Shown: one piece after another, positions 1-64,000 of the stretch
How the letters are laid out: each line of letters starts with the position of its first letter
Numbering within the stretch: the first letter of the stretch is position 1
NCBI GenBank assembly: GCA_015232405.1
Contig: JADFZS010000005.1
Span: forward strand, 1-64,000
Length of the DNA: 64,000 nucleotides
From: Magnetococcales bacterium
GTDB lineage: Bacteria > Pseudomonadota > Magnetococcia > Magnetococcales > JADFYX01
Direction: 5' to 3'
Made by a program: the position numbers and the translations under genes
Notes under the pieces: generated by a model
The model's database searches: none
The model's input: only the letters and a program-made list of their open reading frames with translations
What the model was told of the DNA's origin: nothing

Positions 1-740
1 GCCATAAGATCATTTTCTAAAAATGTTTCCAGTGCAATTTCAGTACGAGGCCCAGAGCGACAGATTAAAAAATAACGCTTTTTTGTGTCAAACTGTTCGG
101 GGTTGAATTTAAAATAAAAAGAGTCACGGAATAGTTGTGTATCTTGACGGTTTAGAAGATTGTGATCACAAGCATACAGATATGAACCCGGTATTATTCC
201 CTCTTGATGCTCGGTAGCTGTGCGTATATCAAGCAACAGTGCATCAGGTGGTGCAAGGGAGGTGATCTGCTTTAGCTGACTGGCTGAAATAATCTCATTG
301 AATAGAGCTGTATCAATAATATTGTTGGTTTCAGCAATCTGTAAAAAATTTTTATATTTTAGATCTTCTTTGTTGATATGGTTTTGCAACCAATCAATGA
401 GAAATGATTCCAAGGTGGCTATATAGCTGCTTTTTCTGGCTGTAATATCATTTTGTAAAGTATCAATATGTTTGTTCAAGCCGTTGTGTTGCTTAATGTG
501 TTGCTCAATGTGAGGATAGCCATGTTTTTTCATTAAGGCTTCTTCAGCATTAAAGTGGTCTTCTGAGTATTTTTTCAAGCGGGGGAAGATGGAGTCAATC
601 TGATCCCACTCATCATCAAATGGTTCACGTTCTTGGAAGCGTTTGGCAAGCTTGCTGAACTCGGTGATATAGAATAGCAACCTTTGATGATCGTTGTTGA
701 AACGTTCTATACCAACATCAGCAATTGATAGCTCTTCCAT
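1..740 (-). CDS. Hemerythrin-like domain fused to C-terminal rhodanese domain (partial, runs off left edge)
   Basis: Reverse-strand reading from ATG at 740: MEELSIADVGIERFNNDHQRLLFYI...HFNAEEALMKKHGYPHIEQHIKQH...NHINKEDLKYKNF...LLLDIRTATEHQEGIIPGS...YFLICRSGPRTEIA. Hemerythrin H/HxxxE/HxxxH/HxxxxD motifs, then rhodanese DIR and CRSGPRT loop. Confidence 0.88.
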   Translation of the reverse strand, partial: MEELSIADVGIERFNNDHQRLLFYITEFSKLAKRFQEREPFDDEWDQIDSIFPRLKKYSEDHFNAEEALMKKHGYPHIEQHIKQHNGLNKHIDTLQNDITARKSSYIATLESFLIDWLQNHINKEDLKYKNFLQIAETNNIIDTALFNEIISASQLKQITSLAPPDALLLDIRTATEHQEGIIPGSYLYACDHNLLNRQDTQLFRDSFYFKFNPEQFDTKKRYFLICRSGPRTEIALETFLENDLM

Positions 741-1155
741 ATCATAACCTTCTTTTATAATGATAAACTTTTAGCAAATAATTCCTTAAATAGCCCCAAT
801 TATGATAGCAAAAACTCCCACACTGTTGTAGGGAGTATCCATATGTTTTTTGTGGGCTAACAAAGTAGGTACAGTTTTTAGGTTAAATGATGATTATGTA
901 TGGCTAAATCTTGGTAAAGCACACAATAAATATGTGTAAGTAAAATAAATATACAGTGTAAAAATATATAATTTCATGCTTTCGTTATAGGAAATTAATG
1001 CCGATAAAATTAATGCAATATGGATTATTTTGACACTCTTTTTTTTTTGAAAAACATGAAAATATCAATAGATAAACGATTGTTCACTGCTTGGCATAAT
1101 CATTGTATAGAGTGTAACTGAAACGTGCATTTTGTTTAATAAGGATTATGTTGCA

Positions 1156-1581
1156 ATGGAATATGAAACACAAATACCAGAGAATATTTGTTGTGTAGAT
1201 GATGATCAATACATGCGTTTACTGCTTACCAAAACCCTTGAGAGTTTAGGTGGATTTTCTGTAACCGCCTTTGAATCTGGCAAGGAAATGATAAAATCAG
1301 ATGTACCGGATTATGCTGATCTTTTTCTATTGGATGTGGACATGCCAGAGATGGATGGCTTTGAGGTGATAAAACAGCTTCGTTCCAACCCTGATCGAAT
1401 GGGGGTTCCTATCTTGCTTCTCACTGCAGATGTAACTATTTGCAACCAGCCTAAAGAGTATCGAGTATTGCACAAACCTTTTGATCCCAGACTTCTCCCC
1501 TCCATGATTGTCAAAGAGTACAATACTCTAATTGGAAATTGTGAAAATAAGCAAAATTATCAAACACATATACAGCATTGA
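1156..1581 (+). CDS. Single-domain response regulator (receiver only)
   Basis: Conserved DDD, LLDVDMPEMDG, T and HKPF receiver residues; ORF opens at 1132 but AAGGA at 1141 favours ATG at 1156. Confidence 0.85.
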   Translation: MEYETQIPENICCVDDDQYMRLLLTKTLESLGGFSVTAFESGKEMIKSDVPDYADLFLLDVDMPEMDGFEVIKQLRSNPDRMGVPILLLTADVTICNQPKEYRVLHKPFDPRLLPSMIVKEYNTLIGNCENKQNYQTHIQH

Positions 1582-1790
1582 AAATTACAAACCCTTGCTT
1601 TGGAATGCAAATAGATAAATTCTATAAGAGTCGAGGGGGCGGATTGCAAAAAAGTTAATATTCAGCAGATAGGTACAACTGTATCTTTTAGTATCTCTTA
1701 AACCCTCCCTAGATCATTATCTAATTGTTATAATGAGCTGTTAATAACTGGGTGTAGCTAAATTGAGAGGTTATTTAAAATAAATCTCAA

Positions 1791-2666
1791 ATGATTTATA
1801 AAGCATACTTATTTAAACATGCTCAACTTTTTAAGATCGGACAGTTAATTGTCATTTTATTAATGATGCAATTTACCCCTTCATATAGCCATAGTGCTGA
1901 GGGTTCACCACTGCTGGTCTACTATTCCAACACCGCTAAAATAGACTCCTTTAATCCATTCTCATTGTTGGTATTGGATAGCCATTATCATCCCCCGTTG
2001 CGCCCATTGGAAGATAGAGGCAAAACCCTTCTTGGTTATATCAGTCTGGGGGAGGTAGAAAATATCCGTCCCTACTTTAAAAAGGTGAAGGATGATGGAA
2101 TTGTGCTTTTTGAGAATAAAAATTGGCAAGGTAGTTATTTTATTGATGTCAGGGATAAACGCTGGACAAAACGGGTAATAGAGGAGTTGATTCCTGATAT
2201 CTTGCGTAAAGGTTTTCATGGGCTGTTTCTTGACACCCTTGATAACCCGCCCCACCTGGAACGAATCAACCCCAAAAAGTATGCAGATATGACCCAAGCT
2301 GCCATAAATTTGGTCTTGGCTATACGATATCACTATCCTGATATTATCATAATGATGAATCGCGGTTATGAACTTTTACCAGATGTTGGGGGTGATCTGG
2401 ACATGGTGTTGGGGGAGGCGGTCTATACCCGGTTTGATTTTACAACCAAACAGTATGTCTATGTGGCAAAAAAGGAGTATCAAATTCAGGTTACAATGCT
2501 TAAAGCGGCCCAAAAAAGTTTTCCCAAACTTAAAATCTATACCCTGGATTATTGGAACCCCAAAGATTCTAAAGGAGTGGCAGATATATATGCCCAACAA
2601 TATAAAAATGGTTTTTTACCCTATGTCTCAACGTTAGCGCTTGATGAGATAATATCTCCACCATGA
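1791..2666 (+). CDS. PelA-like N-terminal glycoside hydrolase (GH114/GH166-type polygalactosaminidase), stand-alone
   Basis: Signal peptide followed by VYYSN.., GYISLGEVE.., GFHGLFLDTLDN, IIMMNRG, VLGEAVYTR motifs; first gene of pel-like operon, ATGA overlap with next gene. Confidence 0.82.
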   Translation: MIYKAYLFKHAQLFKIGQLIVILLMMQFTPSYSHSAEGSPLLVYYSNTAKIDSFNPFSLLVLDSHYHPPLRPLEDRGKTLLGYISLGEVENIRPYFKKVKDDGIVLFENKNWQGSYFIDVRDKRWTKRVIEELIPDILRKGFHGLFLDTLDNPPHLERINPKKYADMTQAAINLVLAIRYHYPDIIIMMNRGYELLPDVGGDLDMVLGEAVYTRFDFTTKQYVYVAKKEYQIQVTMLKAAQKSFPKLKIYTLDYWNPKDSKGVADIYAQQYKNGFLPYVSTLALDEIISPP

Positions 2667-4978
2667 GTAGCCAAAATAAAAGGGTAGCGTTAATTTTCTG
2701 GATGACCTTTTTTGCCTTTTTTTTCGTACTTGTTCCCTTCAATTCTATTTTAGCAGCACCCAAGGAATTACCCCGAGTTATTTTGGCTATTCATGACAGT
2801 TCACCAAGCCAGAATATTCGCTGGTCTCCCGTCCATAGAATATTTCAGATGCCTCTTAACCATCTCGGTTTTGTAGTTAAATTTCATAATATTTCTGAGC
2901 CTCTACCGGATATAATAGATATGGATGAGGTGGCTGGAATATTGATCTGGTTTGAAAATGACTCCATACCTAAGCCGGATGTTTTTTTGCGTTGGGCCAT
3001 CAATGCAAGTATAGCTGGTAAAAAACTGCTTTTGCTGGGTGATCACGCTTTTGAAAAAGCTGAAAATGGTACTTATACGGATGAAAAACTGCTAAAAAAG
3101 TTTTGGCAACGTTTGGGGCTTGTAAATAGATCCGACTGGAACTCAGTAACATATAATAGCAAAGCCATATATGAGGACCGTAGCATTGTTGGTTTTGAGA
3201 GACTGCTTTCAGGTGTGCTGCCACCATATCCAACTATCCAAGCTGTAGGTGACGATGTAACCTCACATTTTGTGGTGCAGAATGGTGATGATGTTAAATC
3301 AGCCAGCCATTTAATAACAACAGGACAAGGAGGTGGTTTTATCGCTTCTGGTTACACCCATTTTGTTGGCAGTAAAGAGGAGTATCTACAGTGGTATATC
3401 AACCCGTTTAGCTTTTTTCGTCTTGCCATGGATAGTGACAAACTTCCAAAAGCAGATACAACGACACTTTCTGGTCGGCGAATATTCTACAGCCATGTTG
3501 ATGGTGATGGTTGGCGGAATCTGACAGAGATACCAATAAAAGGTGAAAAAAAGAGATTATCATCCCAGGTTATATATGAAGAAATTATCAAAGGATATTC
3601 CCACCTGCCAGTAACGGTTGCTCCTGTTGCCGGAGATCTTGACCCTGACTGGTTTGGTAGCAAGGAGAGCTTGAACATTGCAAAAAAAATATTTCAATCT
3701 CCCAATGTAGAGGCTGCCAGCCACACCTATAGCCACCCCTTGGATTGGGCATTTTTTAAAGATGGTAACAGTAAAAAAGAGGACCCATTTATTGCCAGAT
3801 ATCCATCACCAAATTCATCGCTAAAAGGGGGGCTGTTACAGTTTTTTGGTTTGACAAAAAAGGTCGATGTTCACTATGACTCTGCAATTGCAAAAGAGAA
3901 AAAACTGGCCTTGAAAAACACAAATGATGATCTGGCAAGTGGCTATACTATACCTCGGGTCTACCGTAGGGGGGATTTTTCTTTAGAAAAAGAGATTGCA
4001 GGCTCCATTGAATATATTCAATCACTGCTGCCTGTTGGCAAAAAAGTGGAACTTATGCAGTGGTCTGGTGATACAATGCCTTTTGAAAAAGCGTTGCGGT
4101 TGAGTCGAGAGGCCGGGGTGGAGAATATTAACGGTGGCGATAGCCGTTTTGATAGGGAGTATCCCTCATTTGCATGGGTTGCTCCCCTGGGGTTACAGGT
4201 GGGGGAAGAGTTGCAGGTTTATGCTTCCAACAGTAACGAAAACACCTATACAGATCTTTGGACCGACCGTTTTTTTGGTTTTCAACATCTGGTTCGCACC
4301 CTGCGAAATACAGAAACACCTTGGCGTGTTAAGCCTATAAATGTTTATTATCACATGTATTCTGGTGAAAAACTGTCGAGCCTGAATGCCTTGAAAAAGA
4401 ACCTCGATTATGCCCAAAGCCATAATATAACCCCCATTACCACAAGTCAATTTTCTGCCATTGTCAAGGGGTTTTACTCTTGTAAAATAACTGCTTTGAC
4501 TGATAACCGCTGGCAGCTGGAGGGGTGTGGTGATTTGCAGACAATTCGATTTGATTTTTCCACTTTTAAGGGTGTAGACATAGAATCATCAGTTGGAGTG
4601 GTTGGGCAAAAACATTATCATGGCAGCCTCTATGTTGCCCTTGATAAATCGATAAAAGATCCTGTAATTGCATTGGTAGACATTGAACATGGGGACGGAC
4701 CCCCCGCAATTGAAAAGCCATATCTTATTGATTCTTGTTGGCAGGTTTGGAATGTGCAAAGAGTTGCCGGCAAAACCAAGTTTTCAACTGGGGGTTTTGG
4801 TGTTGGGGATATGAGATGGCGAATTCCAAAAGGGAGGTCTTGTCAGGTCTGGAAAACAGATGGTGAAAAAATATCTGCCAAGGAGCAAAATAACCAGCTT
4901 ATTTTTAAAATAGCAGCAAGAAAAAAACCAGAAGATATAGTTGATATCACCATTGATTGTCATGGTGATATACAATGA
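2663..4978 (+). CDS. pelA: PelA-like polysaccharide deacetylase, stand-alone
   Basis: Signal peptide; deacetylase metal motifs FYSHVDGDGW and ASHTYSHPLDW; overlaps both neighbours by 4 nt. Confidence 0.85.
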   Translation: MSSQNKRVALIFWMTFFAFFFVLVPFNSILAAPKELPRVILAIHDSSPSQNIRWSPVHRIFQMPLNHLGFVVKFHNISEPLPDIIDMDEVAGILIWFENDSIPKPDVFLRWAINASIAGKKLLLLGDHAFEKAENGTYTDEKLLKKFWQRLGLVNRSDWNSVTYNSKAIYEDRSIVGFERLLSGVLPPYPTIQAVGDDVTSHFVVQNGDDVKSASHLITTGQGGGFIASGYTHFVGSKEEYLQWYINPFSFFRLAMDSDKLPKADTTTLSGRRIFYSHVDGDGWRNLTEIPIKGEKKRLSSQVIYEEIIKGYSHLPVTVAPVAGDLDPDWFGSKESLNIAKKIFQSPNVEAASHTYSHPLDWAFFKDGNSKKEDPFIARYPSPNSSLKGGLLQFFGLTKKVDVHYDSAIAKEKKLALKNTNDDLASGYTIPRVYRRGDFSLEKEIAGSIEYIQSLLPVGKKVELMQWSGDTMPFEKALRLSREAGVENINGGDSRFDREYPSFAWVAPLGLQVGEELQVYASNSNENTYTDLWTDRFFGFQHLVRTLRNTETPWRVKPINVYYHMYSGEKLSSLNALKKNLDYAQSHNITPITTSQFSAIVKGFYSCKITALTDNRWQLEGCGDLQTIRFDFSTFKGVDIESSVGVVGQKHYHGSLYVALDKSIKDPVIALVDIEHGDGPPAIEKPYLIDSCWQVWNVQRVAGKTKFSTGGFGVGDMRWRIPKGRSCQVWKTDGEKISAKEQNNQLIFKIAARKKPEDIVDITIDCHGDIQ

Positions 4979-7671
4979 ATGTAGCAGCTTGGTTTTTTTT
5001 GCTGTTAACCGTATTGGGTATGGCTCTCTCATTTTATTTGGTACCAAAGGATGAAGAGCTGGGCTTGATGTTTTTGAAGGATAAAAAATTTACTGAAGCA
5101 AAGCAGATTTTCACGCAAAAATATAACGAGGGTAACCGCTCCAAAGCTGTTACAATTCCCCTTGCCCGATTACACCTACAGTATGGAAATGTCACAAGTG
5201 CAGTAACCCTAATGGAGGAGGTGGTAGAGGAAAATCCTGAATTGTTGGACGGCTTGAAAATTCTTGCCAGATATTATCAATACGCCCAACGTCCCGATGA
5301 CCATCGGCTTATTCTTGAGCGTATATCCAAACTTGAACCGACAAAAAAAAATCTCTTGGATCTCTCTTCAATCTACAACAATCTTGCCAGCTATAAGGAG
5401 CAGATCAATATTTTACGTAGATTGACCAAGCTCTACCCTGATATGCCACAAAATTTTATTGATCTGGCAAATCTAGAGGCAGCAACAGGGGATCTCAAGG
5501 GAGGGGCAAAAACCATGACCCATTTTGCCCGTCTTTTTCCAGATCAGATGAACAATTCCAAGCGTGAGCTTTTGTTAAATCTTCTACTATCTTCCAAACA
5601 GTTTGAGGAGGGTTTTATCAAAGCTCAACAGTGGTTGGTTGATAGTCCGGCTGGCAGACGTGAAGCGGCTCTTTTTGCTTCCCTTTTTCATAGCCATGAA
5701 AAGATCGTCCTAGCCTTGGAGCTGCTGGATAAATTTCAGGATAACTCCTGGCGGTATACTCCTCTACTCAGTGAGCTGGTGGAGTTGGAGATGGCAGCAG
5801 GATTTGCTAACAGGGCGTTTATACGTTTAAACAAACTGCATAAAGATGGACGGCTGGATGAATCACTCTATCCGACTCTTTTGATATTGGCGATGGAACG
5901 AGGCTGGGGTGGCTATTCACAATCATTAGCCCAAACCATGGAGCTTGATACCATACCCCAATGGATAAGAGAAGGTCTGATTATCAAAGCCATAAACAGT
6001 AACCACAACTCTATTGTGGACCGTTTAATGGGTAAAGATAACAACGAATTTCAAAAGAGCAATCCGGTATTGGTGGCCAGGGTAGCTTTGTATAAAAGAC
6101 AAAACAAAAAATTGGCCCATTGGATTAATTACTCCATAAAACAGCAAGGGCTGGGAATTGATAAACAGCTTGATCTGGCTCTGTTATGTATACAGTCAGG
6201 TTATAAATCATATGCCCAGCAACTATTAGAAGGGGTGCTAAGCCGTAACAAACTACCTGATACGGTACTGGCTGACCTTGGCAATATATATCTTGAAACT
6301 GGTCAGTTTACACACGGGTCAAAACAGTTTAAACACCTACTAAAAAAACAGCCATCCAAAACTGTTGCAGCTTATTGGGTAAGGTTGGCTGTTGGAGCTG
6401 GGCAGTATAAAGCAGCTGAAGCTTGGCTTGTTAAACAGCCTGTTGGTAGTGTGGATCAACAGGTTTTGTTGGATATCTATTACGGCACTTTTGCTGCTAA
6501 AAAATATGCACTGGCAGAAATTGTAAGTAAACGACTGTTTCATGAGCATGGAGGGGTCAAAAACAGAAAAAGAGTCGTCCAGGTACTTCTGGCTTCCAAT
6601 AAAACTTGGGAGGCACTGCAACATCTTCGTGTTTTGGTAGAGGGGGGAGATGTGCAAATGTTGGCAAGTTATGGAAATGCCTTGCGAACTGCCATGGGTG
6701 AAGGGAAGTTGGATATTGCTGAGTGGGTCGCATTTTTAGATAAAAAGCTAAATAATCAAGACCTTTCTGCCGAAGAGAGACGTGGTGTTGCCTATCAATA
6801 TCTGGATGTTGGTTTAAAAGAGCCAAGTGAAAATATTTTTAAACAGTTGGCTGAGATATCAGGGCCAGATGGAACAGATATTAAACAGCTGCTCTATCTA
6901 TGGGGACCACGACCCAAAAAAAGAGATATGGATTGGTTGGCAAACAGGTCACAACAAAAACAAACAGCGGAGTATCGCAGTAAATGGTTGGGCCATATTT
7001 TAAGCCGTGGGGGGAGCCAAAGGGTGGTTGCGCTGGTTGAAGAGGGTGGAGTGGTTGATATGGAGTTTGTAGTTGCAAAAATCTATTTACAGGCTCTTAT
7101 AAGGATTGGTGATAACAATAAGTTTTCCCAAACTGTTAATAAATTATTGACCAAAACCAGAACCAAAGAGGAACTGCAAGAAATTTTAACTCTGGTTGAT
7201 GGGCAAAATCTAGATAACCTGGCAAAACAGGTATACATGGCTGTGTTAGAGCAAAACCCTAATGATAGCAGTTCTTTAAAACGTCTCGGTTTTATCTCGT
7301 TTAGGGGGCGTTTTTGGCAAGATGCCAAACATTATCTAGGTAGATATCTGGCGATAAAAAATGGTAGCTGGCGTGAAAATTATTATCTAGGGGAGACTCT
7401 ATCTTCCTTAAAAGAGCCAGAACAGGCCAGGGGGTATTATAAAAAAGCCATGGTTCGCCTAGAGAAAATAGAACAAAAAAACTATGAGATGAACGTTGCT
7501 TTGGGGCAGATATATTATCGTTTAAAACGTTTTGCTGCTGCTTTAGAGATATACAGCTCTTTAATCCGTAAATATCCAGACAATGATGATATAAGGGCCG
7601 ACTACTCTTTATTATTGTTGGGTCAAGGAGAGTTGAAACAGGCTGGTTCCGTGTTGGGTTATGGGAATTAA
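4975..7671 (+). CDS. pelB: PelB-like TPR protein with N-terminal TM anchor, lacking beta-barrel
   Basis: N-terminal TM helix followed by many TPR-like repeats; ends after a TPR without an outer-membrane barrel; position in operon. Confidence 0.8.
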   Translation: MNVAAWFFLLLTVLGMALSFYLVPKDEELGLMFLKDKKFTEAKQIFTQKYNEGNRSKAVTIPLARLHLQYGNVTSAVTLMEEVVEENPELLDGLKILARYYQYAQRPDDHRLILERISKLEPTKKNLLDLSSIYNNLASYKEQINILRRLTKLYPDMPQNFIDLANLEAATGDLKGGAKTMTHFARLFPDQMNNSKRELLLNLLLSSKQFEEGFIKAQQWLVDSPAGRREAALFASLFHSHEKIVLALELLDKFQDNSWRYTPLLSELVELEMAAGFANRAFIRLNKLHKDGRLDESLYPTLLILAMERGWGGYSQSLAQTMELDTIPQWIREGLIIKAINSNHNSIVDRLMGKDNNEFQKSNPVLVARVALYKRQNKKLAHWINYSIKQQGLGIDKQLDLALLCIQSGYKSYAQQLLEGVLSRNKLPDTVLADLGNIYLETGQFTHGSKQFKHLLKKQPSKTVAAYWVRLAVGAGQYKAAEAWLVKQPVGSVDQQVLLDIYYGTFAAKKYALAEIVSKRLFHEHGGVKNRKRVVQVLLASNKTWEALQHLRVLVEGGDVQMLASYGNALRTAMGEGKLDIAEWVAFLDKKLNNQDLSAEERRGVAYQYLDVGLKEPSENIFKQLAEISGPDGTDIKQLLYLWGPRPKKRDMDWLANRSQQKQTAEYRSKWLGHILSRGGSQRVVALVEEGGVVDMEFVVAKIYLQALIRIGDNNKFSQTVNKLLTKTRTKEELQEILTLVDGQNLDNLAKQVYMAVLEQNPNDSSSLKRLGFISFRGRFWQDAKHYLGRYLAIKNGSWRENYYLGETLSSLKEPEQARGYYKKAMVRLEKIEQKNYEMNVALGQIYYRLKRFAAALEIYSSLIRKYPDNDDIRADYSLLLLGQGELKQAGSVLGYGN

Positions 7672-7674
7672 TAG

Positions 7675-9510
7675 GTGATTTTTTGCCATTACATATCTCT
7701 TTTGTCTACTAAAAAAACCGCAATTGGGGTTTACTACCTAAGCTTGGCTCTTTTTTGCTGTTTTGCCATAGTTGATAAACTCTATTCTGCCCCCACAATC
7801 TGGGTAGATCAACCCAGTGGCATAACCATTATAAGCTTATCGCCAAATGTTGTTAAACCAGAACCCATTAAAATAGAGAAAAGACAACCCCAGCCCATAC
7901 AGTATTATGAAATAGATAAAAGCAGTGGGGTTATGATAATCAGAGCCACCAACAAGGTGGTTGCAGTTGCCAAACATAAAGAGTTGCCAGTTAATAAAAC
8001 TGTGGAAAAGGTAGCACAAGTTGCCATATCCATGTCGCAAAGTTCTGCTCAACCCGACGATGAAAACTCTGCAATTCGTCTGATACTATCACCGGATAAA
8101 AAAGTCGGTTTTAATAAAGAGAGTTCCGAGCAGGAGCTGTTACTGCGATTTGACCTACCTATCAATGTAAAAGGTAGCGATGCCATATTGAACTCGTTGT
8201 CTCATAAGCTTGAGACAATCGAAAGGGGTTATGATACCCTGTTGATTCGCAATCGGGGGAGGTCCAAATATTCAGTGGTATCAGAGGGTGGGCAAATTGC
8301 CATTGATATATTACCTCTGCCAGTACAGTTGGATGAGCAGCTTAATGTCAAACAAGACCCTGCAAGGTTGGAGTTGGTAAAAGGTCGTTGGTTGTTGGAA
8401 AATGGTCGTATTGTCGAGGCCCGTAACAAGGTTGAGCAGTTATTGCAGAAACAACCAGACTATTTAGATGCTCTGCTAGAGCTTGCCAATATTGAAGAGA
8501 GGGTTGGACGTTGGCAGGAGGCGGTATCTATTCTTGATATCATTGAAAAAGATTATCCCCAGATGGTTGAAATCCCCAAAAACAGAAAACGAATAATTGA
8601 TGCCTTTGGAAGACATGTTGGGGTTGAATTTCATAAAATCACCTCTGATAATGGAGAGGATCAGGAGATATATATTTTGTCTGGTAGAGCTGTTCCAGGT
8701 AGAAATATTGATGCCAATTGGCAGCTGCAAAGACGTAGAGTAGATTTTAATGCCTTGAATGACCCAACTACAGGTCAGGGAACCTCTTACAATGGTTATC
8801 GACATAAGGGTGAATTAAACCTTGAAAAAATAACTGCAAAAGGTAGCCGCGTTGGTTTTAACCTTTTTGCCCAGGATGCAAGGTTTGGTTTAGGGCTGGA
8901 TATTAGCACCCCTTGGCAAAAAGGTGCTGTATCAAGCTCCATCAGTTTGCAAAAACCGTACTGGGAACTACCAACAGCTGTGGTTTATGGTGGGTATGGT
9001 AACCATATATCCCTTGGTGTCAGACAACGGTTAGCTACAGACACTGTTTTTGCTGTTAAGGGGAGCTATAACCAATACGGCCTTGATGATGTTTCCCAGG
9101 CAGCTGAATCCCTAGCCCTTGCAGCAACTATAACCCACACTGATAATTTTGGCCCCGGTGAGTTATATACCCAGTATGGTTTTGATGGTGAATATCTGCA
9201 AGATCAAGTTACCATGGTAAATAGTTCGGCTCAGGAGTATAACCCATTTCCTTTGGATTCCCGTGAAGTTCACACTTTGATGGTTGGTTGGGCCTATCCT
9301 TGGCAGGGCAGTTATGATGGTGAGCTGCAAGCTGGTTATGGTTATGATCGTATAAACAACAGCAGTGGTCCTATTATATACGGAAACCTGGGTATGTTGC
9401 TAAAAGATAATGTTAAATTAAAACTGGATTTTTCTCTTAACTCAATTTCCAACCGGGGAGGGGATGTTCTGATTAAAAACCTTGGAGTTGCTTTGGTGCG
9501 TCCATATTAA
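7675..9510 (+). CDS. PelB C-terminal-like protein: N-terminal beta-rich domain, TPR, outer-membrane beta-barrel
   Basis: GTG start 3 nt after the previous stop; signal-like N-terminus; TPR-like segment (LELVKGRWLLENGRIVEARNKVEQLLQKQPDYLDALLELANIEERVGRWQEA) then amphipathic beta strands (GYGNHISLGVRQRL.., YTQYGFDGEYLQ..) ending ...LGVALVRPY. Confidence 0.72.
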   Translation: MIFCHYISLLSTKKTAIGVYYLSLALFCCFAIVDKLYSAPTIWVDQPSGITIISLSPNVVKPEPIKIEKRQPQPIQYYEIDKSSGVMIIRATNKVVAVAKHKELPVNKTVEKVAQVAISMSQSSAQPDDENSAIRLILSPDKKVGFNKESSEQELLLRFDLPINVKGSDAILNSLSHKLETIERGYDTLLIRNRGRSKYSVVSEGGQIAIDILPLPVQLDEQLNVKQDPARLELVKGRWLLENGRIVEARNKVEQLLQKQPDYLDALLELANIEERVGRWQEAVSILDIIEKDYPQMVEIPKNRKRIIDAFGRHVGVEFHKITSDNGEDQEIYILSGRAVPGRNIDANWQLQRRRVDFNALNDPTTGQGTSYNGYRHKGELNLEKITAKGSRVGFNLFAQDARFGLGLDISTPWQKGAVSSSISLQKPYWELPTAVVYGGYGNHISLGVRQRLATDTVFAVKGSYNQYGLDDVSQAAESLALAATITHTDNFGPGELYTQYGFDGEYLQDQVTMVNSSAQEYNPFPLDSREVHTLMVGWAYPWQGSYDGELQAGYGYDRINNSSGPIIYGNLGMLLKDNVKLKLDFSLNSISNRGGDVLIKNLGVALVRPY

Positions 9511-9546
9511 GACTTTTTAAAAAACTAACTATCGGTAAAAACATCC

Positions 9547-10893
9547 ATGGAAAAAGAGGCAAAACCACCTTTTTGGAGTTCAACCAATGCCGCTGTTGGT
9601 GAGACAGTGCTGTTTCTTGCCGGGATGTATTTTATAGATCTCTATTTTTTTAACGGGGATCGTTTTTGGTCGGTATCTCCCCATCCGTTTTGGGCTATAG
9701 TACTTTTAATCAGCGTTCAGTACGGTACAGGCCCGGGCCTTTTTGCGGCAACTCTATCTTCATTGGTGTTATTGGTCGGCAATATTCCACAACAGACAAT
9801 CCATCAAGATATACATGATCATCTATTTTTGTTGAGTCATCTGCCGTTGATGTGGTTTGGGGCAAGTGTGATTTTTGGTGAGTTGACCCTGCGCCATATT
9901 CGCGCTAAAAAAAAATTGGCAGCAGATCTATTGTTGAGTGAAAAACAGGCCGCTAAAATCTCCACCGCATTTACCGAGCTAAACATACATAAAGAAAAAT
10001 TGGAGGTACAAGCCGCAGGGCAGATGCGCTCGGTAATATCCACCTATAAAGCTGCTAGAGCAATTGAACAGTTGGACCCGGCAATGGTGTTGTATGGTGT
10101 TGCTGACATGATCTCCGCTATGATGAGTCCCGTAAAATTTTCCCTATATACCCTTAACAATGACCATCTACAAGCAGGTATCCAGAGGGGTTGGAATGCT
10201 CAAGATGTTTTTGTGCGAATTTTCAAACCGGACTCTCCTCTATTTCAAGCGGTGATAGTAAATAAAAAATATCTCTGTGTTGCCCGTCATGAGGATGAAG
10301 AGATATTGGTAGGAGAGGGTGTGCTAGCTGGTCCGATACAGGTTGGTGGTGATGGACGAATATTGGGAATGTTGAAGATAGAAGATCAAGGTTTTATGAA
10401 TTTGAACCTGACAACAGTAGAAAATTTCAAGGTTGTTTGTCAGTGGATAGGAACTGTCTATAACAATGCTCAACGTTTCAAGGATGCCAAACAAAATTCA
10501 CTGTTTAGTATGGATCAGGAGCTTTATTCCAACACTTTTTTCAACTGGCAGATGAATTTTTTACAATCTCTCTCCAAGCGGACAGGGATTAAAGTTTCTA
10601 TTGCCATATTGCGATTGGAAAACCATGCCGAGCTTTCAAGTGAAACCCGCACCAATTTTCCCCATTTGGTAAAAACAGTTATGTATGAACAGCTGCGTAA
10701 TATTGATCTTGGTTTTGAATATCGGGGAACAAGTTGGGAGGTGGCACTACTGCTGCCCAATACCGATATTGCCAAGGCTCCCGTGGTGGCTGAAAAAATT
10801 CAAAATGCTCTGAAGTCCGCTATGGGCAAAGAAAAAACAGAGATCAAATTTGTAATTACAACTCATCAGTTGGGGGATTGGAAGCCTAAGTGA
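9547..10893 (+). CDS. pelD: PelD-like c-di-GMP receptor (TM, GAF, degenerate GGDEF)
   Basis: N-terminal TM helices, GAF region, RNID-x5-RGTSW (RxxD I-site with degenerate GGDEF). Confidence 0.87.
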   Translation: MEKEAKPPFWSSTNAAVGETVLFLAGMYFIDLYFFNGDRFWSVSPHPFWAIVLLISVQYGTGPGLFAATLSSLVLLVGNIPQQTIHQDIHDHLFLLSHLPLMWFGASVIFGELTLRHIRAKKKLAADLLLSEKQAAKISTAFTELNIHKEKLEVQAAGQMRSVISTYKAARAIEQLDPAMVLYGVADMISAMMSPVKFSLYTLNNDHLQAGIQRGWNAQDVFVRIFKPDSPLFQAVIVNKKYLCVARHEDEEILVGEGVLAGPIQVGGDGRILGMLKIEDQGFMNLNLTTVENFKVVCQWIGTVYNNAQRFKDAKQNSLFSMDQELYSNTFFNWQMNFLQSLSKRTGIKVSIAILRLENHAELSSETRTNFPHLVKTVMYEQLRNIDLGFEYRGTSWEVALLLPNTDIAKAPVVAEKIQNALKSAMGKEKTEIKFVITTHQLGDWKPK

Positions 10894-11972
10894 TGAACGT
10901 AGTTGCTCTTGTATTGCTAGGTTCGATAGCTTGTGTGTTGGATCTGTTTGTAGTGTATCTTCTAGATACAAAACAGATTACCCTTATCTGGTTTCTCTTT
11001 TTACACTTAGGTGTCGTTCTTGTTTTTTTGCTTCCTGCCATCTATTTTTTCAAGAAGGGCAGGGAGTCAAAACAGTGGTTTTTAATTACCATATCCACAG
11101 CTTTTCTCGGACCGTTGGGAGTTGTCGGATCACTGTTTTGTATGTTTGTATATCTTGTTGTCAGACACTCCTCCACCCCTTTTGAAAAATGGTATACCCA
11201 GATTTTTCCAGAAAGAGAACTGGTGGAACATGATCAACTTTTTGCCAAGCTAGAACGGGTTCACAGCAACCAGGGTCAAGTTGAGAATATAGTTCCATTT
11301 CAAGAGGTTTTTTCGTTTGGTAGCTTAATCCAGAAACAGACTGCCATAGCTCTGATTACCAAGCGGTTTCACCCGGCTTTCTCTACCATTTTAAAAATGG
11401 CAGTACGTGACGAAAATAATGCTATCAGGGTTCAAGCCGCCTCTGCTATTGCCCATATCGAAAACCAGTTTACCACCCGTTCCGTGGAGCTGGGGTTGAC
11501 TCTAAAAAAAGATCAAGAGAATCCTGAAATACTCTATTCAATCGCCAAACATTATGATGACTATGCCTTTTCAGGGTTAGCCGATAGAGATTCCATGGAT
11601 AACTATCGCAAACAGGCGTTGCAGGCCTACCGAAAGGTTTTTGCAATCTGGAAAGATGACAAAACAATTTTTGAATCACTCATACGGCTACTGCTTCGCA
11701 GCGATTTGTGCAAAGAGGCGGTAACTACCATTGAACAGTTTATTGCCAACAGCAAAGAAGAGCCTTCCAAGAAGATGGTTCTTTGGTATATGGAGGCTCT
11801 CTACCGGGAGAAGCAATACGGAAAATTACGGCAGGTTGCCAGACAAAATTATCAATATCTCACCTCACAAATCAACCACTCGTTAGTTGTCAGAGAGGTG
11901 TTGGAGCTGTGGGGTGGAATCAAACATGAACAGACAGCACCACTACTACCCGTCAGCAGTACAGACCCATGA
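10890..11972 (+). CDS. pelE: PelE-like inner-membrane TPR protein
   Basis: N-terminal TM helices plus C-terminal TPR-like helices; between pelD and pelF with 4-nt overlaps. Confidence 0.83.
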   Translation: MMNVVALVLLGSIACVLDLFVVYLLDTKQITLIWFLFLHLGVVLVFLLPAIYFFKKGRESKQWFLITISTAFLGPLGVVGSLFCMFVYLVVRHSSTPFEKWYTQIFPERELVEHDQLFAKLERVHSNQGQVENIVPFQEVFSFGSLIQKQTAIALITKRFHPAFSTILKMAVRDENNAIRVQAASAIAHIENQFTTRSVELGLTLKKDQENPEILYSIAKHYDDYAFSGLADRDSMDNYRKQALQAYRKVFAIWKDDKTIFESLIRLLLRSDLCKEAVTTIEQFIANSKEEPSKKMVLWYMEALYREKQYGKLRQVARQNYQYLTSQINHSLVVREVLELWGGIKHEQTAPLLPVSSTDP

Positions 11973-13492
11973 ACGATCCTAAAAAGCGTGCCGATGTCTG
12001 TCTGATTTTGGAAGGAACCTACCCCTATGTTGCTGGGGGTGTATCAAGTTGGGTGCGGGATCTTATCTTTGCCCAAAAGACCCTGACTTTTCACCTTGTC
12101 ATGATACTACCACCAGGGGCAGATAGAACCCCGCGTTATGATATTCCTGATAATGTCATAGGCAAAACTGAGATTGTCGTTGGTGATCTTCCAAAAGGTA
12201 ATTTTTTTGTTAAGGGGGGAAAAAAGCTTTTGCAAGGGTTGGAGTCTCCTCTTCAACGGTTAACTGTTGGAGGTGGCTTAACTGAAATCCAGGAGCTTGT
12301 TGAGGTACTTGCCCCATTTAAGGGTAAAGTTGGAAGGGAGCTTCTGCTCAACAGTGAAGAGGCGTGGCAGATGTTGCAACGCATGTACTATGCAGCCCAC
12401 TCAAAAAGCTCTTTTCTCGACTATTTTTGGACCTGGAGAGCGCTGCTGGGTGGTGTCTACTCCATCCTGCTGGCCCCTACACCCAAAGCGTCTGTATATC
12501 ATGCCATCTCAACCGGGTATGCCGGGTTGTTTCTTGCAAAAAGCAGACTGACAACAGGTCGTCCAGGTCTGTTGACGGAACATGGAATCTATACCAATGA
12601 AAGGCGTATCGAGATAACCATGGCTGATTGGTTGGCTGAAGATAAGGTGATAAATAGCCTTCATATTGACAAACGACAGCCTGATTTACGAGATATCTGG
12701 GTGGAGACTTTTGTCACCTTTTCCAGAGCCTGTTATGCCTGTTGTGAGCAGATTATCACACTATATGAGGGTAATCAGGAATTTCAATTAGAAGATGGAG
12801 CAGACCCTGATAAGCTACGGGTGATACCAAACGGTATAGACTATGATCATTATGCCAAAGTTGAACGTGAACAAAATAAACACCCCCCAACTATCGCCTT
12901 GATTGGTCGTGTTGTTCCCATCAAGGATATAAAAACATACATACGAGCTGTATACCATCTCCATAAAACCATACCAAATCTAATAGCCTATGTTTGTGGA
13001 CCTACCGATGAAGACCCAATATATCATGGGGAATGTCTTGAGATGGTAAGCCATCTGGATTTAACCAAGACCCTTATTTTTACAGGACGGGTGAACTTGG
13101 TGGAATATCTAGGGCAAATAGATGTTATGGTTTTAACCAGCATAAGTGAAGCCCAGCCCTTGGTTATTCTGGAAGCTGGAGCTGCTGGAGTTCCTAGTGT
13201 TGCCACCGATGTCGGTTCATGCCGGGAGATGATTGAAGGTAATCATCAGGAGGACCCACCCCTTGGCAGAGCTGGTGAAATAACCCCCTTATCAGACCCG
13301 GTTGGTGTAGCAGATGCTTTGGCAAAAATGTTGAATGACCCGGACTATCTAAAGCAGTGTGCAGAAACAATCAAGCAACGGGTTCGTCGTTATTATCATA
13401 AATCAGATTTAAATCGCACCTACCTGGATTTATATAACCAACATGTTGCCATGGGAGATCTTCTTCTTCCTGCAGATAACGGGGTGGGCTGA
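11969..13492 (+). CDS. pelF: PelF-type GT4 family glycosyltransferase
   Basis: ADVCLILEGTYPYVAGGVSSWV N-terminus, RVIPNGID, IGRVVPIKDIKTYIRA, EAQPLVILEAGAAGVPSVATDVGSC. Confidence 0.95.
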   Translation: MNDPKKRADVCLILEGTYPYVAGGVSSWVRDLIFAQKTLTFHLVMILPPGADRTPRYDIPDNVIGKTEIVVGDLPKGNFFVKGGKKLLQGLESPLQRLTVGGGLTEIQELVEVLAPFKGKVGRELLLNSEEAWQMLQRMYYAAHSKSSFLDYFWTWRALLGGVYSILLAPTPKASVYHAISTGYAGLFLAKSRLTTGRPGLLTEHGIYTNERRIEITMADWLAEDKVINSLHIDKRQPDLRDIWVETFVTFSRACYACCEQIITLYEGNQEFQLEDGADPDKLRVIPNGIDYDHYAKVEREQNKHPPTIALIGRVVPIKDIKTYIRAVYHLHKTIPNLIAYVCGPTDEDPIYHGECLEMVSHLDLTKTLIFTGRVNLVEYLGQIDVMVLTSISEAQPLVILEAGAAGVPSVATDVGSCREMIEGNHQEDPPLGRAGEITPLSDPVGVADALAKMLNDPDYLKQCAETIKQRVRRYYHKSDLNRTYLDLYNQHVAMGDLLLPADNGVG

Positions 13493-14871
13493 TGGCTGGC
13501 ATCGGTTTTATATTAAGAAAATTGGCCGGACGAGATGACCTTACAGGAATTGTTGCAGGGTATCTGTTTTCGGCAATAATCTCTTCTGGACCCTGGCTGT
13601 TTACCATCTTCTCTTTAGGAGCGTTGGTTCCCATAGTATCTCAGTTTATCTCCTCCGAAGATCTAGCAGGATTTCGTTTGATCATCATCTACAATTTTTC
13701 CTTCTCCTTGGTTTTAACTGGTCCACTGTTTATGGTGGCCACCCGTTTTTTAGCAGACCGGATATTTTTAAAAGAGTCTGATAAAGCAATAGGGCTACTT
13801 CTAGGAGGGTTGTTAACGGTATTTATTATCTGCACCCCATTTGCATGGTGGCTCTATTTTAGTTTCAGCGAGATGAGCCTGGATATAAGGTTTGCCGCCT
13901 TTGTTAACTTTATGGTGATATCTGCAATATGGTTTGTCTCCATTTTTCTTTCGGCTCTAAAGGCGTATGTCTCTATCTCTGGAGCTTTTGCTGGGGGGTT
14001 GTTGCTCTCTTTTGTTGCAGCCCTGGCTTTGGCCCCGCAATTTTCGTTAGCCGGTCTTTTTTGGGGCTTCAGCCTGGGTTTGGCTGCCATTCTCTTTTTT
14101 TTGGTTGCCAGAATTTTTTCAGAGTTTCCCCACGATATCAAAAAACCATTTGAGTTTTTTGGCTATTTTAAAAAATATTGGGATCTTGCCCTCAATGGGT
14201 TGATTTTCAATCTGGCGGCATGGGTTGATAAATGGGTCATGTGGAGCGCACCAGAGGCAGAGCAGGGCAGTTTTGGGCTTATATCCTACCCTAACTATGA
14301 CTCAGCAATGTTTGTGGCTTATCTCTCTATTATTCCCTCAATGGCCTTTTTTGTCTTCAACGTAGAGACAAGATTTTTTGAAAAATATTTACTCTATTAT
14401 CGTGATATCCAGAAACATGCCACCTTTGACCGTATCCAGCAGAACCACAATTCACTTCTCAAAGCTATTCTGGATGGAGCCAGAAACCTCACTGTTCTAC
14501 AAGGTATCATCACCTTTACAATTATAATGGTTGCTCCCAGCATTCTAGAGCTTTTAGGGGTTAATCTTCTACAGTTGGGGATATTTCGTTTTGGGGCTTT
14601 AGGGGTGTTTTTCCAGGTTATGATTTTATATCTGCTGATATTTTTAACATATTTTGATGCAAGACGTTATGTGCTTAGTATCAATATATTCTTCTTGATC
14701 AGCAACTTTCTTTTTTCCTGGTACTTTCTCAACAAGGGGTTCCCCTATTATGGCCAAGGTTACGCCATGGCAGCAGCCTTGACCTTCGGGGTTACTGTCG
14801 TTGTGTCATTCAGCTATTTTAAAAGACTGCCCTATATGACCTTCATTGCCCATAACGCATCAGTTAGTTGA
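13492..14871 (+). CDS. pelG: PelG-type polytopic polysaccharide transporter
   Basis: MAGIGFILRKLAGRDDLTGIVAGYLFSAIISSGPWL N-terminus typical of PelG; about 12 TM segments. Confidence 0.95.
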   Translation: MAGIGFILRKLAGRDDLTGIVAGYLFSAIISSGPWLFTIFSLGALVPIVSQFISSEDLAGFRLIIIYNFSFSLVLTGPLFMVATRFLADRIFLKESDKAIGLLLGGLLTVFIICTPFAWWLYFSFSEMSLDIRFAAFVNFMVISAIWFVSIFLSALKAYVSISGAFAGGLLLSFVAALALAPQFSLAGLFWGFSLGLAAILFFLVARIFSEFPHDIKKPFEFFGYFKKYWDLALNGLIFNLAAWVDKWVMWSAPEAEQGSFGLISYPNYDSAMFVAYLSIIPSMAFFVFNVETRFFEKYLLYYRDIQKHATFDRIQQNHNSLLKAILDGARNLTVLQGIITFTIIMVAPSILELLGVNLLQLGIFRFGALGVFFQVMILYLLIFLTYFDARRYVLSINIFFLISNFLFSWYFLNKGFPYYGQGYAMAAALTFGVTVVVSFSYFKRLPYMTFIAHNASVS

Positions 14872-14910
14872 GTTTGTACATCGTGTTAATTTAACTGGAA
14901 ACTGCTAATC

Positions 14911-17900
14911 TCACTCTTCTGCTAAAATCTTTAATATCTCTTTTTTTACCACTTCACCTTCAGCTAAAATAGCAGTGATTAGCTTGTTATCACTTGGTAG
15001 TTGACCTTTTTTTCCCGTTTGTTCCAGTTGCAAAGATATATCAGATAGCCTATCAGCACCAAAGGTTGCAGCAGTACCTTTAAGTGTGTGAGCAGATTTT
15101 GCCAACCCTTCATGGTCCTCTCTGCTGGCGGCATCAGATATAGCATTTATTCGTTCAGGTAGATTATCCAGAAACTTGCTTAGTGTGGGTGCGAAAACAT
15201 CACCAAAATCCTCCCTTAATGATGCCAACACTTCTGGGTTTATCGTGGGCAGATCTGCAATTTTTGGTATAACATTTGAGGCAAGTTGATGGCTGTCGGT
15301 GTTTTGTTCGGAGTTGCTCTGTTCTAAGAGAGTCTCATCAAAATTGAATCTACATATTGTATCAATAAGAACATCTTTATGAATTGGCTTGCTAAGGTGA
15401 ACGTCACACCCAGCAGCTTTGGTTTTTGCAACCTCCTCATGGAGAGCATGAGCGGTCAGAGCGATAATTGGAATCCGTTTTGCTCCCTGTGTCTCTTCCC
15501 ATGCTCGTATAGCTTTTGTCGCTGCATAGCCATCCATGACAGGCATTTGAATATCCATGAGAACCATATCAAAAGGCATCTCCTTGAATTTTTCCAGAGC
15601 TATTGCCCCATTTTCAGCGATAACAAGTTTACATCCAGATTTTTGCAGAAAACCTTGTACCACCATCTGATTCTCTTCAACATCTTCAGCCAGTAAAATT
15701 GTTAGGTTTGCAAGCCATCTATTTATGTTGTCATCTATGGATAGACTGTTTGTGTTTTTGCGTAAAATTTCACTTTTTGTTGATAAAGGCAGCATAACCG
15801 AGAAGGTGAATTCTGTCCCACGACCAAGCTCACTTTTTAGGTCAACAGTACCTCCCATCAAATTGATAAGACGGCGACTGATTGTAAGCCCCAAACCTGT
15901 ACCACCATGCTCCCTTGTTGTAAACGCACCTGCCTGGGTAAAAGGTTGAAATATCTTCTCTTGATGTTCTTTGGAAATACCGGGTCCGGTATCGGCTATT
16001 AGAAAAGAGGTGAGATTATCGTTACCTTTATAAACATTTACATCTACCGATCCAGTGTTGGTAAATTTAACAGCATTGCCGATCAAGTTTAATAAAATTT
16101 GCCGCATTCGAGTTGGGTCACCAATCACCCATTGAGATGTACCTGGTTGAAAATAGGTGTTAAGAGATATCCCTTTATCCAATGCCAATAGAGCAAAAAG
16201 CTCTACTGCTTCATTTACTATTTTTTTAAGATCAAATGTAATATTTTCCAGGGTTAACTGCCCGGACTCAATTTTTGATAGATCCAGAATATCGTTGATG
16301 ATCGATAACAGGGTTTCTCCAGATCGGTTAAATGTCTGGACATAGCGTTGTTGTACATTATTTAATTCGGTATCTTTTAGCAGATCAGCCATACCGATAA
16401 TGGCATTGAGAGGGGTTCTTATTTCGTGGCTCATGGTTGCCAGAAAATCACTTTTTGCCGTGTTGGCAACCTCTGCCTGCTCTTTGGCTTCCTGTAATAC
16501 TGCCCGACTTAGTTTTTCATCGGTAACATCCCAGTTAACACCAATCATTTTTGTTGGTGTTCCATCATCCAGACGTTCAATTAGTGCTGCTGCCCTTATG
16601 TAGTGAATTGATTTGTCGGGCCAGACAATGCGAAATTCTGTCTCAAATTCGGTTTTATTTGCCAGGGAGTTAAGCAGCAGTTGCTCTGCTTCTTCAACAT
16701 CATCACGATGAACTCGGCTCTTCCATGCTTCGTAATTGCCAGAAAATTCATCGGGCTGAACATGGTATATCTCCATAATTCGTTTATCCCAGATCAATTC
16801 ATATCCGGGTAGCATCAGTTCCCAAACTCCTATACCACCTGCCTGGGCTGCCAACTCCAAACGTTTGCTTGTTTGTTGCAACTCCTCTTCAGCCACTTTT
16901 CTCTCTGTGATGTCATTTACAAATGCGACAAAAAAATCAATGATGCCATCGGCATTACGAAAACAACTAGCAGAAATAGTCGCATGGACAATCTGTCCAT
17001 CTTTTCTTACAAATCGTTTGTCTATGATGTAGCCCTCTATTTCCCCAGCAACAACCTGGTTGAATTTAGCTACATCAGCAGCAAGATCATCTGGATAGGT
17101 TATTTCACTCCAAGTTTTTTGAATTAGCTCTTCACGCTCATAACCCAATATTTCACACAATCGATTGTTTACCTGAATCCACCCTTTTTCAATGGATGTT
17201 GTTGCCATACCAACAAGGCCCAAATCAAAATATCCCCGAAGTCTGGCTTCATTTTCTTGTAGTTTTTCCAACGCTCTCTTGCGATCATCAATATCCAAAA
17301 TCTGAGCAATTAGATATTGCGGTGCTCCATAATCATCACGCACAATAGTAGCACCAAGCTGTCCCCACAAAACCTCACCACTCTTTTTGATATATCTTTT
17401 TTCTTTTACAAATGAAGTTCCACTACCTTTGGATAGGCGTTTAACATAAACCAAATCCTCTGCTAGATCAGAAGGGTGGGTAATATTCTTAAAGGACATT
17501 TTAAGTAGCTCATCACGTTCGTAGCCAACCATTTTGCAAAAAGCCGGGTTAACATCTATAAATTGATGATCCAGAGATACCATTACCAAACCCGTAACCG
17601 CCTCTTGGAAGAAAATCTTGAACTTTTCTTCGCTATCCCGAAGACTTTTTTCTAAGAGTTGCTGTTTGGATAGTTGTCTGTTTAACCGAGACAGTTTTAA
17701 ATGGCGATGAAAAAAAATAAGGCTAAGTAGCACAAAGACAAATATCAGGTTATAAACAACGGTAAAATCGGTCTGACGATCAATTTTAATGTTGGACCAA
17801 CGAGAAGTAATGGTTAAGCGATCCTCCCTGGTCAACATGTTGATGGCTTTATTGAAAATAGCTATCAACTGCTCTTCACCCTTGTGGGCTGTAATATGAA

Positions 17901-19305
17901 ATTGATTGGTAAAATCAAGCTGTCCAGCAATTTTTATATTATTTATCCCGGCTCTTTGAGCGGCATAGCTAATGGATGGAATGGTATCGAGAAAGGCAAA
18001 AATCTGACCATCTCGCAATAGCTCCAATCCCTCTTGAATACTATCTGTCTCAACTATATTGACATCTTTTTTTAGTTGTCTGATGCGATCTATCAGATAA
18101 AAATCGCGAACGATCCCGATTGGTTTATCCAAGATAGAATCAATACCTTGGATAAATAGCTCTTCATTACGTGTAGCGATTACAGCTGAGGTCTCATAAT
18201 AGGGATGGGAGAAGAGCATGGTTCTTGCTCTTTTATCGCTATAGGCAGCAGCTGAGAGAATGTCGCACTGTTTTGCAGCAAATTTATTTGTTGATTCGCT
18301 CCAACTGTTTGTAGTAATCAGCTTGATTGATATTTTCAACCTATCTGCCATCAATTTGATAAAATCGGCTGCTATTCCTTCATGCTGGTTGATAGCGTTG
18401 ATTCTTTCAAAAGGCAACCAGTTGGGATCAACACACATGGTAATGGAGCCTTTGCTATCAAGATAAGCTCTTTCTTTTTTGCTCAGTACATCCAACTCTT
18501 GAGTTTGACTGGTGCTTCTTGTCGTTGCCAGTGGTACCCAAACCTGAACGATTCTGTCATAGCTGCCGTCCTGTTTCATATCGTTGAGTACCCGTTGCCA
18601 CTCGTCAACAATTGTAGAATCAGTACTAGGAGAAAAAGCCAAATAGGCTGGTAGATCTTTGACGAACTGAACAGCTTGAATCTCTTCCGGATCTACCCCA
18701 AATTTTTTGGCTGTGTGGGCCATGGTAATGTTACTGTTGATCCATAGATCAATCTCACCTTTCATAAGGGCTTCAATACCCTCTTTTGGTGATGGGAAGC
18801 TAACCACGTTATAGGAGTTGTCTTTTAGCCATTGCTCGGATGAATAACCTTTTACAGCTCCTGTTTTCAGCTGTTTGATGTTTGAGCTGTTCCCCGTTTT
18901 TTTTCCAAACAGATAGAGTTTTTCAGGTATCAATGGACCTACCCATTGAAAAAGCTTTTCCCTTTTTGGGGTTCTTGAAGGAGGTAACAGAACAGTATTT
19001 GGTTCGTTTTGGGTTCGGTGAAAGGCTTCCGACCACAACTCCATATGGATGGAATCGTCTCTATCTAATCGATTTAAAATCTCTCTTACTATCTCAATGC
19101 CAAGTCCGGTAATACGTCCATCTTTGACAAAGCTGACAGGTGGGATGTTCGGGGCCAATATGGTGATTGGATTTTTTTGGGTTGCTTGAGCATGGGTTAC
19201 GAACAGTTGGAAAAATAGAAAAATAAAAATAAAAAGGTCTCTTGTTCCAGGCCAACTTTTCAACCAAGCTATTGTGCTTGATATTGCTTTGAACTTTATA
19301 TTCAA
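14911..19305 (-). CDS. Unorthodox hybrid histidine kinase: two SBP_bac_3-like domains, TM, several PAS, HisKA, HATPase, REC, Hpt
   Basis: Two periplasmic binding-protein-like domains (ITILAPNIPPVSF..; ITMCVDPNWLPFERI..), TM, repeated PAS/PAC, SHEIRTPLNAIIG, GTGLGL, VLMDIQMPVMDG, AHTLKGTAATFG. Confidence 0.93.
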   Translation of the reverse strand: MNIKFKAISSTIAWLKSWPGTRDLFIFIFLFFQLFVTHAQATQKNPITILAPNIPPVSFVKDGRITGLGIEIVREILNRLDRDDSIHMELWSEAFHRTQNEPNTVLLPPSRTPKREKLFQWVGPLIPEKLYLFGKKTGNSSNIKQLKTGAVKGYSSEQWLKDNSYNVVSFPSPKEGIEALMKGEIDLWINSNITMAHTAKKFGVDPEEIQAVQFVKDLPAYLAFSPSTDSTIVDEWQRVLNDMKQDGSYDRIVQVWVPLATTRSTSQTQELDVLSKKERAYLDSKGSITMCVDPNWLPFERINAINQHEGIAADFIKLMADRLKISIKLITTNSWSESTNKFAAKQCDILSAAAYSDKRARTMLFSHPYYETSAVIATRNEELFIQGIDSILDKPIGIVRDFYLIDRIRQLKKDVNIVETDSIQEGLELLRDGQIFAFLDTIPSISYAAQRAGINNIKIAGQLDFTNQFHITAHKGEEQLIAIFNKAINMLTREDRLTITSRWSNIKIDRQTDFTVVYNLIFVFVLLSLIFFHRHLKLSRLNRQLSKQQLLEKSLRDSEEKFKIFFQEAVTGLVMVSLDHQFIDVNPAFCKMVGYERDELLKMSFKNITHPSDLAEDLVYVKRLSKGSGTSFVKEKRYIKKSGEVLWGQLGATIVRDDYGAPQYLIAQILDIDDRKRALEKLQENEARLRGYFDLGLVGMATTSIEKGWIQVNNRLCEILGYEREELIQKTWSEITYPDDLAADVAKFNQVVAGEIEGYIIDKRFVRKDGQIVHATISASCFRNADGIIDFFVAFVNDITERKVAEEELQQTSKRLELAAQAGGIGVWELMLPGYELIWDKRIMEIYHVQPDEFSGNYEAWKSRVHRDDVEEAEQLLLNSLANKTEFETEFRIVWPDKSIHYIRAAALIERLDDGTPTKMIGVNWDVTDEKLSRAVLQEAKEQAEVANTAKSDFLATMSHEIRTPLNAIIGMADLLKDTELNNVQQRYVQTFNRSGETLLSIINDILDLSKIESGQLTLENITFDLKKIVNEAVELFALLALDKGISLNTYFQPGTSQWVIGDPTRMRQILLNLIGNAVKFTNTGSVDVNVYKGNDNLTSFLIADTGPGISKEHQEKIFQPFTQAGAFTTREHGGTGLGLTISRRLINLMGGTVDLKSELGRGTEFTFSVMLPLSTKSEILRKNTNSLSIDDNINRWLANLTILLAEDVEENQMVVQGFLQKSGCKLVIAENGAIALEKFKEMPFDMVLMDIQMPVMDGYAATKAIRAWEETQGAKRIPIIALTAHALHEEVAKTKAAGCDVHLSKPIHKDVLIDTICRFNFDETLLEQSNSEQNTDSHQLASNVIPKIADLPTINPEVLASLREDFGDVFAPTLSKFLDNLPERINAISDAASREDHEGLAKSAHTLKGTAATFGADRLSDISLQLEQTGKKGQLPSDNKLITAILAEGEVVKKEILKILAEE

Positions 19306-19432
19306 TTACAAAAACTCCCTTCTACCAAGGATTCTCAACCAAGCAATCCCAACATCTTTTGTAAAGCATATTTCGTATAAGATTTCTAAGGTTAAACATA
19401 TATAGACATAAATTTAAGCAGAGATACAGTAT

Positions 19433-21853
19433 TTAAGAAGAAGTGTACATAGCTATTGCATCAATCAAACGTTTTTTGCGTATAGGCTTGGATAGGTGGA
19501 TGTTGCAACCAGCATTTCTGGTTTTTTCAATGTCCTCTTTCATGGCATTGGCGGTAAGTGCTAAAACTGGTATGGGTGAAAAGTTGTTATTACGTTCCCA
19601 CTCTCTAATCTTTCTGGTTGCTTCATAACCATCCATGACAGGCATCTGGATATCCATCAAAATTATATCAAAACCACCTTTCTTGAACTGTTCTACGGCT
19701 TTGGCTCCATTTTCGACGATGGTTAGTTGGTGATGGGTGTTTTTTAAAAAGGCCTTAAGTATAGCGCAGTTATCTTCTGCATCATCTGCCAATAGAATTG
19801 ATAAACCCTCTTTAACAATTTGAGAAGAGGGGGGGATGGTATGGTCATCAACAGATTTGCTCTTATCTATAATTAACTCTTGTAGTGGTATCTCTACATA
19901 AAACGTGCTTCCTTTGCCAAGTTGGCTTTCAGCCCAAATGGTTCCTTGCATTTTTTCTACTAATTTTTGACAAATTGATAGGCCCAAACCGGTACCACCA
20001 TAGCGTCTGGTTGTGGATGTGTCGGCTTGAATAAACGGTTGAAAGATAGTTTCCTGTTTATCTTCTGCAATCCCTATCCCGGTATCTGAAACTGAAAAAC
20101 GCAGTAAATTTTTCTTGGTTTGAAGTAGAGTAAGTGTGACTTTTCCTTTTTTTGTAAACTTTACTGCATTTGAGAGCAGATTAATTAATATTTGCTGTAT
20201 TCTTTGGGGATCACCCATCACAAGTGTTGGGGTAGGAGATATGGTTATTGTGGATATTACCGTCCCTTGGTTTAGTGCCTTGGTTTTGAGAACATTTACT
20301 GTACTTTGGGTCAACTCTTTAGGGTCAAACGGCATGATTTCCAGTTCCATTTGACCAGCATCAATTTTTGAAAGATCCAATATATCATTAATAAGTGATA
20401 ATAGATTATTACCAGCACTGTTCATTATCTGGACAAAATTTTTCTGGTCAACATCTAGTTTACTCTCTGCTAGCATCTCTCCCATACCGATAATGGCGTT
20501 CATAGGAGTTCGGATTTCGTGGCTCATGGATGCTAGAAAATCACTTTTGGCCTGGTTGGCATGTTCAGCAGCCTCTTTTGCGACTCTGTACTTCTCCTCA
20601 GCCATCTTGATATCGGTTATGTCATGAACAGTGCCTGTCATGAAAATTGGTTCACCGCTGGTATCAAGAATAATTTCTGCCAGCTCTTGCACAATGGCAA
20701 CTGTGCCATCAGGTCGCACTACACGATGTTCAACACGGTAAGTTTGGGATCTGTCATCCAGGGCTGTTTTTATGGCTAACTGCACCTTTTGTTGATCCTC
20801 AGGGTGAATGGAATTTAAAAATGCATCATAGGAAGCTTTAAACTGCTGTGGTTCAAAACCAAAGATACGATAAACCTCATCTGACCAGGTAATATTATTG
20901 GTTTTTATGTTTAAATCCCAACTTCCAACCTGGGCTATGCGTTGTGCATTTTTAAGGCTGGCAGTTCTTTCTTCAACAAGTTTTTCCAGATCCTTGTTGA
21001 GTATCAACAAATCATCTTCTGCTTTGCTTCTACATTTAACCTCATATTTTAACAGTTGGTACGGCTTGATAAGGTTTCCTCGTACAATAGCAATAAAAAT
21101 AAACCAAAAAGAGAACAGCTTGAAAATGTGTCCGACAATGTTGGACAACCCATATACGCTGACATAAAAAGTAAAAGCCAGCTCTGCACACATGGTAAAG
21201 ACAATGGCAACCATAATAATGGTGCGTTCAGAATCATCTAAAATTTCTCTGTTTTTGTAGATAAAATAGAGTGCGCCCAGGAGAATAAGATCTATTAAAT
21301 ATTCACAGTATATCTTTAAAGGTGTCAACCCCTCTCCCTGGATGAACATGATGGGAAATTTACCCAAAAAAATAAATGTAGATATCGTAATGGCAATGAG
21401 GCCAAAAAATGTAAATAATTTTTCTTTGGTAAATTTTTGCTGGGTCATAAAGGGAGCGGAAATCAATAAAAAAGCTTCAAAAAAACGTGTTCCTACCCAA
21501 AATTGTACTGCATATTGTCCATCTTCACTTGGTAAAGTGTTCATTCCTTTGTATGTCAAAGCGTGCAGTAGATCCATGGAGCCGATCCAGAAATAACCAC
21601 AGGCCAGATAAAGCAAAAAAAAGTTTTTTGAGTAGTCATAGGTGTACCATGCTACAGAAAACATTATAAACGAGACTGTAATAGCAAAAAATTCAGCGGT
21701 TACGTGAAAGGCAAGGAAATTGATGTTTGATAGGAGTAAAACAAATATCGAAGCGATACTCGGAATCAACCACAACTGCCGTGACATCAAATGCTGCTTC
21801 CAGTTTTCACTGATGTCATCGGTTTTAGCGTGACCATTGTTAGTTACTGCCAT
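19433..21853 (-). CDS. MASE3-like membrane sensor hybrid histidine kinase (PAS, HisKA, HATPase, REC)
   Basis: Multi-TM N-terminus with [46 protein letters not shown]. Confidence 0.92.
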   Translation of the reverse strand: MAVTNNGHAKTDDISENWKQHLMSRQLWLIPSIASIFVLLLSNINFLAFHVTAEFFAITVSFIMFSVAWYTYDYSKNFFLLYLACGYFWIGSMDLLHALTYKGMNTLPSEDGQYAVQFWVGTRFFEAFLLISAPFMTQQKFTKEKLFTFFGLIAITISTFIFLGKFPIMFIQGEGLTPLKIYCEYLIDLILLGALYFIYKNREILDDSERTIIMVAIVFTMCAELAFTFYVSVYGLSNIVGHIFKLFSFWFIFIAIVRGNLIKPYQLLKYEVKCRSKAEDDLLILNKDLEKLVEERTASLKNAQRIAQVGSWDLNIKTNNITWSDEVYRIFGFEPQQFKASYDAFLNSIHPEDQQKVQLAIKTALDDRSQTYRVEHRVVRPDGTVAIVQELAEIILDTSGEPIFMTGTVHDITDIKMAEEKYRVAKEAAEHANQAKSDFLASMSHEIRTPMNAIIGMGEMLAESKLDVDQKNFVQIMNSAGNNLLSLINDILDLSKIDAGQMELEIMPFDPKELTQSTVNVLKTKALNQGTVISTITISPTPTLVMGDPQRIQQILINLLSNAVKFTKKGKVTLTLLQTKKNLLRFSVSDTGIGIAEDKQETIFQPFIQADTSTTRRYGGTGLGLSICQKLVEKMQGTIWAESQLGKGSTFYVEIPLQELIIDKSKSVDDHTIPPSSQIVKEGLSILLADDAEDNCAILKAFLKNTHHQLTIVENGAKAVEQFKKGGFDIILMDIQMPVMDGYEATRKIREWERNNNFSPIPVLALTANAMKEDIEKTRNAGCNIHLSKPIRKKRLIDAIAMYTSS

Positions 21854-22003
21854 GGGTCCTCTGATTTGTTCAGTTAGAACTAACTTAAGAGTACCGTATA
21901 ATAATGTTGCTGTCTCTTTTTTTTGTTAATAAACGCCACTTGACTTTGCCCGATTCAAGTATCTCTTGGCAATTTGTTTTAGTGATTTTAAATAATAATT
22001 GGA

Positions 22004-22300
22004 TCAGTCGGTGTTGCTATCATTTTCTATAATTTTCCGGCTGGTGTATTCCAGGCATTTGTTTATTTCACCTTGATCAAAAACTTCTCCTGATTTCGGC
22101 TTAAGCTCAAGTATAATTTGACCATCATCTGCCAATTTTACTTCTAAGCTATCTAATTTTTGGTACTCATCGGTAGGGCAGCCACAGCGACCTTCACTGC
22201 AAGCTTGGAATTCATTGAGCATCTTCTGGTTTTGCTGACTCGTGACGCCATCAACCGTGATTTCCACTCCATCTTTGTGATTATTGAGTTTATATTTCAT
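22004..22300 (-). CDS. Small conserved-type hypothetical protein with Cys-rich EGRCGCP motif
   Basis: 98-aa ORF from ATG, no overlap with other likely genes; function not recognised. Confidence 0.6.
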   Translation of the reverse strand: MKYKLNNHKDGVEITVDGVTSQQNQKMLNEFQACSEGRCGCPTDEYQKLDSLEVKLADDGQIILELKPKSGEVFDQGEINKCLEYTSRKIIENDSNTD

Positions 22301-22363
22301 GCCAAAACAATTAATTAATTTTCATAGGGGTTGGAGAGGAACTTTGATAGATCAAATAATAAG

Positions 22364-23416
22364 CTAAAACGGTAATGGATAGTTCCTCAATACACTATCA
22401 ATCTCGTTAGCTATCTCTTCATTTATGGTTTTATCAAAGGCAGCAATATTCTCTTTTAATTGATCCATCGTTGTAGCACCGATAATAGTGGAGGTAACTC
22501 CATCAATAGAGTTACACCAAGCAAGGGCAAGTTGTGCAGTGGTGTAGCCGTGACGTTGGGCAACGTCCGAAAGGGCAATAACTGCTTGTTCGCCATTTTT
22601 GGTATCTCTAAAGAGTCCACTTTGCGGTTGAAGTGACCATCGACTACCAGTGGGACGTGCTCCATGGATATATTTTCCTGAAAGCATGCCTCCTGCCATT
22701 GGTGACCAGGGAAGATAGGCAATATCCTCATGGATGCACTGTTCAATTAAGTAGGGCCAGTCTTTGGTGTGTAAAAGATTAAATTCATTTTGAATAGAGA
22801 CCATGCGTGGCAGATCATATTTTTTGCTCAGTTCTATATATGTTTGAATTCCCCAAGGGGAATCATCCGAAAGTCCACAATGGCGAATTTTTCCAGCGGC
22901 TATACACTCTTGCAGACTTTCGAGAATATCTTGCATCTGTTCTGTGTGAGCTTTTGTATCAGTTTGGCTAAAACTAATCATATTTGGCCAATGTTTGCTA
23001 AAATGAGCAGTCTGTCGATTTGGCCAGTGTAGTTGATAGAGATCTATGTAATCTGTTTGCAATCGTTTTAGTGATCCATCCAGCGCCAGTTTTACCGATT
23101 TACCCGTGATTGGTGAACCTTTGCGAATGTAATCAAAGCCAGGGCCGGCAATTTTTGAGGCAAGTATAAATGATTCACGTTTCTCCCTGTTGTTGGCTAT
23201 CCAATTGCCAATAATGGTTTCGGTTTTACCATAGGTTTCAGCGGTAGGAGGGACAGCATACAATTCTGCGGTATCGATAAAGTTGACTCCCTTATCAAAA
23301 GCATATTCTATCTGAGTGTCGGCATCATTTTGATTGTTCTGAAATCCCCAGGTCATGCTACCTAAGCAGACCCTGGAGACATCAAGGTCACTACTTCCAA
23401 GTTTTCTATATTCCAT
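22364..23416 (-). CDS. Aldo/keto reductase
   Basis: MEYRKLGSSDLDVSRVCLGSMTWG, FIDTAELYAVPPTAETYG, DYIDLYQLHWPNR, IRHCGLSDDSPWG. Confidence 0.95.
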   Translation of the reverse strand: MEYRKLGSSDLDVSRVCLGSMTWGFQNNQNDADTQIEYAFDKGVNFIDTAELYAVPPTAETYGKTETIIGNWIANNREKRESFILASKIAGPGFDYIRKGSPITGKSVKLALDGSLKRLQTDYIDLYQLHWPNRQTAHFSKHWPNMISFSQTDTKAHTEQMQDILESLQECIAAGKIRHCGLSDDSPWGIQTYIELSKKYDLPRMVSIQNEFNLLHTKDWPYLIEQCIHEDIAYLPWSPMAGGMLSGKYIHGARPTGSRWSLQPQSGLFRDTKNGEQAVIALSDVAQRHGYTTAQLALAWCNSIDGVTSTIIGATTMDQLKENIAAFDKTINEEIANEIDSVLRNYPLPF

Positions 23417-23532
23417 AATTATTCCTCAACTTGAGTTTACTTGGTTTGCGAATCCTGCTTAATATTTTTTTCCATTTTTACGAGGCTTTTTAAGATTGAA
23501 GGTATAGCATCCATGGACTGTTTTGTTATAGC

Positions 23533-23577
23533 TAAAAAAAAGCCCCCACGCTAACGAGCCTAAGCTCAGGTGGAGGC
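23533..23577 (-). terminator. Rho-independent terminator downstream of the MCP gene
   Basis: Minus strand reads GCCTCCAC CTGAGCTTAGGCTCGTTAGC GTGGGGGC TTTTTTT; starts about 70 bp after the MCP stop. Confidence 0.75.
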
Positions 23578-23645
23578 AATTTTCAGTTGAAAGTTTGCTA
23601 TATCGTTGGAAGCAATGTCAATACATTTTAGATCATGCCCTTCAA

Positions 23646-25871
23646 CTATACATTGAAGCGGTTGAGATCTTGGTTGAGTATGTCGGCAATCTCTCTTAGG
23701 TTTTTTGATTTTTCCTGCACTGTTTCACTCATATCGTCCATACGTTTAGCTGAACTTCGTATTTGTTCCATCCGTTTTGAGGTCTCAGCCGAATGATCGC
23801 ATACACTTGCAACATTAACAGAGATGTTCTGGCTGTCAGTTGCTGCAGTTGACATTTTAATAGTTACCTCTTTGACGTTTTCAGCAGATTTTGTAACATT
23901 GCTGGTTACGGAGCCAACATTTATCGATATCTCTTGCATGTTACGATTAACTTCATTGATACCAAGGTTGGATTCACCTACACGGCGAGTAACCTCATCA
24001 GTTTCACCAGAAACCATAGACATAGATTGCGAAACATTTTTGATTGCACCATTTTGTTCATCAACCAACTGTAGGATTTCACTGTTTGCCTGACGGATTA
24101 GCTCCACATCTTCAACTGCTTCATTGGCAGCAACAGAGACCTGTTGTGTGTGATCATTGATACGGTGAATGCCTTTATAGATCTTCTCGGTTGCCTCGCT
24201 GGTCAGTTTGGCCAGTTCCTTTACTTCATTGGCAACGACAGAAAATCCCTTACCCGCTTCTCCAGCACCAGCGGCCTCAATGGAGGCGTTTAGAGCCAGC
24301 ATATTGGTCTGCTGGGTTATATCGTTGATGACATTGACTATTTCCCTTACCTCATCAGTAACAACGGTTAACTCATCAACAAGATTTTTAGCATTATTAA
24401 CACGATCATTGGCCTTTATAGATTTTTCGTTGGCCATTGCGCTTTTAGAACGCACCTCGTTTAAAGAGGTTGTTATCTGTTCAATGGCTGATGATACACC
24501 ATTTAAGTTGTTATTTACCGTCTCAATAGCTTCACCGACATGACCAAGATTTGCACTAGCCTCTTCGGAAGCAGCAGCAACCGCTGTGATACTTGTACCG
24601 CTCTCCTTTGCTGCATTGGCAATGACATCCATGGTATCTGACATATCTTTGGCGGAAGTGGCTACAGTATTAAGTTCATCACTGATGTTGCTCACTTCAC
24701 CTGAAACACCGGATATTTTATTAGCAACCTCTCCCATGGTGCTTGCTAGGTATTCGGCCTCTGTGCTCAGGGTGTGGGAATCATTTTCCATCTCCTTTGA
24801 GACCTCATCCATGGCATTAGAGGTTAGATTTAGCTGTTCGGCATTTTCAGCAATACGCCCCACCATCTCTCGCAGGTTATCAATCATGCTACGGATGGCA
24901 TCGGCCAACATGCCAACTTCATCGCCTCTTTTTACATCGAGCTTTATGGTTAGGTTGCCTTCAGCCACTGCTTTTGCGGCATGGATACAGCTAATAATAG
25001 GCTTGCTTATGGCGCGACTAATTAGCAGGGCCAACAATAAACCAACTATAATACCGCCAATTGAGACAGCGCGTAAAAGTAGGTTGGTATGGCTGTATTT
25101 ATCAAGAATAGCAGAGATGTTCTCGACAATACTGATATGACCGATGGTTTCACCTACAATATTTTTCAACGGTAGTGTAAACGTAACAGTTTTGTCTTCT
25201 CTATTTAAATTAAGGGTAACATTGTCTGAGCCACTTTGGGTTGCAAAAGCAACATTTTCAGTGGAGAGAATAGTGTTTAGTTGCTCCATTAAATTGGTAA
25301 GATCAAGACCAGCAACCCCTAGGTTGTAAGGTTTTTTGGGTTTGTTGAAATAGGGGGTTACGTGCATTAAACGGACAGTTCCGTCAGGGAACTTTTCTAA
25401 AGCGAAGTTCTTCTTTTTGTCGGTAGATACCTGTTCTAGCAGGGGAGATGAAAAACCTCTATCAATACTGCTACCTTTGTCACCGGAATATGACATGATT
25501 TTATTGCTACCAAGGGAGCTGTTCCAGAAAAAGAGCACCTGTATTTTTGTAGAAAGTTGATTCCAGACACTATCTACATGGGGAGCGATTTTGGTTTCTT
25601 TACCAGTTTTTAAGGATCTGATCAGTTTGCGATTTTTACGTATCAGATCAACCTCTTTTCCAAGGTTTCTACCTTCATTTTGCACAATTATCTGCCAACT
25701 ACGTTCGATATTTCCAGCTTTGGAACGAAAAAGCTGGTCTAGATTATCCTGTTGAGTGGAAGATATGACGGCAAAAAATAGGATGGTCAGCATGATAAGA
25801 GGTATCATAACCATGCTGATCATCTTTTTTTGTAGAGATAGAGCGTTAATAAACCTGATAATGATGCCCAT
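23646..25871 (-). CDS. Methyl-accepting chemotaxis protein (periplasmic sensor, HAMP, MA domain)
   Basis: TM-periplasmic-TM, HAMP, hairpin [28 protein letters not shown]. The ORF opens at 25904 (GTG); ATG at 25871 preferred. Confidence 0.93.
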
Positions 25872-26000
25872 TTTCCAATACCCTTTCGATGAACTACTCA
25901 CCACTTGCAGTGTTAGATTACTTAAAGAAGACAGAAAAAAAAGCTCTTTAATTTTTTATATTTGGTGAGGTTTTAAACTAATAAGAGTCTGGCAGTAACA

Positions 26001-26053
26001 AGAGCCAGTTATGGTTTGGCTAATAATTTTACTTATCCAAACCAACTGGCTCT
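26001..26053. terminator. Long inverted repeat, possible terminator between the rhodanese and MCP genes
   Basis: AGAGCCAGTT(at)GGTTTGG ... CCAAACCAACTGGCTCT; 10 + 7 bp stem, 17-nt loop. Confidence 0.5.
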
Positions 26054-26084
26054 GTATTTTGATAAGTGATAAACCAGGATAATA

Positions 26085-26552
26085 TCACTCCATTGGTAGC
26101 CCTTTGGCTTTCCAATCATTCATACCCATCCGATACCATTGAACTTTGGAAAATCCCATATTTTTCAATGCTAATGCACCTTTTGCGCTACGCCAACAGT
26201 GGTCACCATTACAGTAGATTACGATAGCGCTACCTTTGTCAGCACCTTGCAAATCACCACAGCCATTGAATTTGTTAACAGTATTAGAGACCTCTCCAGC
26301 TCCAACATCGGCCTTGCCTGAGGATACCTGACAGCTAATAGAACCTGGAATTGTACCATTTTCAAAATCTGCCGGTTTTCTAGCATCGACCAAAGTTGCA
26401 GAACCGCTCTCCATGGCTCCCATTACAGCATCAGAACCTACAACTTGTACGCCATCAAGCTGGCTGGGAACTTCTGGTTTTCCTGCTTGAGCCTGACCAA
26501 CCAATAAAAAGGAAAACAACCCAACAAACATCATAAACCTATGTATATTCAA
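26085..26552 (-). CDS. Periplasmic rhodanese-like protein with CxxxxCW motif
   Basis: Signal peptide; LVDARKPADFENGTIPGS; active-site loop CNGDHCWRSAKGA; WYRMGMNDWKAKGLP. Confidence 0.88.
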   Translation of the reverse strand: MNIHRFMMFVGLFSFLLVGQAQAGKPEVPSQLDGVQVVGSDAVMGAMESGSATLVDARKPADFENGTIPGSISCQVSSGKADVGAGEVSNTVNKFNGCGDLQGADKGSAIVIYCNGDHCWRSAKGALALKNMGFSKVQWYRMGMNDWKAKGLPME

Positions 26553-27292
26553 GACTTTATCCTCAAAATAATTGAGACAACAATTAGTGAAAGTGGATAG
26601 CTAACACTCTCACCAAGAAAATCAAAAATCTTTAACATAATGCTGCAGGTTCAAGTTATTTTTCTTTTTAAATACATTCATGTTAATGATATATGAATAG
26701 ATGTTAATATAAATGCATACTATTATTATTTAGTTTAAAAATCAACTATGAAATCATGGTGGTAGAATTGTAAATGCTATTAACAATTAATAATTGAATA
26801 GATTCAGATAGTTGATGCTTGGTAAAAAAAATTTAAAGTCAGTTGCCGGCTAACTATATACAATAGTTATGGTTTTTGCGATATACAACTATAAGATGCG
26901 GTGAGAATTCAATATAAAATAGTTATAAAATTATAAAAAATTTTATATTAATGCATATAGTGTTAAAGAACATATGAAGAGTTAGGATTAAGTTTTGAAT
27001 AAGTGTAGTGTAAACACAGCCTTGAGTTTGCGTTGCTTACTCGGTAAATGGTCAAAATTCTTCTTCTAACCAAATAGACATATTTCACTGGAACATCAGG
27101 CAATACATTGATAGAGTATCTCCTTACGATATGCCTTGGTATTCCTTTTGTTTGATAGGGTTTATAAAGAGTTCAATAACAACATAGAAGCTTGTCGAAT
27201 TGAAAAACAAGCTAAAGCAGCGATCAAATGAGGCTGTTTCCAGTTTTTTGCGATTACCTCAACAATAGACTTTTTAAAAGAGGTTTTAGTAG

Positions 27293-30200
27293 ATGGTTAA
27301 TGGGTCGTTTAATAAACGCTTTGGTTTCTGGAAATATTTTTTTGGAATTTCCGTTACAATATTTACTCTTTTTATCATCAGCCAAAATAATTTTTTAGTT
27401 TTTCATGTCTTTGCGGAATCATTAAGTATTCTTGTGTCATTCAGTCTGTTTTCCATGGTTTGGTACACTCTCCGCCACCATGATAATCACTATTTTCTCT
27501 TCCTGGGTACTGCTTTTCTGTTCATGGGAGTTATAGATTTTTTGCATATCCTTACCTATAAGGGAATGAACCTTATTCAAGGATATGACGCAAACCTTCC
27601 TACCCAATTTTGGATTGCCGCAAGGGCGGTGCAGGTTGCTAGCCTTATTATTGCTCCACTGTTTCTTACCCGGAAATTAAATAAAGAACTTCTGTTGGTT
27701 ATTTTTTCTCTAATAACCTTTATTCTGTCTTATGCTGTTTTTATGGGTTGGTTTCCTGACTGTTTTGTGGAGGGAAAGGGGCTGACACCGTTCAAGGTAG
27801 GGGCAGAATATGTAATGATGGCCCTGTTAGTTATGGTTGCTTGGCAGATTCATTATTATTTACGAGATTCATTCTCCACAGAAGTTCGCTTCATGCTGGT
27901 GCTTTCCATAATATTCACCATAGTTCAGGAGTTGTCCTTCACTTGGTATGTAGAGGTTTACGGAATATCCAATATAGTTGGTCACATACTCAAGATAGCC
28001 TCATGTTTCTTGTTGTTTAGGGCTATAGTTATAGTCGGGCTGGAACGGCCTTTCGATCTGGTCTTTCACTCTCTGCACAAAAGTAAAGAGAGTTTATCCA
28101 AAGCCCAGTCAATAGCGCATCTTGGTAACTGGGATTGGAATATAAAAACCAAAACAATTACTTGGTCTGATGAGGCCTACCGAATTCTAGGTCTAAACCC
28201 CAATGAATTTAAACTAAAATACAATGACTTTCTGGCGTTTATTCACTCTGATGATCGACAGTTGGTTCCAGACCCGGCAGGCATTGATTTTGCGGATAAT
28301 ACCGATGTTTATCATTATGAGTATCGTGTAGTAAGGGGTGACGGAACTGTTATTTTAATTCATGAAATCAGGGATGTTATACATAATATCGATGGTTATC
28401 CAACTAACATAATTGGCACAATTCAAGACATAACAGAACGTAAAAAATTGGAGATGGAGTTATATCAAGCTAAAATACAGGCTGAGTCTGGGGCTAGATC
28501 TAAAAGTGAATTTCTTGCCAATATGAGCCATGAAATTCGCACGCCAATGAATGTCATCCTCGGTATGAGCTCCCTATGTTTACAAACAGACCTTACCAAT
28601 AAACAGAAGAACTACCTTAAGAAAGTTCATGCTTCATCTCAATATCTGCTAGGCATTTTAAATGATATTCTGGACCTCTCCAAGATTGAAGCTGGCAAGC
28701 TGGAAATGGAGGCCATAAGGTTTACTTTGGATGAGGTATTACACAAGCTGGCTATTGTTGTTCAAGACAAGGCTCATGAAAAAAAATTAGAGTTGTTGTT
28801 TAAAATTGATCGTGAAATTCCATTTTATTTGCAAGGTGATTCCCAGCGGTTGGGACAGGTTTTAACAAACTTGGTTGGTAATGCGGTAAAATTTACTGAG
28901 TCAGGTCGTGTCATGGTTGAATCGCGATTGCTCAAAAAAGAGCAAGGCAAAGTCAATTTGGAATTTTCTATTAAAGATACCGGCATTGGCATGACTAAAG
29001 AGGAGTGCAGCCTCTTGTTTCAACCATTTTCCCAAGCTGATGTTTCTACCACTAGAAAATATGGAGGAACTGGCCTGGGGTTGGCTATAAGTAAACAGTT
29101 GGTGGAGATGATGGATGGTAGGATCGCAGTAACGAGTAAAGCAAACGTTGGCAGTACCTTTACTTTCAATATTCTTGTTGGTTACGACGACACAGATGAT
29201 ACCTCCCTTCTAGGAGCAGTTCCAAAGGAATTGCGAGATATGCGTACCCTGATAATTGATGATAGTAAAATATCTCGCGATATAATGGTAGACAATCTAT
29301 CAGCACTATCTTTACAGGTCACAGAGGTGGAATCGGGCAAAGAGGCTCTTGCACTGATTGAAAAGGCTGATGGTGAAACCCCTTTTGGTCTGGTTACTGT
29401 AGAGTGGGGGTTGTCAGGGATGAGTGGTCTGGAGACTATTGAGAGAATAAAGAACAATACTTTATTGACCAACCCACCACATATCATCTTGGTAATCTCT
29501 ATAGATCCCAATTTTCTACCTGCTCAAATTGTAGATAAATATTTAAATGGAATAGTAGTAAAACCATTCACCACATCACAGCTTCTCGGCAATGTTGTTG
29601 AAGCATTTGGAGGGGTTTCTGATATCAACAAAACCCCCTTGATTTTTTCCGATAGCGATGAATATCAATCTCTATGGGGATCTAAAATATTAATAGTAGA
29701 AGATAACGAGCTAAATAGGCAGATTGCCAGAGAGTTGTTGGAGATGGTTCAAGTGAATGTTTCCGAGGCCAAAAACGGTAAGGAAGCTGTAAAAATGGTA
29801 GCTCAAGAATCTTATGATGGTGTTCTTATGGATCTTCAGATGCCAGTTATGGATGGTCTGGCAGCAACCAGAGAAATTCGTAAAGACCCCCGTTTCATTA
29901 AACTTCCAATTATGGCTATGACTGCAAATGCCATGTCAGGGGATCGTGATCTATGTTTTGAAGCTGGAATGCAGGATCATATCTCCAAACCGGTGGATCC
30001 GAACAATCTTTTTTCTACTCTCACCAAATGGGTGAAACCTGCCATGCCTCACTATAAACAGATACCTGAAAAAGTTGAGAAAGAGGAGATATCGGGAGAG
30101 TTGATGCCGAATATTCCCGGTATAGATACTCAAATTGGCTTAAGGAATGTGGGCGGTAAAATTAAAAATTACTTCTCATTTCTTACAAAATTCAGAAAAA

Positions 30201-30736
30201 ACCAGGGTGGAGTGGCAGAAGATATTCAACAAGCATTGGCAGCCCAAGATATTGCTTTGGCAACAAGGCTTGCCCACACATTGAAAGGTGTCTCAGGAAC
30301 ATTAGGAGCTAACACTCTTTATAAAAAGTCTGGGGAAATAGAGTCTGCTATTAGAAAATCAGCAGATTCCAAAGAAATACAAAACCTTCTGCAGCAAATT
30401 GCTGTAGAGCTTGATGAAATATGTCGAACAATAGATCAAGTCATACCCAAAAATGTATCAAAATCAACAGTTCTTGGCTCTCCAGAGCAGAGCGATGAGA
30501 TAATTGCAAAACGAGATGCTCTGCTTAGGAAAATGTATAACCAACTAAGAACCTTTGATTCTGATGTCGAAAATACAATCTTAGCCCTAAAAGAGATACC
30601 GCATTCTAAGCAAATGATAGATTATTTGGATAAGATTGAAGAGCAAGTAGCTATTTATGATTTTGAAGGTATGACCTCGACTTTGGTACAGTGCACAGAT
30701 TTTTTAGGAGTTGACGTTGAGAATGGTAACTCTTGA
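27293..30736 (+). CDS. MASE3-like hybrid histidine kinase (PAS, HisKA, HATPase, pseudo-REC, REC, Hpt)
   Basis: Multi-TM N-terminus with [37 protein letters not shown]; two receiver domains (first with VEW, second [12 protein letters not shown]); [12 protein letters not shown]. Confidence 0.93.
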
Positions 30737-31330
30737 ATATTTAGAAAAATAAAGCTTATTAATCATCCAACGATTTAAGAGACCACTGTTTATTTTTATC
30801 TATATTTACAGTGATGATCCCCATCAGTTTATCAAACCTACCACAAGTTAAAAAATGTTGGTTTACCTCATGGTTGAACCCAGCTATCAGACAGCTAAAC
30901 ACCATATCTTAAGTATTTATATTTTGTAAAATAAAAATGTTTCAAAATGTTAACAAATGTAAAGAATTTGTAAATTGATATGGATTTGTTTTGTCAGTTG
31001 TAGTAAGTTTATCACATTCAGAGATTAATTATTGTAAGATAGCAACATTGGGTCTGTTAGAATTTATCTAAAGAAAACTAGTGTTTAGCCTCTGTTTTTA
31101 AATATTATTCAAATTATTGTTGTTCGGTTGATAACCATAAAATGTGATGTGATATTTTTAAAAATAATCATTTTTTTACCATATTTTAAATGTAGATTTA
31201 TGAGTTAAAAAAAATTAAATAAAATTAACTTTAAAGTGACTAACGGATACTTCACAAATTGTGATTTATTTACTGATTTTCATAAATCAAGTGTAATATT
31301 GGGTTGTTACACACTAAGGGAGAGTGTTAT

Positions 31331-32599
31331 ATGTTAAGTCCGACCAATAAGTTAATGAAAGGTAGTTTTCTGATAGTGGGTCTGCTGCTATTTAGTGGTT
31401 CAGCTTATGGTGACGAGCTTGCTGATATCAAAGAGCAGATCCAGATATTGATGGAACGTGTTGAAGTACTTGAGCAAGAGAAGAAAGACCAACAAACCGC
31501 CGCAGTTGCAATTCCAAAAAGTGATAAAGCTAAAAACAGAGAGGTAAAATCTGGAAACACAAAGGTCAAATTATCGGTCTCTGGGTGGATGGATCGTGCT
31601 GTACTTATGGCGGATGACGGCAATGATAGCAACGGTTATTTTGTCGATGGCACCCTGCCAAGCCGGTTTCGCTTAACTGGTCGGGCAAGCAGTGCAGATG
31701 GTTGGACTATCGGTTCCAACATGGAGTGGCATTATCGTTCCAACGCTGCTTTTATCATAGACCAGTACGACCAGGATAATGGTACTTCAGATGGCTCTTT
31801 CAAAGAGCGTGTTTTAGAAGTTTTCTTTAATAATCCCAAATGGGGAAAACTATCCCTTGGTCAAGGACCAACAGCTTCCAACGGTATAGCGGAGCGGGAT
31901 CTGTCAGGTACTTTTGTTGCTGCCTATTCCGATACCCGTTTTTTAGCAGGAGGTATGAGGTTTCGCAGAGCTGATGGTTCCCTTGCCGATAGTGATACCA
32001 CCAATCCCAGGGTTAGACACTCACTTTCTAATATGGACGGCATGAGCTTGCGGGATAGGGTTCGTTATGATAGCCCAAGTTTAGCTGGCTTTAAGATCTC
32101 CTTAGGAGCAGTGCAAGGAGATGTTTATGACACCGCTCTTACTTATTCTGGGGATATGGGAGCATTCAAGGTAACAGCAGCAGCTGGTGCTTCTAGTGCC
32201 GCAATCAACTACCTGGATGGAAAAACCAAGGATTTTACACAATATGCAGGTTCCGTCTCCGTACTTTTTGACAACGGATTGAATATGACTTTAGCAGGTG
32301 GAACCCAGGAAGCTCAGAACTCCGGTCGCAATAATCCTGGATTTTATTATGCAAAACTTGGATACAAAGCAGATTTATTCCAGAAGGGAAAAACAAACCT
32401 TTCAGTGGATTACCATAGCACAGATGATCTAATGCAAAATGGCGATGCAGGTGATAGCTATGGCTTTCAGGCAGTACAAAATATGGACGACTGGGGATCA
32501 GAGCTATATCTGAGCCTTCGTAAATATCAATACAGCCAGACTGGAGTCGAATTTGATGATATCACTGGCACTCTTGTTGGAGCGAGAGTGAAATTTTAA
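31331..32599 (+). CDS. Porin-like outer membrane protein with N-terminal coiled coil
   Basis: Signal peptide, heptad segment ADIKEQIQILMERVEVLEQEKKD, then beta-rich barrel ending ..DDITGTLVGARVKF; GGGAG upstream of ATG 31331. Confidence 0.8.
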   Translation: MLSPTNKLMKGSFLIVGLLLFSGSAYGDELADIKEQIQILMERVEVLEQEKKDQQTAAVAIPKSDKAKNREVKSGNTKVKLSVSGWMDRAVLMADDGNDSNGYFVDGTLPSRFRLTGRASSADGWTIGSNMEWHYRSNAAFIIDQYDQDNGTSDGSFKERVLEVFFNNPKWGKLSLGQGPTASNGIAERDLSGTFVAAYSDTRFLAGGMRFRRADGSLADSDTTNPRVRHSLSNMDGMSLRDRVRYDSPSLAGFKISLGAVQGDVYDTALTYSGDMGAFKVTAAAGASSAAINYLDGKTKDFTQYAGSVSVLFDNGLNMTLAGGTQEAQNSGRNNPGFYYAKLGYKADLFQKGKTNLSVDYHSTDDLMQNGDAGDSYGFQAVQNMDDWGSELYLSLRKYQYSQTGVEFDDITGTLVGARVKF

Positions 32600-32631
32600 G
32601 GCTTTTTTAGTGTCAGGGTGGTAAGAGGATA

Positions 32632-32796
32632 ATGTCCAAATATATTGCTAGATTATTGAGTCTGATTATTTTAACCATGGCATTGGTCGGTTGTAGTTCT
32701 GCAAAACCATTTGCTTACGAAGATCAAGGTGAGGTTAAAGAGGGGCCAGGACTGTTTAGTGGCAAAAAAGGTGAGTTTATAATTTATAATAAATAG
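32632..32796 (+). CDS. Small lipoprotein (54 aa)
   Basis: MSKYIARLLSLIILTMALVGCSSAKPFAYEDQGEVKEGPGLFSGKKGEFIIYNK; lipobox LVGC; below ORF-track length cutoff; between porin and PstS-like genes. Confidence 0.72.
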   Translation: MSKYIARLLSLIILTMALVGCSSAKPFAYEDQGEVKEGPGLFSGKKGEFIIYNK

Positions 32797-32881
32797 CCAG
32801 CAATATGATAAGAACGGCCAGTAATTTATAAAATCTGTTTTTGCAGTTTGGATTAAAATAACTCTATTTTGGAGAGATCCC

Positions 32882-33880
32882 ATGGTTAAGCCAAAGATAT
32901 TTCGGGTCGGTTTATTGTTAATTGTACCCATGTTGTATTTGTTTGTTGGAGGAGAAGCTGGAGCAGCAGATAATCCAAAAAGTTTGGCTGGGCCAGCATT
33001 TAGTGATCCTGCTAAACTTTTTCCCATGAAACAGAAGTGGGTAAAACAACCTGTTAAATATACCGAGAAAACAGGCAAAGTTGATATTGCCCTTGATTTG
33101 AATCAGCAACTCTTTGAATTTGTAGAACCACTGGCCCGTGAATATGCGAAAAAAAATAACCTGAAAATCTCGGTAAACTTTGGTACATGCGGTACATCCT
33201 CAGCAATGTTAACTCGTAAAGCAGTTGATATTGGAGGGTTTTGTTGTCCTCCAGGAGAGGTTGACCGTCTTCCCGGTCTAAAATTTCACACTCTAGGTCT
33301 TTTACCAATGGGAATTGTAGTCCATCGGGACAACCCTGTTGATTCTATTACGTTGGATCAGGTTCAAAAGATATATCAAGGTGATATTTATCGATGGTCG
33401 AAACTCGGCGGTAAACATAAACCAATCAAGACCTTTGGAGCTACCCACTGTAAAATCAGGCCTGGTCACTGGCGACTGTTGATAGATAGCGATAATAATT
33501 TTACTCCAAGATTTAAGCCAGTTGCTTGGGGAAAAGAGAGCATTCTATCCATTATCAACAATCCACAAGCTGTTGCATGGGAGACCCTCTTATCCATAAA
33601 AAGATATGGTAAAGGTAAGGTTAAAGCCCTGAAAGTCGATGGTCGCCATCCAAGTGAGCTAAATAAATTAATTTCAGGAGAGTATCCACTATATCGTACA
33701 TTTAGTGTGACCACCTGGACAGGAAAAGATGTTGAAAATCCCCATGCGCAAAAACTTGTTGCTTATCTAATAAAGGGAATAGAGGCCAAGAGTAGCCAAA
33801 TTGGCTTGGTTTCTGCCTCCCAGCTTAGAAAAGCAGGGTGGAAATTTAAGGAGAATGAGTTGATTGGCGAGCCTCTATAA
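32882..33880 (+). CDS. PstS-like periplasmic substrate-binding protein
   Basis: Signal peptide; GTCGTSSAMLTRKAVDIGGF, GIVVHRDNPVDSITLDQVQKIYQGDIYRWSKLGG typical of PBP-like domains. Confidence 0.82.
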   Translation: MVKPKIFRVGLLLIVPMLYLFVGGEAGAADNPKSLAGPAFSDPAKLFPMKQKWVKQPVKYTEKTGKVDIALDLNQQLFEFVEPLAREYAKKNNLKISVNFGTCGTSSAMLTRKAVDIGGFCCPPGEVDRLPGLKFHTLGLLPMGIVVHRDNPVDSITLDQVQKIYQGDIYRWSKLGGKHKPIKTFGATHCKIRPGHWRLLIDSDNNFTPRFKPVAWGKESILSIINNPQAVAWETLLSIKRYGKGKVKALKVDGRHPSELNKLISGEYPLYRTFSVTTWTGKDVENPHAQKLVAYLIKGIEAKSSQIGLVSASQLRKAGWKFKENELIGEPL

Positions 33881-34007
33881 AAATTTATCTAGTGCTGGTT
33901 AGAGTTCAACTTTTATTCCTGATGGGGGTTTAACTTGAATGAGATTTTTATGTGTAATGGGTTGCTAGAAAGAACTTTTTTTGTGAAAAACTTATTGGAA
34001 GCTTCCC

Positions 34008-36563
34008 ATGGCTGAAGTCGATCCTGACAGAAAGCCATTTTTGCATAATTGGCTGCAGCATGTATCCATAACTGTGAAAATGGTTACAGTGACCATCGTT
34101 GTCGGTTTGGTGGTGTGGATTGCTGTGGATTATTTTGATTCAAAATCGGTAAGAAATGCCTTTGAGTCACAGATGGTTGATATCATGACTGAAAAAGGCA
34201 TGGACTACCGGCAAAAGTTCATCCATCACATAGCAGAAGTTACCCAGACAGCTAATCTATTGGTATCTCAAAATAGTCTGGGTAGTTATATGAAAGATCA
34301 GCCATGGAACAAGGAAGATACCATAAAAATTAATTACCACGACAGAGTACCAAATTGGTTTGGTCGCCGGGAAAACCTTCTTCTTTTTACCATCCCAAAT
34401 TATACAATTTTGTTAGATACATGGGGTAATGTGCGTGAGGTTTTTCGTCTTATCCCGGAAAAACTGCCTGACTTTTTGATCAAACCTGACCAGATATTTT
34501 TACGCTTAAGTCTCAATGAGCCATATACCACAGGCTTGAATGCAAATTTTCCTCATATCATAACAACCATTAAGGTTGTTGGTAGCAAAGGGGAAGATTT
34601 GGGGTATGTAATGCTTGCTACCCCTATTGACGAAGATTTTCTCCGGGCCTCTCTTCCTTCCACAGCAAAAGAGTTTTTGATTGGGCTTTACCGACAAAAT
34701 CCTCCAAAAATTGCTGTTAGTAGTGACGATACATTGGTTTCTGCTGGCACTGACCTTCATAGAGTAAAAGAGCGGTATTTAACAGCAGAACAGCCAGCTT
34801 TTGATTATGGTTCTTCAGAGGTCAACTATCAATTTGTCATCATGATTGCAAAAGAGAAACTAGAACCACAAACAATGGCGGTTGTAGAAAAAGCTAGAGT
34901 GCGTCGTTCTGTTATGGCTCTTCTTTTTATCAGTGCGTTTGCTGTAATTATGATCAGGATCACAAATCGTATTGCAAAATTGGATCGTTATGTAGCGGAA
35001 TTTTCTCAAAGCAAACTTAAAGCAATACCTTGGGAGCACAAGAAAGGCGACCAGTTAACCCAATTGAGAATTCGTTTCCAACGCCTTATGGAAGAGATTA
35101 CCGCTTCCTATGAAATAATTCGTAAAGAAAAATATGCCGCTGAGTCGGCTAATCGTGCCAAGAGTACTTTTTTAGCCAACATGAGCCATGAACTACGAAC
35201 TCCGCTCAACGCAATCCTCGGTTTTTCCGAATTGATGACCCGCGATACTGAAGCTACTCCCAGCCAGTTGGAGAACCTACGTATTATCAATAAAAGTGGC
35301 GAGCATCTTTTGGGTATGATCAGTGATGTGCTGGACCTCTCCAAAATAGAGGCTGGTCGTATTGAGATAACCATGGAAGCGTTTGACCTATTCAGGTTTA
35401 TGAATGATATCCATGAAATGATATTGATACAGGCAAAAAAGAAGAATATCTCTTTTGATCTAGAGTTTGCGCAAAATGTGGAACGATTTGTAAAAACTGA
35501 TGTAAATAAACTTCGCCAGATACTTATCAATCTGCTCGGTAACGCGATTAAGTTTACCGAGGAGGGGGGTGTTACTTTACGGGTTAAGACTATCAATAGT
35601 GGAGAAAACAACATTCAGTGCCATCTGCAGGTTGTCGTGGAAGATACTGGTGATGGAATATCCGCCGAACAGGTAAAGACCATTTTTACCCCTTTTGTCC
35701 AGGCAGACCATGCTCGAGACGATATTGTTGGAACCGGGTTGGGGCTATCGATATCCAGCAATTTTGCCGAAAAATTAGGTGGCAAAATAAGTGTAGAAAG
35801 TGAACTTGGAAAGGGTTCTGTTTTTATATTGGATATTCCTGTGGAGCTGGTTTCACAAGACAACTTGGTGATAGAAGAGACACAAAAAAAGCAAATAACC
35901 AAGCTGGCTTCCAATCAGCCTGAATATCGCATCTCTATAGCCGAAGACTATCCCCATAACAGAGTACTGCTGCGTGATTTGTTAACTCACGTTGGCTTTA
36001 CTGTGAAGGATGTGGAAAATGGAGAGGATTGCATATCTCTTTTTAAAACATGGAATCCCCATTTTATCTGGATGGATCTTGGCATGCCAATAGTGGATGG
36101 GTTGGAAGCCACCCGACAGATAAGGGATTTGCCAGGGGGTGATGAGGTGAAAATTGTTGCCCTTACAGCAAGTAGTGTTTTTAACGATCAACGAAGCAAT
36201 GTCATCGCTCAAGGTTGTGATGATATGCTGTACAAGCCATATAAATCGCAACAAATTTTAGAGGCAATGGCCAAGCATCTTGGGGTGAAGTTTGAGTATG
36301 GAGAGGAGGTTGCTATATCAGACGGTGGCAATAAACAACAGCCTGAACTACAAGCACAAACTATATTGAATTTACCATCCGAACTTCGGGAAGATCTCTA
36401 TAAAGGGGCGATTTCGTTAAACATAGAGAGATCATTGCAAGCAATTTCCCAAATTGGAGAGTTGGACTTGGAGCTAGGAAATTCCTTGAAAAAAATGGTA
36501 GATAATATGGAGTTTGAAGCTCTGTTGGAGCTATTGGAAGAGGTAGATGAGAAACAGAGTTGA
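34008..36563 (+). CDS. Hybrid histidine kinase with extracytoplasmic sensor domain (HisKA, HATPase, REC)
   Basis: TM-periplasmic-TM, SHELRTPLNAILG, GTGLGLSIS, FIWMDLGMPIVDG. Confidence 0.92.
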   Translation: MAEVDPDRKPFLHNWLQHVSITVKMVTVTIVVGLVVWIAVDYFDSKSVRNAFESQMVDIMTEKGMDYRQKFIHHIAEVTQTANLLVSQNSLGSYMKDQPWNKEDTIKINYHDRVPNWFGRRENLLLFTIPNYTILLDTWGNVREVFRLIPEKLPDFLIKPDQIFLRLSLNEPYTTGLNANFPHIITTIKVVGSKGEDLGYVMLATPIDEDFLRASLPSTAKEFLIGLYRQNPPKIAVSSDDTLVSAGTDLHRVKERYLTAEQPAFDYGSSEVNYQFVIMIAKEKLEPQTMAVVEKARVRRSVMALLFISAFAVIMIRITNRIAKLDRYVAEFSQSKLKAIPWEHKKGDQLTQLRIRFQRLMEEITASYEIIRKEKYAAESANRAKSTFLANMSHELRTPLNAILGFSELMTRDTEATPSQLENLRIINKSGEHLLGMISDVLDLSKIEAGRIEITMEAFDLFRFMNDIHEMILIQAKKKNISFDLEFAQNVERFVKTDVNKLRQILINLLGNAIKFTEEGGVTLRVKTINSGENNIQCHLQVVVEDTGDGISAEQVKTIFTPFVQADHARDDIVGTGLGLSISSNFAEKLGGKISVESELGKGSVFILDIPVELVSQDNLVIEETQKKQITKLASNQPEYRISIAEDYPHNRVLLRDLLTHVGFTVKDVENGEDCISLFKTWNPHFIWMDLGMPIVDGLEATRQIRDLPGGDEVKIVALTASSVFNDQRSNVIAQGCDDMLYKPYKSQQILEAMAKHLGVKFEYGEEVAISDGGNKQQPELQAQTILNLPSELREDLYKGAISLNIERSLQAISQIGELDLELGNSLKKMVDNMEFEALLELLEEVDEKQS

Positions 36564-36689
36564 TAGATGGATTTGGAAAAATGAGTGGTATTATTTTGAA
36601 TGCATAACAGTTAAAAATTAGAATAATCCTAGATTCAGCAATTTAGTATATTGAAACTGAAAATTCAAAGGTGAGGTTTTATTAAACTC

Positions 36690-37064
36690 ATGAATATCCT
36701 GATAATTGATGATGACACCAAGTTCTTGGAAATGTTGGCCTGGATGCTTGGAACAGAAGGGTTCAAGGTGACAGCTGTTTCTAATGGAGACCAGGGTATC
36801 AAGATAATCAATCAACAAGCAGTTGATCTCCTCATCACTGATATGTTGATGCCGGATAAGGAAGGGGTGGAGTTAATCCAGGAGATTAGAGGTGGGTTTC
36901 CTGACCTTCCAATAATTGCAATGTCTGGCGGTGTTAGTGGCTCTTCCACTGATACCATGTTCATGATGGCTAAACGTCTTGGAGCACAGGAGGTTCTGGC
37001 AAAACCATTTTCTAAGGATGAGGTGTTGATGGCTATACGTAAAAGCGTAGCCAATGAGCAATAA
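36690..37064 (+). CDS. Single-domain response regulator
   Basis: ILIIDDDTKF, LLITDMLMPDKEG, AMSGG, LAKPF. Confidence 0.9.
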   Translation: MNILIIDDDTKFLEMLAWMLGTEGFKVTAVSNGDQGIKIINQQAVDLLITDMLMPDKEGVELIQEIRGGFPDLPIIAMSGGVSGSSTDTMFMMAKRLGAQEVLAKPFSKDEVLMAIRKSVANEQ

Positions 37065-37104
37065 TAGGACTCATGATAAAAAATAAATTCAAAAGGAGTT
37101 CAAC

Positions 37105-37845
37105 ATGAGTGTTGATCCTGTACAGCAACTGAATCCTCTAGAGATTGAAAAAAAGGCACGACAAATTGCCCATGATCTAAATAATGTATTTGGCGTGATT
37201 ATATGCAGTTCGGAAATTGCAAAGAGTATGGTCTCAGAAGGTGAGCCTATGTTTCGCTGTGTTCAGGAGATGATGTCAGCTTGTGGGCGAGGGCAGGAAC
37301 TGACTCGATCATTAAGAGCAATTTTTGTCCCTGAACAGGAGCCTGATACGGGACAACTATTAGATGATGGTAATCAATCGTTTGATAATCAAGATCTACA
37401 AAACAGTCCAATCCTCAATGAAAATAACCCACAACCTACACAACAGTCACTTGAAGAGATCCTGATTGTCGATGATACACCTGCCAACCTCAGGTTATTG
37501 GCCAACCTGTTAACTCAAAATGGTTATCGTGTTCGTCCTGCCTCTAGTGGCAAACTAGCATTAAAATCGACATCATTTCAGGTTCCAGACCTGATCATGC
37601 TTGATATTCGCATGCCCCATATGGATGGTTATGAGGTTTGCCGTCTTTTGAAAGCAGATGAGAAAACCAAGGATATCCCAGTGATTTTTTTAAGTGCAAT
37701 GGATGACTCTGCCGACAAGGCCAAAGCTTTTGAAGCCGGAGCAGTAGATTTTATCAGTAAACCATTTCAAGCAGTTGAGATACTTGCTCGTATACGTACA
37801 CATTTAGAACTGCAATCGTTAAAAAAGCAAATTCAAAGCCAATAG
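37105..37845 (+). CDS. Orphan DHp/H-box-like domain fused to receiver domain (no ATPase)
   Basis: N-terminus IAHDLNNVFGVIICSSEIAKS resembles an HDxNN H-box; C-terminal REC LIMLDIRMPHMDGYEV, FISKPF. Confidence 0.82.
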   Translation: MSVDPVQQLNPLEIEKKARQIAHDLNNVFGVIICSSEIAKSMVSEGEPMFRCVQEMMSACGRGQELTRSLRAIFVPEQEPDTGQLLDDGNQSFDNQDLQNSPILNENNPQPTQQSLEEILIVDDTPANLRLLANLLTQNGYRVRPASSGKLALKSTSFQVPDLIMLDIRMPHMDGYEVCRLLKADEKTKDIPVIFLSAMDDSADKAKAFEAGAVDFISKPFQAVEILARIRTHLELQSLKKQIQSQ

Positions 37846-37854
37846 ATAGATTGT

Positions 37855-40257
37855 TTATGAAAATGATTTGTCCGGGAGAGTGATTTCAAACTTTGTTAAC
37901 TCATTGGGAATGGAGTAGACGGTGATATCTCCACCATGGGAGGTGATGTAGCTGTGACACATTGCTAAACCCAAGCCAGTTCCTTTACCTAATGGTTTGG
38001 TAGTATAAAAAGGTTCAAATATATGTTTGATAACATCTTGATGAATTCCGCATCCATTGTCAGAGATAATTATTTTGAATTTTTTGTTCTCATAGCTGGT
38101 GATAATTTGAATTTCCGGTTTATCCGGTGAAGCCTCTTCAATAGCATCGGCAGAGTTTATCAGTAAATTCAGTATCACCTGCTTGATTATGCCCTCAGAG
38201 CCGAGAAATGGTGATAGATTGCTGTCCAATTCTAACTGGCAATGCACATTCTTTGTCCTGCTATCCAGCTTAAAAAGGCGAACTGCAATTCTTATAATAT
38301 CGTTTATAGACAGGGGGGTCATCTCATCTAATTGTTGGGGAGATGAAACTTCTCTAACATCATCAAGGATCAAGCTTATTCGGTTGACGCTATCCATAAC
38401 CAAGTTCAGGGTATCAATATCCGCATTGTCCAATTTGCTGTCTGAGTCGTTCATATGTTCTATGAGGCCGGAAATCGCTGATAGTGGATTGGCAATTTCA
38501 TGAGCAATCCCAGCAGCCAATGTTCCAAGTGAGGCCATCTTTTCCTGTTGAAAGGCATACTGTCTAGTCTCTTGCAACTCTTTTTCGGTGTTTTTTCGTA
38601 CAGTTATGTCACGTAACAGAGCGATGAACATTGGTGTCGGTGTACCCAGTATACAGTTGACAGTCAATTCCAAGACAAAATCATCACCGTTTCTTTTTTT
38701 AGCAATAATTTCCCGGTTGAAAAACATCGCTTCCCTGTCAGCGTCACACTTAATGCTGCCATTTTGTAATTGTAGGCTGGTTAAATATTTTTTTATATAT
38801 TCATCATGTACGCTGTTATGGGGGTGGGGGACCAATATTTTGATATTTCTACCGATAAGGCTTGCTGTGGAATAGCCAAACATATCTTCCACTGCCGGGT
38901 TGGCGTGAAGAATTATACCTTTCTTGTCAGCTAGTAGGATTCCTTCACCGACATTTTCCATAATGCTTCTTAGCCGGGATTCGCTCTCCTGTAAAGCCTG
39001 ACGGGCTTTTTTTTGTAAGGTAATGTCCTCTTTGACGGCAATAAAATGTGAAATATTGCCGCTCTTATCCCGTACAGGGGTGATAGTAGAGTCATCATAA
39101 TACAAAGTGCCATCCTTACGCTGGTTGGTAATCTCTCCTCGCCACACCCGACCAGCTAAGATGGTTTGCCATAACTCTTTAAAATAATCTTCATCATGTA
39201 GTCCAGAACTAAGAATCTTGATGTTTTGTCCAATAATCTCCATTTTCACATAGCCTGAAATTCGAGAAAAGGCTGGGTTTGCCCATAGTATGATGCCATC
39301 CTTATCAGTAATTACAATGCTGTTGTCAGATGCCTCCATTGCAGTGGTCTGCAGCTTTAATTGTGATGTGGCCAGCTCTATCTGTCTTTGTAAGATAGCT
39401 GGTTGCCTCACAAGAAAATAGACCAGAATTCCCAAAGAGATAGACAGAAGCCCTGCGGAAAGGTAAAACCATTTTTGTCCTTCCCAAGATGTTGGCCAAC
39501 CATTGATGGGAGTTGCAGCAATCTGCCAAGTGCCATTTGGCAGTGTTACATCTAGTAGAACAGGGTTGTTGTTAAAAAGTGTCTTCTTGCCATAAAACAC
39601 CTCACCATTTGCACCCAAGCCATCCTTACCTCTGATGGCAATACTGATATCTCTAGCAGAATCAGCCAACCCGCTTTCTATCAACAGCTGCTCTAAGTCG
39701 ATTAAAATAATGGAGAGTCCCCAGAATTTATCTTTACTATCAATATCCTTCTTAGGTATAGACTCAATAAACACTGGTAAGCGACCAATTAGAGCTACAC
39801 CTCCCTGCCGTAACTGAACAGGGCCAGCAATAATGAATCTTTTTTCATCGATTGCTCTTTGCACAGCATCGCGGCGTAAAGGATCGGCTAAAAGATTATG
39901 GTTTTTGGCGGCTTCATTTCCTTTTAGGGGTGAAATATAGGTGACAACTGCATTGGGAGCTAATTGCAAACTGCGTATGCCATTTAATCCACCTTTAAGG
40001 TTGCTGGTGAACTGTTCAAATTCATTAAAGGTAAAGTTTATTTTTGTTTTGGCAAATGCTGCTAATCCACGTACCAGATGTAAACGGGCATTCAGAGAAC
40101 TTTCAAGTTTCGCCCTTATGGCAACCGTTCTGTCGTGGGTAACTGTCCTGCTGAGGCTTCTATTTTTCTCAATTCCTACCTCGTCGACAAACCAAGCACC
40201 AGTCAGCACAACAGTAAAAACCAGAAACCCTAATACCATATGAACGATATTTTGCAT
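37855..40257 (-). CDS. CHASE-like / double PAS histidine kinase
   Basis: Periplasmic CHASE-like region (GIRSLQLAPNAVVTYISPLKGNEAAKNHNLLADPLRRDAV), two [27 protein letters not shown] opens at 40296; ATG 40257 precedes the TM helix. Confidence 0.9.
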   Translation of the reverse strand: MQNIVHMVLGFLVFTVVLTGAWFVDEVGIEKNRSLSRTVTHDRTVAIRAKLESSLNARLHLVRGLAAFAKTKINFTFNEFEQFTSNLKGGLNGIRSLQLAPNAVVTYISPLKGNEAAKNHNLLADPLRRDAVQRAIDEKRFIIAGPVQLRQGGVALIGRLPVFIESIPKKDIDSKDKFWGLSIILIDLEQLLIESGLADSARDISIAIRGKDGLGANGEVFYGKKTLFNNNPVLLDVTLPNGTWQIAATPINGWPTSWEGQKWFYLSAGLLSISLGILVYFLVRQPAILQRQIELATSQLKLQTTAMEASDNSIVITDKDGIILWANPAFSRISGYVKMEIIGQNIKILSSGLHDEDYFKELWQTILAGRVWRGEITNQRKDGTLYYDDSTITPVRDKSGNISHFIAVKEDITLQKKARQALQESESRLRSIMENVGEGILLADKKGIILHANPAVEDMFGYSTASLIGRNIKILVPHPHNSVHDEYIKKYLTSLQLQNGSIKCDADREAMFFNREIIAKKRNGDDFVLELTVNCILGTPTPMFIALLRDITVRKNTEKELQETRQYAFQQEKMASLGTLAAGIAHEIANPLSAISGLIEHMNDSDSKLDNADIDTLNLVMDSVNRISLILDDVREVSSPQQLDEMTPLSINDIIRIAVRLFKLDSRTKNVHCQLELDSNLSPFLGSEGIIKQVILNLLINSADAIEEASPDKPEIQIITSYENKKFKIIISDNGCGIHQDVIKHIFEPFYTTKPLGKGTGLGLAMCHSYITSHGGDITVYSIPNELTKFEITLPDKSFS

Positions 40258-40615
40258 ATAAAATACACTCCAATTTCTACCAATAGCCAATGCCAATCAT
40301 ATGGAAGCCATAACAAAATATTTGAAATATATATTTCAAAATTATCTCATTAAGGCTACTTATACTGACTGAAAAATAAAAAAAAATCCATCATCATCTG
40401 ATCTGGATATTCATTTATATGGATATATTTTATATAAGTTCAGGGAGAGTGTTTAAAACGTTGTTCTTTAATTGTTGGGATTCTGCAAGATAGCGGGCAA
40501 TTTGTTGAAATATTTGCTCTGACCACCGCCGGCTACCTCTTGAATGTGGCAATCAATATTTGCATTCATGGAGTAGCAATAAAATAAAGCGCTTTATATA
40601 CTTGATATTTGTCTG

Positions 40616-42301
40616 CTAGTCGTTCTTTACATCTCGCCAGAGAACAACTCGGTTACGACCACTGCGTTTTCCTTCATATAGTGCTTCATCTGCCAATTTT
40701 AGTAGTTCTTCAGGTGATTTAGCTCCTGCTTCCGGGTGGGCTGAAACACCTATGCTAATGGTTACTTTTAAGCCGTCAACATTCATGTTCTCAACTCGTT
40801 GGCGAAATTTTTCTGCAACCAGATAAGCGCCCTCAGAATTGGTATTAGTTAAAATTATGCAAAACTCTTCACCACCATAACGGCAGGGAAAATCTGGTTT
40901 TCTGAAATGGCTTATAGCTTCACTTCCAAGTCTGGCTAGTACTTTATCCCCAAGGTCATGTCCGTGGGTATCATTAAATTTTTTGAAATGGTCAACATCA
41001 AAAAATATTAGTGACAGGTCTTGGTTATAGCGTATTGATCGAGAAAACTCCTTGTTTAGAATATCTTCCATGCCTCTGCGGTTGAATATTCCTGTTAACT
41101 TATCTTTAAAAGACATCTCTCTTAATTGATCTTCTAGCTGTTTCTGCTCTGTAACGTCCCTGATCATTGCCGCAGAACCAATTTTTTTATTCTGTCTATC
41201 GAATATTGTCTCGGCATGAAACTGTATTACTAGATGGTTATAGACCAAGGAATCAGGCATGTTCTTGCCATTTGTTTCCAGATAAGCGGTGACATAGTTA
41301 GGGTCATCTATGATTTGGTCAAAACCATCTGCGATAAGTTTATCAGAAGATTTGTTTAAAAGTCTTTCGGCGGCAGGGTTGACAAGAACCACCTCATCAT
41401 CTTCATTTGTGACAATAATTCCCTCTCTGGCACTAAGGATAATAGTTGATAATTTGTTGCGCTCTTTATTTAAACCATCGTGGCTTTTTTTGATTTCAGA
41501 GCTCATCATGTTGAATTGTCGAGCCATTACGCTCAATTCATCATGTTTGGTAACAGGGATGGATTGTCCATAATTACCATTTGAAACATTGCTAATAGCT
41601 GATGTAATGGACTGAACAGGTTTAACAACTATAACCCGGATTAGTACATATATTCCCGTCAAGCTCAATATAACTGATAAGAAAAGAATCTTTAGAGCTT
41701 TGCTGCGAGTATCCATTATAGCATTTTGTACAGATTCCAAAGATGTAGTTAATTTTAGTACACCACGTATTTTATCATAGGCTCCATGACATCTACGGCA
41801 CTTTTTTTCGTTTGGAATTGGAGTGAGAAATGTAAGGGTTTCTACATCTGAATTATCAAGTTTTGAGAAGTAAGAGATAGTTTTTTTTGAAGAAATGACC
41901 TCTTTTAAAAGGGGGTCATCCTTATCTAAGACACGTTTGAAAGATTCAACATCCCGGGGTAAAAACTCCTCTTCTCCGAGATTATTATTAACTTCAGTAA
42001 TTGTTTGGTTATCTTGAAAAGCTTCAGAGCCATCGTTGCGGATAATATGAAAGTCTAAAATAAGTTTTCCTTCTACAAGGTTTTCTTCAAAGTCTTTAGC
42101 AATTTCAGCCGTACCAGACAACATAATAGACTGTAAACCACGGGATACATAATCAGTCAAATTATCCATGTTTTGTCTGTGGTTATCAAGAATAGTTTTC
42201 TCTTGAAACTTAGTATAAAAAACCATCAATCCTACAAGATTGAAAAGAGTGACAACTCCCACAATAACCAGAATTTTCTGGCCTAAACTGTTATTAAACA
42301 T
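40616..42301 (-). CDS. Diguanylate cyclase with periplasmic DUF3365/Tll0287-like CxxCH domain, HAMP, PAS
   Basis: CRRCHGAYDKIRGVLKLTTSLE, HAMP, PAS, FRKPDFPCRYGGEEF (I-site plus GGEEF). Confidence 0.92.
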   Translation of the reverse strand: MFNNSLGQKILVIVGVVTLFNLVGLMVFYTKFQEKTILDNHRQNMDNLTDYVSRGLQSIMLSGTAEIAKDFEENLVEGKLILDFHIIRNDGSEAFQDNQTITEVNNNLGEEEFLPRDVESFKRVLDKDDPLLKEVISSKKTISYFSKLDNSDVETLTFLTPIPNEKKCRRCHGAYDKIRGVLKLTTSLESVQNAIMDTRSKALKILFLSVILSLTGIYVLIRVIVVKPVQSITSAISNVSNGNYGQSIPVTKHDELSVMARQFNMMSSEIKKSHDGLNKERNKLSTIILSAREGIIVTNEDDEVVLVNPAAERLLNKSSDKLIADGFDQIIDDPNYVTAYLETNGKNMPDSLVYNHLVIQFHAETIFDRQNKKIGSAAMIRDVTEQKQLEDQLREMSFKDKLTGIFNRRGMEDILNKEFSRSIRYNQDLSLIFFDVDHFKKFNDTHGHDLGDKVLARLGSEAISHFRKPDFPCRYGGEEFCIILTNTNSEGAYLVAEKFRQRVENMNVDGLKVTISIGVSAHPEAGAKSPEELLKLADEALYEGKRSGRNRVVLWRDVKND

Positions 42302-42643
42302 TTTTATAAACCCGCGGTATCGTAAACTAATAGATGCACTCTGTTTCTATATTTCATAAGTCTCAAAAATTAGAATATTGGCCTACGACAATATCACAAA
42401 TGAGAAATAAAAAAAAGCTGGCTTCCATAGCGAAAAAGATCCATCTTATTACTACTATAGGAGGTATTTTATACTGTAATCAGACCATCATCAAATTAAA
42501 TTATGTGCTCACAAAAATATTTTACTAAAAAAAGAATCATATATAAAAATATTTTGTATGTTATTGAAAAAAAACAACATAATTAGCTTCAGTCTCATTG
42601 TGTAGGACAAATTATTACATTTTTGTATAAGGTAGTCCACTTT

Positions 42644-42659
42644 TGGATTCAATTTTGCT
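42644..42659 (+). promoter_or_regulatory. Weak candidate sigma54 -24/-12 promoter
   Basis: TGGATTCAATTTTGCT: GG-N10-GC spacing preserved but -24 box is TGGATT; about 50 bp upstream of a 30-codon ORF. Confidence 0.35.
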
Positions 42660-42710
42660 CTGATTACCTACAAGACGTATCTTGTAACTACTTTTATATA
42701 GGGGGTTGTT

Positions 42711-42803
42711 ATGTTTAAGCAAGAAATCCAAGAGAGATATCTTATCGGTTTTGTTATTGCCGTCATAGTAGTAATGTGGGGAGCTGCAATAATAACCATC
42801 TAG
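42711..42803 (+). CDS. Putative 30-aa single-TM peptide
   Basis: MFKQEIQERYLIGFVIAVIVVMWGAAIITI, GGGGG just upstream of ATG; too short for the ORF track. Confidence 0.5.
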   Translation: MFKQEIQERYLIGFVIAVIVVMWGAAIITI

Positions 42804-42955
42804 TTTTGGTATTAATCAGTGTTGTTTTTCTCATTTGCATGATATTAGAATTTTGAGAAAACTTAGATATATTTTTACCAAGGAGGATTTTTTGGTCTCT
42901 TGTTCTCCTTGTTGTTCAAACCAATGCTTTGTAACAAATCTATAATGCCGGAAAA

Positions 42956-42999
42956 AACCAAGACATCTTGGTTTGCAATTTAACCAAGATGTCTTAGTT
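42956..42999. repeat. 18-bp near-perfect inverted repeat (hairpin/cruciform)
   Basis: AACCAAGACATCTTGGTT-tgcaattt-AACCAAGATGTCTTAGTT, 17/18 pairing, 8-nt loop. Confidence 0.8.
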
Positions 43000-43274
43000 G
43001 AAATATAGTTGCCACCTTAGCTTATATTTATATATTAAAATAGCAACCTTTCCAGGTTATCCCTAGATTTTCATTTGTATTTTTCTTTATCAAATATCAA
43101 AACCATAAAAAATATTGCCTGTTTTTATAGTTAAGCAACAGACCCTTTTTTGAGCCTGTTTTGTAATCAAGAATAATTCCCATTATAAAGAACCAGCATT
43201 AGTTGAATTCTCAACAGATAGAATAACAGACAAATACACAACAAAAAATACCAACAATAACAACAGGTTAAAAC

Positions 43275-43290
43275 TGGCTCCGTTCTTGCT
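43275..43290 (+). promoter_or_regulatory. Candidate sigma54 -24/-12 promoter upstream of the PilZ pair
   Basis: TGGCTCCGTTCTTGCT versus consensus TGGCACGNNNNTTGCW; exact GG-N10-GC. Confidence 0.65.
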
Positions 43291-43401
43291 ATAATATTGC
43301 TACAATACAGTTACATTGTTGATTTGTCTTAATTGTCTTTATGTATGTTTCTTTTTATTATCCTTAAGAGGAAACAAATAACTTGGAAATTGGGAGCTGC
43401 T

Positions 43402-43707
43402 ATGACTGATCAAGTTAACACAACTGCTCATAAAAAGCGTAAAGGTAGAGTGAAAGTTGTGTTTCCCATTTATCTTGAGTTGGAGAATGGGGACATAGTT
43501 TCAGGTGAAACAAAAAATATAAGTACTAGTGGCATTTTTGTCACTACTAGTTTAAAGAATTTATCAAACTACAAAGATGGTTCTTTGGGTGTTGGTAGGC
43601 TTAAGTCACGTGACGTTGAGATCAATTTTAACTGCGAAATGGTAAGGAAGACTAAAGAAGGGTTTGCCATTCGTTGGGGTGTTATTAGAAATCAATTGAT
43701 GGTTTGA
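43402..43707 (+). CDS. PilZ-like domain protein (degenerate c-di-GMP motif)
   Basis: KKRKGRVKVVFPIYLELENGDIVSGETKNISTSGIFV; GGGAG upstream of ATG 43402. Confidence 0.75.
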   Translation: MTDQVNTTAHKKRKGRVKVVFPIYLELENGDIVSGETKNISTSGIFVTTSLKNLSNYKDGSLGVGRLKSRDVEINFNCEMVRKTKEGFAIRWGVIRNQLMV

Positions 43708-43811
43708 TTAAGGTTTGAGCTTTTAACAGTGTTTATGTAGTGATTGTTAATAGTTTTTAGCTGTTTAATTTCTGCAGATAGTTGGTAATTAGATACAAGA
43801 AAGGAATTGTC

Positions 43812-44222
43812 ATGGAACAGCAACTTAATGTTTGTAACAAAGATTATCCAAACAGGGTAGCACCTCCTGCTAGAATTATGGAGAATCGACGCAAAGAGCG
43901 GTATGATCTGCGATTCCCCTTCCGCTTTGAAATGGAGAATGGAGAAATATTTCAGGGACATACTCAGGATATTAGCACTTCAGGTGTAATGTTAAATACC
44001 AATAAAAAGTCTCCTATCGGTGATGAAGTGGGTAAGGTCGGGCTTGGTCAGGTGGTATTATACAATGAAACCTATAAATTTAAGTGCAGAGTTGTAAGGC
44101 TGACAAACAAGGGTATTGCACTATATTATGATGATCATGGAATATTGGGTCATGCCATAACAATGTGTATTTACAATGAGTTGGCTGAGAAATTAAAAGT
44201 TCCAGGCGGCTTTTCTTTGTAA
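43812..44222 (+). CDS. PilZ domain protein
   Basis: RRKERYDLRFPFRFEMENGEIFQGHTQDISTSGVML: RxxxR and DxSxxG motifs; AAGGAA before ATG 43812. Confidence 0.87.
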   Translation: MEQQLNVCNKDYPNRVAPPARIMENRRKERYDLRFPFRFEMENGEIFQGHTQDISTSGVMLNTNKKSPIGDEVGKVGLGQVVLYNETYKFKCRVVRLTNKGIALYYDDHGILGHAITMCIYNELAEKLKVPGGFSL

Positions 44223-44359
44223 TAATTATTATATGTATTGGTTGTAGCTGTTAAAAAAATTTGTACTGTTCTTTGCTATAGGGTTGTTGGTTATTTATTG
44301 CAACATAATTAACAAATGGTATCCGGGCGCAATATTACAGCTACAACACGGTATAATAA

Positions 44360-46036
44360 TTATGAGTCTTTGCCATCATCTTGGTAAAAACGAATTTGGT
44401 TGCGTCCTGCTCTTTTGGCTTGATACAAGGCCTCATCAGCTTTTTTCAACATATCTTCAGGTGAAGTTCCCATATTAGGGTATATAGAAATACCTATACT
44501 GACAGTAACATTAAGACCATCCACATCCATCTCTTCAACTTTTTGCCTGAACCGTTCTGCTGCTTTTTCACAACCAGGAAACCCAGTGCTAGGCATTATC
44601 ACGCAAAACTCTTCCCCGCCATACCTACATGAGTGGTCTATATCACGGAAATGGTCGCACATTAATGAGCCAATGGATTGCAGTACCTTGTCACCCTGGT
44701 CATGACCATATTCATCATTAAATTTTTTAAAATGATCTACATCGAAAAACAGGAGAGCCAGTTGTAGATTATAACGTTTAGCTCTTTGAAACTCATCATT
44801 TAGAGCTTCATCAAACCAGCGGCGGTTGTATAGTTGGGTAAGACCGTCTGTATTTGATAGTTTTCTGAGTTTTTGTTCCAGGTTTTTCTCTTGGGTAATA
44901 TCTCTAATTAGGGCAGCAGAGCCAACTGTAGCATTTTCGTTGGTTTTGATCGTTGATATATTGATATTGAGTATTCGATTGTTGTAGACAACTGTTGGTG
45001 GAACATCATTTTGTTTTATATCTTGGAGAGCTGTAATATAATCTTGATCATCCAGAAAGTTCATAAACCCCTTTTTAGTAATTTCGCTGCTGTTTTTACC
45101 TAAAAGTCTTTCAGCTGCAGGGTTGACCAATACTATTTCGCCACCGCTATTTGTGACAATTATACCCTCTTTTGCACTGAGAATAATGGTAGTTAACTTA
45201 TCTCCCTCATTTTGTAGTTTTTGTAGAGTATTGAATAACTCTTTCCCCATGGTATTAAATGATCTTGCCATATCTGACAATTCATCATTACCGTTTACTT
45301 TAAGCTGTTGATGATAATCACCACCGGCCACATTAGCCATGGCAATAGTGATTTTGTTTATTGGTTTTACTACAGTTAGATTAATGAGGATGATAATGGA
45401 GGCACCAACAATAGTCAAAGCAACAATAAGTATGAGATATCCATTGCGTTTTGATGTAGCAATATCTTCCCTTGCCATTTCAAGAGAGGTGGTTAAACGA
45501 ATAATTCCTCGTACTTTTTCTCCTGCGCCATGGCACTTTCTACAGCCTTTCTCAGCTTTAATTGGGGCCAATATTGTTAATATATTTTCTCCTGATGTTG
45601 GGATGGTCTCATAGCTGGTAATAGCTTTACCAAGCTCAATTACCTTGAGTAATTCAGGGGTGTCTTGAGGCAATACCTGGTTTATAGTCTCTTTTTCTCT
45701 GGGTAAAAATTCCTCTTCATCTAAGCGAATGTTCACCTCTTCGATGGTTTCATTATCAAGGAAAGCCTCTTTTCCACTTTTTCGCATAATTAGGAAACTT
45801 TTTATATTTTTGGTATGTTTGATGTGGTTGGCATATGATTTGGCAATGTCAGCATCACCAGAAAGCATGATTGCTTCTAAACCTTCGTTAACAATACCAG
45901 TAAGAATGAGTGCATCACGCTCATTCTGTGCCATGATATTTTCTTCTTGCCACTGCAAATGTTGGTTTGTAATCCATACCAAGCCAATTAATATCACTAT
46001 ACCCACGAGTATAAGAATACGGTGTCCAATTTTCAT
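44360..46036 (-). CDS. Diguanylate cyclase with periplasmic DUF3365/Tll0287-like CxxCH domain, HAMP, PAS (paralog of 40616-42301)
   Basis: CRKCHGAGEKVRGIIRLTTSLE, HAMP, PAS, FRDIDHSCRYGGEEF. ORF opens at 46048 (TTG); ATG 46036 preferred. Confidence 0.92.
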   Translation of the reverse strand: MKIGHRILILVGIVILIGLVWITNQHLQWQEENIMAQNERDALILTGIVNEGLEAIMLSGDADIAKSYANHIKHTKNIKSFLIMRKSGKEAFLDNETIEEVNIRLDEEEFLPREKETINQVLPQDTPELLKVIELGKAITSYETIPTSGENILTILAPIKAEKGCRKCHGAGEKVRGIIRLTTSLEMAREDIATSKRNGYLILIVALTIVGASIIILINLTVVKPINKITIAMANVAGGDYHQQLKVNGNDELSDMARSFNTMGKELFNTLQKLQNEGDKLTTIILSAKEGIIVTNSGGEIVLVNPAAERLLGKNSSEITKKGFMNFLDDQDYITALQDIKQNDVPPTVVYNNRILNINISTIKTNENATVGSAALIRDITQEKNLEQKLRKLSNTDGLTQLYNRRWFDEALNDEFQRAKRYNLQLALLFFDVDHFKKFNDEYGHDQGDKVLQSIGSLMCDHFRDIDHSCRYGGEEFCVIMPSTGFPGCEKAAERFRQKVEEMDVDGLNVTVSIGISIYPNMGTSPEDMLKKADEALYQAKRAGRNQIRFYQDDGKDS

Positions 46037-46094
46037 TAAATGCAGCAATCCTTGATTTATTGTACTACAGACAAAACTGTGATTTTCTAGTCAT

Positions 46095-46120
46095 AAAAAT
46101 TCTCAAATTAGAGAATTTTT
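46095..46120. repeat. Perfect 10-bp inverted repeat with 6-nt loop
   Basis: AAAAATTCTC-aaatta-GAGAATTTTT between divergent genes. Confidence 0.7.
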
Positions 46121-46309
46121 TCCATCAATTCCCATAAGTGGCATAATATCATCTAGAAGAGATGTAAAACAATATACATTTCCATTTAAAGTGGTTAACA
46201 GTATACATAGTTAATTATGGTTACTATCTTGCTCGTAAAAATCTATGATGGACAAAGCTTGCACTACTTTCAAGCCATTTATACCTAATGAAACGGGGTA
46301 AAACAAATT

Positions 46310-46879
46310 ATGGGATCTAATGCTGTAGAGCGGAACAGACGAACAAATTCGTCAGCCTTTATGATAAAAAATCTCCAGCGTGTGGGAAAGGCAGCTCTAA
46401 TTGTCAGTCTGATATTAAGTGTATGTATAATTCTGGCTATATATTATTTAGAAGGTAACCAAGGCGAAAACTATATAGATGTCCTACGTTCCTTGGCGTT
46501 AACTAGAAGTCAGTTAAAACCTGTATTGCTGATGTCTGGTTTGGTGTTGGTTATCTTAACCGGAGTTGTAACATGGCTGATAGCACAGTATAGTACCAAG
46601 AGGGTTACAGGTATTCTTCACCATTTTACCATCTGTTTGCAAAAACAGGTGCAAGATGGTCCCACTCCTTTTAAAAATCAAATGCCAAGTGATATCAGAA
46701 TGGATGAACATGCTCGTTTGGTTGGTGGTGTACACCGTTTGCAATTTCACTATGATGCCATGAGTGAATTAGTAGACTTGGCAGAGGTGCAACTTGAACT
46801 TTCCAAACCTGATTTGGGAGGTGGTTTGACAAAAACTATTAAGCAACTTCGGGAGTTGGATGCGAGTGTCAAACTTTAA
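46310..46879 (+). CDS. Membrane protein with two TM helices and HAMP/coiled-coil-like tail
   Basis: Two hydrophobic segments flanking a short periplasmic loop, cytoplasmic helical tail; overlaps next gene by 20 nt. Confidence 0.75.
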   Translation: MGSNAVERNRRTNSSAFMIKNLQRVGKAALIVSLILSVCIILAIYYLEGNQGENYIDVLRSLALTRSQLKPVLLMSGLVLVILTGVVTWLIAQYSTKRVTGILHHFTICLQKQVQDGPTPFKNQMPSDIRMDEHARLVGGVHRLQFHYDAMSELVDLAEVQLELSKPDLGGGLTKTIKQLRELDASVKL

Positions 46880-47642
46880 TATCATAATTATTTTTTGTAT
46901 TGCTGTTGGTGGTCTATTTCTCGGTTTAGATGGTAAAGGAACAGATGGTGGGCATTTGGCATCCAGTAGTTGTAACGGCTGTCATGTTGCCGAAAAAGTT
47001 GATACAAACAACGCCTCTGTTCTTGTTGCTGCTCAGGAAAGATTGTGTGGTGATTGTCATGCTAAAGCGATCAAGATGAGCCACCCTTCCGGTTTTACTC
47101 CAAACCATGCACTACCCACAGAGTTTCCACTTGATTGGAAAGGGGATCTTACATGCAGTTCATGTCATTTAATCCATGACCATAAACCCGGCCTGCTGCG
47201 TAGCCATTCAACTGGATTAGATTTTTGTCTGCAGTGTCATCCCAAACAGTTTTTTGAAGATATGTCTGATGGGGGAGTATCAGTGGCTGGTACAGGTCAC
47301 CTTGATGCTTCTGAAGATATTGAAGGTGTTGAATTGGACTCCTTTTCCCTACAGTGTATGGGGTGTCATGGTGAACAAGGTGATAGTAAAAGGGTTGATG
47401 TAAGTGCCAGAGGCCTGTTACGACACACAAGTAGCTCGATGAACCACCCAATTGGAGTCTCATATAATCAGTCTGCTACCTTTGGTGGGTATCGAGCTTT
47501 GACCCAACTCCCTGAGTCGATTGTTCTGCCTAATGGCAAACTTTCTTGTGTTTCATGTCATTATGGATATAGCAAAAAGCATGGCGGTCTTGTTATAGCC
47601 AATAATTATTCAAATCTTTGCCAAACCTGTCATGATTTATAG
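46860..47642 (+). CDS. Multiheme c-type cytochrome (seven CxxCH motifs)
   Basis: Signal peptide; CNGCH, CGDCH, CSSCH, CLQCH, CMGCH, CVSCH, CQTCH. Confidence 0.94.
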   Translation: MRVSNFNIIIIFCIAVGGLFLGLDGKGTDGGHLASSSCNGCHVAEKVDTNNASVLVAAQERLCGDCHAKAIKMSHPSGFTPNHALPTEFPLDWKGDLTCSSCHLIHDHKPGLLRSHSTGLDFCLQCHPKQFFEDMSDGGVSVAGTGHLDASEDIEGVELDSFSLQCMGCHGEQGDSKRVDVSARGLLRHTSSSMNHPIGVSYNQSATFGGYRALTQLPESIVLPNGKLSCVSCHYGYSKKHGGLVIANNYSNLCQTCHDL

Positions 47643-47656
47643 GAGGTATTGGTATT

Positions 47657-48283
47657 GTGACTAAAAATAAAAAAAGAACAATTCATGAAGGTAGGTCAAT
47701 TTTAGCCATACCATTTACGAGCAAGATTCAACGATATTTTGATTTTTATATTCAAAAACGTTTGCTTTTTGCTTTGGTTTTAATGGAAGTTTCGCTAGTC
47801 GTTGCAAGTGTAGTCTATCTATATTTCCGCTTTCATAACATTATTAATGAGAGTTTTTACCGTATTCACCAACTTCCTCATTCTGTGCAAGCCATATTTT
47901 TGGAGGAGACAGGAAAGGTTATTTTATATCTTCTAGCTATCAATCTACTGGCCTTGCTTATTGCAGATCGCTGGTGGGTCAGGTATATCAGAAGCGTTCT
48001 AAGCTCTTTTGGTATGCTAGCTGATAAAATGGCTGACTTGGATCTAAGAATCGATCAGGAGCTAGAAGCCAAGCATGAATCGTTGGATATGATGCTGAAC
48101 TGGAGAAAAGGGGAGAGGGAACGAGCAAAAAATATTCGTACTTTTATAAGCCAGCTTGAATCTCCAGAGTTACTTACAGACGAAACAGCAAGACAAAAGA
48201 TGCTCCTGTCCTTAAAAGGGTTAAGGGCTACTCTTCCTCCTTACAGCCGACGTTATATTGGTCGTTTGGACAAATCGAAATAA
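47657..48283 (+). CDS. Membrane protein with two TM helices and HAMP/coiled-coil-like tail
   Basis: GTG start 15 nt after the cytochrome; two TM segments; charged helical C-terminus. Confidence 0.75.
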   Translation: MTKNKKRTIHEGRSILAIPFTSKIQRYFDFYIQKRLLFALVLMEVSLVVASVVYLYFRFHNIINESFYRIHQLPHSVQAIFLEETGKVILYLLAINLLALLIADRWWVRYIRSVLSSFGMLADKMADLDLRIDQELEAKHESLDMMLNWRKGERERAKNIRTFISQLESPELLTDETARQKMLLSLKGLRATLPPYSRRYIGRLDKSK

Positions 48284-48368
48284 ACGATTGTTTAAGTTGC
48301 CGAAGTGACTGATAAAGGAAAATGAGGGATAAGATAGTATCCGTCGAGTTAACATCATCAGTAAAAAA

Positions 48369-48409
48369 ATAGAGCTTGTTCATCTTTTTGATAAATGAAC
48401 AAGCTCTAT
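48369..48409. terminator. Terminator between convergent genes
   Basis: ATAGAGCTTGTTCAT-cttttt-gataa-ATGAACAAGCTCTAT, perfect 15-bp stem; T-run follows on the minus strand. Confidence 0.85.
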
Positions 48410-48431
48410 ATCAATCACAAGAAGAAAATAA

Positions 48432-49808
48432 TTATTCTGCTTCTTTTGGTTTTGTAGGGAATATTCTGGCTACACCACCAAAACTTCCAACCCACATACT
48501 CTTGTCATTTGCAAATGCCATAGAAAAGACATTGTTTGAAAATAGGCCATCGGAAGTGGTCAAGATGTTAAATCCAGTTGCCTTTTTCTGTGCTAAACCT
48601 TTGCTAGTACCTACCCATAAAGAGTTTTGTTCATCTTGATGCAACATGAAAATAAAATTGGATGGTAGACCATCATCCATTGTGAAATTAGTCCATTTTT
48701 TGCCATCAAACTTTGAAAGACCAGCACCCCATGTTCCACACCAGACATTGCCATCTTTGTCCACTTCCATGGATATGATGTAATTTGGGTTGTAAGCTGT
48801 GGTTACATTGGCTAAACCCTGTTCGGATTTTTGCCGTGCGTGGTGGCTGGATGTCTTGCCAGGGTCTTGCATGCTGTCATTTTGTTTTTTAGCCATTTCA
48901 TATCCAATTCCAAGGCCATCATCATGGGTCCATTTGCTCCATTTATCATTTACAAAACGACCAAGACCACCTTCTGTTGCTAGCCAAACTTCACCATTTT
49001 TACCCTCTGCCAGACCATAAACCCAATCATTTGGTAAACCACCTTTTGTACTTTCAACAGTGAAGGTCTCCCATTTTGATCTATCATCTAGGTTACCGCC
49101 TTTAATCCGGTTGGCTCCAGACCAGGTTGCGATCCAAACATCACCATTTTTCATCTCTTGGACATCATAGATAAAAGCATCACCAAGCCCATCAGGTATA
49201 TTGTAGGCTTTCCAGCTTTTTTTCTCAGTGTCGTATACTGAAAGTCCACCACCATAAGTACCTACTGTAATCTTGTTTTTACCAAGACGACCGATGTGGA
49301 ATACACCATTAGCTACCAAACTGCCGTTACGAACATCAAATAGTTTATAGTCTTCGGTTTTAATGTCATAACGGATAACTCCCCCGGATGTTCCTACCCA
49401 GACAAAAGTATCATCGACAAGCATATCTTTGACATTACGATTGCCAACCCGGAAATGGTTGAATTTAACATTGCTCTTCTTAACAACAGGTGCTTGGGCA
49501 GCAGCTTCTGGGCGCCCTGGGTGTCCACCCTGATTCCTGACTCCAGGTTTTAATGGTCCTACACCTGCAGCTGCCATTCTTTGAAGCGCAGCTGCATCAG
49601 ATTGTGAAGATTGTGGTTGTTGAGGTCGTTGTATAGGCTGAATTGGCTGTGCAGGCTGTACAGGTTTTCTTGCAACTTGCTGAACCTGTTGAGGAGGTGC
49701 AGTTTCTTTACCCTTTTTCATTCCTATGAAGAAGGCTCCTGTTACCATTCCTAACACCAATACAGCACCAACGATGGTGAGAATTAGAGGTTTTTTGCTA
49801 GAATTCAA
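48432..49808 (-). CDS. Membrane-anchored seven-motif beta-propeller (two-component-regulator-propeller type)
   Basis: N-terminal TM anchor, Pro/Gln-rich linker, seven WxGT-like blades (VWVGTSGGVIRYD ... MWVGSFGGVARI). TTG at 49808 preceded by AAGGAG is a better start than ORF start 49886. Confidence 0.85.
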   Translation of the reverse strand: MNSSKKPLILTIVGAVLVLGMVTGAFFIGMKKGKETAPPQQVQQVARKPVQPAQPIQPIQRPQQPQSSQSDAAALQRMAAAGVGPLKPGVRNQGGHPGRPEAAAQAPVVKKSNVKFNHFRVGNRNVKDMLVDDTFVWVGTSGGVIRYDIKTEDYKLFDVRNGSLVANGVFHIGRLGKNKITVGTYGGGLSVYDTEKKSWKAYNIPDGLGDAFIYDVQEMKNGDVWIATWSGANRIKGGNLDDRSKWETFTVESTKGGLPNDWVYGLAEGKNGEVWLATEGGLGRFVNDKWSKWTHDDGLGIGYEMAKKQNDSMQDPGKTSSHHARQKSEQGLANVTTAYNPNYIISMEVDKDGNVWCGTWGAGLSKFDGKKWTNFTMDDGLPSNFIFMLHQDEQNSLWVGTSKGLAQKKATGFNILTTSDGLFSNNVFSMAFANDKSMWVGSFGGVARIFPTKPKEAE

Positions 49809-49824
49809 TGTGCTCTCCTTGGAT

Positions 49825-50946
49825 TTATTTTTTGACAGTACCAATACGGAATATCTTTCCGTTGGTTCCTGCCCAGATCTCACCATCAGATGTGGCGGCT
49901 AAAGTATAAATGTTAAGTCCCTGCATAGTTTGATTTTCTGAAAAAACTGTCCAACTACCATTTCTAAAGAGGGCTAGTCCGTTATTTGTTCCTGCCCACA
50001 GAACGCCATATTTATCTCTTGCTAAACTATATACGACATTCCCTGGAAGTCCCTCTCTTGTGCTATAAGATTGCCATTTTTTACCATCAAAATGACTGAC
50101 TCCTCCACCCCATGTTCCCGCCCAGAGAGAGTCGTCGTGATCCAACTCAAGGGAGAAAACATAGTTAGGATTATATGTCTGGCTACCACTATTTAGTATA
50201 CCAAGATCATGCCTGTTACGGGTACCAAGACCGGTATTGGTACTAGCTGGTAGTTGAGCAGTATTTGGTGCACCCAAGCCATCTTTGTGTTCCCACTCTT
50301 TCCAGGTTTTGCCATCATAAAGTGATATTCCACCTTCTGTTCCAAACCAAATTCTTTGCTTGGAATCAATTTCGATGGCATAAACCCACTCATTGATAAG
50401 CTCTTTTACGTAGGTTTCCATCTTGTCACTATCAAGGTCGAGGCGGTTAACTCCTGCCCAGGTTCCAATCCATAAGCTTCCATCTGGGTGGCTTGCAAAA
50501 GAGTAGACCCAATAATCGGCAAGACCATGCATGGGAAAATAGGTTTTCCATTTATCGCCTTTGAGACTTGACACTCCTCCAGCGTTTGTTCCAAACCATA
50601 TGCTATCCTGACTATCTTTCCCTATAGCAAAAACATATTCATTAGCTAGACCATCTTCACGGGTAAAGGTTCTCCGAACCCCAAAGCTATCCAGGTCGAT
50701 TTCATGAACACCTATTGAAGTCCCAACCCATAGTGCCCTTTCTTCCTCATCCACAAAAGTGGAACGAACATAGACATCTTTACCAACTTCATAACTATCC
50801 AAAACAGAATATTTATTTAATTGAGATGTGGATGATGTCTGTGCTGTTGAAGCGGCATTTTGTTTTGAGGTTCCAGCTTTATCTGAATTGTCGGAACAGC
50901 CGGAAATCATTAAAATTAAAAAAAATAACAGAAACTTGCGCCACAT
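49825..50946 (-). CDS. Lipoprotein seven-motif beta-propeller, paralog of 48432-49808
   Basis: Lipobox LMISGCSD; seven WxGT blades (LWVGTSIGVHEID ... IWAGTNGKIFRI). Confidence 0.87.
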   Translation of the reverse strand: MWRKFLLFFLILMISGCSDNSDKAGTSKQNAASTAQTSSTSQLNKYSVLDSYEVGKDVYVRSTFVDEEERALWVGTSIGVHEIDLDSFGVRRTFTREDGLANEYVFAIGKDSQDSIWFGTNAGGVSSLKGDKWKTYFPMHGLADYWVYSFASHPDGSLWIGTWAGVNRLDLDSDKMETYVKELINEWVYAIEIDSKQRIWFGTEGGISLYDGKTWKEWEHKDGLGAPNTAQLPASTNTGLGTRNRHDLGILNSGSQTYNPNYVFSLELDHDDSLWAGTWGGGVSHFDGKKWQSYSTREGLPGNVVYSLARDKYGVLWAGTNNGLALFRNGSWTVFSENQTMQGLNIYTLAATSDGEIWAGTNGKIFRIGTVKK

Positions 50947-51012
50947 TTAATTAAAATATCCTTTAATAAATAGGTCTATATAAATTATCAATATAATAAA
51001 GTTTGTTTGTAT

Positions 51013-51663
51013 CTATGGTTCTTTTTGCATTTTGACAATATTTTTAATTGCCTGATCGATTTCAGCTGCTTTTTTAGGATCTTTTCTTAACCCTAGTCGT
51101 CCTAAACGATAGGAACTGGACAGTTCAAACATGGCTGGAGTATAGCTTTTATCTGCCGCTTTTTGGAACCATGACAGAGCCTTTTTGTTATCAATTGGTA
51201 ATCCTAACTCACCCTTGGAATAGATAAAACCCATGGCTGTCATCGCTGGTGGGTGGTTGTTTTTAGCAGCAAGGGATATCCATTTAAAGGCTTTTTTATT
51301 ATCAATTTTTCCAGCGTTACCACTAGCAATCATCTGTCCCAAACCCAGAGCGCCAGCCATACTACCCCCATTGGCAGCTTTTTTATACCAAGCCAATGCA
51401 GTTTTGTTATCTTCTGCTTTATCATAGATATATGCTAACAAAACCATTGCTGGTTTGTAATCTGCCTTGGCAGCACTACCCAAATAATCAATTGCAGTTA
51501 CCAGATCATCCCGTTGGTAAGCCTTGCTTCCTTTTTCATAATCGCTCTTGGGGTCTGCCATGCCAGTAGTTGGCAGGCTAAATAAAATACTTAAAAAACA
51601 CAAAGCCAAAAGCAAAGATTTCCAGTTACCAAAGGACATCTTTGTATAATTTATTGTTTTCAT
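51013..51663 (-). CDS. Sel1-repeat periplasmic protein
   Basis: Signal peptide; repeats such as AMVLLAYIYDKAEDNKTALAWYKKAANGGSMAGALGLGQM; GGAGGG ribosome-binding site. Confidence 0.9.
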   Translation of the reverse strand: MKTINYTKMSFGNWKSLLLALCFLSILFSLPTTGMADPKSDYEKGSKAYQRDDLVTAIDYLGSAAKADYKPAMVLLAYIYDKAEDNKTALAWYKKAANGGSMAGALGLGQMIASGNAGKIDNKKAFKWISLAAKNNHPPAMTAMGFIYSKGELGLPIDNKKALSWFQKAADKSYTPAMFELSSSYRLGRLGLRKDPKKAAEIDQAIKNIVKMQKEP

Positions 51664-51711
51664 TAAACCCTCCTCACATTTTCAACTGTGATTTTTTAAA
51701 ACAGCTTTTCA

Positions 51712-53100
51712 TCAGTCACTAAATAAATTAGGTAGATTTGCCTGTTCAAGCTTACGATATAGGCTAGATAGACCTATACCTAATGAGCTGGCTGCTACCT
51801 TTCTATCACCGTCTGCCTTTTCTATAGTATCCAAGATTACCTTTATCTCATAATCTCTAATCTTGTCACGGAGAGTTTCTCCAGATTCAGGAATGTTGAT
51901 TCCTGAAATTGATGTAGAAACTTTTGCTGCGATATTCTGTGGTAGATCATTCAAGGTAATGACACCATCTTCAGCTAGAATCAAGGCTCTCTCAATTACA
52001 TTTTCCAATTCACGGATATTTCCCGGCCAATCATGCTTTTGCATTGCCGCTTCAGCATCAGGATCAATTGCAAAAGGGCTGTTTGTACCAGCCTTTGTTG
52101 CTCGTTGCTCCAGGAAATATCGAATGAGTAATGGAACATCTTCTGGACGTTCCCTAAGAGGGGGAATCGGAATGTTAAATACATTGAGACGGAAAAAAAG
52201 ATCTTCCCTGAAGGTTCCGGCAGCAACCATGTCCTCTAGTTTGCGGTTTGTTGCCGAAATAATTCTAGTATCAACGTTTCTAAACTGTTCACTTCCAACC
52301 GGGCGTATTTTATTTTCTTCCAACACATGCAGAAGCTTAACTTGTAGATTTAGTGGTAACTCTCCAATTTCATCAAGAAATAGGGTGCCTTTATCAGCCT
52401 CTTGAAAAAGCCCTTTTTTAGCTTTATCCGCCCCGGTAAACGCCCCTTTTACGTGTCCAAAAAACTCACTTTCCAGTAGATTTTCCGGTATCGAACCACA
52501 GTTGACAGGTATGAAAAGTCCCTCTTTTCTTTGGCTGTTTTTATGGATTTGTCTAGCTACCACACCTTTACCTGTACCACTGCCACCAGAGATAAAGACA
52601 GTAAAATCTGTTGTTGCAACCTTGCGAATAAGACGTTCCACCTGGGTCATGCCTGGAGAGATCAAGCGACATTTTCCCTCTTCCTCTTTTTGTACCATCT
52701 CTTTCAAAGTTCGGTTTTGTGCTTTAAGACCGATAAAGCTGCTCACCTGCTCAAGGCGATGAAGAATATCTTCCCGTCGTAATGGTTTGGTGAGATAATC
52801 AAAAGCACCTGCTTTCATGGCTTTTACGGCGGTATCCACAGAGGCATAAGCAGTCATCATCAAAAAGACAACCTCATAGCCCCTCTCTTTAGACTGTTTA
52901 ACCAGTTCAATGCCATCCATTTCTGGCATGTTAATATCGGATATTACAAGGTCAAAATCATCTTTTTCCAGTTTGAAAAGTGCCTCAACTCCATCCTTTG
53001 CTGAATCTGCGGTATAATCAGCTTTTTTTAGAGTGGCTACCAATATCTGTCTAATTGCAGGCTCATCATCAACTACAAGAATATTCAGTGATTTTCTCAA
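51712..53100 (-). CDS. NtrC-family sigma54-dependent response regulator
   Basis: REC (LVISDINMPEMDG), AAA+ with GGSGTGKGVVAR and GAFTGA, Fis-type HTH C-terminus. Confidence 0.97.
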   Translation of the reverse strand: MRKSLNILVVDDEPAIRQILVATLKKADYTADSAKDGVEALFKLEKDDFDLVISDINMPEMDGIELVKQSKERGYEVVFLMMTAYASVDTAVKAMKAGAFDYLTKPLRREDILHRLEQVSSFIGLKAQNRTLKEMVQKEEEGKCRLISPGMTQVERLIRKVATTDFTVFISGGSGTGKGVVARQIHKNSQRKEGLFIPVNCGSIPENLLESEFFGHVKGAFTGADKAKKGLFQEADKGTLFLDEIGELPLNLQVKLLHVLEENKIRPVGSEQFRNVDTRIISATNRKLEDMVAAGTFREDLFFRLNVFNIPIPPLRERPEDVPLLIRYFLEQRATKAGTNSPFAIDPDAEAAMQKHDWPGNIRELENVIERALILAEDGVITLNDLPQNIAAKVSTSISGINIPESGETLRDKIRDYEIKVILDTIEKADGDRKVAASSLGIGLSSLYRKLEQANLPNLFSD

Positions 53101-53101
53101 A

Positions 53102-55519
53102 TCAAATTTCCTTAAGATTGCTGTTTGTTAAAGGTAACACAATATCGACGGTACTTCCTTTCCCAGAGGTTGATTCAATTTCGATTGTACCATCATGTTT
53201 ATCAATAATGGAATAACAAAGAGAAAGTCCAAGCCCAGTTCCTTTCCCAGCTGGTTTTGTTGTAAAGAACGGATCCATAACTTTGTCCATGACATCACTT
53301 TCCATACCAATACCGTTGTCAGTAACTGAAATTTTTAAAAATGCATTAACATCATCACCTGTTTTAGAAGTTTTTATACTAACTTTTGGTGGACGATCAC
53401 CATTTTCTTCCATAGCATCTGCTGCATTAATGATCAGATTTATCAAAACCTGTCGTAGTTGAGAGGCGGAAGCAGAAATAGCAGGGAGAGTTCGATCAAG
53501 GTCCAGGGATAACTCAATGGTTTGTAAACGTTTGTCAAAACGCATCAGGTTGGATGTTTTCTCTGCCAAGCTATTAATATCAACAAGTTGAATCTCTTCT
53601 AATTGTGGTGCTGCCAGATCAGAAACATCACGTGTTATATTGGATATGCGGCTTATCTGTTCATCCATCATTTTCAGATAGCTTAATGTATCTTCATTTT
53701 CTTCACCCAAATTATCTTGAATTGCCTCTAGAAGACCTGAAATAGCTGCTGTTGGGTTGTTTATTTCGTGTAGAATTCCGGCAGCCAAAGTACCTAAAGA
53801 GGCCATTTTTTCGTGATGAGCTTGAGTTATTCTAGAAAGGGCAATATCTTTTTCAGCTTTTTTTCTTTCGCTGATATCATGTACTGTGGCTATGAAACGT
53901 ATATCACTGTTGGTCTGAATTTGGATGATACCCAGTTCAATTGGCAGAAGTGAACCATCTTTTTTACAGGCTAATCCTTCTCTCTTCAGGCTATCTCCAG
54001 GTTTGGTTGTGGCAAGAAATTTTTTAATATAATTATCATGGGCTGTACGGTGTGGCTCAGGAGTAAGGATTCTCACATTTTCCCCGATTAGCTCATCGGC
54101 AGTATACCCAAAAATTCTCACCATAGCTGGATTGCAAGACTCAATCTCGCCACTTTCTTTTACCCCAACAATACCTTCTCCTACACTATCCAAGATGGTT
54201 CTGAGGCGCATTTCACTGTTTTTCAGGGAGTCTTGAGCAGCTTTAAATTCAGTAATATCTTCTTTTACAGCGACATAGTGGGTTATCTTGCCATATTTAT
54301 TGCGAATTGGAGATATCGAAGCTGACTCCCAGAAGAGAGATCCATCTTTTCGCCGGTTATGAAACTCACCACGCCACTCTCTGCCACTGCTTATCTCATA
54401 CCACATTTTTTCATAAGTAACACTGTTGGCCTTTCCAGACTTTAAAATGCTGGGTTTTTTTCTAATTACCTCAGCTCGGCTGTAGCCTGTTACCTGAGAA
54501 AACTTGGGATTAACATATTCAATATTACCTTCAAGATCAGTAATCATCACCGTTGCAGGGCTTTGTTCAACAGCCTGGGTAAGCTTAAGAAGTTCCCCTT
54601 CAGCTTGTTGTCGTTCTTCGATCTCTGTCTTTAAAACCGCATTGGTAATTTTCAGGGTTTCGGTTCTATCTTCAACTTTTTGCTCAAGGGTTTCGTTGTA
54701 ATTACGGATTTTTTTAACCAGCGAAGTCAACTGTCCGTGTTGAATCTTTATTGTCGAGTCAGCTTTGCGGATAATGCTGAACAGGGCCAGATAGAGGATG
54801 GAAAAAAGTGAAATAACCCCAAATGCAATCTCTTTTTGAGATTGTTCGTGGTGGGATAGCTGGATTGTTATATCATAATAAAGTTCAAACACCCCCTGAA
54901 TTTTTCCGTTTTTTCTTAATGGGACATAGGTGGATATCATATCCCTATCTTCTACAACGCCATCAAAAGAGGGGAAACCATTGCGATGTACAAGGTTACT
55001 AACTGCTTTTCCTTGCATTGCTGATATAAACCCTACATTTTTACTTTGGTCTTCTCCTATCTGGCTTGATTGAGTTGAGTAAACGGTAATTCCATGTATG
55101 TTGAATATTTTGATTTTAACTACCATTAGATCCTGCATGAGTCGCCCAAGCATAGTATCAAGATATGGGATCATCATGGTGTGGTCTTTGATCTGATTTT
55201 TATCTAGTTCAACAGTTTTTTTGAGAAAGCCTCGCAAACTTGGCCAGAGGGAGTTTGAAAAAGCTTTGGTCATTGCGATGTTCTGATGTTCTCCCATTTG
55301 CATCAGAGAGCGTTCTTCAATCTTATTGAAATGAATATTGATTAATATACCTCCCAATAACATTGTAATTAGACTGGTTATTGAGAAATAGCGTAACAGT
55401 TGGAACAAATTGGCCTCCCCCTTGCTCAACAGTAGGTTGCTGTCTGCACCTTGTTGATCATCACTGGGTGTATATCCATTGGATTTATTTTTGAAGGACA
55501 ACATATCAAGGTTTTCCAA
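53102..55519 (-). CDS. Histidine kinase with periplasmic sensor and two PAS domains
   Basis: TM-periplasmic-TM, PAS x2, HEINNPTAAISG, GTGLGLSLC; 1 nt from the sigma54 activator gene. Confidence 0.95.
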   Translation of the reverse strand: MENLDMLSFKNKSNGYTPSDDQQGADSNLLLSKGEANLFQLLRYFSITSLITMLLGGILINIHFNKIEERSLMQMGEHQNIAMTKAFSNSLWPSLRGFLKKTVELDKNQIKDHTMMIPYLDTMLGRLMQDLMVVKIKIFNIHGITVYSTQSSQIGEDQSKNVGFISAMQGKAVSNLVHRNGFPSFDGVVEDRDMISTYVPLRKNGKIQGVFELYYDITIQLSHHEQSQKEIAFGVISLFSILYLALFSIIRKADSTIKIQHGQLTSLVKKIRNYNETLEQKVEDRTETLKITNAVLKTEIEERQQAEGELLKLTQAVEQSPATVMITDLEGNIEYVNPKFSQVTGYSRAEVIRKKPSILKSGKANSVTYEKMWYEISSGREWRGEFHNRRKDGSLFWESASISPIRNKYGKITHYVAVKEDITEFKAAQDSLKNSEMRLRTILDSVGEGIVGVKESGEIESCNPAMVRIFGYTADELIGENVRILTPEPHRTAHDNYIKKFLATTKPGDSLKREGLACKKDGSLLPIELGIIQIQTNSDIRFIATVHDISERKKAEKDIALSRITQAHHEKMASLGTLAAGILHEINNPTAAISGLLEAIQDNLGEENEDTLSYLKMMDEQISRISNITRDVSDLAAPQLEEIQLVDINSLAEKTSNLMRFDKRLQTIELSLDLDRTLPAISASASQLRQVLINLIINAADAMEENGDRPPKVSIKTSKTGDDVNAFLKISVTDNGIGMESDVMDKVMDPFFTTKPAGKGTGLGLSLCYSIIDKHDGTIEIESTSGKGSTVDIVLPLTNSNLKEI

Positions 55520-55527
55520 GAGGAAAA

Positions 55528-56166
55528 ATGTATTTTCTGAAAACAGTTAGCAAAATCATCTTTTTTACCATGCTTTTAGTTGCATGTGGTGGAGTTACAG
55601 AGGTTAAAGTGCAAAACCACGAAACTCCGCCATTAAAAGATAGACAAAACTACGAAGAACAGCAAATTAAACCAGAAAAAAAAGTTATACCAGGAATAAA
55701 CATGGCAGATACACCAGATCTTCACAACGATGGTATCCATGATCCAGACAATCCTGGTATAGAATTTCTGCAAAATCCGGCCCAATCCCTCAGTTCAATC
55801 CCATTAGGTCGCTGGGGAGAGGTTGACTGGATGCGAGCTTTAAATGAAAAAATCATTAATCCAAGAGCAGATATCAGTGGGGATGCCAAGATGCAGATAC
55901 TGGATTTGGATATTATAATGAAAGACACCAAATCTATGCCGTATGTACGTTTCCCCCATAAGTCTCATACACAATGGCTAGCTTGTAAGAATTGTCATCC
56001 TGATATTTTTATTGAAAAAATTGGTGCAAATAATATAAAAATGGATGATGTATTCAAAGGCCGTTTTTGTGGAGCCTGTCACGGCAGGGTTTCTTTTTCC
56101 AGTTATGTATGTCAACGTTGCCATAGCGTCCCTCATAAGGGTTCGCCTCCCCAATGGTGGGAATAA
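55528..56166 (+). CDS. c(7)-type triheme cytochrome lipoprotein
   Basis: Lipobox LLVACGG; FPHKSHTQWLACKNCH, CGACH, CQRCH. Confidence 0.9.
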   Translation: MYFLKTVSKIIFFTMLLVACGGVTEVKVQNHETPPLKDRQNYEEQQIKPEKKVIPGINMADTPDLHNDGIHDPDNPGIEFLQNPAQSLSSIPLGRWGEVDWMRALNEKIINPRADISGDAKMQILDLDIIMKDTKSMPYVRFPHKSHTQWLACKNCHPDIFIEKIGANNIKMDDVFKGRFCGACHGRVSFSSYVCQRCHSVPHKGSPPQWWE

Positions 56167-56447
56167 GTACATATTATATTCCCGATAGTGAGAATTGTGT
56201 GCTATATATTTTATTGTGATTATAAGAGATTATAAACATAATCATGGCACTGTTTATTAAGCACATGATACAACCTGTCGTTTCACATTCAAGCATAGTG
56301 AAATCCCTTTTCACAAATAGTTTACTGGAAATTCCTTTGATATATCTAAACAATCAATTGGATTACTCCTTACAAGCATCTCCAAATCGTATTTTTTAAG
56401 TTAAGAAATTGATAATAGAATCTTTAAATAAAATGAAGAGAGGTCAA

Positions 56448-57443
56448 ATGAGTATTTATATTAGAGTAACTTTGTTGTTGGCAACATTGCTGTTCATTAA
56501 TGGATGTGGAACTACTCCAGCACCTGCCCCCAAACCGCAACAAGTTACTTACAATGGTTTTATTGTCCATCTACCATCAGGTGATACAGTACACAAAGAG
56601 GATTTGTTGGATAAACTTGTGGATTCTCAAGTTATCTACCTTGGTGAAAAGCATGATAATCCATATCAACATCAAAGCCAGTTGGAGATTGTAGAGAGAT
56701 TGATCAAAAGGGGGAAAAGGCCGGCAATTGGATTTGAGTTCTTTTCCCAAGAACAGACTGGCTGGTTGATGAACTACACTTTGGGATATAAGTCTTTAAT
56801 GGTTCCCGTCATGGAAAAACGGGTAGAGGGTTATCTGAGAAAAAAATTGGGCTGGCAAGGACGTAATGATTGGAAATTTTATGCACCCCTTATTGAGCTA
56901 GCCCGAAAACATAAACTACCAGTCTTTGGTGCTGACCTCCCAAAAGGAACAAAGGTACGGTTGACTAGAACCGGTTTGGCAAAAATGTCATCACTTGAAA
57001 AATCTTTAATATTTTCAACAGGGTTTAGTGATGACAAATATAGATTGGCAATGCATAAAAGACTCTCACAATCACACTGTGGAACAGCAAGAGGTGATTT
57101 TCTTGAACGGCTCTATCAGACCTGGCTAGCAAGAAACGATGCGATGGCAAAGTCAATTGTTGAGATGCGCAAGGAAATGGACGATGAACCTATCGTTGTT
57201 TTACTTGGTTTAGCTCATGTTCAAAATAATATGGGAGTTTACGATAGGGTAGCTCATCTTGATCCAACAATCAGACAGGTTAACCTTGGATTTCGCGAAA
57301 TGTTGCCAGAGGAGCACTCCCATGATGATGAAGAGACTAAACCTGAACATCCAGATCATAACTACCTGTGGTTTACACCACCAACACCTGGGCAAAAAGG
57401 TGGAGATCCTTGTGCACAATTTAGAAAAGTTCACAAAAAATGA
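56448..57443 (+). CDS. ChaN-like haem-binding lipoprotein (Tiki/EreA-like fold)
   Basis: Lipobox LFINGCGT; VIYLGEKHDNPYQHQSQLEIVE; PAIGFEFFSQEQ; PVFGADLP; VVLLGLAHVQNNMGVYDR. ORF opens at 56409 (TTG). Confidence 0.85.
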   Translation: MSIYIRVTLLLATLLFINGCGTTPAPAPKPQQVTYNGFIVHLPSGDTVHKEDLLDKLVDSQVIYLGEKHDNPYQHQSQLEIVERLIKRGKRPAIGFEFFSQEQTGWLMNYTLGYKSLMVPVMEKRVEGYLRKKLGWQGRNDWKFYAPLIELARKHKLPVFGADLPKGTKVRLTRTGLAKMSSLEKSLIFSTGFSDDKYRLAMHKRLSQSHCGTARGDFLERLYQTWLARNDAMAKSIVEMRKEMDDEPIVVLLGLAHVQNNMGVYDRVAHLDPTIRQVNLGFREMLPEEHSHDDEETKPEHPDHNYLWFTPPTPGQKGGDPCAQFRKVHKK

Positions 57444-57613
57444 AACATTCTCTAATTTGGATGTTTGAGTACTAGATATTCTTGATTGTGAGAATTAATG
57501 TATGCTTGATAATCGTTAATAATTGTTAATAATTTTTCTGCATCTATATTAAAAAAAAGGAAAAATAAAAAAATATAATCTTATGCAATAGTTTTTTTAT
57601 TGGCGGAGATGTT

Positions 57614-57629
57614 TGGCACTCTTCTTGTA
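57614..57629 (+). promoter_or_regulatory. Candidate sigma54 -24/-12 promoter upstream of the GGDEF-EAL gene
   Basis: TGGCACTCTTCTTGTA: perfect -24 TGGCAC, -12 TTGT instead of TTGC, correct 10-nt spacing, about 60 bp upstream of the ATG. Confidence 0.5.
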
Positions 57630-57690
57630 GCTCTTCACATTAGCAAAACTGAGAGAAATACAGCAAAGCGTGTGAAATAAGGATAAAGAG

Positions 57691-60267
57691 ATGCTGCATT
57701 TACGGAGAAAGCAATTATTATCAATATCAACTATTATTGGGTTAATAGCAGTTGTTATTGCCGTGGGTTTTTTCAACAATCATAATACTAAAAAACAGAT
57801 TATGGAGTTGGGGGAACAGAACAATATTGCTTTGACCAGGTCTATAGTTAACTCTCTGTGGCCAGCATTGGAATCATTGGTTACTTACTCCGCGCAGAGT
57901 GATGATGGTTCCCTAGCCCCTAGTGTTGAGACAGATCAATTCAAACAGCTACTCTCTTGGCATGTTAAGGATCTATCCATTGCAAAGGTAAAAGTTTACA
58001 ACCTTGATGGGGTAACTGTTTTTTCTTCACAAGATTCTCAAATTGGAGATTTGCAGAGCGATAACGAAGGGGTAGTGCAGTCTTTATCAGGAAATGTACT
58101 TAGTGAAATCACATTTAAGGAGACTTTTCCCTCTTTTGATGGTGTGGTTGAAGATCGTTCTCTGATATCTAGCTATGTTCCTTTGAGACAAGAGATCGAT
58201 GGGGAAATTGTCGGGGCTTTGGAACTATACCGAGATGTTACCCCTCTGTTGGCAAAGGCTGAACGTGACCAGTGGTACACCACTTTAGGAGTGGGGGCCA
58301 TTCTTTTAACAATCGTCATTGTATTATTGGGCGTTGTGTGGCGTATGGATTGTAAAATCAAATCCCACGAAAATGCCCGTCGTCGATATACCGCTCAAAT
58401 TGAGAAAGATAAAGTCACACTGGAAGATCGTATCTTTAAACGTACACAGGCTTTAGCGGACCTCAATGAAAGTCTGCAAATTGAAGTTTCAGTTCGCCGT
58501 CAGGCTGAATCAGAGCTGCGCTTGGCAGGTAGTGTCTACGAAAATACCAGTGAAGGGATAGTTATTACTGATCCACAAGGTGTAGTGCAGTCAGTTAACC
58601 CTGCATTTACCGCTGTAACTGGATATGAAAGTGAAGAGATTGTCGGGCAGAACATGAGTTTGCTCAAATCCGGAAGACAGGGTGAAGATTTCTATAATGA
58701 CTTTTGGGAGCAGTTGGGCTCTACAGGAAAGTGGCGAGGTGAGTTCTGGAATCGCAGAAAAAATGGTGAGATCTATCCAGAACAGGCCAGTATCAACTCT
58801 ATCAGGGATGGTAGAGGGGGTATTGAACAGTTTGTTAAGGTTTTTTCAGATGTATCGGAGATAAAAAAATCTGAGCAACAGCTGCAGTTTCTGGTCCATC
58901 ACGATCCACTAACTGGTTTACCAAATCGTCTTTTACTTCTTGATCGCATGCAACGGGCGTTCTCATATGCCAATCGTTTTGAGCAGATGGTAGCAATATT
59001 ATCCATTGGTATTGATAGGTTCAAGATGATTAATGATACAGCTGGCAGGGCAGTTGGCGATCAGCTGTTAAAAAGAGTTGGGTTGCGTCTTTCAAGTTGT
59101 CTGCGTGATGAAGATTCTATTGCACGTGCCGGAGGGGACGAGTTCTTGATCCTTGCTACAGGTATATTAGAGGTCAAGAGTGCTGCAAAAATTTGCAAAA
59201 AAATTATGGAAGCAATGAAAGAACCTTTTACTGTTGATGATAAGGATTTCTATGTTTCCGTTAGTATTGGTATTTCAATCTATCCCTACGATAAAGGCAC
59301 TCTGGAGGATTATCTGGGCCATGCTGAAAAAGCTATGCAGCGTGCTAAAGAGAAGGGTGGAGATCAAACCGAGTATTATACTACAGAGATGGGTGATGTT
59401 TCCTCTAAACGTTTAGCGTTGGAGAATGGACTTCGTCATGCCCTTGAAAAGGACCAACTATTTTTAATGTATCAGCCACAGATTGATGTGGCCACTGGGC
59501 GACTTCTAAGTGTAGAGGCTCTTGTTCGCTGGAAAAGTCCTGAACTGGGCTTGATATCTCCCGCCAACTTTATCCCTCTGGCAGAAGAGAGTAATTTAAT
59601 TATTGCCATCGGTGAGTGGGTACTGCGAACAGCTTGCCAACAGGCTGTGGTTTGGCAAGAGGAGGGGTTTGCTCCAATTAGAATCGCGGTCAACCTATCT
59701 GCAAGACAATTTTTAGATAATAATTTAATGGATATTGTCGAAAGAGCCCTTTATGACACCGGTCTTGATCCCAAATATTTGGAGTTGGAGCTGACCGAAG
59801 GAATGTTCATGAAGGATGTAAATGAGACCATTGCCCTTTTGGAAATTTTCAAGAAAATGGGTCTAAAGATCTCTATTGATGATTTTGGAACTGGCTATTC
59901 ATCACTTAGTTATTTGAAACGTTTCCCGATTCATACATTAAAAATTGACCGCGCATTTATCCGCGATATCACAAAAGATAGCGAAGATGCAGCGATTACC
60001 AAAACTATCATTTCAATGGCAAAAAATCTCAACCTTCAAGTTGTTGCTGAGGGTGTAGCCTCGTCAGACCAATTGGAGTTTCTCCGAGAGTTGGGTTGTG
60101 ACTTGGTACAGGGTTTTCTCTTCAGCCCACCAGTTTTCGCAGAAGAGTTATCATTTTTTCTCGAAGAGGATAGAATCTTCAGAGATTGTGCAAAAAATGA
60201 TGAAATGATTGTACCGAAACTTCATATGGCAGAGGGGGAGACTCTACATTTCCCCTGTGTTGCATAG
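57691..60267 (+). CDS. Membrane PAS-GGDEF-EAL protein
   Basis: Periplasmic sensor, PAS, CLRDEDSIARAGGDEF, EALVRW, DDFGTGYSSLSYLKRFPIHTLKID, VVAEGV. Confidence 0.96.
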   Translation: MLHLRRKQLLSISTIIGLIAVVIAVGFFNNHNTKKQIMELGEQNNIALTRSIVNSLWPALESLVTYSAQSDDGSLAPSVETDQFKQLLSWHVKDLSIAKVKVYNLDGVTVFSSQDSQIGDLQSDNEGVVQSLSGNVLSEITFKETFPSFDGVVEDRSLISSYVPLRQEIDGEIVGALELYRDVTPLLAKAERDQWYTTLGVGAILLTIVIVLLGVVWRMDCKIKSHENARRRYTAQIEKDKVTLEDRIFKRTQALADLNESLQIEVSVRRQAESELRLAGSVYENTSEGIVITDPQGVVQSVNPAFTAVTGYESEEIVGQNMSLLKSGRQGEDFYNDFWEQLGSTGKWRGEFWNRRKNGEIYPEQASINSIRDGRGGIEQFVKVFSDVSEIKKSEQQLQFLVHHDPLTGLPNRLLLLDRMQRAFSYANRFEQMVAILSIGIDRFKMINDTAGRAVGDQLLKRVGLRLSSCLRDEDSIARAGGDEFLILATGILEVKSAAKICKKIMEAMKEPFTVDDKDFYVSVSIGISIYPYDKGTLEDYLGHAEKAMQRAKEKGGDQTEYYTTEMGDVSSKRLALENGLRHALEKDQLFLMYQPQIDVATGRLLSVEALVRWKSPELGLISPANFIPLAEESNLIIAIGEWVLRTACQQAVVWQEEGFAPIRIAVNLSARQFLDNNLMDIVERALYDTGLDPKYLELELTEGMFMKDVNETIALLEIFKKMGLKISIDDFGTGYSSLSYLKRFPIHTLKIDRAFIRDITKDSEDAAITKTIISMAKNLNLQVVAEGVASSDQLEFLRELGCDLVQGFLFSPPVFAEELSFFLEEDRIFRDCAKNDEMIVPKLHMAEGETLHFPCVA

Positions 60268-60466
60268 GTCAATAATATTATATTTTTCTTGATAGTTTAA
60301 TCATTTGTAAATACAATGTTAAAAAGTGGTGTGACCGCTAAATTTTTAAGAAAATGATGTTGTTATGTGGTATGCTGATAAGCGCAATCTAAGATATAGA
60401 AATATAGAAAAAAATATGGTTCTTTAATTTTAGTAAATTGATTGATGGCATAAATATAGGGGTTAT

Positions 60467-60943
60467 ATGAAAAATTTAAACAGTGTTTGTAAAAATATTA
60501 TGTTGGTTTTTGCTCTTATGCTGCTGCTTACTCCACCTGTATGGAGTGGGGATGATTATGTTCGCAACGCCAAAGAGATAGTCAAGGCTGCAGATTGGAA
60601 AACCATGAAGACTGTCACTATTGAGATTGACGAACATAGTTATGATCCAGAGAAGGTTGTGTTTAAAGTAGGTCAGCCTTATAAGCTGGAATTAAAAAAT
60701 GTCGGTGAGAAAAAACACTATTTTACAGCCCCTGAATTTTACCGTTCTATTGCGACCAGAAAAGTCCAAGCTAATAGGGATGGAGAGATTAAAGCTCCAT
60801 ATTTTCTAGCATTGGAAATGATGGCTAATGGTGGTCAACTGGATATCTATTTTGTTCCTGTGAAAAAAGGCTCCTACGTAGTCTATTGCACAATTGATGA
60901 TCATAGGCAAGAAGGTATGGAAGGGATGTTGGTTATCAATTGA
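60467..60943 (+). CDS. Periplasmic cupredoxin-like protein
   Basis: Signal peptide; EIDEHSYDPEKVVFKVGQPYKLELKNVGEKKHYF ... VVYCTIDDHRQEGMEGM (type I Cu-like H/C/H/M ligands). Confidence 0.88.
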   Translation: MKNLNSVCKNIMLVFALMLLLTPPVWSGDDYVRNAKEIVKAADWKTMKTVTIEIDEHSYDPEKVVFKVGQPYKLELKNVGEKKHYFTAPEFYRSIATRKVQANRDGEIKAPYFLALEMMANGGQLDIYFVPVKKGSYVVYCTIDDHRQEGMEGMLVIN

Positions 60944-61827
60944 CAACTATTATCCCAATCTTTCTAGCTCTTTTTTTCTCTTCTGGGGGTGCTGCTTGGG
61001 CTGAGAGTAAAGTTCCTGAACAGAATATAAATGTTGGAACTTTATCTGCAGCTCCGGTTGTGGATGGGAGCTTCGACGATTGGCCGCAACAAAAATCACA
61101 ATGGAGTCTTATTCCTGTTAAGCCAGCTCTACCCAATGATGATAAAAATCGAACTGGAGAGTTAGAGGTAGAGTTAATAGGAGGTGTTTTTAAGGATAAG
61201 ATCTATTTTGCTGTAAGTTGGCCAGACAGTTTTGCCGATGTTGACTACCGTCCCTGGAAGTGGCGTGGTAAAAAATATAAACGCACCCGAAAGCGTGATG
61301 ATATGTTTGCCCTGCGTTTTGACTTGGGTGGCGATTATGACTCCTGTATGCTGCCTGAAAAACCGAAGACATATAGTGTAGATATCTGGCTCTGGTCGGC
61401 TGGGCGTTCAAATCTTGCTGGTGTTGCAGAAGATAAATCACAGTTGATTTCTTCAGAATTTATTGAAAATGCAGCTGAATACACCTCCTCAGTGGGAGGG
61501 ATGGTTTATATCAAAAAAAAGAGTGACCCAGGAGACCCCGTATACAAAGTATCAAGACCAAAACGGAAAAAATTTAAAGGTAAAATACTGTCAGGTGTAG
61601 ATCTGAAGGGTGAGGGTTCTGGAGGTTTGGTAGATGTCTCTGCTAAAGGTATCTGGAAGGATGGGCGTTGGTTTGTGGAGTTTAGCAGAAAATTAAATAC
61701 TGATAGTTCAGATGATGTGATTTTTCCCAGCAAAGGGAACGTGATAGGAGCTATTGCAGTTTTTAACAAAGGTTGGGCTGAACATAAAAGTGTCTCTGGA
61801 GATTTGCGTTTTGTCTTTTCTGAGTAA
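60940..61827 (+). CDS. Ethylbenzene dehydrogenase gamma-like (EB_dh) haem-binding periplasmic protein
   Basis: TTG start overlapping the cupredoxin stop; signal peptide; PVVDGSFDDWPQ, IYFAVSWPDS, MFALRFDLGGDYDSCM, DIWLWSAGRSN. Confidence 0.72.
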   Translation: MTTIIPIFLALFFSSGGAAWAESKVPEQNINVGTLSAAPVVDGSFDDWPQQKSQWSLIPVKPALPNDDKNRTGELEVELIGGVFKDKIYFAVSWPDSFADVDYRPWKWRGKKYKRTRKRDDMFALRFDLGGDYDSCMLPEKPKTYSVDIWLWSAGRSNLAGVAEDKSQLISSEFIENAAEYTSSVGGMVYIKKKSDPGDPVYKVSRPKRKKFKGKILSGVDLKGEGSGGLVDVSAKGIWKDGRWFVEFSRKLNTDSSDDVIFPSKGNVIGAIAVFNKGWAEHKSVSGDLRFVFSE

Positions 61828-62133
61828 ATCCTATCAAGTTGAAGTTGCCTTAGTGAAGCATATGTGAAGTAACGTCTTGTTTTGCGCGGTTTTTTTTGTT
61901 TTATCAAAAAAGATTTTAAAAACAGGAATACATACTTTTCCCATCTTTAGTTAATATCCGCCAATATCTTTATATTTTACTGCTATTCAAGTTACATTTG
62001 ACCTTGCCAAACTTGGTAGCAAACCCCATCAGTCCATGTCATAATGTGCATATGGTAGTTCAAAAAAACTCTTTATCAAGGAGCTACCTTATTATGAGTA
62101 GAAAGTTACTAATGATGCAAATTATATCAGATT

Positions 62134-64000
62134 ATGTCGTCTGTGACTGAACATTCTGAAAAGGTCCAATGCGACGAGCGTACGGTGAATCGTCTAACGA
62201 TATTTACCATTCTGGTTGTCGTTGTAATTGGGGCCTTTGATATAATTCCTGAAGTTAGGGATTATTTTCAAACTTCTGCACAAATAAAACAAGAGACTGT
62301 CCAAACCGCTATCCGTATTACAAAACGTGTTCTACAGACCATGCGTTATAGAGATATAATGGCTATTGATGGTCGTCTTGATGAAATTTCCCACAGTCTT
62401 GATAAAGAGAAAATTACATTTTCTCTCTGGCGCTCCGAATCAGATGATCCAACATTGCGATCTCCTTATCCTACTAAAAGTGTAATGATTTGGTTAAAGA
62501 GAAAACTTGACAGTAAAGGACCAACCAACGCCAAGCCCAGTGAGCTTAAGAAAATTATGGCGTACATGAAGTTCATGATTATCAAGGAGCAGTCTGGTCA
62601 ACATTATGTAGATCTGAAAGGTATTAAAAAGGTAGTTCCAAAAAAAGAGTTTTTACGCCGATTAGAAGAACTGGATTTATATGAGGAAGGATTATTTGAA
62701 TCGAATGTTGATGATGAAGAATTGGAAGATTTGTTAGATAAATTTTATGGTATATGGTGGAGGGATGAAGGTCGAGGAGCTTTTACTGTTGTAACTGCAA
62801 TAGAGCGTACTGGGATCTGTTCAGACTGCCATGTAAATGATATCAGCAACAAAGTCTATTTTAAATTTGAGAAAAAGATAGATAAAGATATATTTGACCT
62901 ACAAGATCAAATATTAATGGATATCGTTGTAAATACCATCCATTTATTGGTTGTTGGTATTCTTTTGATTTTTCTGCGTTCTCGAATTACGGATATGGTG
63001 GGGCGACTCAAACAGCGAGAGATTTCATTAGAGAGCCAAAATACGGAACTTGTGATTAGTATGACCCTGGCACAACGAGCTGAAAGTGAAATGGAGGCTG
63101 CTAGAGATATAGCTGAGGATGCAACAAAGACAAAAGATGATTTTCTTCGTTTGGTCTCCCATGATCTGCGTAGTCCACTCGCAAATATCATCACAACTAT
63201 GGAATATATTCGCAAAGAGGTTGCTGACCAACAGATAAAGGAGATGGTGCTTAGTCTTGAAAAACGGTCTGAGAGGACTCTGGAGATGATTCAGTACCTT
63301 TTAGATATTGATCGTTTAAAAAAGGGGATAATCCTGGTTGAGCCAGTTGAATTTCACGGAATATCTTACATTGATGATATTATTGAGGAGTTTTATCCTT
63401 TATCAGAGAAAAAAAAGGTGTTTCTAAAAAATAATTTCCCAGGAAATTTAATGCTTTATACAGACCCTAAACTGTTGGAAAGGGTGTTGGGAAACCTCAT
63501 ATCAAATGCCATTAAATTCTGCAATGCTGAGGATCAAGTTAATATCTCTTTTATCCATGAAGAGTTGCCAATTATTGTGGTTGAAGATAATGGGGTTGGT
63601 ATTCAAGAGGGGATGATCTCTGACTTGTTTCTACGAGATAAGGTAACAAGTCGTAGTGGGACCTTGGGAGAGGTGGGGCATGGTCTTGGGTTGCCTCTTT
63701 GTCAGGATATAATGAAAGCTCTTGGGGGGCGTATTACTGTTAAATCAGTGGTGGGTGAAGGTAGCAGATTTTTTGTTCAAATGCCTGTCTACGCAGTTAA
63801 AATATTAGATAGTGTAACTGATAGCAATGTAGAGCTTGAACAGCTTGATAAGATTGTCGCTGAAAACGAAAAATTTGTAAAACAGATGGAATCGTTAATA
63901 GTTAAAAACATTGAAGAATGTACTGCAGAAGAGAAAAAACAGCAATTGACATTTCTAGAACAAGAGACACTTACCTACCATGCTAATGAAGAAATATATA
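62134..64000 (+). CDS. Histidine kinase with periplasmic CxxCH-containing sensor (partial, runs off right edge)
   Basis: Open frame from ATG 62134: TM, periplasmic region with GICSDCHVND, TM, FLRLVSHDLRSPLANIITTM, GNLISNAIKF, VEDNGVGI, GHGLGLPLC. Confidence 0.9.
   Translation, partial: MSSVTEHSEKVQCDERTVNRLTIFTILVVVVIGAFDIIPEVRDYFQTSAQIKQETVQTAIRITKRVLQTMRYRDIMAIDGRLDEISHSLDKEKITFSLWRSESDDPTLRSPYPTKSVMIWLKRKLDSKGPTNAKPSELKKIMAYMKFMIIKEQSGQHYVDLKGIKKVVPKKEFLRRLEELDLYEEGLFESNVDDEELEDLLDKFYGIWWRDEGRGAFTVVTAIERTGICSDCHVNDISNKVYFKFEKKIDKDIFDLQDQILMDIVVNTIHLLVVGILLIFLRSRITDMVGRLKQREISLESQNTELVISMTLAQRAESEMEAARDIAEDATKTKDDFLRLVSHDLRSPLANIITTMEYIRKEVADQQIKEMVLSLEKRSERTLEMIQYLLDIDRLKKGIILVEPVEFHGISYIDDIIEEFYPLSEKKKVFLKNNFPGNLMLYTDPKLLERVLGNLISNAIKFCNAEDQVNISFIHEELPIIVVEDNGVGIQEGMISDLFLRDKVTSRSGTLGEVGHGLGLPLCQDIMKALGGRITVKSVVGEGSRFFVQMPVYAVKILDSVTDSNVELEQLDKIVAENEKFVKQMESLIVKNIEECTAEEKKQQLTFLEQETLTYHANEEIY

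Follow-up and report, generated by a model that had tools for sequence, protein, structure and literature searches.

Uet (undecahaem electron transfer) is an extracellular electron transfer pathway, the gene set of which would carry electrons across the cell wall. The pathway (UetA-J) has been described in Ca. Tenderia electrophaga and Gallionellaceae (PMC10734462, PMC5371394). Its gene set was listed as a tetrahaem cytochrome (UetA), an isomerase (UetB), a porin (UetC), trihaem cytochromes (UetD, UetE and UetG), NHL proteins (UetH and UetI) and an undecahaem cytochrome (UetJ) (PMC10734462), and trihaem genes were reported together with a TPR gene and an undecahaem gene (PMC5371394). Among the partners of porin-cytochrome gene clusters, the inner-membrane proteins PCC3 and PCC4 contain five TM helices with HX13H pairs (PMC5566968).

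Here we analysed a cassette of three genes, TM1-CYT7-TM2, in a stretch of 64,000 nucleotides (the window) from a Magnetococcales metagenome-assembled genome (G000; 5.86 Mb, 90% complete). As judged from its sequence, the cassette is none of the components named UetA-J. It probably represents a part of the Uet pathway at the inner membrane that has been overlooked.

Layout and conservation of the cassette

As shown in Table 1, a gene for a seven-CxxCH cytochrome lies between the genes of two similarly built membrane proteins, and the open reading frames and the hydropathy profiles confirmed this arrangement as first described. The initial annotation had also reported tight packing with a 20-nt overlap and a 15-nt gap. 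The three open reading frames and the overlap of 20 nt between TM1 and CYT7 (46860-46879, counted from the ATG of CYT7) were reproduced, while the gap between CYT7 and TM2 is 14 nt (47643-47656). A possible alternative start of CYT7 (GTG, 46866) would give an overlap of 14 nt, as in most relatives.

Table 1. Features of the cassette and of its neighbourhood in the window
Feature	Coordinates	Strand	Description
TM1	46310..46879	+	ORF; 189 aa, two-helix inner-membrane protein, HAMP-type tail, without output domain
CYT7	46860..47642	+	260 aa, periplasmic seven-haem c-type cytochrome; exactly 7 CxxCH; Paired_CXXCH_1
TM2	47657..48283	+	ORF, GTG start; 208 aa, two-helix inner-membrane protein, remote paralogue of TM1
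TM1 degenerate HAMP (AS1-connector-AS2), residues ~96-150	46595..46759	+	From per-segment conservation and hhalign
TM2 degenerate HAMP, residues ~107-160	47975..48136	+	From the model and the deep profile; Pfam HAMP above cut-off in homologue L126
Codon of TM2 H71	47867..47869	+	Tip of periplasmic hairpin; near-invariant, 59/61
Diguanylate cyclase	44360..46048	-	CxxCH-bearing periplasmic sensor (Mcp40H-20 type), HAMP, PAS, GGDEF; divergently transcribed from the cassette
Two Reg_prop beta-propeller envelope proteins	48432..50946	-	484 and 373 aa; recurrent cassette neighbours
Sel1-repeat protein, NtrC-type response regulator, sensor kinase	51013..55519	-	Relatives flank the cassette in L067, L085, L087 and L088
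Three-haem cytochrome	55528..56166	+	Paralogue (44-45%) of two UetD/E/G-type cytochromes of the downstream Uet locus

The search for the same three-gene order in other genomes, which the initial annotation had proposed, found it conserved over several phyla, to an extent well above chance. Among 200 relatives, the TM1 and TM2 searches matched the same 15 Magnetococcales genomes of several families, with the two matches about 1.4 kb apart, and a seven-haem gene lay between them on the same strand in 15/15, usually with an overlap of 14 nt. A wider scan of named genomes with the CYT7 profile gave 118 loci, of which 80 were kept, from Magnetococcales, many beta- and gammaproteobacteria, Kiloniellaceae, Desulfobacterota-type bacteria, Nitrospirota and Nitrospinota. 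The complete cassette was present in 70 of these 80 loci (63 by profile and 7 by reading the downstream ORF). Two of the remaining ten were cut by contig ends, and eight had neither TM protein (L094, L105, L107, L108, L110-L112 and L125). Every locus with complete flanks therefore carried both membrane proteins or neither, which suggests that TM1 and TM2 are an obligate pair and that CYT7 is able to exist alone. A scan of genome contigs with the single TM2 sequence gave no match. The libraries searched describe no family for this module, in keeping with the earlier wording of an undescribed type. The cassette is also present in isolates, such as Sedimenticola hydrogenitrophicus, Noviherbaspirillum denitrificans, and Thalassotalea and Motiliproteus strains. 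In addition, a second seven-haem paralogue without TM1 and TM2 was observed in Magnetococcales nHA1bin2 (L094, 2932-3771), the genome of which has a full cassette elsewhere.

The membrane proteins and the cytochrome

The hydropathy analysis gave hydrophobic segments at residues 22-50 and 68-96 of TM1 and at about 32-59 and 84-108 of TM2, and in both proteins the positive flanks face the cytoplasm. A HAMP-like tail and no output domain had been assigned to the two proteins initially. The assignment held through distant homologues and deep profiles, but it is unrecognisable from the two window sequences alone, which had no HAMP match in Pfam and, in single-sequence searches, nothing above the cut-off in Pfam or NCBIfam. 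Profile searches of PDB sequences also returned nothing for TM1 or TM2. The HAMP sequence is plain in Nitrospirota and Desulfobacterota homologues (e.g., L123 TM2, KISGPLYRIKKDLESIAAGDL...DEFKDFANELN), and the distant homologues L122 TM1 and L126 TM2 from these groups exceeded the Pfam HAMP cut-off. The deep TM1 and TM2 profiles were homologous to each other (E 9.5e-10), and each aligned over the HAMP of the diguanylate cyclases of the window and their relatives (hhalign, P about 7e-5). Deep profiles were needed, since profiles of Magnetococcales only detected neither the TM1-TM2 homology nor the HAMP.

In the AF2 model of TM2 (pLDDT 84.8), a helix (30-68) leads to the hairpin tip (69-76), a second helix (77-126), a linker and a third helix (141-167). 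The second helix is predicted to cross the membrane and continue into AS1. Overall, the model has the layout of a HAMP protein that lacks an output domain. The fold search with TM2 against the PDB gave no significant match. None of the TM1 and TM2 homologues read had an output domain, and their tails stop about 60 residues past the HAMP. The description of the two proteins as receptor halves was thus borne out in that they are of HAMP type and have no MA, kinase or GGDEF domain. These profile comparisons place TM1 and TM2, as remote paralogues, in a family of two-helix HAMP proteins that lack an output domain.

Per-segment conservation identified AS1 as the most conserved segment of TM1. Over several phyla, G101 of the TM1 motif ‘AGPL’ was invariant and Y55 was found in 60/62, and in TM2, besides H71, residues Q33 and D29 were near-invariant. 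In L081 and L082, H71 is replaced by K or Q, and the cytochrome of these two loci resembles that of L105, which has neither TM protein. These three are betaproteobacterial Uet-type loci with common changes in the C-terminus of the cytochrome, and together the replaced H71 and the missing TM genes look like a stepwise loss of the membrane pair. Among the aligned homologues, no conserved histidine was found in the membrane helices of TM1 or TM2, so electron transport across the membrane by the two proteins themselves is unlikely. Nor do they contain a motif for a redox cofactor or a demonstrated site for quinone.

For CYT7, the matches in Pfam and NCBIfam were to multihaem cytochromes, and the fold search against the PDB gave no significant match. 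All seven haem sites are conserved, the first one lying outside the called ORF in one or two members. Of the histidines outside the CxxCH motifs, H75, H106, H147 and H196 are conserved throughout, and H189, H241 and H32 are found in 62, 60 and 57 of the 69 aligned members, respectively. In most members there are thus seven conserved extra histidines for seven haems, which fits bis-His ligation and electron transfer. CYT7 probably functions in electron transfer and not in gas sensing. Moreover, in L105, L107 and L108 it was kept next to Uet-type genes in the absence of TM1 and TM2, and its role therefore appears to go with electron transfer.

Association with Uet and neighbouring genes

By searching the host genome for paired-CxxCH proteins, a Uet-type locus was located on the same contig, 22-35 kb downstream of the cassette (contig 70001-82729, minus strand), with 22 kb between the cassette and UetJ. 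Its order is an NHL gene cut by the contig end, a four-haem OmcE-like cytochrome, a PPIC isomerase, a 660-aa barrel-type protein, two three-haem cytochromes, two repeat-like proteins, another three-haem cytochrome, an NHL protein and an 11-haem cytochrome. From the predicted proteins, this gene set is a match to the listed Uet set (PMC10734462, PMC5371394), and it points to Uet-type electron exchange in Magnetococcales. After the Uet-type locus, this part of the contig (L183; C291, 64001-82729) encodes membrane proteins that are ResB-like and weakly COX1-like. Another contig of the genome (L184; C11, 34001-54000) encodes a 10-haem protein, an MtrB_PioB barrel (E 2e-105) and a 9-haem protein, an MtrAB/PioAB-type conduit. 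With this conduit beside Uet, the genome appears to encode two conduits for extracellular electron transfer.

Over samples of 399 Pseudomonadota and 198 Desulfobacterota, UetJ was present in 28/29 genomes with the cassette compared to 12/568 without it. The cassette and UetJ, the cassette only, UetJ only and neither were found in 16, 1, 7 and 375 Pseudomonadota genomes (Fisher p 3e-22) and in 12, 0, 5 and 181 Desulfobacterota genomes (p 1e-15; UetJ counted at E below 1e-100), and UetC-like genes were found in 14/15 cassette-bearing Magnetococcales compared to 5/33 cassette-free ones (p 3e-7), all p values referring to sampled genomes that are not phylogenetically independent. The lone Pseudomonadota genome with the cassette and without UetJ is 78% complete. 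The contrast in UetC recurred inside the Magnetococcales families f1, f5 and f13 and in the genus of the window (one of five genomes). Among further cassette genomes, 44/47 had a UetJ/UetA-type match, a few only to the tetrahaem-like part. No CYT7 was found in the UetJ-only genomes, seven of them in the Pseudomonadota sample, and therefore CYT7 is not essential for Uet.

The cassette and Uet are linked on the same contig within about 8-22 kb in G000, G020, G017, G031 and G319. In G361 they are about 2.5 Mb apart, and most Pseudomonadota cassettes lie outside the Uet operon. A porin profile built from Desulfobacterota and other proteobacteria had suggested that the cassette is mostly independent of Uet. 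This result was wrong, because UetC is too divergent for that profile, which missed even the UetC of the host genome. UetJ and a Magnetococcales UetC gave the opposite answer. These results indicated that the cassette is likely to have a role with Uet.

Because the neighbourhoods come from a simple ORF picker, some neighbours are approximate; one cassette ORF each in L166 and L168 was missed by it and recovered by six-frame search. Two styles of neighbourhood were found. In Desulfobacterota and several beta- and gammaproteobacteria, the cassette is accompanied by multihaem cytochromes, NHL propellers and beta-barrel-type proteins. The cassette was found again in 11 further Desulfobacterota neighbourhoods; most of them place it within a cluster of multihaem genes, and several of these clusters also hold genes for a porin, an NHL propeller and an 11-haem protein. 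In the second style, seen in the window, in other Magnetococcales and in the four loci named in Table 1, it is accompanied by Reg_prop propellers with Sel1, NtrC and kinase genes.

The window encodes two similar diguanylate cyclases whose periplasmic sensor carries one CxxCH (40616-42301 and 44360-46048). Genes related to the latter are found near the cassette in several Magnetococcales, which suggests haem-c redox sensing tied to c-di-GMP. A sigma54-like site (TGGTTACTATCTTGCT, about 46218-46233) lies 92 nt upstream of TM1 and scores above shuffles; upstream of the relatives, such sites were found in 6/71 at p<=0.05, which is about chance, and the site is not conserved. In L083, L088, L092, L097, L101 and L102, a gene for a bacteriohaemerythrin-like protein follows TM2 directly or lies nearby. 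As judged from sequence, a small cupredoxin-like protein between the cassette and the Uet locus is followed by a putative haem-binding protein with an ethylbenzene-dehydrogenase-type-like domain (60467-61827). As judged from its ORFs, the region 1791-14871 resembles a Pel exopolysaccharide operon in PelA-G order.

Proposed role and comparison with known systems

We propose, with a probability of about 0.5, that the cassette serves Uet bacteria as a dedicated redox module at the inner membrane, facing the periplasm, with CYT7 as the relay and the HAMP pair as its dock. TM1 and TM2 would form an obligate HAMP-type hetero-oligomer, and the tips of its periplasmic hairpins (Y68, R69 and H71 of TM2 and Y55 of TM1) would dock CYT7 on the inner membrane. 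CYT7 is predicted to be a chain of seven mainly bis-histidine haems which would relay and buffer electrons, and it may link the periplasmic side of Uet (the three- and four-haem cytochromes, the UetC porin and UetJ) with the inner-membrane respiratory or quinone pool; the direction and partners of this flow are those we infer. The HAMP helices would probably pack differently as CYT7 changes in occupancy or redox state and perhaps read out that state. The relay is proposed because of the haem count, the conserved histidines, the membership in Desulfobacterota clusters and the persistence of CYT7 without TM1 and TM2. Association with Uet is not a mechanism, and we infer both the electron flow and the signalling by the cassette. 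Against a relay module, HAMP is otherwise a signalling domain, and the conservation of AS1 in TM1 exceeds the needs of a plain anchor. The missing cofactor motif and quinone site of TM1 and TM2, the position outside the Uet operon in most Pseudomonadota, the UetJ genomes that have no CYT7 and the lack of a PDB fold match for TM2 or CYT7 also weigh against it.

A second reading, which we regard as doubtful, is that of a split redox receptor. CYT7 would be a multi-haem reporter capping a TM1-TM2 HAMP receptor that signals to a separate cytoplasmic partner, such as the nearby NtrC/kinase pair, the haem-c diguanylate cyclase or another HAMP kinase, and so tunes expression or behaviour around extracellular electron transfer. 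The HAMP type and cytoplasmic tails of both proteins and the conserved AS1 are consistent with it, as are the recurrence of kinase-NtrC genes or CxxCH-sensor diguanylate cyclases as neighbours, the good sigma54-like site in the window and the frequent separation of the cassette from the Uet operon, which is common among regulators. However, no output domain was found in the homologues read and no constant signalling partner adjoins the cassette, the sigma54-like sites are not conserved, seven probably bis-His haems exceed the needs of a switch, and CYT7 is retained where both TM proteins were lost. It is rather unlikely that the cassette represents a receptor class not described before, in which two output-less HAMP proteins form a heteromer with a separate seven-haem cytochrome as sensory cap. 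If it did, the haem chain would let the cell sense directly the electron flow through its extracellular electron transfer chain, or the load on it.

A function in assembly or maturation appears improbable. The cassette would then act with NHL/Reg_prop propellers and the PPIase to help load haem into Uet cytochromes or OmcE-like filaments, or to help fold or export them. Beta-propellers do recur as neighbours and ccm-like (cytochrome c maturation) genes flank the cassette in L060, L064, L069, L099 and L109, but the latter are limited to one set of gammaproteobacterial loci, and the seven conserved haem sites and extra histidines point to electron transfer. An independent periplasmic redox module (e.g., for microaerobic respiration) that shares the habitat and not the function of Uet would agree with the physical separation of the two in many genomes and with the bacteriohaemerythrin-like genes adjoining TM2 in some Rhodocyclaceae loci, but it is improbable in view of the 28/29 association in two phyla and the linkage or cluster membership in many genomes.

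The redox module of Uet bacteria that we favour differs from each of the nearest known systems. HAMP receptors (chemoreceptors, histidine kinases and diguanylate cyclases) share with TM1 and TM2 the two TM helices, the HAMP-type linker and the cytoplasmic helical tail. TM1 and TM2 differ in that they have no MA, kinase or cyclase domain and are two paralogues with a multihaem cytochrome gene between them. The quinol-cytochrome dehydrogenases NapC, NrfH and CymA resemble the proposed cassette as inner-membrane-associated multihaem cytochromes at the periplasmic face, whereas the cassette has its seven haems in a separate subunit and anchors without haem motifs. CYT7 was rejected as a NapC/NrfH protein, as it had no Pfam NapC match and only a partial, sub-threshold match to the NrfH model (28.8 of 134.2 bits). 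PCC3 and PCC4 are similar to TM1 and TM2 as conserved inner-membrane partners of porin-cytochrome gene clusters (PMC5566968), but TM1 and TM2 were rejected as members, having only two helices and no conserved TM histidine. The nanowire cytochrome OmcE (7tfs) has a paired-CxxCH stretch in common with CYT7 (E 1e-7); it has four haems and forms a filament, whereas CYT7 has seven haems and no significant fold match.

Uet itself is the genome-wide companion of the cassette. A locus with the published gene set is on the same contig and a Uet-type trihaem paralogue is inside the window, although the cassette is usually a separate operon. The Uet list contains only 3-, 4- and 11-haem cytochromes and neither a seven-haem cytochrome nor a two-helix HAMP protein (PMC10734462). 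The seven-haem/HAMP cassette was likewise absent from the published Uet component lists and literature found, a coverage outside of which lies the Uet-defining paper (PMC9599434). The cassette was recognised by genome-wide co-occurrence and not by gene order, and its presence in isolates makes it testable. The component lists found leave the connection between the Uet conduit and the inner membrane unexplained, and the cassette is a conserved candidate for this link. It also hints that a single complex may combine HAMP-type signalling with electron transfer.
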